Below, piece by piece: positions 1 through 64,000 of a stretch of DNA of 64,000 nt. The DNA comes from Actinomycetes bacterium (GTDB lineage: Bacteria > Actinomycetota > Coriobacteriia > Coriobacteriales > UBA8131). The translations under genes were made by a program, and so were the position numbers. Under the pieces are notes generated by a model that searched no databases, was not told where the DNA came from, and was given only the letters and a program-made list of their open reading frames with translations. The stretch covers positions 62,001 through 126,000 of the forward strand of contig WRGR01000043.1 in assembly GCA_009787085.1 (NCBI GenBank), in the 5' to 3' direction. Position 1 is the stretch's first letter; the number at the start of each line of letters is the position of its first letter.

Positions 1-936
1 TGCTTTGCCGGCTCCCAGTTCGTTTTCTCTAACTTCCATGGCCCCTACTTGCCCGACATCATGTCTGCCATCATCACCATTGTCGGCCTGATAGTGCTTC
101 TCCGTTTCTGGAAACCCAAGCAAACCTGGCACTTTCCGGATGAGCCGTCGCATGAGAGTAGCAAGCTCACCTACAACGGCGGTCAGATACTGCGGGCTTG
201 GGTTCCCTATATTGTCCTCGCTGCTGTGGTTTTTGTCTGGGGCCTCGTGGAGTTCAAAGACCTTGTCAAGCCCTTTGACGGCATCAGCTTCCCTTGGCCG
301 GGCTTGGACGGACTGGTGCAAAAAACCGTGCCTATTGTTTCGCAGAATACGCTTTATGCCGCCAAGTTCAACTTCAACATTGTTTCTGCCGCCGGTACCG
401 CCATTCTTCTCTCCGGCATCATCTCCGCCCTTGTGATGCCTAAGTACAGCTTGGGCAAAGCCTTTGTCTGCCTTGGCCGCACTTGCCGTCAGCTACGCTT
501 CCCGATTCTGACCATCGCCTTGATTCTTGGCTTGGCCTACATCATGAACTTCTCCGGCATGAGCTCTACACTTGGTATGATCTTCACCAAAACAGGCATC
601 CTCTTTCCCCTCTTTGCGCCCGTTCTGGGCTGGATCGGCGTGTTTTTGACCGGTTCCGACACATCTGCAAATGCCTTGTTCAGTGGGCTGCAGCACACGA
701 CGGCCAATGCCGTAGGCGTTGACCCGAACTTGACCGTTGCCGCTAACTCGTCAGGCGGGGTATGCGGCAAGATGTTGTCGCCCCAGTCCATCTCCGTGGC
801 CACAGCCGCCACCGGCCTGATTGGCAAAGAAGGCAACCTCTTCCGCTTCACGCTTAAGCACTCCCTAGGCATGCTGTTAGTTATCATGGTTTTGACCATG
901 CTGCAGTCAAATATCCTGAGCTGGATGCTGCCGTAG
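1..936 (+). CDS. lctP: L-lactate permease (LctP family), 3' part
   Basis: The reading frame is open from the first base, so the gene is cut by the left edge and about 311 C-terminal residues remain. The text around the edge (FAGSQFVFSNFHGPYLPDI) and the downstream helices with GSDTSANALF and a Gly/Ser-rich NSSGGVCGKMLSPQSI stretch fit the LctP lactate/glycolate permease family, which imports lactate by proton symport through the cytoplasmic membrane. About six hydrophobic segments are visible. The ORF stops with TAG at 934-936, the point where a dispersed repeat begins. A TTG at 49 is an internal codon, not a start. Confidence 0.93.
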   Translation, partial: CFAGSQFVFSNFHGPYLPDIMSAIITIVGLIVLLRFWKPKQTWHFPDEPSHESSKLTYNGGQILRAWVPYIVLAAVVFVWGLVEFKDLVKPFDGISFPWPGLDGLVQKTVPIVSQNTLYAAKFNFNIVSAAGTAILLSGIISALVMPKYSLGKAFVCLGRTCRQLRFPILTIALILGLAYIMNFSGMSSTLGMIFTKTGILFPLFAPVLGWIGVFLTGSDTSANALFSGLQHTTANAVGVDPNLTVAANSSGGVCGKMLSPQSISVATAATGLIGKEGNLFRFTLKHSLGMLLVIMVLTMLQSNILSWMLP

Positions 937-1010
937 GGTATGTATAACTGCAGTCATTGCCAGCTTGACCGGCAATCTTTCCCCTGATCAGCAGGGTTAA
1001 GGATTGCGGC
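934..1010. repeat. Dispersed REP/MITE-like element, reverse copy (copy A)
   Basis: Starts with TAGGG at the lctP stop codon and continues into CTGCAGTCATTGCCAGCTTG and an inverted CCGGCAATCTTTCCCCTG / CAGGGTTAAGGATTGCGG arrangement. The reverse complement matches the cores at 33954-34092 and 34151-34291. The outer arm is shortened. See the repeat-family finding. Confidence 0.7.
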
Positions 1011-1035
1011 GCGGTGGCTGTGGGGGACAGAATCG

Positions 1036-1419
1036 TCAGCTGCAGCGGGCGCTTGTCCTGGAGCAGGTGGAGCCGGCGCAGGCGCCCGCCCGCCTCCACG
1101 TACTGCCAGAAGCGCCCCTCGCTGACATGGAAGGGTTTTTCCACTGATTTCCCTTCGCAATGCCATATTTCTCCTTGAGCTCAGCGACACTCAGGGCATC
1201 GAAATCGGATACTACTTTCTCGATCGCCTCATCACTGTTTTGGATTGCTATATCCTTGGTCGTGGCGGTTACGGTGGCCGTGCCCCTGGCCTGGGTGCGA
1301 ACCTTGCCCGAGGCATCCACCGCGACCACCGCGGGTCGGACGATGCCCAGGCAACGGCCTTGTCGGTGGCGTCGGCCGGGACGGCCGTGACCGTGAGCTG
1401 CTCGGAGGCGGCGGCGCAT
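1036..1419 (-). pseudogene. Fragments of a Big_2 (Ig-like) domain and other coding remnants
   Basis: Directly behind the ccmD stop, minus-strand translation gives AAASEQLTVTAVPADATDKA in one frame. After a one-base shift near 1350 it gives VVAVDASGKVRTQARGTATV, together a clear bacterial Ig-like group 2 (Big_2) pattern. A second shift near 1145 leads to a stretch reading EGRFWQYVEAGGRLRRLHLL, which loosely recalls the AGxxLxxLHL motif of type ISP restriction enzymes; that resemblance is weak. No start codon or signal peptide precedes any piece. I read it as decayed coding debris between ccmD and lctP. Confidence 0.55.
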
Positions 1420-1605
1420 TTAATCCTTTTGCTGGCGTTGGAGCTCTTCTCTTAACGCTGCCATTTCCCGCTCTGTTTTTTTCAGATTGCTGATCACTAC
1501 CGCTACATAGGCCAGCAACACCAGCCAGATCAAGGCATAGGCGGCGATCACGTAGGGTGCCGCTGGCAGGACTGTGGAATATATTTCGGCTAGAATCGAA
1601 TCCAT
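1420..1605 (-). CDS. ccmD: CcmD-like small membrane protein
   Basis: 61 residues with one long hydrophobic helix (about residues 12-39) followed by a charged, helical C-tail (KKTEREMAALREELQRQQ). CcmD proteins have this size and topology and tether CcmE to the CcmABC haem-release complex. Sequence identity in this family is low, so the call rests on topology and on position as the last gene of the ccm operon, 51 bp after ccmC. An AGGAGAG-like ribosome site precedes the ATG. The TAA stop runs straight into the Big_2 debris. Confidence 0.75.
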   Translation of the reverse strand: MDSILAEIYSTVLPAAPYVIAAYALIWLVLLAYVAVVISNLKKTEREMAALREELQRQQKD

Positions 1606-1656
1606 GCTTCTCTCCTTTTTTGTCGCTACCAGCCAGTGCCGTTGACATAGCGCATC

Positions 1657-2475
1657 TCAGTGCATCCCCTTTTGATTCTCATAGCTGGCCTTCAGCTCGT
1701 CTAGCTGCTGGTGCAGACGGCGCTCGCGTAGACGGAAGCGGTAGAGGCCAAAGGCCACTAACAGCATGCCCAGCAGTGTCAGGATAAAGGGAACCAGCAT
1801 GGCCGGTGGCAAGCCGGAATCTGTGCGGAAGACTACGGGATGGGCACCTGCCGGTATTAGACGGGTGACGGCTAGGCTGATCAGGCCATCGACAAAGGCG
1901 ATGGCTCCGAAAGCCGAAGCAAAAACTGCCCGCCGCTCAGGGTCGTCGATGCCAGCACGCAAAATGAAATAGGCGATGACCAGTAGCATCAGAATCAAAT
2001 AAGTAGTTAGGCGGGGCTCCCACGTCCACCAGACACCCCACTCGAAACGCTCCCAAAGCTCCCCGGAAAGCATGGTCATGACGATAAAGAGCAGGGCTAT
2101 CTCGGCTGCCACCATGGCCTTCAGGTCATAGATCTGATCACGCTGGCGCAAGAACCGCAGCCCGTAGAGGGCCATCACGAAAAGGCCGATAAAGCTGACG
2201 ACCGCCACCGGCACGTGGAAGAAGAATATCTTTTGGGACAGCAGCAGCTTGTGCGTCACCATCTGCCCACCGATTAGAGCAGGAACATCCGCTTCAGCCC
2301 CCACTACCAACGGCGCTGTGGTAAAGGCCAATACGAAGCCTAGGCTGGCCAGCAAGGCTCCCGCCACCAACAGGGGCAGGAGCATCCGGTCGGCGAGCGC
2401 TGTCGCCGCACCTTCCACCACCGCTTTATCATCCCGCTCTGTTGTCTTCTTATCCTTCACAGCTTCCTCGCACAT
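1657..2475 (-). CDS. ccmC: Haem exporter/handling protein CcmC
   Basis: 272-residue polytopic membrane protein of the HemeHandling (WWD) family that presents haem to CcmE. The tryptophan-rich motif is WGVWWTWEPRLT (the proteobacterial form is usually WGTWWVWDARLT, so Asp-Ala is Glu-Pro here). Flanking histidines occur in FFFHVPVAVVSF and in AGAHPVVF. Six hydrophobic segments are visible, preceded by about 28 charged residues and followed by a short coiled-coil-like tail (LHQQLDELKASYENQ). It lies between ccmB and ccmD in one transcription unit. Confidence 0.93.
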   Translation of the reverse strand: MCEEAVKDKKTTERDDKAVVEGAATALADRMLLPLLVAGALLASLGFVLAFTTAPLVVGAEADVPALIGGQMVTHKLLLSQKIFFFHVPVAVVSFIGLFVMALYGLRFLRQRDQIYDLKAMVAAEIALLFIVMTMLSGELWERFEWGVWWTWEPRLTTYLILMLLVIAYFILRAGIDDPERRAVFASAFGAIAFVDGLISLAVTRLIPAGAHPVVFRTDSGLPPAMLVPFILTLLGMLLVAFGLYRFRLRERRLHQQLDELKASYENQKGMH

Positions 2476-2493
2476 CGCAGCCTAGATCACGTA

Positions 2494-3405
2494 TCAAGTC
2501 GATACTATAAAATCATAGAGCAACCAGCAGACCGGCAACATGATCAAATCGTAAGCAGCGGCCAGAACCATCGGCCGGGCGTAGTCCAGCGCCATATCGG
2601 GGCTGCCCACCAGAGCCGCCGTGGTTGCGGCAACCACGGTATAGAGCAAGGGGAAAATGACCGGGACGAACAGTATAGCCAGCAGCACATCGGTTCCCCG
2701 CGTACCGCTGGTTAGCGTGGCCAGCAGAGTGCCGACCCCGGCAATGCCGGCACTGCCCACCAGCAGCGGTCCGGCAACAAGCCAAAAGCTTGCAGCCAAT
2801 TCAAGGCCGCTGAGGAAGAAGACATAAAAGAGCGGGATTGTGACCGCCTCCACCACCAGCAAGAAAACCAAGTTGGCGCAGGCCTTGGCCAAAAAGATCA
2901 GCGACCGGTCAAGGGGCACCAGCAACACTCCTTCCCAGCCATCGGCCTCTTTCTCAGCCTTGAAACTGCGAGCCAAGCCGAGCAGCGAGGTGAAGACGAT
3001 CATCGCCCACATCAGGCCGCCGCTGATACTTATTAGGCTGATGCCGGGCGATGTCGGCGGCGATGCCGGGGTGCCCGCCGGCAGCACTGCGGCCACCCCG
3101 GACGTTGCAACTGGGCCAGTATGGGCAAAGGCCGCCCCGAACACCACCAACACCAACAGCGCATAGATGCCCATTGATGAGAGCATCTGACGGGTGCGCA
3201 GCTCTTGCTTGATATCGCGGTTGAAGAGGACGCAGAACTGGCGGAAGCCGGACGGCTTGGTAGGCGGGTTATTTGCTGGCTTGGCCGGCGGCTTGGCCGG
3301 CGGCTTGGCCGGCGGGTTATTCGATAAGTTGTTCGGCAGCACACCCAGCGAGCCCGTTGGTAGGTCTCCCGGCGAGTTGTCCACACGTTCGCCCGGTGCT
3401 GTCAT
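2494..3405 (-). CDS. ccmB: Haem ABC exporter permease CcmB
   Basis: 303 residues with six predicted membrane helices; CcmB is the permease partner of CcmA and is usually about 220 residues. The excess is mainly an N-terminal Pro/Lys/Asn-rich segment of about 50 residues made of repeated PPAK units before GFRQFCVLFNRDIKQELRTR, where family similarity starts, plus a Pro/Thr-rich loop after the first helix. The motif AEKEADGWEGVLLVPLDRS is typical of CcmB. The ATG overlaps the ccmA stop by 4 bp (ATGA), implying translational coupling. Confidence 0.92.
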   Translation of the reverse strand: MTAPGERVDNSPGDLPTGSLGVLPNNLSNNPPAKPPAKPPAKPANNPPTKPSGFRQFCVLFNRDIKQELRTRQMLSSMGIYALLVLVVFGAAFAHTGPVATSGVAAVLPAGTPASPPTSPGISLISISGGLMWAMIVFTSLLGLARSFKAEKEADGWEGVLLVPLDRSLIFLAKACANLVFLLVVEAVTIPLFYVFFLSGLELAASFWLVAGPLLVGSAGIAGVGTLLATLTSGTRGTDVLLAILFVPVIFPLLYTVVAATTAALVGSPDMALDYARPMVLAAAYDLIMLPVCWLLYDFIVST

Positions 3406-4397
3406 CTTGCCGTTCCGATCAGCTCGGCCAGCTCGTCTGGCCCAGGTGACCCACCGCCACCCAAAGCATCACGCTCTTCAAAGCAGGACAGTCGACCGTC
3501 GGCCAACACCAGCACATGGGAGGCCAGCCGCCAGCCGCGTTTTAGGTCATGGCTGGCCATGATAAAGCTGCGGCTAAGACGGATATCGGCGATCAAGGCA
3601 TCGAAGACCGCCGCCGCCTGCGGGTCGAGGCCCGAAACCGGCTCATCCAACAACAACAACTGGGGGTCGTTAACCAGCGCCCGGGCAATAGCCAAACGGC
3701 GGGTCATGCCCCAGGAGAAACCACGCACGGTGTCGTGGCGCCGATGTGTCAGCTTAACCGAATCCAGCAGCTCGGCGACCCGCTCTTCCGGATCAGCAAG
3801 GCCGTAGAGCCGGGCGTAGAAACTGAGGTTATCTTGCGCACTAAGGTCAGGGTAAAGCATCGGTTGATGCGAAACCACACCAATGCGAGCGCGTATCTGC
3901 TCAGGCTGTTCTTTGAGGTCGTAGCCTAAAACCTGCACACTGCCAACAGTCGGGCGCAGCAACGTTGCCAGTATTTGCAGCAAGGTCGACTTGCCTGCGC
4001 CATTGGCACCGAAAACGGAAAGGAAGGCGCCTTGTGGCAAACGGAAGTCCAAGCCGTCCAATGCCTTGCGTCCAGCAAAGCTCTTGGACAGTCCGGATAC
4101 TGCCACCGCTGGCGGTTCAGGCGATGGCGCACGGAGCGCCGGTTGCCCAACCGAGCGCTCACTCGGCATCTGCCCTGTCGCCCGCCCGTCCGCCGCCCGC
4201 CCGTCCGACGGCTGCCCGTCCGACGGCTGCCCGTCCGATGCCCGCCCGTCCGCCGCCCGCCCGTCCGACGGCTGCCCGTCCGACGGCTGCCCGTCCGATG
4301 CCCGCCCGTCCGACGGCTGCCCGGGCCTCAACCACGAACCCGCCAGATGTTCGCCCGCCGGCCACCCGGCCGGCTGCTCAACCGGACGCTGGCTCAT
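3402..4397 (-). CDS. ccmA: Haem ABC exporter ATPase CcmA, repeat-bearing N-terminus
   Basis: 331 residues. The ABC domain starts near residue 95 (VSGLSKSFAGRKALDGLDF), with Walker A GANGAGKST, Q-loop VVSHQP, signature FSWGMTRRLAIARAL and Walker B LLLLDEPVSGLDP. CcmA powers release of haem-loaded CcmE. The first ~90 residues are low complexity, with tandem DGRASDGQPSDGQPS-type repeats absent from ordinary CcmA (about 200-240 residues). The start overlaps the end of ccmF by 20 bp. An internal start nearer the ATPase domain cannot be excluded. Confidence 0.92.
   Translation of the reverse strand: MSQRPVEQPAGWPAGEHLAGSWLRPGQPSDGRASDGQPSDGQPSDGRAADGRASDGQPSDGQPSDGRAADGRATGQMPSERSVGQPALRAPSPEPPAVAVSGLSKSFAGRKALDGLDFRLPQGAFLSVFGANGAGKSTLLQILATLLRPTVGSVQVLGYDLKEQPEQIRARIGVVSHQPMLYPDLSAQDNLSFYARLYGLADPEERVAELLDSVKLTHRRHDTVRGFSWGMTRRLAIARALVNDPQLLLLDEPVSGLDPQAAAVFDALIADIRLSRSFIMASHDLKRGWRLASHVLVLADGRLSCFEERDALGGGGSPGPDELAELIGTAR
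4181..4324. repeat. Minisatellite inside ccmA (60-bp unit built of 15-mers)
   Basis: Two almost identical 60-bp units (4201-4260, 4261-4320) plus partial flanking units, each composed of degenerate 15-mers such as CCGTCCGACGGCTGC. The repeat is a multiple of three, so copy-number change would leave the ccmA frame intact. It encodes the Asp-Gly-Arg/Gln repeats of the CcmA N-terminus. Confidence 0.9.
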
Positions 4398-6651
4398 GGG
4401 TTTCTCCTACTTGAGCTTCTCGCAAACTCGCCTGGCGTGGGCCGAGCGCAGACAGCGCACTGCCTAGCATCAGGGCAGCAAAGCCCCACCATACCAAGCC
4501 GATCAGCGGGTTTACCTTAACATCCAGCGAAAAGGCATTTTGGGCATTGACGCCTTGGTAGACAACAAACAGATCGCCAAAAACAAAGGAGAGCGTCGCC
4601 GGGCTCAGTTGCCGCTGCCCGCTGGCGGCATCGATGCGAATGCTCGGGCTGACCTGCCCGACTATCTGATCGCTGCGATAAACATCAAAACTAACACTGT
4701 AGGAGACATCATTGCCGTTGGCAGCAGAGTCAGTATTGCTGCCAGCATATTTCAGGGTGAAGTCCTGAATGGTAAAGTCATTTGTAGCCGTGCCACTTTG
4801 CTCGTCGTAGGCAACATAGCCCGTTGTTTCGGTGACGTACATCGATGAGCTGATCAGCCCCACCAAGATGACCGCCACTGCCAAGTGGGCAATCAAGCCG
4901 CCGGCCTGTGGTACTAACGAGGCTAACGAATTGGAGCCGACAGCCCCGTTGCAGCCCCGCCGCCGCAAGCGAACGTGCCTACGAACCTGCCGCCCCAACA
5001 GCACCAGCGAGTTAAAGAAGAGCAGTGCCGCCACCAAAAAGCCGAGCACCGTCAACAAGAAGTAGTACCAGCGCGGACCGGCTCCAAAAACCGCCCCGGC
5101 CGTCGGGCTGGACACAGCCGAAGCGGTCAGTGATGCAACACTTGCATCGTAGCTGGGCACTAGGTAGCAGACGAAATAGACCATCAACCCGGCAAATAAC
5201 AGGCCGGCGAAAAGGGCAGGCGGCTTGGCATGCCGCAAAAAGCGGACGCGGTCGTTGCACCCCCAAGCTATCAGCGGGCAAACCGCCATCAAAGCACAAT
5301 AGAGTATGCCCAGTGGCCGGGCCATGGCGTTGTAGGCCACCGCCGAGAAGCTCTGGCCGCCGAACGGCAACCAAGTAGGCAGGGCAGGTGCAACGGTCAT
5401 ATAGGTAATGAGCAGCGCCGCCAACAGCATCACGAAATTGTTGAAGAAATAGGCGTTATCCCGGGTCAACAGCTGCTCGCCTGCTCCGAAGTCACCGGTA
5501 TTGGCAAAGCTTTGCCGCCGCCAGAGCAAGCCGAGGCCACCAGCAGCCACCGCCATCACTATCAAGACTAGGAAAACTACCGACGACAACGGTGCAGCCT
5601 CGAAGGCATGTACGCTCTGGACGATGTCTGAGCGGGAGATAAAGGTGCCGACGATCACGAAAGCAAAGGCCAGGCAGGCCGCCATAACGCTCCAACGCTT
5701 AAAGGCACCGCGCTGGCGGTAGACCGTAAAGCTGTGGATCAAAGCCACCGAAAGTATCCACGAGAGCAGGCTGGCATTCTCCACCGGATCCCAGCCCCAA
5801 TAGCCTCCCCAGCCCAACACCACGTAAGCCCAAATGGCGCCAAGGCCAATGCCCAGCCCCAAGAACAGCCAAGCGATAAGCGCAAAACGGTTGCTAGCGT
5901 GCACCCAAGCGCTGGAGTCATCGTTGCTGATCAGCGCGGCCAAGGCATAGGCAAAGGGGATAGTCAGGCCGGCATAGCCGACAAACAGCGTCGGCGGGTG
6001 GACGGCCATCGCCCAATGCTCAAGCAGCGGACTCAAGCCCCAGTTGGCAGCCGCACCGCTAAGTGTGCCATCAGCAGCCAGATACTGCAGGGGAGTCGGG
6101 GCAAAGGGCATGTTCTCTGGCGAGAAAACCAGCACTGCCAGCAAGGCCAAGGCCACCAACTGCGACACTGCCAAAGCCAAGCTGTCCAGCTTTCGCAGAC
6201 GGCGGATATCACCTATCGCTATCACTAGGTTGAAGGCCGAAATCAGCCAGCCCCAGAAAAGCAAGGAGCCGCCGCGACCTGCCCAAAGACCGGAGATCTT
6301 GTAGAGCCAAGCCAAAGACGAATCGGAGCCAGAACAGTACTGCGCCACGTATTGGATGGAGAAATCACCGCTGATGAAGCAGTATAGGAGCACGGCACAG
6401 CAGCAGCTAAGGGCGACGAAATTGAGGATCACCGCTAAATGCCCGGCCAGTTTGAGGCGACCAGCAAGCTCGATGCGGCCACCGGCGGCAGTGCTGGCGG
6501 CGGACTCGGAAGACCCAACAAGCGCAATGTTGCTGCCGCTTGTATGCCTATTTAGCAAAGCCCCCCAAACCAACAAGACCACCGAAATGATACCCGTCAC
6601 AAAGGCGATGATGAGGCCGATCAGGCCTAGGGTGGCAAAGCTCATCGTCAT
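4378..6651 (-). CDS. ccmF: Haem lyase subunit CcmF
   Basis: 757 residues, many membrane helices. CcmF is the haem-attachment component of System I, joining haem from CcmE to apocytochrome cysteines outside the membrane. Visible features are the WWD motif WGGYWGWDPVENASLLSW, the histidine-bearing HWAMAVHPPTLFVGYAG, and a large extracytoplasmic C-terminal domain (TTGYVAYDEQSGTATNDF) before the last helix. Length is slightly above the usual 640-660 because of low-complexity loops. It overlaps ccmE by 4 bp and ccmA by 20 bp. No ccmH follows. Confidence 0.95.
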   Translation of the reverse strand: MTMSFATLGLIGLIIAFVTGIISVVLLVWGALLNRHTSGSNIALVGSSESAASTAAGGRIELAGRLKLAGHLAVILNFVALSCCCAVLLYCFISGDFSIQYVAQYCSGSDSSLAWLYKISGLWAGRGGSLLFWGWLISAFNLVIAIGDIRRLRKLDSLALAVSQLVALALLAVLVFSPENMPFAPTPLQYLAADGTLSGAAANWGLSPLLEHWAMAVHPPTLFVGYAGLTIPFAYALAALISNDDSSAWVHASNRFALIAWLFLGLGIGLGAIWAYVVLGWGGYWGWDPVENASLLSWILSVALIHSFTVYRQRGAFKRWSVMAACLAFAFVIVGTFISRSDIVQSVHAFEAAPLSSVVFLVLIVMAVAAGGLGLLWRRQSFANTGDFGAGEQLLTRDNAYFFNNFVMLLAALLITYMTVAPALPTWLPFGGQSFSAVAYNAMARPLGILYCALMAVCPLIAWGCNDRVRFLRHAKPPALFAGLLFAGLMVYFVCYLVPSYDASVASLTASAVSSPTAGAVFGAGPRWYYFLLTVLGFLVAALLFFNSLVLLGRQVRRHVRLRRRGCNGAVGSNSLASLVPQAGGLIAHLAVAVILVGLISSSMYVTETTGYVAYDEQSGTATNDFTIQDFTLKYAGSNTDSAANGNDVSYSVSFDVYRSDQIVGQVSPSIRIDAASGQRQLSPATLSFVFGDLFVVYQGVNAQNAFSLDVKVNPLIGLVWWGFAALMLGSALSALGPRQASLREAQVGETHEPASG

Positions 6652-7436
6652 TTTTTCAGGGCAACGTCGCTGGCCACAAACACTCCCTGGGCGTTCAGGG
6701 AGCCAGTAAGCACCACCTCGGAGCCTTGCGCTACGTCAGCCGGAAGCGCGGTTTGGCAATCGACCGGCAATATGTCGGTGGCCGCTGAACCCTGAAGCAC
6801 AAAATGAGCCGCCGGGGGTGCCGGGGATGCCGGGGGTGCCGGGGATGCCGAAATCGCTTGGGACGATGGGTCTGCCGGAGCCGTTTGAGCCGATGACGGC
6901 AGCGGGGAATCCGAGGATTCCGGGGCAGCCTGAGCCATCTGCCCCGCTGAAACAAGGCTGCCAGCCTGCACAGTACCGGTAACCTTCATCGGCACACCGA
7001 TGGCTTGGTCACCGTAGCCCAAAAGCTGGGAGACACTCAGCGCATCGGTAGCCTCTTCATATTTAGAAGGACACTTGGTAACCAGTTCGCTGGCATCAAG
7101 CACATTGTCAGCCGCCATGACGCCCGTGCAAATAGCCACGACCTGATTGCCGAAAGTGGCCGAAGACGAACCGCTGTAGCGCACCGCCAATTGCATAGCG
7201 GGGTCGCTGTCATCATAGATGGAAAAACAAAGTGTGCCGCCCTCAGTGCGGACAGAATCGCCCACCACCTTGCCGCTGACTTGAACGCGCTGCCCCGATA
7301 AACCGCCAGCAGCAGCCTCGGCGACCGACACCGGGTGAAAACCCAAGCCCCCTTGTACCACCGCCACTGCAGCAACTGCGACAGCAACAACCACACAGCA
7401 CACCGCAATCAACCGCCGCCTAAGTTTCTTGTTCAT
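6648..7436 (-). CDS. ccmE: Haem chaperone CcmE, cysteine (CxxxY) type with a second OB-like half
   Basis: 262 residues; residues 1-30 form a membrane anchor. Residues ~47-118 resemble the CcmE OB fold (GQRVQVSGKVVGDSVR, LCFSIYDD, AVRYSG). At 122-126 it reads CPSKY, so the haem-binding site is C-x3-Y, not the H-x3-Y of E. coli. This variant is known from archaea and Desulfovibrio. After it comes another beta-rich segment (IGVPMKVTGTVQAG ... VVLTGSLNAQGVFVASDV) interrupted by a Pro/Ala/Ser linker at 165-210, as if the OB domain were duplicated and split. First gene of the operon. Confidence 0.85.
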   Translation of the reverse strand: MNKKLRRRLIAVCCVVVAVAVAAVAVVQGGLGFHPVSVAEAAAGGLSGQRVQVSGKVVGDSVRTEGGTLCFSIYDDSDPAMQLAVRYSGSSSATFGNQVVAICTGVMAADNVLDASELVTKCPSKYEEATDALSVSQLLGYGDQAIGVPMKVTGTVQAGSLVSAGQMAQAAPESSDSPLPSSAQTAPADPSSQAISASPAPPASPAPPAAHFVLQGSAATDILPVDCQTALPADVAQGSEVVLTGSLNAQGVFVASDVALKK

Positions 7437-7664
7437 CTGCTCCTCTTGTGTTAATCAAAAACAAACCCGGTAACCAGCCATAAGATTCAACTACACACTA
7501 GCATTATGCCATAACACACTGTTGCAAGAGCATCCTCGCCGGTCGACTCACCATCGCATCTGCAACTGGCGGCCAGTGTCACCTGCAGGTTGTCAGAAAT
7601 AATGAACAGCCCATTATTGGGATATAATTACTATCAAGGTAGTAACGTATAAAGGATGTGCTTG

Positions 7665-8120
7665 ATGGAAGATGCGACAATTGAATCATCAGCTTCTAGA
7701 GCCGATGAGCAGTCATGCCAACCAGCGGCTGCGGTGGCTGATGCCGGTTCTGCAAACGCCAACACTGGCGCTGGGAGTGCCGCCGTGGCCACTGTGCCAG
7801 ACGCAGCAGCCAGTAGCTACGACCACAAGACGGCTACGTTTTGGACGGCGCTGATCGGCTTCGGTTTGGTCTTCGAGTTTCTTGGCCGCCTTTTCGGACT
7901 TCAAGGCAATCCAACAGGCCTCTGGCTGGAGTTCATACCCCTGCTGAGCACCGTCATCTCAGCGTTGATCATCCTCTTCGCAGTGCTGCGGCTGATGCCT
8001 GCTTGGTCGATGCGCAATCTGGCCAACTTTCGCCAGTCAGTACTGATGATCCTGCTCGGAACGACAATGCTCGTAGGCTCGATGGCCTGTAAGCCCATCG
8101 TCGCTGCGGTTTTCGGGTAG
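7665..8120 (+). CDS. Hypothetical membrane protein
   Basis: 151 residues from the ATG at 7665, chosen because AAAGGA lies 8 nt upstream; the ATG at 7656 would overlap that site. About 50 N-terminal residues are Ala/Ser-rich and probably disordered. They are followed by three hydrophobic segments (WTALIGFGLVFEFLGRLFG, LEFIPLLSTVISALIILFAV, SVLMILLGTTMLVGSMAC). I recognise no family. It is followed 9 bp later by another small membrane protein, so the two probably form a pair. It is divergent from the ccm operon. Confidence 0.7.
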   Translation: MEDATIESSASRADEQSCQPAAAVADAGSANANTGAGSAAVATVPDAAASSYDHKTATFWTALIGFGLVFEFLGRLFGLQGNPTGLWLEFIPLLSTVISALIILFAVLRLMPAWSMRNLANFRQSVLMILLGTTMLVGSMACKPIVAAVFG

Positions 8121-8128
8121 GCCGCAAT

Positions 8129-8713
8129 ATGCAGAATATCGCGAGCTCTGCCCAAGCCGCCGCCCAAGCCGCCGCCCAAGCCGCCGCCCAAACCGCCGCC
8201 CAGAATTCTACCCAAGGCGTCACGCAAGCAGCCCCGCTCCAAACTGAATCCCAGCTTACCCAAAAAGCCAGCCACCACGGCCAGATACTGTTGGTACCAA
8301 CTAGGGTTTTGCTGTTGATCGCCGCTTCGGCTTGGCTTATTGCCGGTGTCAATGTGGTGATTGTCGGTCTTGACGCAACCACAGTTGCTTGGACATGGCC
8401 AATGGCTGTAGGGTTTCTCCTAACCTTTACTGTCTTTTTCGTGATATTCATGATAGTGTCCCAGCAGAATGCCCGGCGTGTCTTTGATTGCCAAAAGCCC
8501 CTGAGCTTCATCCTCCAATTCTTTGATGCCCGTTCCTACATCATCATGGCGGTGATGCTGTTTTTGGGTGCCGCAGTGCGCATCTCCACATTTGTGCCCG
8601 ACCCGATCATCGCCTTCTTTTACGGTGGGCTAGGATTTGCCCTGATTTTTGCCGGCCTTTACTTGGTCATCCTGTACATCCAGAACTGGAAAGGCAGCCA
8701 CTTCGATAACTGA
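8129..8713 (+). CDS. Hypothetical membrane protein with Ala-Gln repeats
   Basis: 194 residues. The N-terminus carries AAAQ repeats (AQAAAQAAAQAAAQ) and a Thr/Gln-rich stretch to about residue 50. Four hydrophobic segments follow (VLLLIAASAWLIAGVNVVIVG, AVGFLLTFTVFFVIFMIV, IMAVMLFLGAAV, GGLGFALIFAGLYLVILYI), with conserved-looking DCQKPLSFILQFFDARSY between the second and third. No family recognised. It is 9 bp downstream of the previous membrane-protein gene and likely cotranscribed with it. Confidence 0.7.
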   Translation: MQNIASSAQAAAQAAAQAAAQTAAQNSTQGVTQAAPLQTESQLTQKASHHGQILLVPTRVLLLIAASAWLIAGVNVVIVGLDATTVAWTWPMAVGFLLTFTVFFVIFMIVSQQNARRVFDCQKPLSFILQFFDARSYIIMAVMLFLGAAVRISTFVPDPIIAFFYGGLGFALIFAGLYLVILYIQNWKGSHFDN

Positions 8714-8820
8714 GCGGCGTATAAATAGCCGGCATTATCGAGCGGGCGACCATGAGGCCAAAGTGCTGATACTGCAAGCAACGTAACTGCCTGCAAACAG
8801 CGGGGGGTTCTTTTGTGTCA

Positions 8821-8834
8821 ACACTGATCAGTGT
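8821..8834. promoter_or_regulatory. Perfect 14-bp palindrome, possible operator
   Basis: ACACTGATCAGTGT is its own reverse complement and sits just upstream of the ABC-transporter remnant. A regulator-binding site is possible, but no regulator gene is left nearby. Confidence 0.3.
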
Positions 8835-8838
8835 CTGA

Positions 8839-9246
8839 AATCTGACAAAGAGCTTCAAGGATAAAGAAGTGGTTCATGGCATTGGCTTTGATGCTCAATC
8901 CAGCGAAACGCTCTGCCTGCTCGGCCCAAGTGGAGCCGGTAAGAGCACAACGATCAACATTTTGGTCGGCGCCCTCAGAGCCGATGCTGGCAGTGTCGAG
9001 TATCTGAGCACCAGCATCTATGCCAATTTAGCTGGCAGCTTTTTCCCAACCACCCAGAATGACTCCGTTCTATACACTGTCATCCGGGTGCTGCCCCAAA
9101 AGGCCTTGCTGTCGCTGGCCGAGTCCTTGGAACAACAGCTTGCAATTGGCCAGTGGTATGGCTGGGCCGTGTGCATCGGCATCCTGGCCGTAGCCTACCT
9201 GGTCGCAGCGACACTCAAAGTCAGGCACGATTACGCAAGGGGTTAG
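8839..9246 (+). pseudogene. ABC transporter deletion remnant: ATPase head joined to permease tail
   Basis: The frame opens at NLTKSFKDKEVVHGIGFDAQ, the usual beginning of an ABC ATPase just after its missing start, and includes Walker A GPSGAGKST. It runs only to ADAGSVEYL (about residue 55) and then changes into STSIYANLAGSFFPTTQ and a C-terminal membrane helix (WAVCIGILAVAYLVAATL) followed by a basic tail, typical of the end of an ABC-2 permease. Q-loop, signature and Walker B are absent. An in-frame deletion from the ATPase gene into its permease neighbour explains this. It cannot act as a transporter. Confidence 0.75.
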
Positions 9247-9285
9247 GGAAGCGCCGGTCAATGCCGTTGCGCCAGATTGCGAGCC
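9243..9285. repeat. Dispersed element, one end (copy J)
   Basis: TTAGGGAAGCGCCGGTCAA followed shortly by the core word AGATTGCGAG. The TTAG contains the stop codon of the ABC remnant. No matching right end is visible within 150 bp. Confidence 0.6.
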
Positions 9286-9373
9286 GCGCCGCAACCGGTG
9301 CCATAGTCGGCTACCGTGCCTTTTCAGCCCTGCCCGAGCGCAGCGTCTTGGTGCCATTTGACAGAGTCGCGCA

Positions 9374-10680
9374 TCACCCCAGCAGCCTCCTGAACTCCGG
9401 CCGCACATCGCCGCTGAGTTCCGCCAGCGGCATGACGACCGGGTAGCACTGGTTGTCCCAAGTGGATCAGAGCACTACCAGGTCCTGCCCGTCGACGCAG
9501 TACGGCTGGTGGTAGTCGGGGGACGTGTCTTGGAGCCTGAGCTCCTCGTCGACCCCGCCCGCCGACGAGGCAAAGTGGTACTGTGCCAGCTGGCCGTAGG
9601 CGCTGTCGATGAACGCCTCGCAGCGTTTCCATCGGCACGTCGGAGCCGTCCCTGAACACTTCTGCGAATGTCTTCTCCCACCAGCCTAAATAGGCCTGAA
9701 GCACCAAGGCATCGAACTGCTGCTGGCTGAACACTATGTTATCCTTGTCGGGTCTCTCATAGTCGGTGCAGATGACATAGGCCGCCACTTTGGCAGCGGC
9801 CTATGTGCTAGGGCTGTTCCCCTTCTTGTTTGCCCAGCTATTCCAAGTCGTGCAAACCTTGCCGTAATCGTCTTCCAATTCGCCAACCACCATCTTCCCC
9901 TCGGCCAGAAGCGCCTGAGACTCAATGATGGTGTCCCCGCCGCCGTTGACGCTCCTGTAAACCCCATCAGCGTGTAGCAGCGTCCCCACGACCACTGGAC
10001 GGTGCCGAGGCCGAAGCCGATCGAGTTCTCTGCCGTGTGCGCCTTGCCCGGCAGGTACCAGCCGTCGGCGTTCAGCTTGAACACCAGGTTGTAGACGGTG
10101 GTCAGGTTCTTGTTGTAGATGCGCTGGCCGGAGTACCCCTTCCGGTAGTTGTAGAACTTGTCCATGTTGATGAGGTAGTACGGCTCCGGCGTCGGGGCGT
10201 TGTCGTAGTTGGAGGACTCGAACTTCCCGGTATTGCCCTCGCTGCAGATGTTGCCCAGGAGGCCTGCGACGAAGGCCGGCCGGTAGCCACCCTTGAGCAT
10301 CGTCCGTGCGACATCGACACAGGCGGCCTCCACATCGTCTGGGACATGGCCGCTGCTCCTTATGTTGCCCAGCATCACCTCTATCCAGCCGGTGCTCTCG
10401 GGGACGGCCATGAACACGGCGCGGAAGGCGGCGAAGCCCCCCCCCTGCACCGTCCCGCCGCCCACCACCATGAGGAACTCCGCCCACGCCGCCCTGACCT
10501 GCTCCTCCGGCGAGGCGGCAGATGGGGCGTAGGCGCTGTAGGAGGCATGTCCGTAAACCGCGCCGACCACCGTGAAGACCCTCTGCTGCAGCACGTGCCT
10601 GCCCGAGTGGTCCGCAGCCGCCAGCAGTGGCACCGCCCGCCCGAACCGCCTTGGAACGGCCCTGCTCACAATCCCTCATA
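9374..10680 (-). pseudogene. Phage-tail-lysozyme-like secreted protein, multiply broken
   Basis: The minus strand gives one protein spread over shifted frames. The best part reads GYRPAFVAGLLGNICSEGNTGKF ... FGLGTVQWSW, the pattern of the phage tail lysozyme domain (muralytic, glutamate near the start of GNICSEG). One frameshift lies near 9965, an in-frame TAG at 9801-9803 (tail resumes at AAAKVAAYVICTDYER), a second frameshift near 9625 (resuming EAFIDSAYGQLAQYHF), and an in-frame TGA near 9467 before the apparent true end at 9374. The N-terminus lacks a start and signal peptide. Relatives occur as secreted proteins in Coriobacteriia. Confidence 0.7.
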
Positions 10681-10687
10681 CTGCCGA

Positions 10688-11443
10688 TCAGGCATCCAGA
10701 TAGATAAGGTGCCCGGTGCCTTTGAGGCGAAGGATCACGCTGTCACGGAGTGCCTGTTCTAGGCATTTGGCCGTGACTAGCACCTTCCGGTAGGTCTTCT
10801 CAGCGACAACGATCACCACCTTTGAGCGGACAGCCTCTGCCCGCTTTAGGTGGTCGAGCTTCTCGTATCTGCGCAGCATGCGCAGGTAGTAGTTATTGAC
10901 CTCCCGGTTCCAGACCCGGTTAAAGGTTCGAAGTTGCTGGGGGGAAAAGATGTGCAGCCAGTTCAACAGGCCAACAAGGGGGCCGAACTTGACCGCCTGC
11001 CCGAAAAAGAAGTCATGGAGCACTTTGAACAGCGGCACGGTGATCAGGCGGATGATCAAAGGCATGTAGATCATGCACTCCATCAAGATCAGGCTGTCGA
11101 TATGACCCGGGTGGCGAATGGCGTAGTCCAAGGCGAACACCGAGCCGAGGCAGTAGCCACAGAGGGAGAGCGAGGCCAGACCCTCCTCCCGCCTGATCGT
11201 CTCGATGATCTCGGCAATGTCCTCTACGCTGCAGCCGTCTAGAAAATCAGACTCGCCATAGCCCGGCAAATCGATGAGAATCTGCTGGTAACCGACAAGG
11301 GCGGCCTGCATCCGATTGGTGCGGAAAATGTCCCGCCTCTGGTTCAGGCCATGGAGGCAAAGCATCGCCGGGCCGGTGCCCACGACCTCGTACCTGATTC
11401 GTCGCTGGCGTATCAGGATATGCTTATCGACCCCTTCTGTCAC
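10688..11443 (-). CDS. Alpha/beta hydrolase with cysteine nucleophile, short C-terminus
   Basis: 251 residues from GTG at 11443, which overlaps the radical SAM stop (GTGA) with GAAGGG upstream; a longer in-frame ATG at 11503 lies inside the neighbour. Family features are oxyanion HG at 31-32, DLPGYGES (59-65), nucleophile elbow GYCLGS with Cys98 where Ser is usual, and a terminal GTGH with His245. Only six residues follow that histidine, whereas relatives usually continue for about 25-30, so the gene may be truncated where it meets the lysozyme remnant. Substrate unknown; it is the last gene of the methyltransferase/radical SAM operon. Confidence 0.8.
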   Translation of the reverse strand: MTEGVDKHILIRQRRIRYEVVGTGPAMLCLHGLNQRRDIFRTNRMQAALVGYQQILIDLPGYGESDFLDGCSVEDIAEIIETIRREEGLASLSLCGYCLGSVFALDYAIRHPGHIDSLILMECMIYMPLIIRLITVPLFKVLHDFFFGQAVKFGPLVGLLNWLHIFSPQQLRTFNRVWNREVNNYYLRMLRRYEKLDHLKRAEAVRSKVVIVVAEKTYRKVLVTAKCLEQALRDSVILRLKGTGHLIYLDA

Positions 11444-12699
11444 TTGGCACCCTTCATCAGGCGATAGAACAGAGGCATCCTGCCTTCGCTTCTCAAGCCG
11501 CATTTCGCCAGACAGCCGCAGTTGGGGCCGCCGCAGGCAACGTGCATCCGCTTCCAGATCTCAAAAACATCCTGGTCGAGAAGGTTGCCGAAAGCCTTGT
11601 CGATAAAGTCACAGGGGCCGAAGTTGCCACGGGAGTCCACGTAGGAGTGCTGTGTCCCGGCTCCACAGCCAAACTGCTCATCACTCTCAAAATAGGGGAA
11701 CACCGATGCCTTGATGTGGCTGCGGCTAGAATTAAAAGTGATATGGAGCTTTTTTAGTGCCTCTACCTCCTCAGCAGCCAGCGTTGAGTGTCTGTCTCCG
11801 CGCAGCTTTCCGCAGGGCAGGGGCTCCATAATGCGCATCTCGTCCACAGCGAGCGTCTTGAGGAGCAGTGCTAGCCTCTCCAAGTCGCCGTTTTGCAGTG
11901 TCTTTTTGGTAGCTACCGTTTGACTCATGGTGTAAAGCCCGGCCTTTTTGGCATTGACAATGGCATCGATCGCGATCTGGAAGGCGCCCTCATACTGCCT
12001 AAGGGCGTCGTGGTCGGCGGCGTTCGGCGAGTCAACACTGATCGCAATGCCTGACAGGCCTGCCCGCTTCAGTGCGCAGGCACGCTCGTAGCCCAGTCCG
12101 TACCCTGTTGAGAAAACATAGGCGACGCTCGTCGGCCTCACCGCTGCGATTATCGTCTCCAAGTCGTCGCGCAACAGCGGCTCACCGCCCGTAAGACCGA
12201 TAATACTCACACCCAGCAGCTGTAGCTGCTCCACGATATACAGCATCTGCCCTGTGCTGAGCGAGCCGGCGGCATCGGAGCCGCCGGCCGGTTGGCCTTC
12301 GCTGCCCTTCCCGACCTCGCCACCTTCAACCTGCACGTTCCGCCTTTGGGCACTACAGTGCCAACAGCTGTAACGACAGGCATCAGTGACAGCGACGTAT
12401 GTTGAGATCGGTGCTTTCCGAAGCCCTTGAGCGTGATTGTCGAAGAATGCCTCGCCCTCGCCGGGAACCTGCATGACCATGTTGCGGAAAGCCTCGCTGT
12501 TCAGCGGGGGAATAAAGGAGTTCACGAGAATTTGGCCATCATGAGTCACCAGGCGATCATGCTTGATGACATTCAGACCGCAGGCGACCATGTTCCTGGC
12601 ACGATAGTCGCTCGACTCCGAAAAGCGTTTATGCAGTTGCCGGAATGTCTGGCGACACTGCCTGTTTAACAGCATTTTGGAAACCATCAGCGCGTTCAT
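11440..12699 (-). CDS. Radical SAM/SPASM-type protein
   Basis: 419 residues. Cys108, Cys112 and Cys115 form CRYSCWHC, the CxxxCxxC site for the SAM-binding 4Fe-4S cluster. GLTGGEPLLRDD follows as the SAM-binding GGEP motif. The C-terminus has clustered cysteines (FGCGAGTQ, GPCDF, ACGGPNCGCLAKCG), typical of a SPASM/twitch region holding auxiliary iron-sulfur clusters. About 95 N-terminal residues precede the core. A Gly/Ser-rich insertion lies at about 123-145. Its ATG overlaps the upstream methyltransferase stop (ATGA). No precursor peptide is seen, so the substrate is unknown. Confidence 0.88.
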   Translation of the reverse strand: MNALMVSKMLLNRQCRQTFRQLHKRFSESSDYRARNMVACGLNVIKHDRLVTHDGQILVNSFIPPLNSEAFRNMVMQVPGEGEAFFDNHAQGLRKAPISTYVAVTDACRYSCWHCSAQRRNVQVEGGEVGKGSEGQPAGGSDAAGSLSTGQMLYIVEQLQLLGVSIIGLTGGEPLLRDDLETIIAAVRPTSVAYVFSTGYGLGYERACALKRAGLSGIAISVDSPNAADHDALRQYEGAFQIAIDAIVNAKKAGLYTMSQTVATKKTLQNGDLERLALLLKTLAVDEMRIMEPLPCGKLRGDRHSTLAAEEVEALKKLHITFNSSRSHIKASVFPYFESDEQFGCGAGTQHSYVDSRGNFGPCDFIDKAFGNLLDQDVFEIWKRMHVACGGPNCGCLAKCGLRSEGRMPLFYRLMKGAK

Positions 12700-13559
12700 C
12701 CCAGTTCCTCTTTCTCAAAAACGCCGTATACGAAGGAGTGGGTGATGCTTCTCGTCTGTGCTTGGCCGAACAGCACCGCCATTTCCCCTTTTACCTTACG
12801 GTCACGCAGGTCTATCATAGCATCGAAGCCAGCTAGGGCACCAGTCGAGGTAACGAACTCGACTGCGGAGCTGGGCCCGTCAAACCAAAAGACATGGGAA
12901 AGGCTGTTGCCTGCCTTTGCGCTGAACCCGCTGCTCCTTGCCCAGCGCAGAAGATCCGCCTCGGTTTTGGGGTTGGGCAGCTCCAACATCAGTTTGTCAA
13001 TTCGGTCGACGTTGTTCGCCAGCAGCTTCGGGTACACCCTGCGCACCTCGGGCAGGGTCTGCCTAGTGTTCACTATCACGGCAAGGACCCCGTTTTGCCT
13101 CAAAACCCGGTAGCACTGCCGGATCAGCTTCCGGGGGTTTTGGTATTTCAGCGCCCAACTGCAGACGATCAGGTCATATGTGTCACGGCCGGCCGACTCC
13201 AGGAAAGACAACATGTCCCTATGATGGCGAACGACATCGGCAGCTCCCGGTATGCTTCCCAGCATACCGGATGATATGTCCACTGCGTCGAAACGGCTGC
13301 CCGGGCAGGCCGCTCTCAGGTATCCGATGTTATAGCCTGTCCCACAGGCCAAATCCAAGATGCTCAGGCCCTGCCTCTGCCGTAGCCGGCGTACGGCCTG
13401 TTCGAGCAGCTCATCGTTATAGGCTGACATTGTACCCATAAACACATCGTCATATTTCGAACTCACGGCGTCGTAGGAGGCGGCAATGTCATCCTTTGTG
13501 ATAATTCTGTTGCGCAGGAACAGCCATGCAACCCTCATATAGAGCCTGATCCTCTTCAC
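12696..13559 (-). CDS. Class I SAM-dependent methyltransferase
   Basis: 287 residues. Motif I is LSILDLACGTGYNIGYL, with acidic motif II DAVDISSGML and post-motif DLIVCSWALKYQNPRKLIRQCYRVL, as in UbiE/Methyltransf_11-type enzymes. The C-terminal third (WFDGPSSAVEFVTSTGALAGFD) is a less common extension that may bind substrate. Second gene of a four-gene operon, coupled to the radical SAM gene by a 4-bp overlap and 18 bp after another methyltransferase. Substrate unknown. Confidence 0.87.
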   Translation of the reverse strand: MKRIRLYMRVAWLFLRNRIITKDDIAASYDAVSSKYDDVFMGTMSAYNDELLEQAVRRLRQRQGLSILDLACGTGYNIGYLRAACPGSRFDAVDISSGMLGSIPGAADVVRHHRDMLSFLESAGRDTYDLIVCSWALKYQNPRKLIRQCYRVLRQNGVLAVIVNTRQTLPEVRRVYPKLLANNVDRIDKLMLELPNPKTEADLLRWARSSGFSAKAGNSLSHVFWFDGPSSAVEFVTSTGALAGFDAMIDLRDRKVKGEMAVLFGQAQTRSITHSFVYGVFEKEELG

Positions 13560-13577
13560 GTTATCTTCACGCTGCCT

Positions 13578-14156
13578 TCAGGTTGCAGCTTTTCTGCCAA
13601 TACACATGTAGTCCCTCGGGCTCAACTCCATGAGCTCGGCGGCCATGCCCCGCTCCGTGCTTAGCTCCTTCAACCGCTCGGGCCAAATAGGGTAGACCCG
13701 CTCAAAGCAGCAGCGCTCAAAGACAAGCAGCATCCTGGCAGACAAGGATTTCGGGTTGAAGTCCTGTATCAATATCCGCCCATTGTCGCTGAGATAGCCG
13801 TAACAGCAGTCCAAGACTGCCGCTTGGCTTTTAATGTGATGGAGGACATCCCTGAGAACAATGACATCAGCCTTGGGAATATCCAGCCCGGGCACATACT
13901 CTGAGTTGACTACAGAAATGTTCGAGTTCTTCGCCAGCGCCACCCTTGTCATCGCTTCGCTGGGATCGATCAGGTACACCGCCTTGCCGCACCTTTCCAG
14001 GGCATCAGCAAGGGTGCCGGTGCCGCCGCCGATGTCATGAACCACGGAGCATTCCTCGGATTCGATTCTCTTTAGCAGAGCGCCGCAGTCATCTAGGTGA
14101 AAGAGCCTCATGAAAGAATCGTATGGCCTGGCAAATCTATCGAACAAAAAACTCAT
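13578..14156 (-). CDS. Class I SAM-dependent methyltransferase
   Basis: 192 residues if started at ATG 14156 (MSFLFDRFARPYDSFMRLF), chosen because relatives begin this way and GGGG lies upstream; the frame is open to 14243. Motif I is VVHDIGGGTGTLADAL, motif II VYLIDPSEAMT, and VIVLRDVLHHIKSQ follows. The first gene of the operon with the second methyltransferase, the radical SAM protein and the hydrolase. Divergent from the signal-peptide pseudogene at 14337. Confidence 0.85.
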   Translation of the reverse strand: MSFLFDRFARPYDSFMRLFHLDDCGALLKRIESEECSVVHDIGGGTGTLADALERCGKAVYLIDPSEAMTRVALAKNSNISVVNSEYVPGLDIPKADVIVLRDVLHHIKSQAAVLDCCYGYLSDNGRILIQDFNPKSLSARMLLVFERCCFERVYPIWPERLKELSTERGMAAELMELSPRDYMCIGRKAAT

Positions 14157-14336
14157 CCAAATTACCCCGTCACTAAAAACAGGTCTGCTGTAGTGGTTGA
14201 ATGCTTTAACCCTGATGGATACACCTGACCCATGATAGTACATACAAGACTAAAATGGAGGCGGCGCCTCGCAACAAGGCAAGCCTTTGTGATGGGGAGG
14301 GAGTGCTCCGGGAGGCGACTCAAAAGAAGCACGGTT

Positions 14337-14782
14337 ATGAGAAAGGAGATTGTTTCTGTGTTGCTGGTCGGCCTGCTTTTGGTTCCGGGAGCAGTTGTCT
14401 GTGCGTCGCAGTCCAATCCCGTTACCAGCGATATCCGCGCTGTGAACAGCGTCGTGCCTATCTCCAGCGGGCGTGCGGCGAATTACACCTCGATCTGCCA
14501 GTACGCGCCCACGTGGTCAAGAATTCAGGGTGAGATCAAGAAGTGTCCTTCCGGAACTACTGGACGGTGCCCATAACGCAGGGGATGCGCGAGTGGTACC
14601 GCGAGAACAATTTTGTGAACGAAGGCGGGGACCACCTCTTCTTGGAGGGCATCGGCACGATCAATGACAAGGCCACTGTTGGCAGCGACTGCAAGCTCAC
14701 GGTCACCGGCACCGGCAGCAAGGCGCACAAGTACCGCCTCTGCCTGATACCCCCCCAGCTAGGCGATCCTCCCCATGTTTGA
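14337..14782 (+). pseudogene. Secreted protein gene with one frameshift
   Basis: Frame one starts MRKEIVSVLLVGLLLVPGAV, a signal peptide, and continues to SRIQGEIKK. Near 14543 the sense shifts to another frame, reading VSFRNYWTVPITQGMREWYR and ending at KYRLCLIPPQ. Joining the two gives a secreted protein of about 148 residues. I recognise no family. It faces away from the methyltransferase operon. A sequencing error at the shift would make it an intact gene. Confidence 0.5.
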
Positions 14783-14849
14783 TCGCTATAGCTTATAATG
14801 ATAACCAATTATTAACCGAGAAAGACTGGTTTTAGGAAGGCAGGCATTA

Positions 14850-15635
14850 GTGAGTACTGAGGGCACTGAAAGCTCGACCGATCAGAAAAGTGCTGAGACC
14901 ATCGAAAGCTCAACGGATCAGAAAGGGTCTCGCAAAAAGCTCCGTACGAAACGCCCCAAGAATCCCAGAAGGCGGATAGCCATCGCTGTTGTCATCGTAG
15001 TGGTGGTTGTGGCCGCTGGTGCCGGGCTCTGGCGCTGGCATGAGCAGCCGAGTTTCTGCGGTGCGGTCTGCCACACGCCGATGGCCAGCTATTACGACAC
15101 CTACACAGCCAAGGCCGGCCAGCCGACAACGGACAAGTATGGCAATGCTGTCACTAACTCCAACGCTATGCTGGTTACTCTGCACGCCGAGGCCGGTGAC
15201 GACTGCCTGAGCTGTCATGTCCCCACTCTCCAAGAGCAGTTCGATGAGGGCATCCACTGGATCACCGGTAACTATTACAGCCCCTTGAAGGAGCGTGGCC
15301 TTACCGACCTGATGCTTTACCACGGCGCTACAACCGACGAGGAATCCAAAGGTTTCTGCATCAACGCCAGCTGTCATAGCGATTTGTCTGACCCGGCCAC
15401 CTTCGCCGCCTTGACAAGCAGCTATGCTGAGTGGAGTCCGCACCAACCGCCCGTAGACTTCACCCACTCCAATATCAACCCCAGTACCAACCTGCTTTGC
15501 AGCAACTGCCACAAGTCGCATCGCGCCTCGACCAACTACTGCACTTCCTGTCACAATGGCGTAGCACCGCTTCCGGAAGGCTGGGTTTCCTACAGCGAGG
15601 CCAGGAAGCTACTGGGTTCGGCCGCCAGCAATTAG
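14850..15635 (+). CDS. NapC/NrfH-like multihaem cytochrome c with expanded haem motifs
   Basis: 261 residues from GTG with AGGAAGG upstream. Residues 1-40 are charged and cytoplasmic; 43-62 form a membrane anchor. Five haem sites follow: CGAVCH (70-75, C-x3-C-H) with HTPM as in the NrfH first haem, CLSCH (119-123), CINASCH (170-176, C-x4-C-H), CSNCH (217-221) and CTSCH (231-235). Such proteins pass electrons from menaquinol to a periplasmic-side reductase. No catalytic partner gene is in the window, so the terminal acceptor is unknown. The ccm operon lies 7.4 kb upstream. Confidence 0.85.
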   Translation: MSTEGTESSTDQKSAETIESSTDQKGSRKKLRTKRPKNPRRRIAIAVVIVVVVVAAGAGLWRWHEQPSFCGAVCHTPMASYYDTYTAKAGQPTTDKYGNAVTNSNAMLVTLHAEAGDDCLSCHVPTLQEQFDEGIHWITGNYYSPLKERGLTDLMLYHGATTDEESKGFCINASCHSDLSDPATFAALTSSYAEWSPHQPPVDFTHSNINPSTNLLCSNCHKSHRASTNYCTSCHNGVAPLPEGWVSYSEARKLLGSAASN

Positions 15636-15646
15636 GCTCGGGCCAT

Positions 15647-15685
15647 CCGTACCACCCCCGGCTCGACCCGTACCACCCCCGGCTC
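15647..15685. repeat. Two direct 18-bp repeats
   Basis: CCGTACCACCCCCGGCTC occurs at 15647-15664 and 15668-15685 in the short gap between the convergent cytochrome and map genes. Function unknown. Confidence 0.8.
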
Positions 15686-15695
15686 AGCCGCCGCC

Positions 15696-16448
15696 TCACT
15701 CGGCGGTAATTATCACCGGACCGGCCTCGGTAATGGCGATGGTGCGCTCAAAGTGTGCCGATAGGGAGCCGTCGGCCGTGACTATCGTCCAACCGTCGGC
15801 CAAGGGGCCTTTAGTCTGATAGCTACCGATATTGATCATTGGCTCGATAGCTATTACCATGCCAGCTTTCAGTTTTAGGCCACGACCCTTGTGCCCGAAG
15901 TTCGGGACGTTGGGATCCTCGTGCATCACGTGGCCGACACCATGTCCCACATACTCCCGCACCACCCCGAAGCCAGCGGCTTCAGCAGTGCTCTGCACAG
16001 CATGGCCGATGTCACCGAGATGCCCACTTGGCCGGGCGGCCTCAATGCCTGCCCACATGCTGGCCTCGGTAACTTCTAGCAACCGCTGGCTTTCTGGGCT
16101 GATAGTGCCAACAGCAAATGTAGCGGCGTTATCCCCAACCCAACCGTCAACGATAGCACCGGTATCGATAGAGATGATGTCGCCTTCCTTCAGGATCACA
16201 TTCTGAGAGGGAATGCCGTGGACAATCTGGTTGTTGATCGAAGCACAAATGCTACCAGGGAAGCCATTGTAACCGAGGAAGGCCGGAATGCCACCCTCCA
16301 TGCGAATCAGGTTCTCGGCAAAGCGGTCAAGCTCCAAAGTCGAGATACCCGGACGCACCAGCTCGCCGGTCTTTCGTAGCACTTTAGCGCTAAGTCGGCC
16401 TGCGGCCTTCATGGCCTCGATCTCAGCGGCTGATTTGATGTTGATCAT
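15696..16448 (-). CDS. map: Methionine aminopeptidase type I
   Basis: 250 residues, the usual length for the minimal type I enzyme that removes initiator methionine from nascent proteins. Metal ligands are visible in ISIDTGAIVDGWVGDNAATF (two Asp), GHGVGHVMHEDP (His), IAIEPM (Glu) and the C-terminal SAHFERTIAI (Glu). Last gene of the long ribosomal-protein transcription unit after adk; infA, rpmJ and the alpha operon, which commonly follow, are absent here. Confidence 0.96.
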   Translation of the reverse strand: MINIKSAAEIEAMKAAGRLSAKVLRKTGELVRPGISTLELDRFAENLIRMEGGIPAFLGYNGFPGSICASINNQIVHGIPSQNVILKEGDIISIDTGAIVDGWVGDNAATFAVGTISPESQRLLEVTEASMWAGIEAARPSGHLGDIGHAVQSTAEAAGFGVVREYVGHGVGHVMHEDPNVPNFGHKGRGLKLKAGMVIAIEPMINIGSYQTKGPLADGWTIVTADGSLSAHFERTIAITEAGPVIITAE

Positions 16449-16569
16449 CGGAGCATCACGGCCTTTTCTGTAGACACAGGGCCGCCCTAACTAAGAGCAG
16501 CCCTTTTACTTAATCTATCTAACAAGGTTACCTGTATGCGGCTGGCCCGCGCCAAGCAGCAGAGCCAAC

Positions 16570-17196
16570 CTATTTCGCCAACAGTGCTTTAAGCTCTAAA
16601 AACACCTGATCGACAGGTTGATCACCGTTGACTTCGCGCAAGAGGCCACAGCCCCGGTAATAATCGGTCAGCGGCGCCGTGGACTTTTCGTAGACTTCCA
16701 AGCGGTTGCGCACCGTCTCCGCCTTGTCGTCGTCGCGCTGATACATCTCGCCACCACATTTTGGACAGCTTTGGTCAGCATCGGTACCCACGTAGCCACA
16801 AGCACGGCAAATCCGCCGGGAGGCCAGCCGCTTGACTATCACATCAAAGTCCACCACTACCGCCACTGCTGCATCCAAATTGCGCTTCAGCTCATCTAGT
16901 TCGTTGGCCAAGGCCACCGCTTGGTTGCTGGTGCGCGGAAAGCCATCGAGAATAAACCCCTTCTCGGTGTCTGGCCGCCGCAGACGCTCTTTGATCATAC
17001 CGATCAGCACGGCATCCGGCACCAACTCGCCAGCATCCATATAGCTTTTAGCCTTCAAACCCAACTCGGTGCCATCTTTAACCGCAACACGCAGCATGTC
17101 ACCAGTAGAAATATGAGCTAGTCCGTATTCGGAAACCAATCTCGCGGCCTGTGTGCCCTTACCGGCGCCCGGCGCTCCAAGTAAAACTATATTCAT
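16570..17196 (-). CDS. adk: Adenylate kinase, zinc-type LID
   Basis: 208 residues from ATG 17196, preceded by GAGGTG; the in-frame GTG at 17205 is inside that ribosome site. P-loop GAPGAGKGTQ. The long LID carries CRACGYVGT and SCPKCGG, four cysteines that bind structural zinc as in Gram-positive enzymes. It interconverts ATP+AMP and 2 ADP. Lies between secY and map. Confidence 0.96.
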   Translation of the reverse strand: MNIVLLGAPGAGKGTQAARLVSEYGLAHISTGDMLRVAVKDGTELGLKAKSYMDAGELVPDAVLIGMIKERLRRPDTEKGFILDGFPRTSNQAVALANELDELKRNLDAAVAVVVDFDVIVKRLASRRICRACGYVGTDADQSCPKCGGEMYQRDDDKAETVRNRLEVYEKSTAPLTDYYRGCGLLREVNGDQPVDQVFLELKALLAK

Positions 17197-17213
17197 ACCA
17201 ATCACCTCTAAAG

Positions 17214-18506
17214 TTATTTAAAGAAACCCTCGTAATGGTGCATCTTCAACTGGCTCTCGATCTTACTCATGGTGTCCAATGCCACGCCAACCATGATCAG
17301 GATCGATGTGCCGCCAAAGGCCTTGATCAAGGGGTCAGCATTGAAGGCAAACAAAATGCTGGGCACCACGGCAATAGCGCCGATATAAAAACCTCCTGGT
17401 AAGGTGATGCGATGCAACACATTGCGAATATAGGTCACAGTGGCCGATCCAGGCCTCACCCCCGGGATAAAGCCTCCTTGCTTCTGCAAGTTATTGGCCG
17501 TCTCCTCGGGGTTAAAGACCATCGAGGTGTAGAAGAAACAGAAAAAGACGATCAACAAAAAGTCCAGTATCCAGTTCAACCAGCCAGTGGTCACCCAGTT
17601 AGCAAAGGTAGTCAGCCAAGCGACATTGAAGAAGGTGGCGATCTGGGCGGGGAAATAAAGCAAAGCCGATGCGAAGATGATCGGGATCACGCCGGCACCG
17701 TTGACTTTCAACGGGATGTATGTGGATGTACCGCCCATCACTCGACGCCCTTGGATCCGCTTGGCGTAGTTGATCGGAATACGCCGTTGCGCCCGCTCGA
17801 TGAGCACGATTCCGGGAATCACCAACAACACCACGATAAATATCAGCACGGTCATGCCGACAGCTTCCGCAGTGAACTGGCCATAGCCCAAAGAGGCAAA
17901 GATGGCTCCCGGGAAACCGGCCACGATGTTGGCAAAGATGATCAAAGACATGCCGTTGCCCACACCTCGCTGAGTGATCAGCTCGCCCATCCACATGATC
18001 AGGGCAACCCCGGCCACCAAAGTAAAGACGATCACCACGCTGCTGAACAGGTGCGGCAGGCTTTGGGTCAGAACCACACCGTACTGGGCGGATTGGAACA
18101 AGAACAGATAGCCAATGCCGTTGATCAAACCCAAGAACAACGTCAAATAACGGGTGATCTGGGTGACCTTCTTCTGGCCGCTCTCTCCTTCCCGCTGCCA
18201 ACGCTGCAAAGTCGGGATCACCCCCTGCATCAACTGCATGATAATCGAAGCAGTGATATAAGGCATGATGCCCAACGAAAGCACTGAGAAGTGCGACAAG
18301 GCGTTGCCGGAGAAAAGATTCAGGAAGACCATCATCTGGCCGGTGCCTTCTTGGGCACCCTGGAAAGCCGAAGTCAAGGAGTTGACCGGGATGCCAGGCA
18401 CCGGAATAAAGCAGCCGAAACGATAAAGGACGATGATCGATAAGGTAAAGATGATCTTCTTCCGCAGGTCAGGAACCCTGAACGCATTAAGAATGGCACT
18501 TAGCAA
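17214..18506 (-). CDS. secY: Protein translocase subunit SecY
   Basis: 430 residues with ten hydrophobic segments. Signature stretches include FIPVPGIPVNSL, the plug-region text MVFLNLFSGNALSHFSVLSLGIMPYI, the RGVGNGMSLIIFANI segment and the C-terminal MHHYEGFF. SecY forms the protein-conducting channel with SecE, whose gene is at 37857, and is driven by SecA at 56373. It overlaps rplO by 7 bp. Confidence 0.97.
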   Translation of the reverse strand: MLSAILNAFRVPDLRKKIIFTLSIIVLYRFGCFIPVPGIPVNSLTSAFQGAQEGTGQMMVFLNLFSGNALSHFSVLSLGIMPYITASIIMQLMQGVIPTLQRWQREGESGQKKVTQITRYLTLFLGLINGIGYLFLFQSAQYGVVLTQSLPHLFSSVVIVFTLVAGVALIMWMGELITQRGVGNGMSLIIFANIVAGFPGAIFASLGYGQFTAEAVGMTVLIFIVVLLVIPGIVLIERAQRRIPINYAKRIQGRRVMGGTSTYIPLKVNGAGVIPIIFASALLYFPAQIATFFNVAWLTTFANWVTTGWLNWILDFLLIVFFCFFYTSMVFNPEETANNLQKQGGFIPGVRPGSATVTYIRNVLHRITLPGGFYIGAIAVVPSILFAFNADPLIKAFGGTSILIMVGVALDTMSKIESQLKMHHYEGFFK

Positions 18507-18955
18507 GGTGCTTCTACCTTTCCACCAGCGGCCTCGATCTTGGCGACCGCACTCACGGAGACTTTATCAACCCGAACAGTCAGCTTCTTGCCCAACTCGC
18601 CGCCGCCAAGCACTTTCACCAAGGTGTCAGGTTTTTTGATAATACCCTTGGCAGCTAGGCTTTCGCCGTTGACGACATCCTCGTCAGCAAAAACATCGTT
18701 TAAACGACTAACATTCACCGGAGCGTACTCCACCCGATTAATGCTCCTGAAACCCATGCCAGCCAGATAAGGCAGCCGACGAGCCAAGGGCGTCTGACCG
18801 CCCTCAAAACCAGCACCCTTAGCACCGCCAGCACGGGACTTCTGTCCGTTATAGCCACGGGTCGCAGTCTTGCCGCGCCCAGAACCGGGACCGCGACCGA
18901 CGCGCTTGCGTGTTTTGGTGGCACCAGGTGCCGACGACAGATCGTGAAGTTGCAT
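18500..18955 (-). CDS. rplO: 50S ribosomal protein L15
   Basis: 151 residues. N-terminal [20 protein letters not shown] and [20 protein letters not shown] are diagnostic. The ATG overlaps the rpmD stop (TAATG). Part of the spc segment. Confidence 0.98.
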
Positions 18956-19146
18956 TATATCTCCTCAACTTTCACTAGATGTTTGACCTTGAATATCATG
19001 CCCCGTACCGCCGGATTGTCCACCTGCTCGACGCTCCGGTTCAGCTTGCCGAGTCCTAGCGCCCGGATGGTTGCGCCCTGATCCGCCGCTAACCCGATCG
19101 TTGAGCGAACCTGCGTGACGCGCAGGGTCTTTTTAGCATCAGCCAT
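18955..19146 (-). CDS. rpmD: 50S ribosomal protein L30
   Basis: 63 residues with the L30 pattern [16 protein letters not shown] and [20 protein letters not shown]. Start overlaps the rpsE stop. Confidence 0.97.
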
Positions 19147-19664
19147 CAGTCTTGCTCCTTAAAACCGTATATCTTAGCAACCGTAGTGTCGCGGCGTGCC
19201 GCGACTTCTTGGGGCGACGAAAGCGACTTTAAGCCCTCGGCCGCCGCCTTAACGATATTCATGGCATTGTTGGTGCCCAGCGATTTGGAGAGGACGTTTT
19301 TCACACCGGCCAGCTCCATCAGGGCGCGCACCGGGCCACCTGCTACCACACCGGTACCCGGGGTGGCCGGCTTCAGCATCACCTTGCCGGCACCATAGAT
19401 CCCCAACGCTTCGTGTGGCAGGGTGCCTTCTTTGGTCAGAGGTACTAAAAAGAGGTTCTTCTTGGCGTCTTCGATGCCCTTGCGGATGGCAATAGGCACT
19501 TCAGCACTCTTGCCCATGCCCACGCCAACGTGGCCCTCTCCATCACCTACGACCACTAAAGCAGTCAGGGAGAAACGCCTACCGCCCTTTACCACCTTAG
19601 AGACTCGATTGATGAAGACAACTTTTTCCTGTAACTCAGAAACCGGTGCTTTTATGCGTGCCAT
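19146..19664 (-). CDS. rpsE: 30S ribosomal protein S5
   Basis: 172 residues. Contains [33 protein letters not shown] and the C-terminal [19 protein letters not shown]. Spc segment between rplR and rpmD. Confidence 0.98.
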
Positions 19665-19677
19665 GCAGCCAACCTTC

Positions 19678-20046
19678 CTAGAACTTCAAACCCGCTTCGC
19701 GGGCCCCATCAGCCAGAGCCTTGATTCGGCCATGGTAAAGATAACCACCACGGTCAAAGACCACGGTATTGATCTGCGCCTCAAGGGCACGTTTGCCAAG
19801 CAGCTCACCCACCACCGAGGCACCATCAACGGTCGCGCCACTGGCCTCGTGTCCCTTGAACTCCGCATCCAGCGAGGATGCGGAGGCCAGTGTGCGGCCA
19901 GCAGTGTCGTCGATCACCTGGGCATAGATATTAGCGTTAGAGCGGGTCACCCGCAAACGCGGCACCTCTGCCGTGCCACTGATCTTGCCACGTACCCGTC
20001 TTTGCCGCCTTTGCTTGGCGAGTGCTTTCGCCTTTAGTTTGTTCAT
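19678..20046 (-). CDS. rplR: 50S ribosomal protein L18
   Basis: 122 residues, with [29 protein letters not shown] and [20 protein letters not shown] near the C-terminus. L18 binds 5S rRNA with L5. Confidence 0.98.
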
Positions 20047-20072
20047 CTTATCGTTTCGCCTCTTCTCAGACC

Positions 20073-20612
20073 TTAACTACCTGCTGCTTTACCCAGCTTG
20101 CGGCGGACATACTCGCCGCTATAACGAATGCCCTTGCCTTTGTAGGGTTCCGGCTTGCGCCACTTGCGAATATCTGCGGCCACTTGGCCGACCCGTTGCT
20201 TGTCGATGCCCCGTACCACGATTTGGGTCGGCGACGGAACCTCGAAACTGATGCCACCCTCGGCCTTAACCGACACAGGGTGAGAATAGCCGAGCTGCAT
20301 CTCCAAGTCAGAACCCTTCATTGCAGCGCGGTAGCCGACACCGATGATCTCCAGGCTTTTAGAGAAGCCCTCGCTGACACCAACCACCATGTTAGAGAGC
20401 AGCGTACGGTAGAGGCCGTGAAACGAGCAGGCCGCACGGCTGTCGTCGATCCTCTCCACCAGCAACTGGCCGTCCTCCAAACGGGCGCTGACCTTGTCTG
20501 ACAGCACCTGGCTCAGCTCGCCTTTAGGGCCTTTGACCTTGACCTCAAGGCCATCGATACGTACTTCCACACCGCTTGGCACAGCTATAGGCTGTTTACC
20601 GATTCGTGACAT
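20073..20612 (-). CDS. rplF: 50S ribosomal protein L6
   Basis: 179 residues; [20 protein letters not shown] and the C-terminal [20 protein letters not shown] are diagnostic. Confidence 0.98.
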
Positions 20613-20627
20613 GACTCTTCAACCTTT

Positions 20628-21026
20628 CTACCAGATATAGGCGATGACTTCGCCACCAATGCCCAGTTTGCGGGCATCACGATCGGCCATCATCCCCTTG
20701 GACGTAGAGATCACGGCGGTTCCCAGACCTCCGAGCACCCGCGGCAGCTCGTCCATAGAAGCATAGACCCGTAGGCCCGGCTTGGAGATACGCTTCAGGC
20801 CACGCAGGCTCCTCTCCTTCTTCGGGCCGTACTTCAGGGTGATCACGAGCTGGTTGACCGGGGCTGCCTCCAGTACCTCGTAGTCTACGATATAGCCTTC
20901 TTCTTTGAGTATCCTAGCAATCTCGGTGAGCTTTTTGCTCGACGGCATTGCCACGTTCTCTTTATTTGCCGAATTCGCGTTGCGCACCCTGGTGAGCATG
21001 TCCGCGATAGGATCGGTCATTGACAT
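20628..21026 (-). CDS. rpsH: 30S ribosomal protein S8
   Basis: 132 residues starting [20 protein letters not shown]. The C-terminal [20 protein letters not shown] is characteristic. A 103-bp gap without a gene separates it from the S14 gene. Confidence 0.98.
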
Positions 21027-21129
21027 TGTAACCTCCTGTGGTTCCCTTGATACGACCCTTGCTGAGCAGCACGGCTAACGGTTGGCCCGTGGCCGGAACA
21101 AGCTGCCCAAGACAAGGCGGCCGGTGTTC

Positions 21130-21315
21130 CTACCAACTGGCCTTGCGGATGCCGGGCAGTTCGCCTTTACTGGCCAGCTCTCGCAAGCAGACCCGGCAGA
21201 GACCGAAACGACGATAGTACGCCCGTGGGCGGCCACAGCGGCTGCAGCGGTTGTGCTGCCGTGTCGAGAATTTCGGCTCGCGCAAAGACTTGGCGATCAT
21301 CGACTTCTTTGCCAT
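21130..21315 (-). CDS. rpsZ: 30S ribosomal protein S14, zinc type (type Z)
   Basis: 61 residues with [20 protein letters not shown], giving the two CxxC pairs that bind zinc. This is the short zinc-dependent form; no zinc-free copy is seen in the window. Confidence 0.97.
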
Positions 21316-21324
21316 GCAACTCTC

Positions 21325-21870
21325 CTAGTTCCTCTTGAAGGGAAAGCCCAGCGCGTCGAAGAGCGCCTTGGCATCCGTATCGTTGTCGGCAGTGGTGACG
21401 AAGGTGATGTCCATCCCCCGTGCCCGGTCGACCTTGTCGTAATCGATCTCAGTGAAGATCAGCTGCTCGGTAATACCCAGCGTATAGTTGCCACGGCCAT
21501 CGAAGCTGGTCAGAGGAATGCCCCTGAAGTCGCGGATCCGGGGTACAGCCATAGCCAACACACGATCCAAGAACTCCCACATCCGTTCACCGCGCAAAGT
21601 CACCTTAGCGCCAATGGCCATACCCTCGCGCAACTTGAAGGAGGCGATGGAACGCCTAGCTTTGCAGATCTTCGGCTGCTGGCCGGTAATCGCCCGCAAG
21701 TCGGCAACGGCGGCATCCAGCTGTTTGCTGTCCTGAGTCGCAACACCAACACCCATGTTGACAACGATCTTCTCCAGCTTCGGCACCTGGTTGACGTTCG
21801 ACTTCTGCAGGCTCTCTTTCAGCACCGGTACGATCTCGCTGACATACTTCTCTTTCAACCTAGCAGTCAT
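21325..21870 (-). CDS. rplE: 50S ribosomal protein L5
   Basis: 181 residues from ATG 21870 ([17 protein letters not shown]), one base after the L24 stop; the frame runs open 31 codons further but overlaps rpl[15 protein letters not shown] and [19 protein letters not shown] are diagnostic. Confidence 0.97.
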
Positions 21871-21871
21871 A

Positions 21872-22195
21872 TCAGTCGATTTCCTTTCCACATTCCTTAT
21901 TCTTGCAGACGCGAACCTTCTTGCCGTCCTTGACGACCAAGCCGACACGCGTTGGCTGATCACATTTCGGACAAACCAGCATCACGGTGGAGACATGAAT
22001 CGGCTTCTCGAGGCTGATGATGCCGCCAGAAGGATTGTCCCGGGTCGGACGCTGAGCCTTTTTGACCACCCCGACCTTCTCCACCACCACTTTACGGCTT
22101 TCGGGAAGGGCACGCATCACCGAAGAGATAGCACCCTTGTCCTTACCGGAAATCACCTGCACCCGGTCGCCCTTATGAATTCTCATCTTGTTCAT
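21872..22195 (-). CDS. rplX: 50S ribosomal protein L24
   Basis: 107 residues. The KOW motif region is [31 protein letters not shown] and [11 protein letters not shown] add a cysteine-rich C-terminal half that could bind zinc. Confidence 0.97.
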
Positions 22196-22211
22196 ATCGT
22201 CACATCCCTCT

Positions 22212-22580
22212 TCACAAGGTCTCTGGGGCTAAGGAGACGATCTTCATGAAGCGTTTGTCGCGAAGCTCCCTAGCCACCGGGCCGAAGATGCGCGTCCCGC
22301 GCGGGGCACCCGTGCCATCAATGACCACCGCAGCGTTCTGGTCGAACTTGATATAGCTGCCGTCTTTGCGCCGCACTTCCTTTTTGACGCGGACGATTAC
22401 GCAGCGCACGACCTCGCCTTTTTTGACGTTGCCGCCCGGGGTCGCCTCTTTCACTGCGCAGACGATCACGTCGCCAAGGCCAGCGTAGCGCCGCTTGGAG
22501 CCGCCGAGCACCTTGATGCACTGCACCTTGCGTGCGCCAGAGTTGTCGGCAACTGCCAGCATTGTCTCTACCTGTATCAT
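22212..22580 (-). CDS. rplN: 50S ribosomal protein L14
   Basis: 122 residues beginning [20 protein letters not shown], with [20 protein letters not shown]. Full family length. Confidence 0.98.
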
Positions 22581-22619
22581 CTCAGTTCCTGTCTTCTCAC
22601 CATCTCAACTGCCTAGTGG

Positions 22620-22889
22620 CTACTGGGCCTTCTCCACGATTCTCACCAAGCGCCATCTCTTCAATTTAGAGATCGGGCGGGTTTCCATTATCGAAACTAG
22701 ATCGCCGACCTTAGCCTCATTCTCATCGTCATGCACATGCAGCTTCTTACTGGAATTCACCAGCTTACCGTACAGGGCATGCTGTTTGCGCTCCCTGATC
22801 TCCACTACGCAGGTCTTATCACCGGCGGCCGAAACCACCAGCCCCTGACGTACTTTTCGATTATTTCGATCTTCAGTCATCGTTTGCAT
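22620..22889 (-). CDS. rpsQ: 30S ribosomal protein S17
   Basis: 89 residues from ATG 22889, preceded by AGGAAAGG. Alternatives are a GTG at 22916 coupled to the L29 stop (GTGA) and an ATG at 22880. Core text: [20 protein letters not shown] and [20 protein letters not shown]. Confidence 0.95.
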
Positions 22890-22912
22890 GTTCCTTTCCT
22901 GAGCATTACCGC

Positions 22913-23125
22913 TCACTGCTCATCAGCAACCAGCAGCCCGGTTTCACGTCCGCGAATCTCGGTCAGCACACGGGCGATGTCTTTTTTCACCAGCTTGATG
23001 CGGGCAGTATTGTCCAACTGGCTGGTAGCCATCTGGAAGCGCAGGTTGAACAGCTCCGTACGGCCTTCCTTCAGCTTTACCTTCAGATCGTCGTTGGACA
23101 GCTCGCGTATCTCTTTAGCTTTCAT
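22913..23125 (-). CDS. rpmC: 50S ribosomal protein L29
   Basis: 70 residues, [20 protein letters not shown] and [20 protein letters not shown]. Adjacent to the rplP stop by one base. Confidence 0.97.
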
Positions 23126-23548
23126 CTATACCTCCCCGTCAGTCTCACGGGTCACTATCCGACACTTGATCGGCAGCTTCTGGACGGCCAAACGTAAGGC
23201 CTCCCGAGCCACCTCGCGGTCAACGTCAGCGATCTCGAACATGATGCGCCCAGGCTTGACCACGGCCACCCATTCCTCGGGGTTGCCTTTGCCGGAACCC
23301 ATGCGGGTCTCAGCCGGTTTTTTGGTGATCGGCTTGTCCGGGAAAATCGTTATCCAAACGCGACCGCCGCGCTTCATATGACGGGTCATGGCCACACGAG
23401 CAGCCTCTATCTGGCGGTTGGTGATCCAATGTGGCTCTAAGGCTTGAATGCCGTAGGTGCCGAAGTTCAACTCCGTGCCGCCTTTGGCAATGCCCTTCAT
23501 CGAGCCTCGCTGCACCTTGCGGTGCTTGACACGCTTAGGGATCAGCAT
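23126..23548 (-). CDS. rplP: 50S ribosomal protein L16
   Basis: 140 residues. [15 protein letters not shown], the [20 protein letters not shown] segment and [20 protein letters not shown] are diagnostic. Confidence 0.98.
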
Positions 23549-23551
23549 TGT

Positions 23552-24256
23552 TTATCTCCTCCCTTCGCCACGGCGCGGGCGCTGCGGACGGGACGACCCT
23601 TCCAGCGCTGGGGCAGGCGTGGGCTGACCAGGCAGTTTCTCGCCATGGTAGATCCAGACCTTGACCCCGATCGAGCCCATTGTCGTGGCTGCGATGGCGA
23701 ATCCGTAATCGATCTTGGCACGCAGGGTGTGCAGTGGCACACGACCTTCACGGTACCACTCGCGGCGGCTCATCTCAGCTCCACCGAGACGACCAGCACA
23801 CTGTACGCGGATACCCTGGGCACCGCTCTTGCGGGCGTTCTGCACGGCTTTGCGCATCGCCCGGCGGAAGGCCACCCGGCCCTCCAGTTGTTCAGCCACT
23901 GACTGGGCCACCAACACGGCATCCAGCTCGGGGCGCTTGACCTCAATGATCTCCACATTGACATGCTCGGCGTTAGCCACTGCAATAAGCTCTTTGCGCA
24001 ACACGTCGATGTCGGAGCCCTTCTTGCCGATGATGATACCGGGGCGAGCGGTAGTGATGATCACCCGGATCTTATCGCCTGCCCGCTCGATCTCCACCTT
24101 GGATACGGCAGCACGCATCAGGCGCTGATCCAAAAACTTCCTAATCGCCAAGTCGTTTTCCAAGTTGGCGGCGTAGTCTTTGGTAGCATACCAGCGGCTG
24201 CGCCATTCTTCAGTGATGCCCAGACGGAATCCGGTCGGGTAAACCTTCTGACCCAT
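23552..24256 (-). CDS. rpsC: 30S ribosomal protein S3
   Basis: 234 residues from ATG 24256 ([20 protein letters not shown]), four bases after the rplV stop; the longer open frame overlaps rplV. KH motif region [17 protein letters not shown]. The C-tail is Arg/Pro-rich ([12 protein letters not shown]). Confidence 0.97.
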
Positions 24257-24260
24257 ACTC

Positions 24261-24596
24261 TCAGGCCTCCTTTGTTGCGACGATGACAGTGATATGACAG
24301 CTGCGCTTGCGGATCCGCGACGCAGAGCCCTTGGCACGCGGACGGAAGCGTTTCATCGTCGGCCCCTCGTCAGCATAGGTTGTTTTGACAACCAGACTGT
24401 CCGGACGCACACCGTCACGTTCAGCGTTGGCAATAGCGCTGTTCAGGCACTTCTCCACCACCTCAGCAACGTTGCGGTCAGAGAACTGCAATATCTCCCG
24501 GGCGCGCAGCACTTCCTTGCCACGGATCATATCAATCACCAGCCGCGCCTTACGCGGGGAAACCCGCACATAACGGGCTTGTGCTCTTGCTTCCAT
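24261..24596 (-). CDS. rplV: 50S ribosomal protein L22
   Basis: 111 residues. [20 protein letters not shown] and the beta-hairpin loop [20 protein letters not shown] that reaches the exit tunnel. Start overlaps the rpsS stop by one base. Confidence 0.98.
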
Positions 24597-24871
24597 TACC
24601 TCTTACCTTTCTTGTCACCCGCGTGACCGCGGAAGGTCCGGGTGGCGGCAAACTCGCCAAGCTTGTGCCCGACCATACTCTCAGTGACGTATACCGGCAC
24701 ATGCTTACGGCCGTCATGAACGGCTATGGTGTGCCCGACCATCTCTGGAAAAATGGTGGAGGCACGCGACCAGGTCTTGACGATGTTCTTCTCGCCGGCT
24801 TCGTTCATCGCCGTGATGCGCTGCAAGAGCCGCGGCTCGACGAATGGTCCTTTTTTCAGGCTTCTACTCAC
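24596..24871 (-). CDS. rpsS: 30S ribosomal protein S19
   Basis: 91 residues, [20 protein letters not shown] and [20 protein letters not shown] are diagnostic. Confidence 0.98.
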
Positions 24872-24884
24872 TGCTGCTCCTCAC

Positions 24885-25715
24885 TTACTTCTTACGCCGA
24901 CGGATGATCAGACGGCTGGAGGCCTTCTTCTTGTTGCGGGTGCGATGACCCTTGGTAGGCACACCCCAAGGAGTCACCGGATGGCGCCCGGCACTCTTGT
25001 TCTTGCCCTCGCCACCGCCATGCGGATGGTCGACAGGGTTCATCACTGTACCGCGGACAGTCGGACGCACGCCCTTCCAGCGGGAACGTCCGGCCTTGCC
25101 GATCTTGATATTGCCGTGTTCGGCATTGCCGACCTCACCGATGGTGGCACGGCAGCTGATCAGCACCCGACGCATCTCGGAAGAAGGCATACGCAGGATG
25201 GCATAGTTGCCCTCCTTGCCCATCAGCTGGATGGCGCAGCCAGCGCTTCTGGCCATGGCCGCGCCGCGTCCGGGCTGCATCTCAACCGCATGGACGAGCG
25301 TACCGACCGGGATGTCTTTTAGGGACATTGCATTGCCCGGTTTGATGTCGCTGCCAGAGCCGCTGGTCACAATGTCTCCGACCTTTAGCCCCTTGGGCTG
25401 CAGGATGTAGGCTTTAGCACCATCAGCATAATGCAGAAGCGCGATACGGGCGCTGCGGTTAGGGTCGTACTCGATCGCTGCGACTTTAGCCGGAACATTG
25501 TCTTTGCGCCGCTTGAAGTCGATGATACGATACTTGCGCTTATGACCGCCACCCTGATGACGGGTAGTGATGCGGCCGTTGTTGTTCCGACCGGCCTGCT
25601 TGGGCAGTGGTGTCAGCAGGGATTTCTCAGGTGTGGTAGAGGTAATCTCTTTAAAGTCTGAGACCGTCTGGAAACGACGTCCCGGCGAAGTTGGTTTGAA
25701 CTGTTTGATAGCCAT
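24885..25715 (-). CDS. rplB: 50S ribosomal protein L2
   Basis: 276 residues from ATG 25715 ([20 protein letters not shown]), 2 bp after the rplW stop. [20 protein letters not shown] and the C-terminal [20 protein letters not shown], near the peptidyl-transferase centre, are present. Confidence 0.98.
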
Positions 25716-25717
25716 GC

Positions 25718-26002
25718 TTACACTCCGAACGCTTCGATCGTCTCGCCCTCGGCAAGGGTGACGATGGCCTTTTTCCACGAGCGGGTATAGCCTTTTGCAT
25801 AACGCACCCGCTTCGGCTTGCCGCTGACATGGATGGTGTTCACCTTCAGCACATGGACATCGAAGATAGCCTCAATAGCTTGGCGGATCTCGATTTTGTT
25901 GGCACCACGCGCTACCTCAAAGGTGTAACGGTTGTCGTTGATCAAATCATAGGAACGCTCCGAGATGATCGGGCGCAAAACGACTTGGCGATAATCCTTC
26001 AT
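25718..26002 (-). CDS. rplW: 50S ribosomal protein L23
   Basis: 94 residues; [20 protein letters not shown] and [20 protein letters not shown]. Overlaps rplD by 4 bp. L23 is a docking site for SRP and trigger factor at the tunnel exit. Confidence 0.97.
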
Positions 26003-26631
26003 TGCTGCAGCACCTCCTCGGCACGCACCAGCGCTGCCTGGGTAAGCACCAGAGTCTTGTTGTCGATCAGGTCATAGGTGTTCATTTCGGAAACTGGGAT
26101 GATCCGTACTTGGGGCAGGTTGCGAAACGACAGAAAAGCATTGACGTCTTCGTCGGCCACCATTATGGTCACCCGTCCCTCGATACCTAAAGCCGCGAGT
26201 GCCGCCACCGCCTGCTTAGTGGAAGGTTTCTCGAAATCGGCATTCTCCAAAATCAGCAAAGCATCCTCAGCAGCCTTGGCAGAAAGCGCCGAGCGCAAGG
26301 CCAGCTTGACCTCGCGGCGGTTGACCTTAAATGCATAGGAACGGGGATGCGGGCCGAAGACCACGCCGCCGCCGGCGTACTGCGGAGAGCGGGTCGAGCC
26401 TTGGCGTGCCCGGCCGGTGCCCTTCTGGCGGTAAGGCTTATGGCCGCCGCCACGCACTTGGCCGCGGGTCTTAGTGTCATGCGTGCCTTGATGGGCCTCG
26501 GCCATCTGCGCCCGGCAGACCTCGTGCATTACATGGATGTTGGGAGCAACATCGAAGACTGACTGCGCCAGTTCGGCAGAGCCCACTTTCTTGCCCTCCA
26601 AGTTCTTGATATCTAAGCTCAATGTTGTCAT
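25999..26631 (-). CDS. rplD: 50S ribosomal protein L4
   Basis: 210 residues. The arm [20 protein letters not shown], which lines the exit tunnel, and [20 protein letters not shown] are diagnostic. Confidence 0.98.
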
Positions 26632-26649
26632 GGTCTCTCAGCTCCTTCT

Positions 26650-27273
26650 CTACCGTGCGACCCGGACACTCAGGAGCGCACCCTTGCCGCCAGGAACAGC
26701 GCCTTTGACCAACAACAGGTTCTCGTCACTGTCAATCCGCACGACCTCGAGGTTCTTCACAGTCACCTTGTCCGTACCCATATGACCGGGCAGACGCAGC
26801 CCCTTGAAGACCCGAGACGGGGTAGCACATTGGCCGATCGACCCCGGTGCGCGGTGGAAATGTGCACCGTGGCCACCAGGGCCACCACGGAAGTTGTGCC
26901 GTTTGATAACACCTGCAAAGCCTTTGCCCTTGGAGATGCCGGTCACATCGACTTTGACGGCCTCCTGAAAACGGTCGATCCTCAGCTCTTGGCCAAGCTC
27001 GAAAGCGGCGGCAGACTCCACCCGCACCTCGCGCAAATAGCGCCGCGGAGTGGCTCCAGAAACTGCGAAGTGCCCCTTCGTCGGCTGGTTGACCTTGTTT
27101 TCCTTGCGTTCCTCAAAACCAATCTGGATGGCCTCGTAGCCTTCCTTCGCGGCGGTCTTCAGCTGCGTAACCACACAGGGGCCGGCTTGGATGACAGTCA
27201 CTGGTATCAGGCAGTCATCCCCCGACCAAACCTGGGTCATTCCCAGCTTTCGGCCTAGTATCGTCTCAGTCAT
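26650..27273 (-). CDS. rplC: 50S ribosomal protein L3
   Basis: 207 residues from ATG 27273 (MTETILGRKLGMTQVW). The 24 codons upstream are open but not L3-like. SKGKGFAGVIKRHNFRGGPG and SIGQCATPSRVFKG are diagnostic. Confidence 0.97.
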   Translation of the reverse strand: MTETILGRKLGMTQVWSGDDCLIPVTVIQAGPCVVTQLKTAAKEGYEAIQIGFEERKENKVNQPTKGHFAVSGATPRRYLREVRVESAAAFELGQELRIDRFQEAVKVDVTGISKGKGFAGVIKRHNFRGGPGGHGAHFHRAPGSIGQCATPSRVFKGLRLPGHMGTDKVTVKNLEVVRIDSDENLLLVKGAVPGGKGALLSVRVAR

Positions 27274-27395
27274 GCGTCCTACCTTGTATCCTTTCGCGGT
27301 CATAGGCACACTCACCCTGATGGCGGTGTCCCAGCGGACCGTCACTTACTACCCACATAGCTACACTTGCTGCTCAGAACCCGACTGCTCAAGTC

Positions 27396-27707
27396 CTAAA
27401 GCTGCAAGTCAATATCTACGCCCGGAGGCAAATCGAGCCGGGTCAGCGAATCCACAGTGCTCGGAGTAGGCTCGAGGATGTCGACAATCCGCTTATGGGT
27501 GCGCATCTCAAACTGCTCCCGGGAATCTTTGTCCTTGTGCGGTGAGCGGATCACACAGAAGCTCTCGCGCCGGGTGGGCAGCGGGATCGGCCCGGAAACC
27601 CTAGCGCCCGTCTTCTGGGCGGTGTCCACTATCAGCTTCGTGGACTGATCCACGACCTCGTGGTCATAGCCTTTGAGGCTGATCCTGATCTTTTGTGTTG
27701 ACACCAA
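27396..27707 (-). CDS. rpsJ: 30S ribosomal protein S10
   Basis: 103 residues, [20 protein letters not shown] and [20 protein letters not shown]. It follows fusA by 94 bp with no tuf between, so the str and S10 operons are joined directly. Confidence 0.98.
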
Positions 27708-27801
27708 AAACCTCCTGCTTTCTCATTATCGTGAGCCGAAGCATACGCCCGGACCCTGCTAGCGAGCCAAAGCAACAACTTCGGCCCAATTGGTAAATAC
27801 C

Positions 27802-29889
27802 TCAGGCATTGCCTCCGGCCTTGGAAACGATCTCCTCGGCAATGCTCTTCGGAACTGGCTCATAGGCATAAAATTGCATAGTGTGCGCCGCCCTGCCCTG
27901 AGTGGCCGACCGAAGGTCGGTGGCATAACCGAACATCTCGGAAAGCGGTACCACGGCACGGACGATCTTCGCCCCACCACGGTCATCGATTCCCTGAATC
28001 TGACCCCGCCTAGACGAGAGGTTGCCCATCACGTCGCCCAGATAGTCCTCGGGGGTCTCTACCTCGACCTCCATCATCGGCTCTAATAACACCGGAGCGC
28101 TTTTGCGCAGTGCCTCCTTGACGGCCATCGAGCCGGCAATCTTAAAGGCTGCCTCCGATGAGTCCACCTCGTGGTAAGAGCCGTCGACCAGCTCGACACG
28201 CACGTCTACCACCGGGTAGCCGGCGATCACTCCGGAGGCCAAAGCCTCTTGGATACCTTTGTTCACAGGCGTGATGTATTCTTTGGGAACCACCCCGCCG
28301 ACGATTTTGTTCTCGAACTCATAACCCTTGCCGGGTTCTTGAGGGCAGAGGTTAATGTAGACATGGCCGTATTGGCCGCGACCACCGCTTTGGCGGACGA
28401 ACTTGCCCTCGACCATCTGGACTTCCTTGCCGGCCGTCTCGCGGTAGGCCACCTGCGGCCTGCCGATATTGGCCTCCAGTTTGAACTCCCGCAGCAGACG
28501 GTCGACGATGATCTCCAAATGCAGCTCACCCATGCCGGCAATAACCGTCTGGCCAGTCTCCTGATTGGTGGAGACTTTGAAGGTCGGGTCCTCCTCGGCC
28601 AGCTTCTGCAAGGCAACTCCCAGCTTGTCCTGCTCGGCCTTGGTCTTCGGCTCGATGGCGATATCGATCACCGGGTCAGGGAACTCCATCGACTCTAAGA
28701 TCACCGGGTGGCTCTCGTCGGAGAGCGTGTCACCGGTGGTGGTGTCTTTCAGGCCAACTGCGGCACAGATGTCACCGGCACTGACCACCTCGACATCCTC
28801 CCGTGAGGCGGCATGCATCTCCAAAAGCCGGCCGATGCGCTCCTTTTTGTCCTTAGTGACGTTATACACGTAACTGCCGGCCGAAAGAGTGCCGGAATAA
28901 ACCCGGAAATAGGTCAACTTGCCCACATAGGGGTCGGTCATGACCTTGAAGGCCAAGGCTGCGAAGGGCTCCTTGGGGTCAGCGTGCCTTTGCACCGGGT
29001 TGCCGGACTTCTTCTCTACGCCTTCGATTGCCGGGATATCCAACGGCGATGGCATATAGTCCAAAATCGCGTCCAACAGCTGCTGGATACCCTTGTTTTT
29101 GAAAGAGGCCCCGCAGGTCACCGGGGTGACAGCCGAGCACAGGGTGCCTTTGCGCAACGCCGCCTTGACTTCCTCGGGGCTGTATTCCTCACCCTCCAAG
29201 ACCTTGATCATCAGATCGTCGTCAAACTCGCAAGCCAGCTCGACCAGTTGGTCGTGGTACTGTTTGGCACGATCCTGGTAGCCCTCGGGGATATCCTCCT
29301 CAGCGGGGTAGATCATGCCCTTCTCGTCCTCGTTGAAGTGCCAAGCGGTCAGGGTGACCAAATCGATGAGGCCGATGAAGCGGTCCTCGGAGCCGATCGG
29401 CATCTGCAAGACGGCAGTCTTGGTACCCAGACGATCCTCCATCTGATGGATGACGGAGAAGAAATCAGCCCCCGTACGGTCCATCTTGTTGATAAAGGCG
29501 ATGCGGGGGACGTGATAGCGATGGGCTTGGCGCCAAACGGTCTCGGACTGGGGCTGCACGCCGCCAACGGCGCAGAACACCGCGACGGTGCCATCCAGCA
29601 CCCGCAGACTGCGCTCGACCTCGGCCGTGAAGTCCACGTGGCCGGGGGTGTCGATGATCTGGATACGATGATCCTTCCAAAAGCAAGTGGTGGCAGCAGA
29701 TGTGATAGTGATGCCGCGCTCCTGCTCTTGGGCCATCCAGTCCATGACGGCAGCACCCTCATGCACCTCGCCGATCTTGTGCGTCTTGCCGGTATAGTAC
29801 AAGATGCGCTCGGTAGTAGTCGTCTTGCCGGCATCAATGTGGGCCATGATGCCGATGTTCCGGGTGTCTTTTAGCGAAATCCGATCCAT
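27802..29889 (-). CDS. fusA: Elongation factor G
   Basis: 695 residues from ATG 29889 ([20 protein letters not shown]); the frame upstream is open only because of rpsG overlap. GTPase motifs are [13 protein letters not shown] (G1), DTPGHVDF (G3) and NKMDRTGAD (G4); switch I contains [11 protein letters not shown]. Domains II-V follow, ending with [16 protein letters not shown] translocates tRNA and mRNA on the ribosome. Lies between rpsG and rpsJ. Confidence 0.98.
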
Positions 29890-29905
29890 AACTGAAAAAA
29901 CGTCC

Positions 29906-30376
29906 TTACCAGCGATAGTGGGAGAAGGCGCGGTTGGCCTCAGCCATCTTGTAGATGTCCTCGCGCTTTTTGACCGAGGAACCAACCCCATTGGCGGCAT
30001 CCATGATCTCAGCGGAGAGACGCTCGGCCATGGTCTTCTCCTTGCGGTTACGGGAATAGTCAACGATCCAGCGGATGGCCAGGGTGGTCGCCCGGCGGGT
30101 GTTGACTTCCATCGGCACCTGATAAGTGGCACCGCCGACCCGCTTCGGCTTGACCTCTAGGGTCGGCCGGACGTTGTCCATGGCCTTTTTGAAAGTGGTC
30201 AGCGGATCAGTGCCGGACTTCTCCTCGACAATGCTGAAAGCACCGTAGACGATGTTCTCAGCCAAGGATTTCTTACCGTCCAAGAGTATCTTGTTGATCA
30301 ACTGGGTGACCAAGCGATTATTGTAAGTTGCATCCGGGGGAGTCTCCCGACGAATTGCTGCTGCTCTGCGAGGCAT
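29906..30376 (-). CDS. rpsG: 30S ribosomal protein S7
   Basis: 156 residues. [20 protein letters not shown] and [20 protein letters not shown] are diagnostic. S7 nucleates 30S head assembly. Confidence 0.98.
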
Positions 30377-30393
30377 CTGCTTCTCCTAGCTTT

Positions 30394-30774
30394 CTACTTG
30401 GGCTTCTTGGCGCCGTAGCGCGAACGAGCCTGCTTGCGGTCATTGACGGCAGCGCAGTCCAATACCGCGCGAATGATCTTGTAACGCACACCGGGGAGGT
30501 CGCGCACACGACCGCCACGGATCAGCACCATCGAGTGCTCCTGCAAGTTGTGTCCGATGCCCGGAATGTAGGCCGTGACCTCCATGCCGTTGACCAAGCG
30601 CACACGGGCGACCTTCCGCAGAGCCGAGTTGGGCTTTTTCGGCGTCTGCGTATAGACGCGAGTACACACGCCACGCTTCTGGGGATTACCCCGCAACGCC
30701 GGGGTCTTCTTCTTCTCGATCTGGTCGTGGCGACCCTTGCGGATCAACTGGTTAATTGTCGGCACGTCTTGCAT
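30394..30774 (-). CDS. rpsL: 30S ribosomal protein S12
   Basis: 126 residues, [20 protein letters not shown], the decoding loop [15 protein letters not shown] and [20 protein letters not shown]. The Lys residues whose mutation gives streptomycin resistance are wild type. First gene of the str-S10-spc unit. Confidence 0.98.
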
Positions 30775-31045
30775 ATCCTTTCAGTCGGTACAAGGCTTGC
30801 AGCAAGCCTTCCCAAGCGTCGAAGGCAGCGAAGCCTTCTGGATGGCCTTTTGCAGCCATCGACAGTTTTCAATATTTCGTAGGCCGAAAAGCCTCCCGGG
30901 CAGCCATGCTGAGCCACCGGAGCGCAAAGGAGCGCACAAAACAACACGGCCGAAAAGCCGCGAGGAAAGATATTAGCATCGAAAGGCAAGCGTGTCAACT
31001 CACACGCCGCCGGGCGTATCCATACCTCGGCAACACACCATTGCC

Positions 31046-31199
31046 CCTAGTGGGGATGCCGATTAACTCGTGATTCCGCCCCACACTGCCCCCGATCCGC
31101 AGTCTTTCGCCCTGCCGTTCAGGGAAAAGATTGCGGCTCAGGCCGGCAATGACGGGGTTTGGGAGTCAAATTAGGCTTAAAATCGGCATATTCCTCTAG
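31046..31199. repeat. Dispersed REP/MITE-like element, full copy B
   Basis: Left end CCTAGTGGGGATGCCGATTA, right end AATCGGCATATTCCTCTAG; CTAG flanks both ends. Core: GCAGTCTTTCGCCCTG, CAGGGAAAAGATTGC and GGCCGGCAATGAC. 154 bp. Confidence 0.8.
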
Positions 31200-31384
31200 C
31201 TTCGTGGTTATTGTCCGCTTGACATATGCCATGCTTTTCCTTCCGATAACCACTAGGATGCGCAAACCATGTATATGATATCCGGTTAATCCAACATTAG
31301 CACTTCCGTAAATCTAGCATTAGCATTAGCAAGTCGGAGCTTCTTCCCATCATCTCTCTCTCCTTAGCAAGGTGAACGACCCGG

Positions 31385-31691
31385 CTAGGCATCTTCGGGG
31401 TCGACGAGAAGACAGAGATAGTGTCCGCATGCTGATGACCGGGTAGCTCTGCCTGTCCCACATGAGCCAGAGGACGACGAGGCTGGGGCCGTTGAGGTAG
31501 TACAGCACATGATTGCTGGGCGACGTGCGCCGGAGCACGGCCTTCCCAAGGCCAGCGCTCGCCGATGTGGAGAACGGATGGTCTTGCGCCGCCGACAGCT
31601 GCTCATGGGCGTGGCGGATGAACACCCCGGTGAAGTGGTCGTCGATGTCGAAGATGTCGGACAGATGGATAACGTGAAAGATTGCGGCCAT
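31385..31691 (-). pseudogene. Decayed coding fragment of unknown type
   Basis: The minus strand reads MAAIFHVIHLSDIFDIDDHF, then HVLYYLNGPSLVVLWLMWDR. After a shift near 31440 another frame ends SSACGHYLCLLVDPEDA. The text looks protein-like but I recognise no family. Its 5' end merges into a repeat core, so the beginning is lost. Confidence 0.3.
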
Positions 31692-31727
31692 GGGCCCGCA
31701 ATGACCGCACTTTGGGCATCAAATCAG
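31678..31727. repeat. Dispersed element core fragment (copy C)
   Basis: AAGATTGCGGCCATGGGCCCGC followed by AATGACCGCACTTTGGGCATC; nearly the same word recurs at 31782. No outer arms remain. Confidence 0.6.
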
Positions 31728-31781
31728 CCGGAGCCCCCTTTATGTAGATCGTGGGTTAGGCGATGCTTGTTGTCAACGAAC

Positions 31782-31838
31782 AGATTGCGGCCATGGGCCC
31801 GCAATGACCGGGTGGCACGTTGACCGGCACTCCCCTAG
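31782..31838. repeat. Dispersed element, right half (copy D)
   Basis: Core AGATTGCGGCCATGGGCCCG then right end TTGACCGGCACTCCCCTAG. The terminal CTAG contains the stop codon of the ABC-F gene at 31835-31837. Confidence 0.7.
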
Positions 31839-33781
31839 CCGCCGGCTGCCTCCAATTGCTCGGATAGCTCCAGCCAGGCCAGCTCCTGGGCTGCTGCCTC
31901 GGTGATCGTGGCCTCTAGCTCGGCCTGCAGTCGCAACAGCTCCTCGTAGTCCGTGGGGTCGGCAGCGCACATCTCTTGGCTCAGGGCGGCTTGCGCAGCC
32001 TCCAGGGAGGCCAGCTTGCGCTCGATGGCCGCCAGCCGCTTTCTGGCCTGGTGGGCCGTGCCGCCGCTGAGCGCAGGCCGGGCGGCGGGGCGGACGGACG
32101 ACTGCCCGGCGGGCGGCCCGGCACACGGCGGGTCAGGTTGTTCGGCGAGCGGCCCGGCAGGCAGCCCGGGGCCGGCGGCGATGTGCGGCGGGCCGGCTGC
32201 GTGGGCGGCGCCGCCCCGACCGCTGGCCTGCCCTGCACCCCGCTCCCCGCCCGGCTGCGGCCCGTCTGCCGCCGCCGGTGCCGCTGCCATCAGCCGCAGG
32301 TACTCGTCCACCCCGCCTGGCAGGTGGCGGATGCTGCCGCCGATCATGGCATACAGGTCGTCGCAGGCCCGCTCCATCAGATAACGGTCGTGGCTGACCA
32401 TGAGCAAGGTGCCCGGCCAAGAGTCGAGCAGGTCCTCGATCACCGCCAGCATGTCGGTGTCCATGTCGTTGCCCGGCTCGTCCAGTATCAGCACGTTCGG
32501 CTCCTCCGTCAGCAGCAACAGCAGCTGCAAGCGCCGCTTCTGGCCGCCGGAGAGGTCGCCGACGTAGGCCTGCAGGTGCTCGGGGCGAAATCCCAGCCCT
32601 TGCAGCATCTTGCTGGTAGAGACCTCCTTGCCCTCCACCTCGATCCATGCCTTGTGGCGGCTGAGCACCTCGCGCACCCGGTCGCCGGCCAGCTCTTCCA
32701 TCTCGTCGAGGCGCTGTGAGAGCTGGGCCAGCTTGACGCTCTTACCCCTCTTCAGCCGGCCGCTGGTCGGTTGGAGCTGGCCGGCCAACAGCTTCAGCAG
32801 AGTGGTCTTGCCGGCGCCGTTCTCGCCTAGGATGCCGATACGCTCGCCTGGGCCGATCCGCCAGTTGAGGTCATCGAACACCAGTCTATCGCCGAAGCTC
32901 ACCTGCGCCCCTACCAGCTCGAAGACCTGTTTGCCCAAACGGCTGGTGGCCGCCCGCCTGAGCTCCAGCACGTCACGGGCAGGCGGGTCGTTGCCGATCA
33001 GCTCCAAGGCCGCTTTGATGTGGAACTTCGGCTTGGTGGCACGGGCACGGGCGCCACGGGCCAGCCAGGCTAGCTCCTTGCGCATGATGCTCTGGCGCTT
33101 CTCCTCCGTTCGCCGGGCGAGTCGCTCCCGTTCCAGCCGCTGCTGGATGTATGCCGAGAAGCCGCCCTCGAAAGGCACGATACTGCCGCCGTGCACCTCC
33201 CACATCGAGGTTGCCACCTCGTCCAAAAACCAGCGGTCATGGGTCACCACCAGCAGCGCCCCGACCCCTCGCGGCCAGCGGCTGCGCAGATGCCCGGCCA
33301 GCCAAGTGATCGCCCGGATGTCTAAGTGATTGGTCGGCTCGTCAAGCATCAGCACGTCCCAGTCGCCGATCAGGAGCCTGGCCAAATCGACACGGCGGCG
33401 CTGGCCGCCGGAAAGTCGGCCAACATCAGCTTCCCAGGGAATGTCGCCGAGCAACGCCCCCAGTATGTCGCGGATGCGGCGCTCAGACGCCCAGATGTGC
33501 TCCGGGGCATCGCCGACCACTGCGGCATGCACGCTGAGACTGTCGTCCAAGTTGTCGGCCTGCGCCAAAACGCCGATCCGCAACGCGCCGTTGGGCACCA
33601 CATCGCCTACGTCCGGGGCATAGCTGCCCGAGAGCACGGCCAGCAGCGTCGATTTGCCGTCGCCGTTGCGACCGACAATGCCGATGCGCTCACCACTGTG
33701 AACACCTAGCGTCACCGCATCGAAGACCTTGGCCGAGGGGTACTCCACGCAAACGTCCTTGGCGCTGATCAGGACGGTCAT
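31835..33781 (-). CDS. ABC-F family ATPase
   Basis: 648 residues, two ABC domains and no membrane segments. Domain 1: Walker A GRNGDGKST, signature LSGGQRRRVDLARLL, Walker B VLMLDEPTNHLD. The linker is rich in Arg/Lys and helical. Domain 2: GENGAGKTT, LSGGQKRRLQLLLLL, VLILDEPGNDMD. Residues ~510-570 are a Gly/Pro/Ala-rich insertion, followed by a coiled coil (KRLAAIERKLASLEAAQAAL) as in Uup-type ABC-F proteins. Members act on the ribosome (translation quality control or antibiotic protection); the subtype is not resolved. It sits between rplL and rpsL, where rpoBC usually lies. Confidence 0.9.
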   Translation of the reverse strand: MTVLISAKDVCVEYPSAKVFDAVTLGVHSGERIGIVGRNGDGKSTLLAVLSGSYAPDVGDVVPNGALRIGVLAQADNLDDSLSVHAAVVGDAPEHIWASERRIRDILGALLGDIPWEADVGRLSGGQRRRVDLARLLIGDWDVLMLDEPTNHLDIRAITWLAGHLRSRWPRGVGALLVVTHDRWFLDEVATSMWEVHGGSIVPFEGGFSAYIQQRLERERLARRTEEKRQSIMRKELAWLARGARARATKPKFHIKAALELIGNDPPARDVLELRRAATSRLGKQVFELVGAQVSFGDRLVFDDLNWRIGPGERIGILGENGAGKTTLLKLLAGQLQPTSGRLKRGKSVKLAQLSQRLDEMEELAGDRVREVLSRHKAWIEVEGKEVSTSKMLQGLGFRPEHLQAYVGDLSGGQKRRLQLLLLLTEEPNVLILDEPGNDMDTDMLAVIEDLLDSWPGTLLMVSHDRYLMERACDDLYAMIGGSIRHLPGGVDEYLRLMAAAPAAADGPQPGGERGAGQASGRGGAAHAAGPPHIAAGPGLPAGPLAEQPDPPCAGPPAGQSSVRPAARPALSGGTAHQARKRLAAIERKLASLEAAQAALSQEMCAADPTDYEELLRLQAELEATITEAAAQELAWLELSEQLEAAGG

Positions 33782-33953
33782 CTTAGTGTCGCTTCAATTG
33801 GCATGTTGGACCGCCGTCAGTGGCGGCGGCCAAGGCTATCGAACAACTCAAACAAGCCCTTCCCTTTGTCTGTGGGCAGACTCATGGCAAAAACTGTGCA
33901 ATTTGTATAGTCGAGTTAACAAATTGTACCATAACCACCAGCACAGTGCCCTG

Positions 33954-34092
33954 CTAGGGAAGCATCGATCGATGCACCGCTCCGTCATTGCGGCCGCTAA
34001 CCGTGCCAATCCTTCACACCGCTGGCCAGGGGAAAGATTGCCGGTCAAGCCGGCAATGACCGCAGTCTGGGGATTTTTCGGTGCTTTCCTAG
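33954..34092. repeat. Dispersed REP/MITE-like element, full copy E1
   Basis: 139 bp bounded by CTAG on both sides (33954-33957, 34089-34092). Left arm CTAGGGAAGCATCGATCGAT; right part has GGGGAAAGATTGCCGGTCAA, GCCGGCAATGACCGCAGTC and CGGTGCTTTCCTAG. Confidence 0.85.
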
Positions 34093-34121
34093 GCACCGCC
34101 GCGTGCCGCGCCGCCAACGAA

Positions 34122-34148
34122 ACGGCCGCCCCTTGCGGAGCGGCCGTT
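34122..34148 (-). terminator. Hairpin between elements E1 and E2
   Basis: ACGGCCGC (34122-34129) pairs with GCGGCCGT (34141-34148) over a 11-base loop. Read on the minus strand the stem is followed by TTTCGTT, a weak T-run, so it may end transcription of the rplJ-rplL unit. Confidence 0.45.
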
Positions 34149-34150
34149 CC

Positions 34151-34291
34151 TAGGGAGACACCAATTAACTCACGACCCCGTCTCACACGGCTCCCGAACT
34201 GCGCTCTTTCGCCCTGCTGATTATGGGAAAGATTACCGGTCAAGCCGGCAATGACTGCAGTTTGGGATTGATCGAATCGATGTCTCCCGAG
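34151..34291. repeat. Dispersed REP/MITE-like element, full copy E2
   Basis: Left end CTAGGGAGACACCAATTAAC; core CGCTCTTTCGCCCTGCTGAT, GGGAAAGATTACCGGTCAAG, CCGGCAATGACTGCAG; right end GATCGAATCGATGTCTCCCG. 141 bp, 59 bp from E1 in the same orientation, 26 bp beyond the rplL stop. Confidence 0.85.
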
Positions 34292-34317
34292 CATTATCAC
34301 TGGTAGCGCTATTTCCC

Positions 34318-34701
34318 CTACTTCAGGGTCACGGCACCGCCGGCTTCTTTGATCTTTTCGGCAGCCTCGTCGGCCTTGGCCTTGTCCACACCTTCCAAAA
34401 TGGCCTTCGGCGCGGCCTCTACGGTGTCCTTGGCCTCTTTCAGACCCATGTCGGTGATCTCCCGGACGGCCTTGATGACGGCGATCTTGTTATCGCCGAA
34501 GCCCTCCAGTACCACATCGAAGCTGGTCTTCTCTTCAGCTTCCTCAGCGGCAGCGCCGCCAGCGGCAGGGGCGGCGGCAAAAGCCACCGGAGCAGCCGCT
34601 GACACGCCGAATACTTCTTCCAGTTCCTTGACCAGCTCGGAGAGCTCCAGGGCGGGCATCTCTTTCAGTGCTTCGATGATCTCTTCTTTTGATACAGCCA
34701 T
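34318..34701 (-). CDS. rplL: 50S ribosomal protein L7/L12
   Basis: 127 residues. N-terminal dimerisation part ([20 protein letters not shown]), Ala-rich hinge ([20 protein letters not shown]) and C-terminal factor-binding domain with [20 protein letters not shown]. Last gene of the rplK-A-J-L set; no rpoB follows. Confidence 0.98.
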
Positions 34702-34812
34702 GGGATGGCTCCTTTCCTCATTCTGTTCGTCTTCTCATTTAAGGTGCCTGGCCACTTCGGCCATAGCGAATAGTTATGCCTTTAAGCCGCCTGTATCAGG
34801 CAGCCAATCGTG

Positions 34813-35334
34813 CTAAGCAGCCTTGTCGGCGATAGCTTGCAGGGTTCGGACGAGCTTTGCAGCCGGGCCGTTGAGCACCTGCACCACGCTGGTGGCGGGG
34901 TTTTTCATAGTACCCATCAGCTTGGCGATCAGTTCCTCGCGGGACGGCAGGTCGGCAATGTTGGCGACCTGCTCGGCCGTAACGACCGACCTGTTCAGCA
35001 GACCACCCTTCAGCTCCAACTTCGGGTTGGCTTTAGCGAAGGTTTTCAACACCTTGGCCGAGGCCACCGGGTCGCCGGCGGCGAAGATAAAGGCCGATGG
35101 ACCCTCTAGGACTGCGTCTAAGCTAGGCAGGTCGAGCTCGGCCAACGCCCGCTCAGTCAACGAGTTCTTGAATACTTTCAGAACCGCGCCGCTCTCACGA
35201 ATATTGCCGCGCAGGTTCTCGGCCTCCTTGACAGTCAGGCCACGATAGTCCACAATCCACACGAAGTCGGCTGCGCCTAGCTCACCTTTGATTTTCTCCA
35301 AAGCTTCCACTTTTGCATTACTTGGCATATACAC
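34813..35334 (-). CDS. rplJ: 50S ribosomal protein L10
   Basis: 173 residues; VDYRGLTVKEAENLRGNIRE and FKNSLTERAL are diagnostic. L10 anchors L7/L12 dimers in the stalk and regulates its own mRNA in many bacteria. AAAGGAGG precedes the ATG. Confidence 0.98.
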   Translation of the reverse strand: MYMPSNAKVEALEKIKGELGAADFVWIVDYRGLTVKEAENLRGNIRESGAVLKVFKNSLTERALAELDLPSLDAVLEGPSAFIFAAGDPVASAKVLKTFAKANPKLELKGGLLNRSVVTAEQVANIADLPSREELIAKLMGTMKNPATSVVQVLNGPAAKLVRTLQAIADKAA

Positions 35335-35628
35335 CTCCTTTAGCGACTACTCACGAGTCGCCCGCGCTTTGCCGGCTGCCGAGGCTTGCCGCCAAAACGC
35401 AAAACGACCCCCGCTACACGTCTGAGGGCCGTAACACATGGCATAGGCATTGGCTGCCCCACCAAGTCTTCTGACCACCTCGGCAGGCGGAGAGACCCGG
35501 GTGCTGCCCTGAATGGCAGCCCCAGCCGCTCCATTAGACCCTTACGGGCACCGGCTGTCTGCGGTAGCGAAACATTCTTTACAGTTTTCAAGCCTTGCTA
35601 TTCTGGCAGAAAAGCCAGTGCCCGTCAA
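35335..35628 (-). promoter_or_regulatory. Probable L10 leader RNA
   Basis: A ~290-base untranslated leader precedes rplJ. It contains several GC-rich inverted segments and ends in a ribosome site at 35335-35342. Position and length match the L10 (rplJL) autoregulatory leader common in Firmicutes and Actinomycetota, where the L10-L12 complex binds the leader. I did not fold it, so the call rests mainly on context. Confidence 0.5.
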
Positions 35629-35700
35629 CCCGGGGAAGCGCCGATCAACACTTCCCCGGCGCTATTCGGGCACCAGCGGCATTGATCAGCACATCCCTAG
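35629..35700. repeat. Dispersed element, short copy F
   Basis: Ends CGGGGAAGCGCCGATCAA and TTGATCAGCACATCCCTAG flank a short, unrelated middle, so the core has been lost. The terminal CTAG holds the rplA stop codon (35697-35699). Confidence 0.75.
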
Positions 35701-36413
35701 TCGGCATCCTCATCCATCAGGTTACGGGTGCGCAAGGTATCGATGGCGATGCCCGGACCCATGGTCGAAGCGAAGGTTATCGACTTCAGATAGCGCCCCT
35801 TGGCAGCTGCCGGCTTGATACGGATGATCTCGTCCAACAAGGCACCGTAGTTCTCCACCAATAGCCGCTCCTCGAAAGAAACTTTGCCGATTGGAACATG
35901 ACAGATGCCGTAGCGGTCGGCGCGGTACTCGACACGTCCGGCCTTCAACTCTTCGACGATCTTGGCAACATCATTGGTCACTGTGCCCAGCTTGGGGTTG
36001 GGCATCAGCCCCCGGGTACCAAGGATCTTGCCTAGGCGACCGACTTTGGACATTTGGTCGGGAGTAGCCACAGTGGCATCAAAGTCCAAAAAACCGCCTT
36101 GGATACGTTCCACCAAGTCATCGGAGCCGACCACTTCGGCGCCAGCGGCCTCGGCCTCGCGCGCCTTGTCACCTTCGGCAAACACTGCCACACGCACTGA
36201 CTTGCCAATACCGTGTGGCAGTGAGATAGAGCCACGTACCTGCTGGTCGGCTTGACGGGTATCAATGCCTAGGCGGATATGGCACTCGACGGTTTCGTCG
36301 AACTTGGCTGCGGCCACCTCGCGCAGCAAGCGCACCGCCGTAAGCGGTGAGTAGAGGCGCTCGGCATCAATCTTGGACAGGGCATTACGGTAATTCTTAG
36401 ATTTCTTGGGCAT
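35697..36413 (-). CDS. rplA: 50S ribosomal protein L1
   Basis: 238 residues from ATG 36413, the second of two adjacent ATGs, 5 nt after [23 protein letters not shown] is split here as [20 protein letters not shown] and is diagnostic. L1 forms the mobile stalk near the E site. Its TAG stop lies in a repeat terminus. Confidence 0.97.
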
Positions 36414-36589
36414 CATTGCCTCCTTGTGGTCGGGCGAGCCTTGCTTTTGGCTCTTCCACGGCGGGCGGCTGAGCCGCCCTTCCTGCAATACCTTACTGCA
36501 ACATACTGCAACACTATTTTCCCGCTTGACCTCACAGCCTGCCTCGGCTCCCCTTGCCAGAAAACCGAGCCGTTGCTCAAGCCAAGGCG

Positions 36590-37132
36590 CTACTCGGCAG
36601 CAGCCCCTTCGGCAACTGGGGCTTCTTCGGCCTTAGCCTCGCTAGGCTGCACCTGCTCCACGGTGACTTTCTTCTTCTTAACGTAAACACCGGTGTCGGG
36701 CATCCCCTCCACCTGCACGCCCATGGAGCGGGCAGTGCCTTTGACTACCAGCATGGCCGCATCGATGTCGTTGGCGTTTAAGTCGGGGAGCTTGATCTCG
36801 GCAATCGAGCGCAGCTGCTCTTGGGTCAGCTGGCCGACCTTGGCCATGTGTGGCTCTGCCGAGCCGGACTCGATACCCAAGGCCTCCTTGATCAGCACTG
36901 CTGCTGGCGGGGTCTTGGTGACGAAGTCGAAGCTCTTGTCTTCGTAGACGGTGATCTCCACCGGAATGATGGTGTTGCCCTTGTCCTGCGTAGCGGCATT
37001 GAACGCTTGGCAGAACTGCATGATGTTGACACCTTTGGCACCGAGCGCCGGTCCTACCGGCGGTGCCGGGGTCGCATTCCCAGCCGGGATCTGCAGCTTA
37101 ATATAACCTGCTATCTTTTTTTTGGGAGCCAT
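36590..37132 (-). CDS. rplK: 50S ribosomal protein L11 with C-terminal extension
   Basis: 180 residues versus about 141 in the family. [40 protein letters not shown] and [10 protein letters not shown] are diagnostic. After the usual end the protein adds [20 protein letters not shown] and an Ala/Glu-rich tail. L11 binds the GTPase-associated rRNA and the stringent factor RelA acts through it. Confidence 0.97.
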
Positions 37133-37329
37133 TCTTTGTTTCTCCTTTGGTCATCACGACGGCCTCGCTGTCAGCGAACCGTCTCCCAAATCCTCGTTAG
37201 CGAGTGGCAACCCGGGCCTTGGCCGACGAGCCATCCACAACGCTTCCTTTCACTCAAAACTATCGTATATCAAAAGCGGCCACTGAGAAGCATCCCCGTC
37301 AGAGGGCAGCGACCGTTGTTGTTTTCAAT

Positions 37330-37860
37330 TTACAGTTTGGCTACTTGATCAAAGCTCAGGTCAACCGAGGTTTCACGTCCAAAGATGGAGACCAACACCT
37401 TGATCCGCCCGGTATCTGCCATGACCTCAGATATTGTGCCATCGAAGTCTGCCAAAGGGCCGGAAGTAACCTTGATGCTCTGGCCGGCCTCTAAGTGCGA
37501 TGAAGCCTTGGGGCCTTTGTCATCGGCAGAGCTGCGCATGATCCGTTGGTACTCGTCACGGGACAGCGGCGACGGCTTGCCGGCAGCACCAACAAAGCCA
37601 GTGACACCCGGCGTGTTGCGCACCACGCTCCAGCTCTGGTCGTCAAGCTCCATTCGCACTAGGACATATCCTGGGAAAACCTTCTTGTCGCTAGTAACGC
37701 GGCGACCGCCTTCTTTGATCTCGGTGACCTTCTCCACTGGTATCTGGATGTCGAAGACCCGGTCACCCAGACCCATCGACTCCACACGATGTTCCAGATC
37801 CTGTTTGACACGGTTCTCGTACCCCGAATAGGTATGTAGGACATACCACTTCTTGGTCAT
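37330..37860 (-). CDS. nusG: Transcription termination/antitermination protein NusG
   Basis: 176 residues from ATG 37860, coupled to secE (ATGA). NGN domain begins KKWYVLHTYSGYENRVKQDL with FPGYVLVRMELDDQSWSVVR; the C-terminal KOW domain has GQSIKVTSGPLADFDGTISE. NusG links RNA polymerase to Rho or ribosomes. Confidence 0.97.
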   Translation of the reverse strand: MTKKWYVLHTYSGYENRVKQDLEHRVESMGLGDRVFDIQIPVEKVTEIKEGGRRVTSDKKVFPGYVLVRMELDDQSWSVVRNTPGVTGFVGAAGKPSPLSRDEYQRIMRSSADDKGPKASSHLEAGQSIKVTSGPLADFDGTISEVMADTGRIKVLVSIFGRETSVDLSFDQVAKL

Positions 37861-38339
37861 CTCAGAAACCCTATCAGCTGGTTGAGCCAAGTGCTGAGCA
37901 TCAAAACACCTGCCGGAGCTTCGGCAGAACCGGTAGTGTCAGTTGTGTCCGGAGCAGGAGCTGAGCCGGCATCGGGAGCCGGTGTCGAGCCAGCATCGGG
38001 AGTTGGCACAACGCCTGCGTCTGTCGGTGTGGGTGCCGGAGCAGGCTGCAACCCTGAATAGGCATTCAGGAGGATGGTCATCACCCAGTCCACAACAGCT
38101 ATCAGGATGCCGAAGAAGATCAGGGCACCGATCACAATCAGGCTCATCCGCAGTACGTCATCGCGACTCGGCCAAGTGGTGCGCTTCACTTCCTGTCGGA
38201 CATTTTTCACATAGCCGACAAAGCGCTGAAAGATGTTCTCTTTCTTCGGGCTGCCCTTGGTCGATTTCTTGTTATCGCCTTTGGACGCCTTGGCCTTGGT
38301 GTTAGTCGATGTACTCTTCTTTTCTACCTGAGCAGCCAT
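37857..38339 (-). CDS. secE: SecE with repeat-bearing C-terminal extension
   Basis: 160 residues. A Lys/Ser-rich N-terminus precedes the conserved QRFVGYVKNVRQEVKRTTWP and one membrane helix (about 65-90), which is where bacterial SecE normally ends. Here about 65 extra residues follow, outside the cell by topology, with TPDAGSTPAPDAGSAPAPD repeats and a final hydrophobic AGVLMLSTWLNQLIGFL. SecE clamps SecY. Confidence 0.93.
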   Translation of the reverse strand: MAAQVEKKSTSTNTKAKASKGDNKKSTKGSPKKENIFQRFVGYVKNVRQEVKRTTWPSRDDVLRMSLIVIGALIFFGILIAVVDWVMTILLNAYSGLQPAPAPTPTDAGVVPTPDAGSTPAPDAGSAPAPDTTDTTGSAEAPAGVLMLSTWLNQLIGFLR

Positions 38340-38389
38340 TTACCTTCCTGTCATAAGCCGTTGTGGTTCAATGGGTCTCGATTTGAGTT

Positions 38390-38466
38390 TGGCAGGCCAG
38401 GAGGGACTCGAACCCCCAACGAACGGTTTTGGAGACCGCCGCTCTACCAATTGGAGCTACTGGCCT
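38390..38466 (-). tRNA. tRNA-Trp (anticodon CCA)
   Basis: Acceptor AGGCCAG pairs with CTGGCCT; D-loop AGCTCCAATTGGTAGAGC; anticodon loop CTCCAAA between GCGGT and ACCGT; T-arm GGGTTCGAGTCCC; CCA encoded. Between rpmG and secE. Confidence 0.97.
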
Positions 38467-38484
38467 GTGTGCCTGAACGTAACG

Positions 38485-38634
38485 CTATCGGGTCTCACGA
38501 TGCAGGGTATGCCCCTTACACCACTTGCAATATTTCTTCAGCTCCACCCGGTCAGGGGTGGTTTGCTTGTTCTTCTTGGTCGTATAGTTACGGCGTTTGC
38601 ACTCCGTGCAGGCCAAGGTCACCAAAGTGCGCAT
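38485..38634 (-). CDS. rpmG: 50S ribosomal protein L33
   Basis: 49 residues, [20 protein letters not shown] then [18 protein letters not shown]; two CxxC pairs make this the zinc-binding form. Short but unambiguous. Between tuf and tRNA-Trp, the common rpmG-trnW-secE-nusG order. Confidence 0.96.
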
Positions 38635-38738
38635 TCCTGCTCCTTAATGAATCTGTCATATCGCGTCATAAACGAAACTACACCTTACCATGAGCAGCTG
38701 ACCTGCGTCAACGCCTCTGGCTTAGTAGCCGGGCATGA

Positions 38739-38772
38739 ATACAGCCCGGTACTTTCCAAAACCGGGCTGTAT
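38739..38772 (-). terminator. Hairpin after tuf
   Basis: A perfect 12-bp stem, ATACAGCCCGGT / ACCGGGCTGTAT with a 10-base loop, lies 15 bp past the tuf stop. No T-run follows on the minus strand, so it may attenuate, protect or process the transcript, not fully terminate it. Confidence 0.55.
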
Positions 38773-38786
38773 GCGTGTGCGGAAAA

Positions 38787-39971
<1,185 letters not shown>

Positions 39972-40071
39972 AATGTTTTATCCTCCTTATTGGATAACCT
40001 GTTACCTCTGAAATGTTTAGCTGCCCTGAAAAGAGCCTTCTGGAAGCCCCGCCAAGGGACTTTTGTTTGTC

Positions 40072-40148
40072 TGGTAGCGGTGATTGGATTTGAACCAATG
40101 ACGCCACGGGTATGAACCGTGTGCTCTGACCAACTGAGCTACACCGCC
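40072..40148 (-). tRNA. tRNA-Met (anticodon CAT, elongator type)
   Basis: 5' GGCGGTG pairs with CACCGCT-side acceptor; anticodon stem CACGG/CCGTG around TTCATAC; T-arm TTGGTTCAAATCCAA; CCA encoded. The anticodon stem lacks the three G-C pairs of initiator tRNA. Confidence 0.95.
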
Positions 40149-40209
40149 AACTCGTTTTTTGCTTTCTGGTGTTTTCGCCTCTCAGCGTTATTACCAGCTT
40201 GTCTGTTGA

Positions 40210-40285
<76 letters not shown>

Positions 40286-40298
40286 GGATAAAAGCAGA

Positions 40299-40383
40299 TG
40301 GTGGGGGCGTATGGATTCGAACCATAGTAGGCATAGCCAACGGGTTTACAGCCCGTCCCCTTTAACCACTCGGGCACACCCCC
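40299..40383 (-). tRNA. tRNA-Tyr (anticodon GTA)
   Basis: 85 bases, with the long variable arm of class II tRNAs. Acceptor GGGGGTG with CGCCCCC; anticodon loop CTGTAAA between ACGGG and CCCGT; CCA encoded. Confidence 0.96.
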
Positions 40384-40460
40384 ATCCACAAAGAAACCGA
40401 TAGCTTATCAAGCTGCAAGCCTGGCCGCACGCACTATGTCGTGCAGACCTAAGCGACAGT

Positions 40461-40489
40461 ATGGTACTGGATTCAGATTGCAAAGTCAA
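40461..40489 (-). promoter_or_regulatory. Promoter of the tRNA-tuf operon
   Basis: On the minus strand TTGACT (40489-40484), a 17-base spacer, then TACCAT (40466-40461), a good housekeeping sigma-factor arrangement about 78 bases before tRNA-Tyr. Confidence 0.6.
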
Positions 40490-40855
40490 CGGCGTACACG
40501 GTGCCGGGTGTATCCATATGGCTGGAAAATACGGTCGGACAGCCAAACTCTGGATAACTGCGCAGGTCAAAACCCTAGATGCCACTAGCGAGTGGCGCAT
40601 TTGGCCAAGATATCATATAGGTAACCGATCTGCGCAGCAAGGCAATACCCTGATACTGCGAAGATCCTTGCCCCATAACAGCCCCTGCTCCTGTCTCTGC
40701 GTTTCAAGCATCCACCAATATTTATCCACCAACATTTCTCAATAATGCGATCCGCTTAAATAGAGTTGCTAATGGCAGCACTTTCTGGGCAGGATTGTTG
40801 ATGAGGCCCAGCATGGTGGCTGTCAGCATTATGGAGCTAGCGTTGCTTGCCCACA

Positions 40856-40900
40856 GGAAACGTCGATCAATGCTGCTATGCCAGATCGATCGACGTTTCC
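40856..40900. repeat. Dispersed element, minimal hairpin form (copy H)
   Basis: GGAAACGTCGATC pairs perfectly over 13 bp with GATCGACGTTTCC around a 19-base loop. The arms match the ends of the dispersed family, but the REP-like core and CTAG flanks are missing. Confidence 0.7.
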
Positions 40901-40986
40901 CAAATCCCAACAAACTGACTGCAGTTTTCCGGCTTCCGCTTACCGAAATTCTGGAAATTCTCCCTTGCCGCACTTTTCTAATTAAG

Positions 40987-40999
40987 ATAGATTATCTAT
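40987..40999. promoter_or_regulatory. Fur/PerR-type operator candidate
   Basis: ATAGATTATCTAT is a 6-1-6 inverted repeat in an AT-rich block 33 bp before the regulator start. TTATTATTGATAA follows. The arrangement suggests autoregulation of the regulator-catalase operon. Confidence 0.5.
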
Positions 41000-41031
41000 T
41001 GCAACTTATTATTGATAAGGATAAACTACCC

Positions 41032-41553
41032 ATGCCGATCCAACGTAACACCATCCAGCGTCAGATCATCCTGAAAGCGCTAGGCGAGTTCTCTTCGCAC
41101 CCGACTGTTGACGATGTCCATGCCGAGCTGCAAAAGACTCACCCGACTATCAGCAAGAGCACCGTCTACCGCAACCTGCGGCAGCTGGCTGAAAGCGGCG
41201 AGGTGCGGCAGATCCTCTTGCCGGGCGCAACTGAGCGCTATGACCGCCGCAGCGACCAGCACTATCATTTTCAGTGCAAGGGCTGCGGTTCGATATGCGA
41301 CGTTGACATTGACTACCTGCGAGAGATCAACGACGCAGTACGGCAAAAGTACGGTATCCGAGTCGATAGCCACGAAGTTGTGTTCCGCGGGCTTTGCCCG
41401 AAATGCGAGGCGACCCAAGCGGCAACAGCGGCAGCTGGCGAAACCCCACTAGGGTCGCTTAGGATGCCCACGATCAGGCCAGCAAGCAACACTGGGGAGG
41501 CCGTCAACCAACACGACAACAAGCAACACGGAAAGGGGTACGACCATGACTGA
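41032..41553 (+). CDS. Fur-family regulator, PerR-like
   Basis: 173 residues from ATG 41032, where similarity begins; the frame is open further up but reads through the hairpin and operator. The winged helix holds [20 protein letters not shown] and [14 protein letters not shown]. The metal sites are in [20 protein letters not shown] and LCPKCE, giving the two structural CxxC pairs. Forming an 8-bp overlap with katA, it is most likely the peroxide sensor PerR. About 35 extra C-terminal residues are low complexity. Confidence 0.88.
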
Positions 41554-43063
41554 CAGCAAAAACAACCTAACCCGAGAGAACGGAGCGGCGGTAGCCAACC
41601 ACCAAGACGTATTGACGGCAGGGCCACGCGGCCCGATGGCCCTTCAAGATATCTGGTTTTTGGAGAAGATGGCCCATTTCGACCGCGAGGTGATTCCAGA
41701 GCGGCGGATGCATGCCAAAGGTAGCGGTGCCTTCGGTACTTTCACCACCACCCACGATGTCACGGCCTACACCAAGGCCAGCCTGTTTGCGCAGATCGGC
41801 AAGGAGACGGAGGTGTTCACCCGTTTTTCCACGGTGGCCGGTGAGCGTGGCGCAGCGGATGCCGAGCGCGATATCCGCGGCTTCGCTATCAAGTTCTACA
41901 CTGACGAAGGCAACTGGGATCTGACCGGTAACAACACACCGGTGTTCTTCATCCGCGATCCGATCCATTTTCCCGACCTGAACCATGCCGTGAAACGCGA
42001 CCCCAAGACCAACATGCGCTCCGCCCAGAACAACTGGGACTTCTGGACAATGCTGCCAGAGGCGCTGCACCAGATCACCATCGTCATGTCGGATCGTGGC
42101 ATCCCCGACGGCTACCGCCACATGCACGGCTTCGGCAGCCACACCTATAGCCTGATCAACGCCGCTGGCGAGCGCTTCTGGGTGAAGTTCCACCTAAAAA
42201 CCCAGCAGGGCATCAAGAACTTAAGCGACGATGAGGCCGCGGCCCTGGTTGCCACTGACCGCGAGAGCAGCCAAAACGACCTGTTCGGGGCGATTCAGGC
42301 CGGCGACTTCCCGCGCTGGACAATGCACTTCCAGATCATGACCGAGAGCCAAGCCAAACAGCACAAAGACAACCCCTTTGATATCACCAAAGTCTGGAGC
42401 CACAAAGACTACCCCTTGATCGAGGTAGGCGTATTGGAGTTGAACCGCAACCCGGAGAACTACTTCGCCGATGTCGAGCAGGCCGCCTTCAACCCTGCCA
42501 ACGTGGTGCCGGGCATCAGCTTCTCGCCCGACAAGCTGCTGCAGGGCCGGCTCTTCTCCTACGGTGATGCCCAACGCTATCGTCTCGGCGTCAACCACAT
42601 GTCGATTCCGGTTAACACGCCGAAGACCGCTGTGCATTCCTATCACCGTGATGGCCAGATGCGTGTAGACGGCAATTATGGTGCCACTCTAGGCTATCAC
42701 CCCAACAGCTTTGACGAGTGGGCGGCACAGCCAGAGTTTGCCGAGCCACCGCTGGCCGTGGAAGGGACGATCGACCATCATGACCAGTACTTAAACGACG
42801 ACTGTTTCTATCAGCCCGGTGACCTCTACCGGCTGATGACCGAGGACAAACGGGTGCTGTTGATCAAAAACACCGCCGCCAACATCGCGCCGGTAACAGA
42901 GAACATCAAATACCGCCACGCAGCACACTGCTACTTAGCCGACGAGGAGTATGGGCAGCGTATCGCTGAGGCTCTAGGACTGACACAGAGCAGGGTCGTC
43001 GAGCTGGCCAAGATGAGCCGCGAAGAACGCCTGATGGCCACCAGCGCTGCGAATTGGCGTTAA
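41546..43063 (+). CDS. katA: Haem catalase, clade 3 type
   Basis: 505 residues. The distal His lies in [14 protein letters not shown], the distal Asn region in [16 protein letters not shown], and the proximal haem Tyr in [14 protein letters not shown]. It converts hydrogen peroxide to water and oxygen in the cytoplasm. It follows the Fur/PerR-type gene with an 8-bp overlap, so the two are cotranscribed and probably peroxide-induced. Confidence 0.97.
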
Positions 43064-43110
43064 ACCGCCGCCGCAAAACGGTGGCAGTTGCCGGAAAGGG
43101 AAGTGTGACA

Positions 43111-43455
43111 GTGAACTATGTAGGACTGGTTATTGGAGTTGCCTCGTTCGTGATAATTGGGATATTCCACCCAATCGTTACTAAATCGGAGTATTACTTC
43201 ACGAAGAGGATCTGGCCGGTGTTCTTGATAGCTGGGATCATTGCCTGCGCGGCTTCGTTGTTTTTGGAAAATGACATTCTCTCGGCCCTGCTTGCAGTAT
43301 TGGGGTTCACGCTGTTTTGGAGCATCAAAGAGCTGTTCGAACAGGAAGAACGTGTTCAAAAGGGATGGTACCCCGCTAATCCGAAGCGAGCTGGCAAAGA
43401 TGCCCAACCGCCACTAGAAGCCGATGAGGCAGACAGTCAAGGTGCTGACAAGTGA
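43111..43455 (+). CDS. DUF4491-like small membrane protein
   Basis: 114 residues from GTG 43111 with AAAGGGA upstream. Three hydrophobic segments (VGLVIGVASFVIIGIFHPIV, WPVFLIAGIIACAASLF, ILSALLAVLGFTLFWSI), then LFEQEERVQKGWYPANPKR, the hallmark of DUF4491 proteins, and a charged tail. The function of that family is unknown. 47 bp after katA, probably in the same operon. Confidence 0.8.
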   Translation: MNYVGLVIGVASFVIIGIFHPIVTKSEYYFTKRIWPVFLIAGIIACAASLFLENDILSALLAVLGFTLFWSIKELFEQEERVQKGWYPANPKRAGKDAQPPLEADEADSQGADK

Positions 43456-43494
43456 GATATCAACCCCGCTTTACAGGCAAGGCATAACGGATGT

Positions 43495-43538
43495 GAGCCG
43501 CCCCAGGTGTTAAAGCACCCGGGGCGGCTCGGTATTTT
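43495..43538 (+). terminator. Rho-independent terminator of the katA operon
   Basis: GAGCCGCCCC and GGGGCGGCTC form a 10-bp stem, extended by inner pairing GGTG/CACC, followed by GGTATTTTA. Confidence 0.8.
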
Positions 43539-43755
43539 AGGAAGTGCCCATGCTTCGCGTCTGGGCATTAGCAGAGAAGCGAGAGTAAGTTCTAGGCATG
43601 GCCAACGCTGCTGACCTGCTTAGGCTCTGCGTTCAGGGGTCTAAAACAAGTGTGAGTCGGTCGTCGACGCTTCATGTTGCCCCTGTTTTTGTTGTAATGA
43701 GTATGAAGTTTCCATCAGGGCAAAGAGCCTGGGAATGATAGAATTGTCTCAGTGT

Positions 43756-43831
43756 GCGCCCGTAGCTCAGAGGATAGAGTCGCAGACTTCTAATCTGTTG
43801 GTCGCAGGTTCGAATCCTGCCGGGCGCGCCA
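43756..43831 (+). tRNA. tRNA-Arg (anticodon TCT)
   Basis: GCGCCCG pairs with CGGGCGC; anticodon loop CTTCTAA between CAGA and TCTG; T-arm GCAGGTTCGAATCCTGC; CCA encoded. Confidence 0.96.
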
Positions 43832-43923
43832 AGTCCCCGCAGGTAAAACGGCGTTCTTGCTGGGGAGACAGCGGTGCTCGTGACGCACCCCCAATGTTTC
43901 CGCAATGTTTTGCGTTGCCGCTG

Positions 43924-45123
43924 TTAGTCCCGGTGGTAGAGGTCGCGACTGTAGACCTTGGCCTTCACATCGTCTAGGTCAGGGGAATATCGGTTAGCAA
44001 CAATCAGGTCTGAGAGCCGCTTGAACTCTGCCAGGTCGCCCACCACCCGGGAATGGTAGAACTCCTCTTCCCGCATCGTCGGCTCATAGACTATGACCTC
44101 GATGCCCTTGGCCTTGATGCGCTTCATGATGCCTTGGACAGACGAGCTGCGGTAGTTGTCTGAGCCCTCCTTCATGGTCAGGCGGTAGATGCCGACAGTG
44201 CCGGGCCGTAGCGCTATTATCTGCTCCGAGATGAAATCCTTGCGGGTTCGGTTCGCCTCGACCACGGCAGCGATCATATTGCTGGGAACATCTTGGTAGT
44301 TTGCTAGCAACTGTTTGGTGTCTTTGGGCAAGCAGTAGCCACCGTAGCCGAACGAAGGGTTGTTGTAGCCGTCGCCAATCCGTGGGTCCAGGCAAACACC
44401 GCAGATGATGTTCTCAGAGCTCAACCCCTTGGTTATGGCATAGGAGTCCATCTCGTTAAAGAAGGCCACGCGCATAGCCAGATAGGTGTTGGAGAAGAGC
44501 TTGACCGCCTCGGCCTCGGTTGCCGCGACCACCTGGATCGGAACATTGCCGTCGCTCGCAACATCGCGCATCAGCTGTGCGAACCCCTCGGCCCTGGCCT
44601 TGCCCACCTGGCTGCCTTGGGGAAAGCCGACGATGATCCGCGACGGATGGATCGTGCCATCAGCAGCATGCCCCTCGCGCAAAAACTCCGGTGAGAAGAG
44701 GACATGCGCCCCGAAACCCTGCCCCGTCACCTTTTCCTGCTGCTGCTCCGTAAAGCCGACCGGTACTGTGGATTTAATGACGATAGTGACCCCGGGGTTG
44801 GCCGCCAGCACCTGCCAAATCACCGCCTCGACCGAAGATGTGTCGAAACTCCCCCGCGTCTCGTCGTAGTTAGTGGGAGTAGCAATGATGACGAAATCCG
44901 CACCTTGATAGACAGCGCTATGGTCGACGACAGCCTCCAGCCTACCGGCACAACTTTGCAGCAGGCGGGGGATATCAGGGTCGGCGATCGGAGAGATGCC
45001 GCTATTGATCATCTCGACCTTGACAGCGTCGATATCAACCAGCGCGACCTCGTGCCTCTGGGCAAGCACAACGGCATTGGCCAGCCCCACGTAGCCTGCG
45101 CCCGCTATAACGATTCTCAACAA
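43924..45123 (-). CDS. ugd: UDP-glucose/nucleotide-sugar 6-dehydrogenase
   Basis: 399 residues. Rossmann start [20 protein letters not shown]; catalytic Cys in [15 protein letters not shown]; substrate-binding [10 protein letters not shown]. It oxidises UDP-glucose to UDP-glucuronate for capsule or cell-wall glycans. Solitary in this window; neighbours are tRNA-Arg and smpB. The exact sugar is not certain. Confidence 0.9.
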
Positions 45124-45369
45124 ATATCCTCTCTTGGATCACGTAGCTGCCGGAACGCTGCTGGGTTTGACAGCACTTTGCCACCTTCCCAAACCGTTAT
45201 TATAATGATAGAGATCTTGCCAGTTTTAGGCAATTTCAACGATGCGTTCGTTAAAGGTCGCGCTGTTCTGACCCACTGACCTTCACCCGCATCATCAGCG
45301 CAAGAGCCATAGAAGGCACATTGCTCGTTTTGCTATTCTAAAGCTGCTCCGAATCGTCTCGATACCTGT

Positions 45370-45390
45370 CTAGGGAGACACTGGCATCAA
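45370..45390. repeat. Dispersed element, solitary end (copy I)
   Basis: CTAGGGAGACACTGGCATCAA, five bases beyond the smpB stop. No matching second arm. Confidence 0.5.
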
Positions 45391-45394
45391 CGTC

Positions 45395-45940
45395 TCACTG
45401 CCTACGTTCCTTCAGCGCCCGGTCTAGCTCGCGACGGCTGTCGCGCTCAGCCATGCTGGCCCGCTTGTCGTAGGTTTTCTTACCTCGGGCTAAGGCAATC
45501 TCTACCTTTACCCTGCCGTCCTCGTTGAAGTACACGACCAGCGGCACCAAAGCCATGCCGGCTTGCTTGACGTGCTCTTCCAAGTAGCGGATCTGCTTTT
45601 TGTGCATCAACAAGCGGCGGCGGCGATCAGGATCGACGTTTGCCAAGTTGCCATGGCTGAACGGCCTGATGTGCAGGCCGATTATCCAGAGCTGACCCTG
45701 CCGCACCAAGGCGAAGCTGTCCGTTAGTTGGCCGCCGCCTTCGCGTAGCGAGCGCACTTCGGTGCCAGTCAGCTCGATGCCAGCCTCAAAACACTCCACC
45801 GCCTCGTAGTCAAACTGGGCGCGGCGGTTTTTGGCCACAGTACGCGGCTCCTGACGTGGTGTCTTGGCTGCCGCTGCCGGCGTTTTGCCCGACCGAGCCG
45901 ATTGCTGCTGGATCGGCAGCATTCGTTTAGCTGCCATCAC
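45395..45940 (-). CDS. smpB: SsrA-binding protein SmpB, extended N-terminus
   Basis: 181 residues, about 25 more than usual; the excess is an Ala/Gln/Lys-rich N-terminus before VAKNRRAQFDYEAVECFEAG, where similarity starts. GTEVRSLREG and the C-terminal ALARGKKTYDKRASMAERDS tail, which enters the mRNA channel, are diagnostic. SmpB delivers tmRNA to stalled ribosomes. I found no tmRNA gene beside it. Confidence 0.95.
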   Translation of the reverse strand: MMAAKRMLPIQQQSARSGKTPAAAAKTPRQEPRTVAKNRRAQFDYEAVECFEAGIELTGTEVRSLREGGGQLTDSFALVRQGQLWIIGLHIRPFSHGNLANVDPDRRRRLLMHKKQIRYLEEHVKQAGMALVPLVVYFNEDGRVKVEIALARGKKTYDKRASMAERDSRRELDRALKERRQ

Positions 45941-45989
45941 CTATACCCACTTCTCCCGCTTGCTGCCCATCGCTTAACAGCTGTTGCGC

Positions 45990-47081
45990 TCAACACGGCG
46001 TGAAGTCCGTCTGCTCGTCCAAGTCGAGCACAAAGCGGGTCAGGATGCTCACCGCATGGTCCAGGTCATCCAGTTTCAGCACTTCGGTCGGGGTGTGCAT
46101 ATAGCGCAGCGGGACAGAGATCAGGCCAGCCACCTTGCCGCCACGGGAGAGCTGGAAGGGATTGGCATCGGTGCCGGTACCCCGGGGCTCCGGGCCTATC
46201 TGATAGGGCGTGTCAGTAGCTTCAGCTGCCGCCAGCAAACGCTCGAAGAGCACTGGGTTGATGTTCGGACCGCGGGCGATCAAAGGGCCATTGCCGCAAA
46301 CTGCGTCGCCGTAGCGGGTCTTCTCGATGCCCGGGTAGTCTGTAGCGTGTCCGGCCTCGGCGGCAATGCCGATATTCGGGTTCAGGCCATAGGCACTGGT
46401 AGTGCCGCCACGTAAGCCGATCTCTTCTTGAACCGTGCCCGCTGCGATAAGATCGCCGACTGCGCCGCCGGCCTTCTTCACCTCTTCCAACACCCGGGCT
46501 GCAATCCAAACACCGACTTTATCATCAAATGCCCTAGACACTGCATAGCCGTCACCAAAGGTCTCAAAGCCCACCCCATAGGTGATGGCATCGCCGATGC
46601 GTAACTGCTCCTTGGCTTCCTCGCCGCTGAGGCCGACATCGATAAACAGCTTGTCGATCTTGGTGACCGTCTTTCGCTCGTCTGGCTCGATAAGGTGGAT
46701 CGGCTTGCGGCCAATCACGCCCCGCAACAGCTTTGCTGCTGTCGCGCCACCCGTACCCTTACCGGTGGCGTAGACATTGACTCGCAAGCCAGGTAGGATG
46801 GCGGCATCCACGCCGCCGATGGCATCGAAGCTGATGTAGCCCCGGTCGTCGATGTATTTAACCATCATACCCACCTCGTCGATATGTCCAGCGATCATTA
46901 CGCTGAGGCCCGCTCCCCTGCCTTTCAAAGTGGCATGCACACTGCCCAAGACATTGGTTTCGATCTGGTCAGCAGAAGCCGCCAAGCGCTGGCGCAGCAG
47001 CTCGGCCGCCGGCACCTCGTAGCCGCTAGGGCTCGGTGCCTCGGTTAAGGACTGAAGGAAGCCCTGATCCTTTTTGTTCAT
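45990..47081 (-). CDS. M42 family metallo-aminopeptidase
   Basis: 363 residues. Metal/catalytic motifs are IAGHIDEVGMMVKY, SRAFDDKVGVW, VQEEIGLRGG and YMHTPTEVLKL. The segment usually reading with an Asp ligand (DVTHATD) is AEAGHATDYPG here, so Glu may replace Asp. M42 enzymes form large tetrahedral assemblies that digest peptides left by other proteases. Follows rnr in the same direction. Confidence 0.9.
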   Translation of the reverse strand: MNKKDQGFLQSLTEAPSPSGYEVPAAELLRQRLAASADQIETNVLGSVHATLKGRGAGLSVMIAGHIDEVGMMVKYIDDRGYISFDAIGGVDAAILPGLRVNVYATGKGTGGATAAKLLRGVIGRKPIHLIEPDERKTVTKIDKLFIDVGLSGEEAKEQLRIGDAITYGVGFETFGDGYAVSRAFDDKVGVWIAARVLEEVKKAGGAVGDLIAAGTVQEEIGLRGGTTSAYGLNPNIGIAAEAGHATDYPGIEKTRYGDAVCGNGPLIARGPNINPVLFERLLAAAEATDTPYQIGPEPRGTGTDANPFQLSRGGKVAGLISVPLRYMHTPTEVLKLDDLDHAVSILTRFVLDLDEQTDFTPC

Positions 47082-47228
47082 ATTATTCTCGTGTTCCTTT
47101 CTGGTGCGAACAGTATATGAAGAATATATCCGGATGAAGCGTCATCTATTCAGCCTATCACAATCTAAAAGGTTACGGGTCAAGCTCACAGTGACACTCC
47201 TTGACGCATTGAGTAAATAGGTGCTTCT

Positions 47229-49334
47229 CTAAGATAGTGCGAAGTAGAGGCGGGCGGCCTTTCGGTCGGCAGCCGCTAAGACGACCGGTAAAATTTGCCC
47301 TAGGCGTATTGAGGATGTACCTTCCGGGTCAGCCCAGCGGTAGCGATCCGGCTCCAAAACCAAGCCTTTGGGAAGGCATTCCTTCTCCACATAGCCCTCA
47401 GCGCTGGTGGTTTGCTCACGCACTACCAAGCCATAGACGTTCACCCCGACCACCGAAACTTTGAAGCGCTCGCCCACATGCGGGGACAAAAACTCCACCA
47501 GCTTTGCTGCCGTAGCCTGTCGGGTCGCCGACTCGGCTGCCCGCTCCCGCTCAGCGGACTGCTGGCAGATCGACTCCAACTGGCCAATGAGCGTTGCCGG
47601 AAAGCCCACGCCCGACAACTGCAGCTTCAGCAAGCGGTGTACCAGTAAATCGGGGTAGCGGCGGATAGGCGAGGTGAAGTGGCAGTAGGCCTTAGATGCC
47701 AGGCCGAAATGCTCCGTAAAGCACGGGGCGTAGCTGGCGCGTTTCATAGAACGCAACAACAGCGAGCTAAGCAAATGATACTCCTGACGCTGAGCGCTGG
47801 CCTCCAGGATCTCTTGGATTTGCGCCGAGGTGGCAGGGGGATCCGTATAAGGGTAGTCGAACTCCCGCAACACCGGCACCACCTCGGCGAGCGTTTTTAA
47901 ACAGGGTGCCTCGTGGATACGATAAGCCATCGGTGCCTTGTGGGCAAGCATGAAGGCCGCGACCTGCTCATTGGCCAGTATCATCGCCTCTTCCACCAGC
48001 GATGTGGCCGGCGTAGGACGGCGTAGGCATACTGCTATCGGTCGGCCTTGGTCATCCAATGTCAGTTTGGGCTCGACGGAATCAAAGTCGATGGCGCCAC
48101 GCGCCAAGCGACGGCGCTTCAACTTGTGCGCCAACCTGTCCAGCACCAACAGGCGCGAGACAACCTCGGGGTCTGCAACAGGCATGATGGGCAAAACAAC
48201 ATCCGGCCCGGCGGCGCTCGAGGCTGCGGGAGCAGGCAAAGCTGTCGCGCCGACGGTGCCTGGCACCTCTGGGGGGCATGCTTTTCTGGTGCCCTTCGAA
48301 GCAGCCAGTACCTCGTCCACTTGACCGTAGCTCAACCTGGCTGCACTCTTGATCAGCGAGGGGAAGAACTCCGATCGGAGAACCGATCCGTCAGCAGCCA
48401 TCAACATTTGCACTGTGAAGGCCAGGCGCTGCTCCCCGGCCTTTAAAGAACAAAGCTCATCGGAAAGTTGCGGCGGCAGCATCGGCACCACTTGATCGGG
48501 AAGATAGACGCTGGTCGCCCGAGCCAGTGCCTCTTTGTCCAAAGAGCTGTCAGCGGCAACGAAAGCGCTGACATCAGCGATATGCACCCCTAACAGCAGC
48601 TGGCCGTCAACGAAGTCTGCCGAGAGGGCGTCATCGAAATCCTTGGCATCTTCTGGGTCAATGGTAAACAGCAGCTGGCCTTGCAGGTCACGGCGCGGCA
48701 GACGACCGTCGTCGCCGGCCTCGGCCACAGTTAGGCTCAGCGCCTTGGCCTCATCCAAAGCCGCCGCCGGAAAAACCGTATCGAAACCGTGTTGGCGCAA
48801 TATGATTTGGGAGTCAATGCCAGAGTCGTCGCTGCTGCCGATCAGCTCCTCGATATAGCCACTGGCTGCTTCGTGGCGCGTCGGCCAAGTGGTCAAGCGC
48901 ACCACCACCACATCGCCGTCACGGAATAGCCAACCCGACTTACCCGGCATTTTGGGGTCGATAAAGATATCGTAAGGGATCCGCTCGTCGTTTGGCCGCA
49001 CCAAGCGCAGACCGCCGCACTCCTCCAGCACACCAATGACGCTCTGATGCGCACGTTCCAGCACCCGGCGCACTGAGCCGAGATGCTCACGCCGCTGCCT
49101 CCCCGTCGGCAGTGTCCAGTCGCTGGCCTTCACGTCCCGACGGCGTTGCTCCAAGGAGCGCAGGTGTGCCAGCTCCACCAAATCGCCGTTCATTGCCCCA
49201 TGCAAGTGGCTGGCCATGACGAAGAACTCCCCTTCTGCACAGGAGACGAAGCCATAGCCGTGGCGACTGACTTTGATTATGCCGGTCGGGCAGTGGCGGC
49301 TCTTGTTTCTTGCCTTATGCTGGTTGCGGGACAA
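47229..49334 (-). CDS. rnr: Ribonuclease R (RNase II family)
   Basis: 701 residues. Cold-shock/OB domains at the N-terminus, RNB catalytic core with IDPEDAKDFDDALSADF (catalytic aspartates) and SPIRRYPDLLVHRLL, then a C-terminal S1 domain (VGERFKVSVVGVNVYGLVVR). A Pro/Ala/Gly-rich insertion of ~50 residues lies in the middle (GTVGATALPAPAASSAAGPD). A 3'-5' exonuclease that degrades structured RNA and acts with SmpB/tmRNA on stalled messages; smpB is two genes away. Confidence 0.94.
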   Translation of the reverse strand: MSRNQHKARNKSRHCPTGIIKVSRHGYGFVSCAEGEFFVMASHLHGAMNGDLVELAHLRSLEQRRRDVKASDWTLPTGRQRREHLGSVRRVLERAHQSVIGVLEECGGLRLVRPNDERIPYDIFIDPKMPGKSGWLFRDGDVVVVRLTTWPTRHEAASGYIEELIGSSDDSGIDSQIILRQHGFDTVFPAAALDEAKALSLTVAEAGDDGRLPRRDLQGQLLFTIDPEDAKDFDDALSADFVDGQLLLGVHIADVSAFVAADSSLDKEALARATSVYLPDQVVPMLPPQLSDELCSLKAGEQRLAFTVQMLMAADGSVLRSEFFPSLIKSAARLSYGQVDEVLAASKGTRKACPPEVPGTVGATALPAPAASSAAGPDVVLPIMPVADPEVVSRLLVLDRLAHKLKRRRLARGAIDFDSVEPKLTLDDQGRPIAVCLRRPTPATSLVEEAMILANEQVAAFMLAHKAPMAYRIHEAPCLKTLAEVVPVLREFDYPYTDPPATSAQIQEILEASAQRQEYHLLSSLLLRSMKRASYAPCFTEHFGLASKAYCHFTSPIRRYPDLLVHRLLKLQLSGVGFPATLIGQLESICQQSAERERAAESATRQATAAKLVEFLSPHVGERFKVSVVGVNVYGLVVREQTTSAEGYVEKECLPKGLVLEPDRYRWADPEGTSSIRLGQILPVVLAAADRKAARLYFALS

Positions 49335-49351
49335 TACTGGTACCCGGAATC

Positions 49352-51058
49352 CTATTTGACAAGAGAGCCTAGGTACTCCAGCGCGGCATCCAGCTGAACA
49401 TCAGCACCATGTTGGTAAACATAGCCTTCCTCGCCCGGGTAAAGCTTCGCGGCACTGGGGTTGAGTCCGACTTCGCTGCCCGGCTGCGGTTGGGCGGCGT
49501 CGTTGGTGGGCTGCGGTTGGGCGGCGTCGTTGGTGGGCTGTTCGCCCTCGGCACCCGGCTGCGGCCCTGTGTCCTCAGCACCCGGAACCGGAGCCGACGG
49601 CTCAACCGCGCCATCAGTGCTCGGCTGCACATTGCCATCTGCAGCAGCGCCGGAATCCGTGCCGCCAGAAGCAGCAGCAGCCTCCAACTGATGGATAAAA
49701 TCGGCATTATTCTCAGCAATACCATCATCTATCACAATGTCCGGAGTAATGCCTACCCCATCGATACTACGCCCACTGGGACTTAGGTAGTGAGCGATAG
49801 TATACTTGACGGCACCACCAAAGCTAAGCTCCTTGAGGTCTTGCACAGTTCCTTTGCCATAGGTCACCTCGCCGAGCACCTTTGCCCGCCCGTGGTCCTG
49901 GAGCGCCGCTGAAACCAGCTCAGAGGCCGAGGCCGAGCCGCCGTTGAGCAGCACTACCATGCCCTTGCCAGTCGCCACCTTGCCACTGACTTTTTCGACT
50001 TGGGTGCCATTGCGTGTTTCTATCCTCACCACTTCGCCATCAGCCAAAAACAGCGATGTAACGGCGACTGCTTGCTCCAGCAGGCCGCCGGGGTTGTTGC
50101 GGAGGTCGAGAACATAGCATTGGGCACCTTGGGCATCAAGACTCTGAATACCGGTGCGCAGCTCATCGGCGCTGCCCGCCGCGAACTGCTCCAAGCTGAG
50201 GTAACCGATCGGGATGTCCCCCTCATACAGCAGCTCTGTTCTGACCAGCGGCCGATGGACGGTGCGCACCGTCATCGTTGTTGTTAGCTCTTGGCCGTTC
50301 CGGCTCCAGAGCATCGTCACTTGCTCGCCCTCTGGGCGACGGACAGCGGTCACCACTTCTTCGGCGATCCAGTTCTTACGCACCCCGTCAACGGCCACTA
50401 CCACATCACCAGGCAACACACCGCTATCCTGAGCCGGCGAGTTGTCAAAAACCCGGGACACATATACCTGCCAGTTGGCATTAGTGGACAGCTCTACGCC
50501 AATGCCCACGAACTCCGCGTTGTTCATCCGCTGGTACTCTTGGTATTCGGCAGCAGTAAAGTACTGGGCGCGAATATCACCGCTGCTTCTTAGCAGTGCC
50601 TCGATGGACTCCTTGGTGGCTTGGTCGATCTCGCCTTGACTGAAGACATGCAAGGCACCACTGTTCAGAATAGCAGCGACCTCGTCCATTCGGGCAGAGA
50701 ACTGCCGGACAGAGACATTTTGGTCTGCATCACCGCCGGTCGTGCCGGTCGCGCCGGTCTGAAAGCTGGCCGAACCACCGCCATTGCCAATGTCCCAGAC
50801 ACCAGACGATGAAAGCCAGTTGCCCAACATGAAGCTGATGCACAAGGCATAGGCAGCGGCAGCGCTCAGCACCACCAATTTGAAAACCTTGGACAACGGC
50901 TGCCGGGCGGGTCTTTGCTCGGTCGGCGGCCGGGACTCCGGACTCCCTTGATTATCAGGATGACCATAACCAAGCGGTTGACCGGAACCTCCAAGCTGCT
51001 CTGGAGGCTCGGACTGCGCTGGTTGCTCGCGTTGGCCTTGCTCTTTGTTCGGTTCCAA
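49352..51058 (-). CDS. ctpA: S41 family carboxy-terminal protease (CtpA-like)
   Basis: 568 residues from TTG 51058, two bases after the ftsX stop; the longer frame overlaps ftsX. Pro/Glu/Gln-rich N-terminus, a membrane anchor (about 60-80), PDZ domain (VGIGVELSTNANWQVYVSRV), and the S41 core with the catalytic Ser in NGGSASASELVSAAL and Lys in YGKGTVQDL. The C-terminal ~110 residues are low complexity with TNDAAQPQP repeats. Probably trims secreted or division-site proteins. Confidence 0.9.
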   Translation of the reverse strand: MEPNKEQGQREQPAQSEPPEQLGGSGQPLGYGHPDNQGSPESRPPTEQRPARQPLSKVFKLVVLSAAAAYALCISFMLGNWLSSSGVWDIGNGGGSASFQTGATGTTGGDADQNVSVRQFSARMDEVAAILNSGALHVFSQGEIDQATKESIEALLRSSGDIRAQYFTAAEYQEYQRMNNAEFVGIGVELSTNANWQVYVSRVFDNSPAQDSGVLPGDVVVAVDGVRKNWIAEEVVTAVRRPEGEQVTMLWSRNGQELTTTMTVRTVHRPLVRTELLYEGDIPIGYLSLEQFAAGSADELRTGIQSLDAQGAQCYVLDLRNNPGGLLEQAVAVTSLFLADGEVVRIETRNGTQVEKVSGKVATGKGMVVLLNGGSASASELVSAALQDHGRAKVLGEVTYGKGTVQDLKELSFGGAVKYTIAHYLSPSGRSIDGVGITPDIVIDDGIAENNADFIHQLEAAAASGGTDSGAAADGNVQPSTDGAVEPSAPVPGAEDTGPQPGAEGEQPTNDAAQPQPTNDAAQPQPGSEVGLNPSAAKLYPGEEGYVYQHGADVQLDAALEYLGSLVK

Positions 51059-51060
51059 AA

Positions 51061-51975
51061 CTACACCCTGAGATAGCGCCGCATTGCCCAAATCGAGCCG
51101 AACAAGCCGATGATCACGCCTACCAACAACAACAGCAGGTAAACCCAGTTCAAAGGTAGGCCGTCCAAAGCCTGAGTCAACATCGGGATATTGGTCTTCA
51201 GGTTGTTGACCAGATAGCCCATGGCCACCGAAATGGTGAAGATGGCCAAAGCGGCACCGATCAAAGCCTGGAAGAAACCTTCCATCAAGAAAGGCCCGCG
51301 AATGAAGCCATTGGATGCCCCCACCAAGCGCATGATGGCGATCTCCTTGCGTCGGGCAAAAATAGCCAGCCGGATGGTGTTGTTGATGAATATCAGGGCG
51401 ACAAAAACCAATAGGATCACCAACACCAAGCAGGAGATGCGGACAATATTGAAGAAGTCGAAGAGCTTCTCAACCGTACCTTGGCCGTAACGGATAGAAT
51501 TGCCAGTGCTGTCCGGGTCCTTGATCTTGTTAAAAATCTCGTTGCCAACGATCTGATCGACCACCACCTGCACTTGAGCCGGTTCAGAGAGCTTGACTTG
51601 GATCGAAGGCGGCAGCGGGTTGCTGGAGAGGGTGTTGGCATAATTCGGGCCGGCGAATTCTTTGAAGTTCTCCATGGCCTGTTCTTTGGTCACAAAGACC
51701 ACGCCGTCGGGCCCTTGGCCAACATACGGCTGTGACTTTATAAAGTCCTGCAAGGCTTGGATATCAGCGGTGCCTGCCTTGTCGTCTAGGAAGATGGTAA
51801 TCGAAACTTGGCTCTCCACTGACCCCATCAGCTTGTTGACCACCAAGGTGAGAATAGTGAAGGCGCCTATCACCAAAAGTGACAAGAAAATAGTGACAAC
51901 CGCACCGACCACTGTGGATAGGTTACGCCGAAAGCCGGAGAAGGCTTCACGAATAAAGTAAGTGACACTATGCAT
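51061..51975 (-). CDS. ftsX: Cell division ABC permease FtsX
   Basis: 304 residues with four membrane helices and a large outer loop after the first (VESQVSITIFLDDKAGTADI). IFARRKEIAIMRLVGASNGF is the conserved cytoplasmic coupling segment. With FtsE it activates peptidoglycan hydrolases at division. Overlaps ftsE by 8 bp and precedes ctpA. Confidence 0.95.
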   Translation of the reverse strand: MHSVTYFIREAFSGFRRNLSTVVGAVVTIFLSLLVIGAFTILTLVVNKLMGSVESQVSITIFLDDKAGTADIQALQDFIKSQPYVGQGPDGVVFVTKEQAMENFKEFAGPNYANTLSSNPLPPSIQVKLSEPAQVQVVVDQIVGNEIFNKIKDPDSTGNSIRYGQGTVEKLFDFFNIVRISCLVLVILLVFVALIFINNTIRLAIFARRKEIAIMRLVGASNGFIRGPFLMEGFFQALIGAALAIFTISVAMGYLVNNLKTNIPMLTQALDGLPLNWVYLLLLLVGVIIGLFGSIWAMRRYLRV

Positions 51976-53209
51976 CGAGCCCGTACACCCCCCTATCTTG
52001 GTCGCGCACTAAGTAGCCGTTTTCCAAGGCAATCACCCGTTTTCGCAGCGAATCAACCATCTCCCGGTCATGAGTGGCCACCAAGACGGTGGTGCCGGTG
52101 CGGTTGATACGATCCAGCAGGCGCATAATGCCCAAGGAGGTCTGCGGGTCAAGGTTGCCGGTCGGTTCGTCGCAGATCAACAGTGGCGGTCGGTTGACTA
52201 TGGCACGGGCAATGGAGACGCGCTGTTGCTCACCACCGGAAAGCTGGTCAGGCAGCTTGGACAGCTTGTCTTCCAAGCCCACCAGACGCAAGACCTCCGG
52301 CACTTGAGTACGGATAATGTGGCGGGACTTGCCAATGACTTCCAAGGCAAAGGCCACGTTCTCAAACGCTGTCTTGTTCGGCAGCAGCTTGTAGTCTTGG
52401 AACACACAGCCAATATTGCGGCGCAGGTAGGGAATACGCCAGCCGTGCATTCTGGTCAGATCTTCACCAGCCACTGTAATCTTGCCGGTAGTCGGCTTGA
52501 TCTCCCGGTTCAAAAGGCGGATAAAGGTGGACTTTCCGGAACCAGAATGCCCCACCAAAAACACGAACTCACCAGCATAGACCTGCACGGAGACATTGGC
52601 CAGCGCCGGCTTGTTAGGCTGGGCGGGGTAGACCTTGTTGATACGGTCAAAGACGATCACCGGTTTGCCGCCAGCCTCCGCGTACTTGGATGGGGCCAGG
52701 GCAGGCTCTGCCTCTGACACATCCACAGGCGACTGCCCGTTCGAGGTATCGGCGTTATGGGCAGTGGTGCCTGACTGTGGCGCTGCACCAACGGCCGTGA
52801 GGCCTGCCGCCTTTTCAAATGCCGCAACATCGGCGGCGCTGACCGTAGTGCCTGCGACGGCTTGAGCTGGTGCCGGGGCCGGTGCGAAAGCGGCCTCAGC
52901 GGCCGGCTTAGCCAGGTCGCTGACGGTGCCCGTATCGTCTGCCAAGGCCGCAGCCGGGGCAGCTCCGCCGGCGGCATCTGCCAAAACCGGCACCGGCCCT
53001 GCGGCGCTAGCACTTGACGGGGTGTCCAAGGCAGCACCAGATGCCAACGGGGCATCTGAGGTTGCTATTGAAGACGGTTCAGGAAATGATCCACGCGACA
53101 ACGCAAAAAGGTCGGATTCCTGATCATCCGAACTCTGAACTCGCTGTTCGGCCAACAGCTCTTCGACCAATTGGGCGGCACTCTTGGTGTCTTCTTCGGC
53201 CATCATCAC
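51968..53209 (-). CDS. ftsE: Cell division ATPase FtsE with 180-residue N-terminal extension
   Basis: 413 residues; FtsE is normally ~230. The ATPase begins near 183 ([16 protein letters not shown]) with Walker [10 protein letters not shown] (220-228), Q-loop VFQDYKLL, signature [15 protein letters not shown] and Walker [14 protein letters not shown]. Residues 1-182 are Ala/Pro/Asp/Ser-rich and probably disordered. They contain a helical [12 protein letters not shown] near the start. Internal GTG/ATG starts are possible but no strong ribosome site was seen. Confidence 0.92.
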
Positions 53210-53274
53210 TCCGTTCGTTTAATCAGCGATAGATGCGGGGAGCTTTGAAGCGGTTTCAGGCATGCTCCAAACAA

Positions 53275-54225
53275 CTATTCTACCACAGCCCGGCAGATGG
53301 CCTGAGCATCGAGGCCATAATCACCGAAAAGTTGATTGAAATCGCCAGATGTACCAAAACGATCCTGAACGCCGATACGTCGTAAGGGCTTCCGCAACAG
53401 CCCGGGATGCTCAGCCAAGAGGGCGGCAACTGCCTCGCCTAGCCCGCCGATAACCGAATGCTCTTCGCAGGTCACGGCAACACCGGTCTTGTCCAGCGAA
53501 GCCAATATCGTCTCTCCATCCAATGGCTTGATAGAGAAAGCATCGATGATCTCGGCATCAATACCTCTAGCTGCCAACAGCTCGGCAGCCGCCAAGGCCT
53601 GGCTGACTTCTGCCCCGCAAGCAATTATGCTCACCGCATCGCCCATGCGCAGCACAGTTGCCCGTCCGAAGGCAAAGCCCTCCGTGCTGCTGTAGAGCTG
53701 AGGCAGTGGCTCCCGGCCTAGGCGCACATAGCTTGGGCCGGGACTGGCCGCTGCCAAGTGAATAGCAGCCTTGGCCGAAAGATAGTCGGCCGGCACCAGC
53801 ACCTGCATATTCGGGAGCACCCGCATTAGGGCAATATCCTCGACCATCTGGTGGCTGCCACCGTCAGCGCCCACGGAGATGCCAGCATGAGTTGGCACGA
53901 TATTGACATTCAGTTGGGCATAGGCCACTGTGTTGCGTATCTGATCGTAGGTACGACCGGTGGCAAATACCGCGAACGATCCGGTAAACACCACTTTACC
54001 AGCATCGGCCAAAGATATGCCAGCAGCTATGCCTACCATGTTCTGCTCGGCAATGCCGACATTTATATGGCGGGCGGGATAGCGTTCGGCAAACTTGGCA
54101 GTAGTAGTCGAACCAGCCAAGTCGGCCTCGACGGCAAAGACATCGAGGCCTGCCTCCGCCAGCTCTATCAAAGTCTCCCCATAAGCCGCCCGGGTTGCCT
54201 TCTTCTCGTCTCTGCCGCCGCTCAT
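53275..54225 (-). CDS. Transketolase, C-terminal subunit
   Basis: 316 residues: pyrimidine-binding domain with GIAEQNMVGIAAGISLADAG and PTHAGISVGADGGSHQMVED, then the C-terminal domain (YVRLGREPLP, CEEHSVIGGLGEAVAALLAE). It pairs with the separate N-terminal subunit next door, overlapping its stop by 4 bp. Together they interconvert pentose and triose/hexose phosphates. Confidence 0.93.
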   Translation of the reverse strand: MSGGRDEKKATRAAYGETLIELAEAGLDVFAVEADLAGSTTTAKFAERYPARHINVGIAEQNMVGIAAGISLADAGKVVFTGSFAVFATGRTYDQIRNTVAYAQLNVNIVPTHAGISVGADGGSHQMVEDIALMRVLPNMQVLVPADYLSAKAAIHLAAASPGPSYVRLGREPLPQLYSSTEGFAFGRATVLRMGDAVSIIACGAEVSQALAAAELLAARGIDAEIIDAFSIKPLDGETILASLDKTGVAVTCEEHSVIGGLGEAVAALLAEHPGLLRKPLRRIGVQDRFGTSGDFNQLFGDYGLDAQAICRAVVE

Positions 54226-55271
54226 CTGGTTTCCCCAGTGGGAGCTGAGAGCTGGATTTCGGCCAAGGCCGTAGCTGCCTGCTCAGCTGTAGGAGCCTTA
54301 CCATGCCAGCCGGCCTGCCCTTCCATGAAGCTCACGCCCTTGCCTTTAACCGTATGGGCAACAACGGCCAAGGGGCGACCGTCGGGCGGCCTTGAGGCAG
54401 GGTCTAGCGCTTGGAGCAGGGCGGCAGGATTATGGCCATCGACCTCACGGGTCTGCCACCCGAAAGCCGTAAATTTGGCATCCAAGCTGCCGAGATCCAT
54501 AACCTGGGCACAGGGGCCGTCGATCTGTAGGCCGTTAGCATCGATGATGGCCGTCAGGTTGCCGAGGCGGCGATGGGCGGCACACATCGCCGCCTCCCAA
54601 ACCTGCCCCTCTTGGCACTCGCCGTCCCCAAGCAGCACATAAACTTGATGTGGCCGAAAGCTAGCTGGATAAGCGGGTGCCGGCGGTGGGGCAGCAGTGG
54701 CAACACCTGGGATAGGCGCGGCGGTAACCGGTGGTGGGGCATCAAGGCTAAGCGCATAAGCCAAGCCAACGGCAATCGATAGTCCTTGGCCGAGTGATCC
54801 GGTCGAGGCCTCCACGCCAGGCAGCTTGCGCATGTCCGGGTGCCCCTGCAAACGCGAGCCGAATTTGCGCAAGGTCTTAAGCTCTTCTACCGGGAAGAAC
54901 CCGGCACGGGCCAAGGCCGCATAGAGCACTGGTGCACAGTGGCCTTTGGAAAGAATGAAACGGTCACGGTCTGGCCATGTTGGCCATGTGGGGTCATAGC
55001 GCAGCACGCCGCCGAAGAACAGGGTAGCCATGATGTCGGCCGCCGACAGCGAACCGCCGGGGTGGCCGCTGCCGGCCTCGGCGATCATCCGCACGATGTC
55101 TATGCGCATCAAGGCAGCAATCTGCTGGACTTGCTGCACAATTCCTGCCTGAGTGGCATGGATGGCGGCATTGGCCATCAACGGCAGTGGATCTTGTTCG
55201 GCCGCTACCTGTTGGCTGGCCTGCTCGACCAAAATGTCAATATTTGTGGTTTGAATACCCCTCTGACTCAA
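54222..55271 (-). CDS. Transketolase, N-terminal (thiamine diphosphate) subunit
   Basis: 349 residues from TTG 55271, overlapping the prfB stop (TTGA). Contains EAGSGHPGGSLSAADIMATL, STGSLGQGLSIAVGLA and the thiamine diphosphate motif GDGECQEGQVWEAAM ... NLTAIIDANG. A Pro/Ala-rich insertion (PPPVTAAPIPGVATAAPPPA) lies just before the GDG motif. Start is not certain; similarity begins near residue 43. Confidence 0.93.
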   Translation of the reverse strand: MSQRGIQTTNIDILVEQASQQVAAEQDPLPLMANAAIHATQAGIVQQVQQIAALMRIDIVRMIAEAGSGHPGGSLSAADIMATLFFGGVLRYDPTWPTWPDRDRFILSKGHCAPVLYAALARAGFFPVEELKTLRKFGSRLQGHPDMRKLPGVEASTGSLGQGLSIAVGLAYALSLDAPPPVTAAPIPGVATAAPPPAPAYPASFRPHQVYVLLGDGECQEGQVWEAAMCAAHRRLGNLTAIIDANGLQIDGPCAQVMDLGSLDAKFTAFGWQTREVDGHNPAALLQALDPASRPPDGRPLAVVAHTVKGKGVSFMEGQAGWHGKAPTAEQAATALAEIQLSAPTGETR

Positions 55272-56392
55272 TGCTTCCCCGCTTTCAAACGCAAAAATCC
55301 AACAATAAAGGGGTCGAGATCCCCTTCTTTCAACACAGCTTCAACGTTGCCAGTCTCAATGCCGGTACGCAGGTCTTTGACCATTTGATATGGGAACAAG
55401 ACATAGTTGCGAATCTGGTTGCCCCAAGCTGCCTCGACTTTCGGACCACGCAGCTCGTCCAGCTCAGCATCACGCTTTGCTTTTTCCAGCTCAAAGAGAC
55501 GGGCTCTGAGTATCTTCATCGCCGCTTCTTTGTTTTGCAGCTGGGACTTCTCGTTTTGACAAGTGACTACGGTATTGGTCGGCAAGTGAGTGATGCGCAC
55601 CGCCGAGTCTGTGGTATTCACACTCTGGCCACCAGGCCCGGAGGAACGGTAGACGTCAACGCGCAGATCGGCGTCTTTGACCTCCACATCGATGTCGTCT
55701 GGCAGCACCGGCAGCACCTCGACACCGGCGAAAGTGGTCTGACGACGCTGCTTGACGTCTGTCGGCGAGATACGCACCAAGCGGTGCGTGCCCTGCTCGG
55801 CGCTGAGCATACCGTAGGCATGATGGCCGCTGACAATGAAGGTGGCATAGTCGATGCCAATGACCTCGCCGGCCGGAGCATCCAGCACCTCAACATCCCA
55901 GCCATGGCGTTGGGCAAAACGCAGGTACATCTTGAACAGCATGTCTGTCCAATCTTGCGCCTCCAAGCCGCCTTGGCCGGGCTTGATGGTAACTATGGCA
56001 TCGCCGGCATCAAATTCGCCAGTGAACCAGCTGGCCAGCTCCAAGGAGTCGATACGCCCCAAAAGCTCCGTGTGGGCGGCCCTAGCCTCACCGGCCAAAG
56101 ACTCGTCGTCTGCAGCCTGCGCCAGCTCATTGGCTGCCCGGGCATCCTCCAACAAAGCCACGGCGTTGTCATAATCGGTCAGCTCCAAGCGCAGGACAGC
56201 AGCCTGTTTACTGAGCCTACTGGCACGCTGGGCATCATCCCAGAAGCCAGCGACGGCGAAGGATCCTTCCAGCTCCGTTAGCTCGGCGCGGTGTGCCTCA
56301 ATACGCAAGAACTGGTGGGCAGCCTCCAAGCGGGCGGCTGCCTCGTCCAGATACGAAGTCAGGTCCTCCACATCAGGCACTAGAGGCACCAT
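55268..56392 (-). CDS. prfB: Peptide chain release factor 2
   Basis: 374 residues from ATG 56392, inside the last 20 bp of secA; GTG 56380 is the alternative. GGQ motif in [20 protein letters not shown]. The recognition loop reads [19 protein letters not shown], so the tripeptide is SPT (residues 209-211, 55760-55768) where RF2 normally has SPF and RF1 PxT. The frame is continuous, without the programmed +1 frameshift found in many prfB genes. [20 protein letters not shown] supports RF2, not RF1. Confidence 0.93.
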
Positions 56393-59120
56393 GGCATTTC
56401 TTATATTTCTTGCCGCTGCCGCAGGGACAAGGATCGTTCCGGCCAACATCGGCAAATGGGTCGTTTTTGTCCTTGATAACAGTGGCTGTCTTCTGCGGCG
56501 TAAGCTCAGGCGCACCGTCAGGCATGCCGCCTTGGACACGCTGCCGGGCAGCAGCCTGTTCCCTGAACTCGGCCATAGTGGAGGGTTGGTTGTCGCTCGG
56601 CCCGGAATAGGTGGCCCCGGCCAGAGTCGGGCTAGGCTCGTCCGGCAGCACGACTTGGATGCGCAACAAGGTGCGCAGGTAGTCGTTGTACATCGAGTCC
56701 CTCAGCTCACCAAAAGCGGCATGGGCCTCTGCTTTGTACTCTGTCAGTGGGTCGCGCTGGCCAAATGCCCGCAAGCCAATACCGGCCTTCAGATAATCCA
56801 TTTCCTGCAAGTGGTTCATCCAGCGCGAGTCCATGATGCGCAGCATGATCTGGCTTTCCAGCTGGCGCATCGGCTCATCGCCGATCGATGCCTCCTTCTG
56901 CGACAAAATGGCACTCAAATGGTCATAAAGCTTTTCAGCCAGCTTTTCCGGGTCAGTGATTTCCTGCAGCTCATTGATGCTGTAGTCCTTGTCGCCGGTC
57001 AGCTCGGAGAGCCAGAGGCCAAGGCCATCCCAGTCCCAGTCGTCACTGACTGTGCCGGCATACTCGCCCACGGCCTTCTCCACCGTATCCTGGATAATGT
57101 CCTCGGCTCGGGCATGGATATCCTTGCCATCGAGAATAGCATTACGCTCATTATAGATCGCCTCACGCTGGCGGTTCATGACATCGTCGTATTCTAGCAC
57201 GTGCTTACGGGAGTCAAAATGCATACTCTCTACTTGGCGTTGGGCACCCTCGATGGCCTTAGAAACCATCCCCGAGTCGATCGGCGTGTCTGCCGGCATA
57301 TCCGTCCGCTCCATCAAGGAGGCGATGCGGTTCATACGGTTGCCGCCGAACAGGCGCATCAGCTCGTCTTCCAACGACAAGTAGAACTGGGTGCAGCCCG
57401 GGTCGCCTTGGCGACCGGAGCGACCGCGCAGCTGGTTGTCGATACGACGCGCCTCATGGCGCTCAGTGCCAATCACCGCTAGGCCACCGGCGGCCACCAC
57501 GCTCTGATGCTCACTCTCGGTGATGCGGCGTGCCTGGTCAATGGCCTCTTTTTGATCGGCGGCCGTAGCCTCTTCCAAGTCGACGCCCTTATTGACCAGC
57601 AGCTCTTCGGCTAGGAACTCCGGATTGCCACCGAGCAGAATGTCTGTACCACGGCCAGCCATGTTGGTAGCGATAGTCACAGCACCAGCCCGGCCGGCCT
57701 GAGCGACGATGTGCGCCTCCCGCTCATGGTGCTTGGCGTTCAGCACCTCATGTGGGATGCCGCGCTTCTCCAGCAAGCGGGAAAGCCGCTCGGAGCTCTC
57801 GATAGAGACCGTGCCAACCAGCGATGGCTGGCCAACCCCATGACGGGCGGCAACGTCATCAGCCACAGCGTTGAACTTGGCATCGATGCTCCGATAGATC
57901 AGGTCATTGCCATCTTTGCGGATCGTCGGCTTGTTTGGCGGAATGGCCATTACTGGCAGCTTGTAGATCTGCCTGAACTCGGCATCCTCAGTCATGGCAG
58001 TACCGGTCATACCAGCCAGTTTTCCATAGAGGCGGAAGTAGTTTTGCAGGGTTATGGTGGCCAAGGTCTGGTTCTCCTCTTGAACCAGCACCCGTTCTTT
58101 GGCCTCTACTGCCTGATGCAGGCCCTCTGACCAGCGTCGGCCTTCCATGATGCGACCGGTGAACTCGTCGACAATTTTCACCTCGTCGTCGATCACCACG
58201 TAGTCGATATCCCGGTGGAAAAGGAACTGGGCGCGCAGGGCTTGATTCAGGTGGTTCACCAGCTGGCCGGTGGGATCGGCATAAATATCATCAATAGAGA
58301 GCAGGTTCTCCATCTTCTTCAGGCCGGCCTCAGTGGCGAAGATGGTCTTCTTGGCCTCGTCCATCTCGAAGTCCACACCGTTACGCATACTGGGAACGGC
58401 ACGGGCAAAGCGGTTATAGGTGTCGGCCGCCCGAGTACCGGCACCAGAGATGATCAACGGTGTCCTAGCCTCATCGATAAGAATCGAATCCACCTCATCG
58501 ACGATGGCATAGTGGTGGCCGCGCTGGACGCGGTCCTCGGCACGCATTACCATGTTGTCGCGCAGGTAATCGAATCCGAACTCGGAGTTGGTGCCATAAG
58601 TGACATCTGCGTCATAGGCCGGCTTCTTGGACTCGAGAGCCATGCCGTTTTGGATCAGGCCAACCTCCAAACCCAAAAACCGGTAGATCCGCCCCATCCA
58701 CTCGCTATCACGTTTGGCTAGATAATCGTTCACAGTCACCACATGTACACCAGTTCCAGCAAGCGCATTCAGGTATCCAGCCAACGTGGACACCAATGTT
58801 TTGCCCTCGCCGGTCTTCATCTCGGCGATCTGGCCGGCATTCAGTGCCATGGCACCGATCAGCTGAACGTCAAAATGGCGCATTCCCAAAGTGCGCACCG
58901 ATGCCTCACGCACGGTGGCGAAAGCACGGGGAAGCATATCGTCCAACTCGGCGCCCTGCGCTAGCTCCTCTCGGAACTGCTGGGTACGGGCACATAGCGC
59001 CGCATCGTCCAGAACCTGGACACCCTCTTCCAGGTTGTTGATCGCGTCGACCACTGTGCTGAACTGCCTGAGTTGTTTGCCCTCCCCGACACTCAATATT
59101 CTCGAAAGAAAGTTTGCCAC
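56373..59120 (-). CDS. secA: Protein translocase ATPase SecA
   Basis: 915 residues. Walker [65 protein letters not shown] and [13 protein letters not shown] are diagnostic. The C-terminus ends with the zinc/SecB-type motif [14 protein letters not shown]. It drives preproteins through SecYEG. First gene of a chain with prfB and the two transketolase genes. Confidence 0.98.
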
Positions 59121-59522
59121 TGTAAAAGCCTTCTTCTCAGGTGTATTTTTTAGAAACTACATCATAACGCGAAAGCGGTGTTTGTGGGCATCAGAGCATG
59201 CCATTTGACACCAACGGATTGAGCAACCTATCGGCAACCAACCGGCAACCAACCTCCGGGGATTACTCAGCTCAGACAAGCAAGTGCCAGGGAAGGCGCA
59301 AAGCAATGCTGTTGCAGCGACTGCGGGCAGAACGGTTCGCGCAAACTGCCTCGGGCGATGCCATCCCTCAACCTCGCATTAGGGAAACACCGATCAAAGC
59401 ATAATTTTGCCACTGTAACCCGAACCGCAATCTTTTGCCCCGTTGATAACGGGTAAGATTGCGGGTCAGATTCGTGTGGGACGGGTTCCGGCAGCATTGA
59501 TCGGCGTCTCCCTGGCGCCCCC
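59121..59522. other. Intergenic region between secA and the BTAD regulator gene
   Basis: 402 bp without a gene. It must contain the secA promoter in its first ~150 bp; I could not define boxes. A full dispersed element fills 59379-59515. Confidence 0.7.
59379..59515. repeat. Dispersed REP/MITE-like element, full copy G
   Basis: Left end TTAGGGAAACACCGATCAA, right end TTGATCGGCGTCTCCCTGG. Core CCGCAATCTTTTGCCCCG and CGGGTAAGATTGCGGGTCAG. 137 bp. Confidence 0.85.
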
Positions 59523-60770
59523 CTATTGTCCGTCCAAGATCAGGCCCTGGTAAAGCGCCGTGGTCTGTTGTGACGGCAGGATGCCCAGCTCCTCATCCAA
59601 ATATTGCTTGCAGTCAAAGTAAGTACGCAGGGCGCTAGTTCGCTTGCCGGCCGCCTCTTGGCTGGCCATCAGAATGCGATAGCCTTCCTCGCTACCAGCA
59701 TCCACATCAAAAGCCCGCCGTGCATACCACAGCGCCATCGAAGCATTGCCTTGCTCTAGGTGCAGCTGAGAGGCCATGAACAAAACGTCCAGCATCATGC
59801 TGCGGTAACGATTCTGCGCCGCCTCGACTCGGGGGTGTATCCGACAGCCAGCCAAGATGTCACTGCGGTATATCTGTTCTACGCGATCCACTGCCGCCAA
59901 ACGCTCTTCCGGACTGCCCATCTCAAAGAGCAGTTGGCGAGCCAAGCATTCGAACTCAGAAACATCACTGGAGACAAAACGAGGGTCGATGCGTATCAGC
60001 CGCTGTGAATTGCTCGCATAGGGACAGCCGCCGTTGGTGCCGGGAAAGCTGTTGCACAGACGTGACCAGAGGTTGTAAAAGCTCTTCAATCCCCGTCCGT
60101 ACTCCTTGTCCGGCCATAGCCAAGAGATCAAGGTGTCCCTCGACAGGCCTTTGCCCTGATTCAGAACCAACAGGCTGAAGAAGGTGCGCAGCTGTCCCCG
60201 CCGCAAATCCGTGTCCTGCAGCAACTGCCCGCCATACTCCACCTCCATGTCACCGAACAGCCGCACACGGAGAAGCGGGACAGCAGCTTGGTAAGGCAGA
60301 TCATTGGCACCCGGCTTGGCCGCCTCGGCCATTGCCGCATGCACTTGGGCAGAGCAGTTCCAGTTAGCCATCAGCAGTTGCCGTGAAAGACGCAGCAGAA
60401 AGAGGCCGCGTTCCTGTTCTTGGCGCTCATCTTGCTCCACCAGATAGTCGGCCAGGACGCTCAGGCGCTCAAAACCCCGCTCCTGATCGCTTAGGTCATG
60501 GCGCTCTCCAGCCCGCTCACAGATCAGGAGAGCATCGAGAACGTCATCGTCAAACACTGCTGGCAATGACTCCGTAGTCTCAAAGAAACCGCTCTGGGCA
60601 TCGAAATGAAGCTCTGGGCACAAAGCGGCAAGACGGCTAGAGAGCACCACTGGGATCACAAACCCCAAGCCTCGCAGGTCGTCCATCAAACCACGACCCA
60701 AGGCCAAGGTCAGGCAAGCCAAACCGCGCAGGTCACCCGGCACCAGTCTTTGCCGCAATAGCTCACGCAC
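59523..60770 (-). CDS. BTAD/SARP-like transcriptional regulator
   Basis: About 415 residues from GTG 60770 (overlapping the adhesin stop by 8 bp; longer frame open to 60845). Residues ~180-280 look like an OmpR-type winged helix (LFGDMEVEYGGQLLQDTDLR, SRDTLISWLWPDK). The C-terminal ~150 residues are the bacterial transcriptional activator domain of TPR-like helices (LFMASQLHLEQGNASMALWY, DEELGILPSQQTTALYQGL). The N-terminal ~170 residues are unassigned. It likely regulates the adhesin gene with which it overlaps. Confidence 0.75.
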   Translation of the reverse strand: MRELLRQRLVPGDLRGLACLTLALGRGLMDDLRGLGFVIPVVLSSRLAALCPELHFDAQSGFFETTESLPAVFDDDVLDALLICERAGERHDLSDQERGFERLSVLADYLVEQDERQEQERGLFLLRLSRQLLMANWNCSAQVHAAMAEAAKPGANDLPYQAAVPLLRVRLFGDMEVEYGGQLLQDTDLRRGQLRTFFSLLVLNQGKGLSRDTLISWLWPDKEYGRGLKSFYNLWSRLCNSFPGTNGGCPYASNSQRLIRIDPRFVSSDVSEFECLARQLLFEMGSPEERLAAVDRVEQIYRSDILAGCRIHPRVEAAQNRYRSMMLDVLFMASQLHLEQGNASMALWYARRAFDVDAGSEEGYRILMASQEAAGKRTSALRTYFDCKQYLDEELGILPSQQTTALYQGLILDGQ

Positions 60771-63700
60771 GCCGACCACCACCTTTGCCACGAGCCTCCC
60801 TGACACACTGTGTGCCTTGGGCCGCAAGCTTACTGCTCGGCTCAACCGTATACTCCCCCATTGCCCGCTGCATGATCTGCGATTTGACGGCGACCGCCAA
60901 GTTTCCGGATTTCTTTTTCCGACGTGCCATGCAAATCATGGCCGCAGCGGCAAACAGGCAGACAGCCATTGCGACCAACAGCAACTTAGCGGTGAAGTCG
61001 CCGGTAACCGGTAGGAAAGAGCCGGCCAACCGTTCGGTTTTTTCAGGCACGTCAGGCGATTCCGGAACTGCTTTGGCAGCGACGGGCTTGCCGTAGCTGA
61101 TCTTCTGATCTGAGTTGGCTAACGGATTGCCTTGTGCTTCTATCATGAAGGGTTGGATCACCGTAGTCACCACTGCATCGGTGTCTTCGGCAGTCAGCAC
61201 CAAGTTACGAGCCAGATAGACAGTGGCGCTGTTCTCCATTCTTTCCGGTGGAACCAGCCGCGCCGGGCAGCTCACCAGATAGGTGGCACCATGCAGCCCC
61301 TCAGCTGCAGCCGCCGCTGCCGTAAAGAAGTGGTCTTCCGGGCTGGGTGTCCAGTCTACTTCCAAGGGCTTTAAGACCTTCTCGTTTTGGTGTGATTTTA
61401 TCTGGGCGTTGTTGCTGGTAAAGCCGACTTCCACGCTGCCGTATTCGAAACGCAGGCTGCTGACATATTCGCCGAGCGCCAAATCCAAATCCGAGACATG
61501 CAGCTCGACACTTTTTGTACTCGGGATGTCTTGGCGCCAAAGGCGCCATCCAGTTGATGGCCAGAGCGCTTGATTTTTCGGATTGTTGGGATTAGCGGGG
61601 TTGGTGATCATGGCGTTGGCCTGTGAGTAGACCTTATCGGCAGCAGTGAGATTGGTCTGATACCAAAGGTTGAACTTGCCGTCCGTATCGCCCCAAGTCA
61701 CCGGGGTGAACAGCTCCGTTAGACGGGCTTGTCCCTTAACCACCATCTCCAGGGGATCTATTACACAGAACTCATCAGCACGAACATTGCTGGTCGAGCG
61801 AAAATTCAAGTCGTAGTGATACTGCTCCTTACCGATGTTGTTGATGGCTAAGCTATCATGCTCGTCAGTGCGGAAGGCCGCCGAAGTCTGGTTGATGGTG
61901 TCTTTGAATATCTCCACCGAAACCTCGATCTTGTGGTCCTCGAAGATCTGTACTTCGTTGGCGTAATGCTTGTCTAACTTAACAAATCGCGGAGTGCCAC
62001 CGCCTTCTTCGTAGCTCATGTAGGCCGGGTTTGGACAGGCCTCGACTATCTGGTAATAGCCAAACGGTAGGCCTTGGAAGCTCAATCTGCCATCAGGGCC
62101 GCTGGATCTGCGGGCAACCTCCTGCCAAGCCGTATCATCAGCGGCAATTTTCGTGACATCACTGCTGATACTGCCATCAACTAGCTTCACCGGGTAACTG
62201 AGCAAACAAAACTCAGTATCGGCAACCGGTTCTTGGCTGTCAGCGTCCAGTTTATCCACCTTGATCTCACTGTCAGCATAGTCCCCGAAACTGATGGTGG
62301 TGGTAGGGGTGTTGGCCGTGTTGGAAACTTGGAGGAACTGTTCGTTTGCACCACCGACGGCAGATGGCAGCAGATAGCCTTTGGGCGCCACAACCTCGAC
62401 TATCTTGTATGAGCCGGGTTCCACCGGGCTCCAAGCTATTTTGCCAAGGCTATCCGAGGTCTTTGTGGCATAAAGCTGCGCCCAGTCGCCCTTGCCTGGG
62501 GAGCTCTCCCGCATCAACTTGAACTGGGCACCGGCCAGAGGTGCCTTGCTGCTGGCGTTGATCTTCCGAACCTCGACAGCCCGCGGTTGCTCAGGCACAC
62601 TGACCGGATTTAAGGCAGACACCGTATCCAGATCATTGTTCAGCTTGATGTTTTGGATACTGGGATTGTTGGGGGTCGGCAACAAGTAGCCGCCCGGTGC
62701 CTTGGTTTCCTGGATGACCACTGTGCCCAATGGCAGACAGGCAAGTCCATCTATTGAATAGGGCTGGCTGCTGCCAGCAATCAGATAATTGTCATTAAGC
62801 TCGGCTTTGCCGCCAACCTTGGTTTCCACCACCCAAGTGCGCGTCGGCGCACCTGACGCCTGGGCGGCCGCCACTGTTGAGTAGTAGCCGTCCCAATAGC
62901 GGACGGCAAACTGGGCACCAGCCAGTTTTGCACCATTTGGATCATCGACAGTACTCGCCTTGCCAGTTACAGCATCAAGCTTTTGGACAACCAGGCCAAC
63001 CGAAGCCGTGAACACGGAATCCGTCAACTCCAGCTCAACTGCTTGGTTCTTGTCGTGGTTGAGGGGCGTATCGCCGTCAATAACAACTTTGGTTATGGTA
63101 TTTGAAGGCTTATAACCGCTCGCCCGCGCCGGATTCTTCCATTTTCCTTTTGGCGCCTCCTTCACAAAATAAGACCCATAGGCAAGCGCCTTGCTCTGCC
63201 CGTTGCCGTTACCGTCCAAGAAGATGGCAGCCTGCGGATCCTCGTTGGCCACCGCATCTGCCCGGCTATCATAGGCGTAATAGCAAATACCATCCATGAC
63301 ATAGCAGGCATTGCTATTGGTGATGTTCGGATAGGCACTTTTCTTCTTAATGGCAATATATCCTTGGCTGACCCTAGGGATACGAATATAGGTGGCCATA
63401 CGCTGCCTGGAACGGTTGTTATAGTAATCCTGATAACGGTTCAGATAGCCATAGCCGTAGTAGACGTAATACTTGTCATTGCTGAGCTTTTCATTGAGCG
63501 TGAAGGTGACATCCCCCTCTGCCCCCTTGGCCGGCGCGTTTAGCCCTGGATCAATGCAGTGGATATTGTTCATGTTGTATGGTTTGGAATAACCGAAGTC
63601 CCAGTCCTTACCGGCGTAACCCGATATGATGCTCAGGCGGGCGTTCGGGTAATCACCATCGGTCAAAGTAGCGTGTGCCCAGTCCGGGTCGACCGGCATC

Positions 63701-63981
63701 TTCATCCGGGCACGAATGGTTGCTGGCGGATTACCATTGTCGATGGCCAGCGGCATAATGCCTAGGCTTTCTGCCAAAGACCGGAAACTGTCTACGTCTT
63801 CAGACTCGAATATCTCGATCCGCTCGTCACCGAGTTCCCACCCCAGCACAGCCGGCGAAGTATGCTCTGTTCCGCTCCGTTCTTCTAGCGTCGCTGAAAC
63901 TTGTGTTGGCAGCAGCAGCAAAACACTGCAAAGCATAGTGATCAGGATAAACAGTCTATTACGCACTTTTATGACGCTCAT
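60763..63981 (-). CDS. LPVTG-anchored surface adhesin/pilin-like protein with SpaA-type repeats
   Basis: 1072 residues. Signal peptide at about 8-30 (LFILITMLCSVLLLLPTQVSA). N-terminal ~300 residues are Tyr-rich (YYVYYGYGYLNRYQDYYNN), of unknown type. At least three prealbumin-like SpaA/Cna_B domains follow (KLDAVTGK ... GAQFAV ... ETKAPGGYLL; KINASSKAPLAGAQFKL ... VVAPKGYLLP; KLDADSQEPVADTEFCL), which commonly form Lys-Asn isopeptide bonds. Sorting signal LPVTG at 990-994, then a helix and RRKKK, but 48 more residues follow where most such proteins end. No sortase is in the window. Confidence 0.87.
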   Translation of the reverse strand: MSVIKVRNRLFILITMLCSVLLLLPTQVSATLEERSGTEHTSPAVLGWELGDERIEIFESEDVDSFRSLAESLGIMPLAIDNGNPPATIRARMKMPVDPDWAHATLTDGDYPNARLSIISGYAGKDWDFGYSKPYNMNNIHCIDPGLNAPAKGAEGDVTFTLNEKLSNDKYYVYYGYGYLNRYQDYYNNRSRQRMATYIRIPRVSQGYIAIKKKSAYPNITNSNACYVMDGICYYAYDSRADAVANEDPQAAIFLDGNGNGQSKALAYGSYFVKEAPKGKWKNPARASGYKPSNTITKVVIDGDTPLNHDKNQAVELELTDSVFTASVGLVVQKLDAVTGKASTVDDPNGAKLAGAQFAVRYWDGYYSTVAAAQASGAPTRTWVVETKVGGKAELNDNYLIAGSSQPYSIDGLACLPLGTVVIQETKAPGGYLLPTPNNPSIQNIKLNNDLDTVSALNPVSVPEQPRAVEVRKINASSKAPLAGAQFKLMRESSPGKGDWAQLYATKTSDSLGKIAWSPVEPGSYKIVEVVAPKGYLLPSAVGGANEQFLQVSNTANTPTTTISFGDYADSEIKVDKLDADSQEPVADTEFCLLSYPVKLVDGSISSDVTKIAADDTAWQEVARRSSGPDGRLSFQGLPFGYYQIVEACPNPAYMSYEEGGGTPRFVKLDKHYANEVQIFEDHKIEVSVEIFKDTINQTSAAFRTDEHDSLAINNIGKEQYHYDLNFRSTSNVRADEFCVIDPLEMVVKGQARLTELFTPVTWGDTDGKFNLWYQTNLTAADKVYSQANAMITNPANPNNPKNQALWPSTGWRLWRQDIPSTKSVELHVSDLDLALGEYVSSLRFEYGSVEVGFTSNNAQIKSHQNEKVLKPLEVDWTPSPEDHFFTAAAAAAEGLHGATYLVSCPARLVPPERMENSATVYLARNLVLTAEDTDAVVTTVIQPFMIEAQGNPLANSDQKISYGKPVAAKAVPESPDVPEKTERLAGSFLPVTGDFTAKLLLVAMAVCLFAAAAMICMARRKKKSGNLAVAVKSQIMQRAMGEYTVEPSSKLAAQGTQCVREARGKGGGRRA

Positions 63982-64000
63982 TATTCCTCCCAGTAAAAAT

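Follow-up and report, generated by a model that had tools for sequence, protein, structure and literature searches.

An undescribed four-gene module of two methyltransferases, a radical SAM/SPASM protein and a hydrolase, with a predicted role in small-molecule modification

Coupled genes and their surroundings

Four genes in the window, by which we mean the whole stretch of 64,000 nucleotides that was analysed, form an undescribed, self-contained modification module whose function is predicted. All four frames (MT1, MT2, rSAM and ABH; Table 1) are open. A gap of 18 bp separates MT1 from MT2, while MT2 overlaps rSAM and rSAM overlaps ABH by 4 bp each, the latter such that the ABH start codon shares the tetranucleotide GTGA with the rSAM stop. 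These coordinates agree with the spacing described in the first-pass annotation, and the four genes are probably co-translated. Start sites were assigned by comparison with homologues: the MT1 frame remains open upstream to 14243, and the ATG at 14156 matches the homologous starts; the longest ABH reading frame begins at 11503, yet the homologue alignment begins near 11443.

Table 1. Positions of the operon genes and their predicted functional residues in the window
Feature	Coordinates	Strand	Remarks
MT1, class I SAM-dependent methyltransferase (Methyltransf_23)	13578..14156	-	first gene; ATG start
MT2, class I methyltransferase with conserved C-terminal region	12696..13559	-	GTG start
rSAM, radical SAM/SPASM protein with N-terminal extension of ~95 residues	11440..12699	-	ATG start
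ABH, Cys-nucleophile alpha/beta hydrolase	10688..11443	-	last gene; GTG start
CX3CX2C motif (CRYSCWHC, residues 108-115), radical SAM cluster	12355..12378	-	in 16/16 cassette-locus rSAM proteins
SPASM region Cys345, Cys363, Cys394, Cys396	11512..11667	-	alignment of 21 proteins
Predicted nucleophile Cys98 codon (GYCLG elbow)	11150..11152	-	invariant in 4/4 ABH proteins

The operon had been described as lying among decayed genes in the manner of an accessory island, and the first half of that description holds in part. Broken frames do occur on both sides, namely a truncated ABC ATPase frame (8869-9246) and a frameshifted phage-lysozyme-like region (9324-10669) on one, and small broken frames (14232-14782) on the MT1 side. 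However, a cytochrome-c-like gene (14850-15635) lies close beyond the latter, and genes that from their sequences are probably map/adk/secY-like follow directly. The phyletic distribution described below supports the view of an accessory island, but composition does not: a sign of recent transfer was sought within the window, and none was found because the GC3 of the four genes (0.68-0.77) falls inside the spread of its 45 long open reading frames (mean 0.685, sd 0.059), a mechanical list rather than the full gene complement.

Domains and predicted active sites

Pfam assignments bear out the gene identities proposed at first reading: two methyltransferases, a radical SAM/SPASM protein and an alpha/beta hydrolase. 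The rSAM protein carries the CX3CX2C motif and passes the gathering scores of both Radical_SAM (60.5 bits, cut-off 29.5) and SPASM (25.1 bits, cut-off 21.5), which places it in the radical SAM superfamily with a SPASM region. A canonical SPASM domain holds two auxiliary clusters with seven cysteines arranged as CX9-15GX4C ... CX2CX5CX3C. The rSAM protein departs from this pattern in that the first half is kept (Cys345-X12-G-X4-Cys363) and the second is reduced to Cys396; Cys345, Cys363 and Cys396 are present in all 21 aligned proteins, and five of them, those of the window's branch, are alone in having Cys394 as well. Among curated NCBIfam families, NirJ2 and AhbD score highest (95 and 89 bits for the window protein, 103 and 108 bits for that of Clostridium aminobutyricum), far below the equivalog cut-off of 500 bits. 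The AlphaFold model (pLDDT 76.6, pTM 0.81) has its best fold match, among the matches listed, in SkfB (6efn; Z 24.3, rmsd 3.1, 271 aligned residues); the matching core is common to many radical SAM enzymes, and the fold match does not imply function.

The two methyltransferases match the Pfam families Methyltransf_23, Methyltransf_11 and Methyltransf_25, with MT1 scoring 65.4 bits against Methyltransf_23 and MT2 50.1 bits against Methyltransf_25. UbiG is among the top NCBIfam matches of MT1. The strongest NCBIfam match of MT2 is BioC, a model that fits all seven aligned MT2 proteins (best E 2.3e-23) and that extends in C. aminobutyricum over profile positions 21-242 of 244 at 77 bits; the window protein, at 58.1 bits, lies below the equivalog cut-off of 184.95. 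The UbiE/MenG subfamily is also matched by 7/7 MT2 proteins, more weakly than BioC, and the C. aminobutyricum MT2 matches BchM at 46 bits.

ABH shows the features of an alpha/beta hydrolase fold, with a match to Abhydrolase_1 (63.3 bits, cut-off 25.8), a nucleophile elbow and a predicted catalytic histidine. Cys98, Glu122 and His245 are invariant in the four aligned proteins, and the structural model (pLDDT 68.6; best Z 17.8 among the matches listed) puts Cys98 between a strand (92-97) and a helix (99-110). In an alignment with 5mxp, an alpha/beta hydrolase of solved structure, Glu122 falls on the glutamate that follows the sixth strand; in some haloalkane dehalogenases a glutamate at this position acts as the catalytic acid. 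Models of BioH, MenH and PHA depolymerase match all four ABH proteins below their cut-offs (BioH, 40 bits against an equivalog cut-off of 206.95), and none of the four operon proteins reaches a curated NCBIfam cut-off.

Recurrence of the gene set

Two more genomes carry all four genes in this order (loci L084 in G888 and L106 in G1342), and a third (L107 in G1348) carries rSAM-ABH at a contig edge. The three-gene core MT1-MT2-rSAM is found in C. aminobutyricum and in a more distant group of Clostridia-side genomes; the window rSAM protein is 59% identical to that of L084, 49% to that of C. aminobutyricum and ~34-36% to those of the distant group. The conserved-neighbour check proposed at the outset gave this pattern: MT2 lies upstream of rSAM in 14/14 testable loci, MT1 lies upstream of MT2 in 12/13, and beyond these three genes no neighbour is common to all loci compared. 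ABH has 31-35% identity to the hydrolases directly after rSAM in L084, L106 and L107, and none of the 11 distant-group loci carries it. The core is MT1-MT2-rSAM, with the hydrolase restricted to one branch, and the recurrence of identical gene order across divergent genomes places the operon far beyond chance. One locus of the distant group, L024, carries an alpha/beta hydrolase unrelated to ABH, and in C. aminobutyricum a TIGR01177-like (RNA-methyltransferase-related) gene replaces ABH and overlaps rSAM by 4 bp.

The distribution is patchy, with the carriers scattered among anaerobic bacteria. Of 247 genomes sampled from the source genome's own taxonomic order, only one, the source genome itself, yielded the set. 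In its own phylum, 27/396 genomes pass E 1e-40 with rSAM; beside the source genome these are 26 with scores no higher than about 202 bits, and none of the nine loci examined out of those 26 (L092-L100) has an MT1 or MT2 homologue beside rSAM. In the phylum around C. aminobutyricum, 45/398 genomes pass the same threshold, mostly with core-only matches of ~140-158 bits; neighbourhoods were examined for G247 and the nine best of the 45. A tblastn search of a plasmid collection with rSAM at E 1e-30 gave zero matches, and on viral contigs 19 stretches fit the pattern of alignment A1, none being a relative. In the rSAM tree, from which four outer rows were left out, the window protein has a long end branch (0.6).

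Two further rSAM relatives occur in other surroundings. L086 shares a cluster with two ketosynthases, a polyketide cyclase, a methyltransferase and a hydrolase, and L085 stands next to a pair of B12-radical-SAM proteins and to a GH3 protein. These contexts suggest acyl-type specialised metabolism for the wider rSAM family, and they are loosely informative given that both lack a recognised MT2 and have long tree branches, and that only 268 bases are visible upstream of L085.

Proposed function, alternatives and known systems

We hypothesize, with a probability of roughly 0.4, that it is a self-contained, horizontally spread operon that tailors a small carboxylic substrate, probably acyl-, polyketide- or lipid-like, via masking, radical, methyl and hydrolase steps. 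BioC methylates and thereby masks malonyl thioesters, and the BioC-like MT2 would likewise mask a carboxylate by O-methylation. The rSAM protein would generate a 5'-deoxyadenosyl radical for C-H or C-C chemistry, with an auxiliary cluster held by three cysteines (four in the window's branch), and MT1 may put on a further methyl group. ABH, with a putative Cys98-Glu122-His245 triad whose acid follows the sixth strand, would cleave an ester or thioester last or transfer an acyl group; branches that lack it may retain the masked product or borrow a host esterase. Several observations speak against this reading: the class I methyltransferase and alpha/beta hydrolase folds are both promiscuous, the BioC and BioH scores are far below their cut-offs, rSAM scores best against haem-pathway families and folds most like a peptide maturase, and ABH is absent throughout the distant group. 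The small-molecule nature of the substrate is inferred.

An alternative but unlikely hypothesis is that the target is a ribosomal peptide, encoded close by or at another site, which rSAM crosslinks, the methyltransferases methylate and the hydrolase trims or tailors. SPASM proteins often mature peptides, the best structural match listed is the RiPP maturase SkfB, and L084 contains a 23-codon frame with a strong ribosome-binding site overlapping MT1. However, in the eight other loci inspected no similar frame precedes MT1, and comparison of 706 small open reading frames within 2 kb of 13 loci revealed no conserved precursor gene beside the maturase, the only shared families being an HTH gene and chance-like pairs. 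The loci share no peptidase or transporter, and a whole-protein Pfam scan of rSAM gave no PqqD/RRE-type domain at E <= 0.1. Together with inspection of the operon's neighbours, among which no carrier protein was seen, the small-frame comparison upholds the earlier remark that neither a precursor peptide nor a carrier is visible. Slightly less probable again is tetrapyrrole modification, in which an AhbD/NirJ-related rSAM would act on a haem-like ring, and the methyltransferases and an esterase on side-chain carboxylates. The NirJ2, AhbD and BchM matches favour it, as does HemB in 11 of the 14 genomes searched; against it stand the 500-bit cut-offs, missed widely, and three genomes in which HemB was not found (G1342, with the full four-gene operon, G295 and G321), counts that are suggestive only in drafts that may be incomplete.

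Action on a fixed cellular target, whether a protein or an RNA, is improbable: the TIGR01177-like gene at the ABH position in C. aminobutyricum would fit, but it is seen in 1/16 loci, and occurrence in one of 247 genomes of the order is unlike a housekeeping modification. Just as improbable is a decaying remnant without function in the source genome, as the broken frames on either side and the long rSAM branch might suggest, whereas the four genes are intact and retain their coupling and predicted catalytic residues, and the short C-terminus of ABH is common to L106 and L107. Methylation of a quinone or other prenyl ring by a UbiE/MenG-like MT2 and a UbiG-like MT1 is the most improbable of these readings, in that the subfamily matches of MT2 are weaker than those to BioC, UbiA prenyltransferase was not found in 3/14 draft genomes (G339, G321 and G275; suggestive only), and we know of no place for a radical SAM/SPASM step in quinone methylation.

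The peptide, tetrapyrrole and quinone readings are less supported than an acyl- or polyketide-like acid. The first-pass annotation's suggestion of an undescribed modification system fits the missed cut-offs, the lack of a conserved precursor and the retention of the operon as a unit elsewhere; the outcome that it had named as speaking against this, placement of rSAM in a known pathway whose neighbours agree, did not occur. Few subscription papers were covered by the literature search, so that its failure to return a description of the cassette is weak evidence of absence. A bolder and more doubtful proposal is an undescribed anaerobic pathway, spread horizontally between Clostridia and the source lineage, which judging by kinship tables probably lies outside the Clostridia. 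Here a carboxyl-masking methyltransferase would act together with an rSAM whose auxiliary cluster is open to the substrate, with another methyltransferase and with a Cys-hydrolase, and the product, made from a common acyl or lipid starting compound, would be a novel modified lipid or a signal molecule. Radical SAM/SPASM enzymes of unknown substrate rank among the major sources of new enzyme chemistry, and the conserved partners of rSAM narrow the substrate search. With three to four small genes and no carrier or large cluster, the whole module is transferable to a laboratory host for assay, while the branch-wise swap of the fourth gene, one loss of MT1 and one break in it provide natural experiments on step order.

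How does the module compare with known systems? AhbD (TIGR04545) and NirJ2 (TIGR04055) are the nearest curated families by score and share a SPASM C-terminus with rSAM, which differs in its scores of 89-108 bits, its N-terminal extension and its neighbours. The sporulation-killing-factor maturase SkfB is 19% identical to rSAM, and the operon has no conserved precursor peptide. In biotin carboxyl masking by BioC and BioH, methylation followed by ester cleavage is the logic proposed here; however, the operon also encodes a radical SAM enzyme and another methyltransferase, and ABH has a cysteine nucleophile where BioH has serine. The tetraether lipid synthase GDGT-MAS (7tol) has a radical SAM core like that of rSAM (Z 19.6), with a weak sequence match (E 0.00094) confined to the core (profile 106-261). 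Finally, the proposed Kuenenia ladderane lipid clusters (PMC2649909) are like the operon in the kinds of gene that they combine, radical SAM enzymes and SAM methyltransferases proposed for anaerobic lipid chemistry, but contain fatty-acid synthase genes that the operon lacks.

Organisation and conservation of the operon

The first-pass annotation had described a coupled operon of four genes, and this description holds: two class I methyltransferases (MT1 and MT2), a radical SAM/SPASM protein (rSAM) and an alpha/beta hydrolase with a cysteine nucleophile (ABH) are present, their families confirmed by Pfam. The longest ABH frame starts at 11503, within the rSAM gene; homologues begin at the GTG of a GTGA that overlaps the rSAM stop, and the operon is therefore coupled by an 18-bp gap and two 4-bp overlaps. 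None of the four window proteins reaches a curated NCBIfam cut-off, and the operon matches no curated equivalog tested. Since GC3 resembles that of the window's other long ORFs, the operon, if acquired, has since been ameliorated. The broken frames on both sides include a hybrid frame that begins as an ABC ATPase and ends like a permease, a phage-lysozyme-like protein split between frames and a small secreted-looking protein, also split.

Coordinates of the operon and of features in the window and compared loci (L-numbers)
Locus	Feature	Position	Strand	Remark
Window	MT1	13578-14156	-	first in transcription order
Window	MT2	12696-13559	-	second
Window	rSAM	11440-12699	-	third
Window	ABH	10688-11443	-	fourth
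Window	broken frames	8869-10669; 14232-14782		
Window	gene row, presumably cytochrome c maturation (ccm-like)	1657-7436	-	
Window	ABC-ATPase-like protein	3402-4397	-	tandem repeats (SDGQP/SDGRA units) at its beginning
L084	MT1	6195-6818		
L084	MT2	6815-7717		
L084	rSAM	7710-8906		
L084	ABH	8903-9700		
L084	23-codon ORF	6127-6198		
L006	TIGR01177-like methyltransferase	9185-10123		
L086	ketosynthase-containing cluster	7102-16322		
L085	radical SAM row	269-6617		
L116	rSAM relative	8755-10062		
L117	rSAM relative	9282-10586		
L087	GMC-type oxidoreductase set	8043-11518		
L088	GMC-type oxidoreductase set	5697-9324		
L089	GMC-type oxidoreductase set	5516-9145		
L090	GMC-type oxidoreductase set	7716-11330		
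L025	GMC-type oxidoreductase set	6478-9921		

The gene-neighbourhood check with rSAM that had been suggested reveals conserved neighbours. When genome contigs were scanned with the window rSAM, a single relative was returned, from Clostridium aminobutyricum (L006), in which MT1, MT2 and rSAM are consecutive and 43, 44 and 49% identical to those of the window. Within its order, 9 of 297 sampled genomes match at E <= 1e-45, namely that of C. aminobutyricum, seven with cassette loci and one with a different context (G267); 45 of 398 match at E 1e-40 in its phylum, G549 and G888 among them. Matches in the order of G888 (3/73) are the carriers of L084, L106 and L107 (G888, G1342 and G1348), and those in its class (6/391) add three further cassettes (G1704, G1597 and G1486).

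The resulting 16 cassette loci, window included, comprise the window's branch (window, L006, L084, L106, L107) and another of 11 (L018, L019, L020, L021, L022, L023, L024, L083, L113, L114, L115), whose rSAM proteins are 34-36% identical to that of the window (seven aligned). Two loci (L023 and L107) begin at rSAM because the contig ends there; MT2 lies directly upstream of rSAM in all 14 others (partial in L020, near a contig edge), and MT1 is found in 12 of the 13 loci where it can be judged, the L021 copy being split over two frames. The exception, L024, has an unrelated alpha/beta hydrolase (21% identity to the window ABH) directly upstream of MT2. An HTH gene and MT1 overlap by 4 bp in L106. 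A homologue of this gene (53% over 147 residues) immediately precedes MT1 in L083, a locus of the other branch, and the occurrence of one regulator on both sides supports a single shared system. The HTH gene does not adjoin the operon in the window. In L006 an ArsC-like gene ends 6 bp ahead of MT1. The operon is real and conserved, is undescribed as far as our searches reach and, judged by its components, is a radical SAM/SPASM-centred tailoring module.

In the window's own order rSAM was found in 1 of 60 relatives and, in a wider sample, 1 of 247 genomes, in each case the window's own genome, itself counted. The window rSAM groups with C. aminobutyricum and three four-gene loci (support 100/100), standing next to the latter (99/95). 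Tree and distribution fit horizontal transfer between Clostridia and the window's lineage, in either direction.

The hydrolase and the candidate substrate

The complete four-gene order recurs in L084 and L106, and rSAM-ABH is seen in L107. C. aminobutyricum has a methyltransferase overlapping rSAM in place of ABH, and an ABH homologue is absent from all 11 loci of the distant branch. The three other ABH proteins are 31-35% identical to that of the window. Cys98, which sits in a G-x-C-L-G elbow, is conserved throughout the four, as are Glu122 and His245. The AlphaFold model (pLDDT 68.6, pTM 0.71) places Cys98 at a strand-to-helix turn and Glu122 immediately after a strand, and profile alignment sets Glu122 opposite a Glu of the solved hydrolase 5mxp. 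Many alpha/beta hydrolases of nearly equal Z (16-18) head the list of its structural neighbours, so no substrate is deducible from the fold.

Our tentative reading, with a probability of about 0.4, is a cycle on a small acyl-type acid, in which the carboxyl would be masked, the masked acid modified by radical chemistry and the carboxyl then unmasked. We infer every reaction of this cycle; gene content, order, coupling and conserved residues are observed. The BioC model matches all seven MT2 members (best E 2.3e-23, UbiE/MenG behind) and is covered almost end to end by that of C. aminobutyricum. Each of the four ABH proteins is matched by the models for BioH, MenH and PHA depolymerase. Two rSAM relatives outside the cassette sit in acyl-type contexts. 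L086 joins one to two ketosynthases, a polyketide cyclase, an NAD epimerase, a methyltransferase, a hydrolase and two carotenoid-synthesis-like membrane proteins, and resembles an anaerobic polyketide cluster of an unusual kind; L085 has one in a row with two B12-binding radical SAM proteins and a GH3-family protein. Counting against an acyl-type substrate, however, rSAM scores towards haem-pathway radical SAM proteins, and a tetrapyrrole or quinone could be modified instead. Among 14 draft genomes searched (13 cassette carriers and G746), HemB and UbiA were each found in 11, and the draft G321 is without both, which weighs slightly against these two substrates.

The radical SAM protein and its relatives

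The claim that no precursor peptide is visible was borne out when 706 small ORFs, taken from the 2 kb around each of 13 loci, were compared: apart from chance-like pairs, the HTH gene alone recurred. Nor were the leader ORFs ahead of MT1 alike in the nine loci compared. The 23-codon ORF of L084 has a strong ribosome-binding site and runs 4 bp into the start of MT1; nothing comparable was seen in the other loci examined.

The L116 and L117 relatives have all three radical-SAM cysteines replaced and three SPASM cysteines kept, and are apparently pseudo-radical-SAM proteins; a short way downstream of each is a very large protein that looks secreted (1825 and 1853 aa). Five loci share another conserved set, in which the genes for small proteins and a GMC-type oxidoreductase come after that of a radical SAM relative.

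The best structural match of the rSAM model (pLDDT 76.6) is SkfB (Z 24.3), closely followed by viperin-like enzymes, SuiB, BlsE, PqqE and MoaA, a likeness of common core that does not imply shared function. CX3CX2C is present in all 16 cassette proteins. A canonical SPASM domain has seven cysteines, whereas here only 345, 363 and 396 are invariant (21/21 aligned relatives), with Cys394 as an extra SPASM cysteine of the window's branch. This smaller set suggests a single auxiliary cluster, ligated by three or four cysteines. Where such a cluster has three, as in MoaA, one iron is left free for substrate binding.
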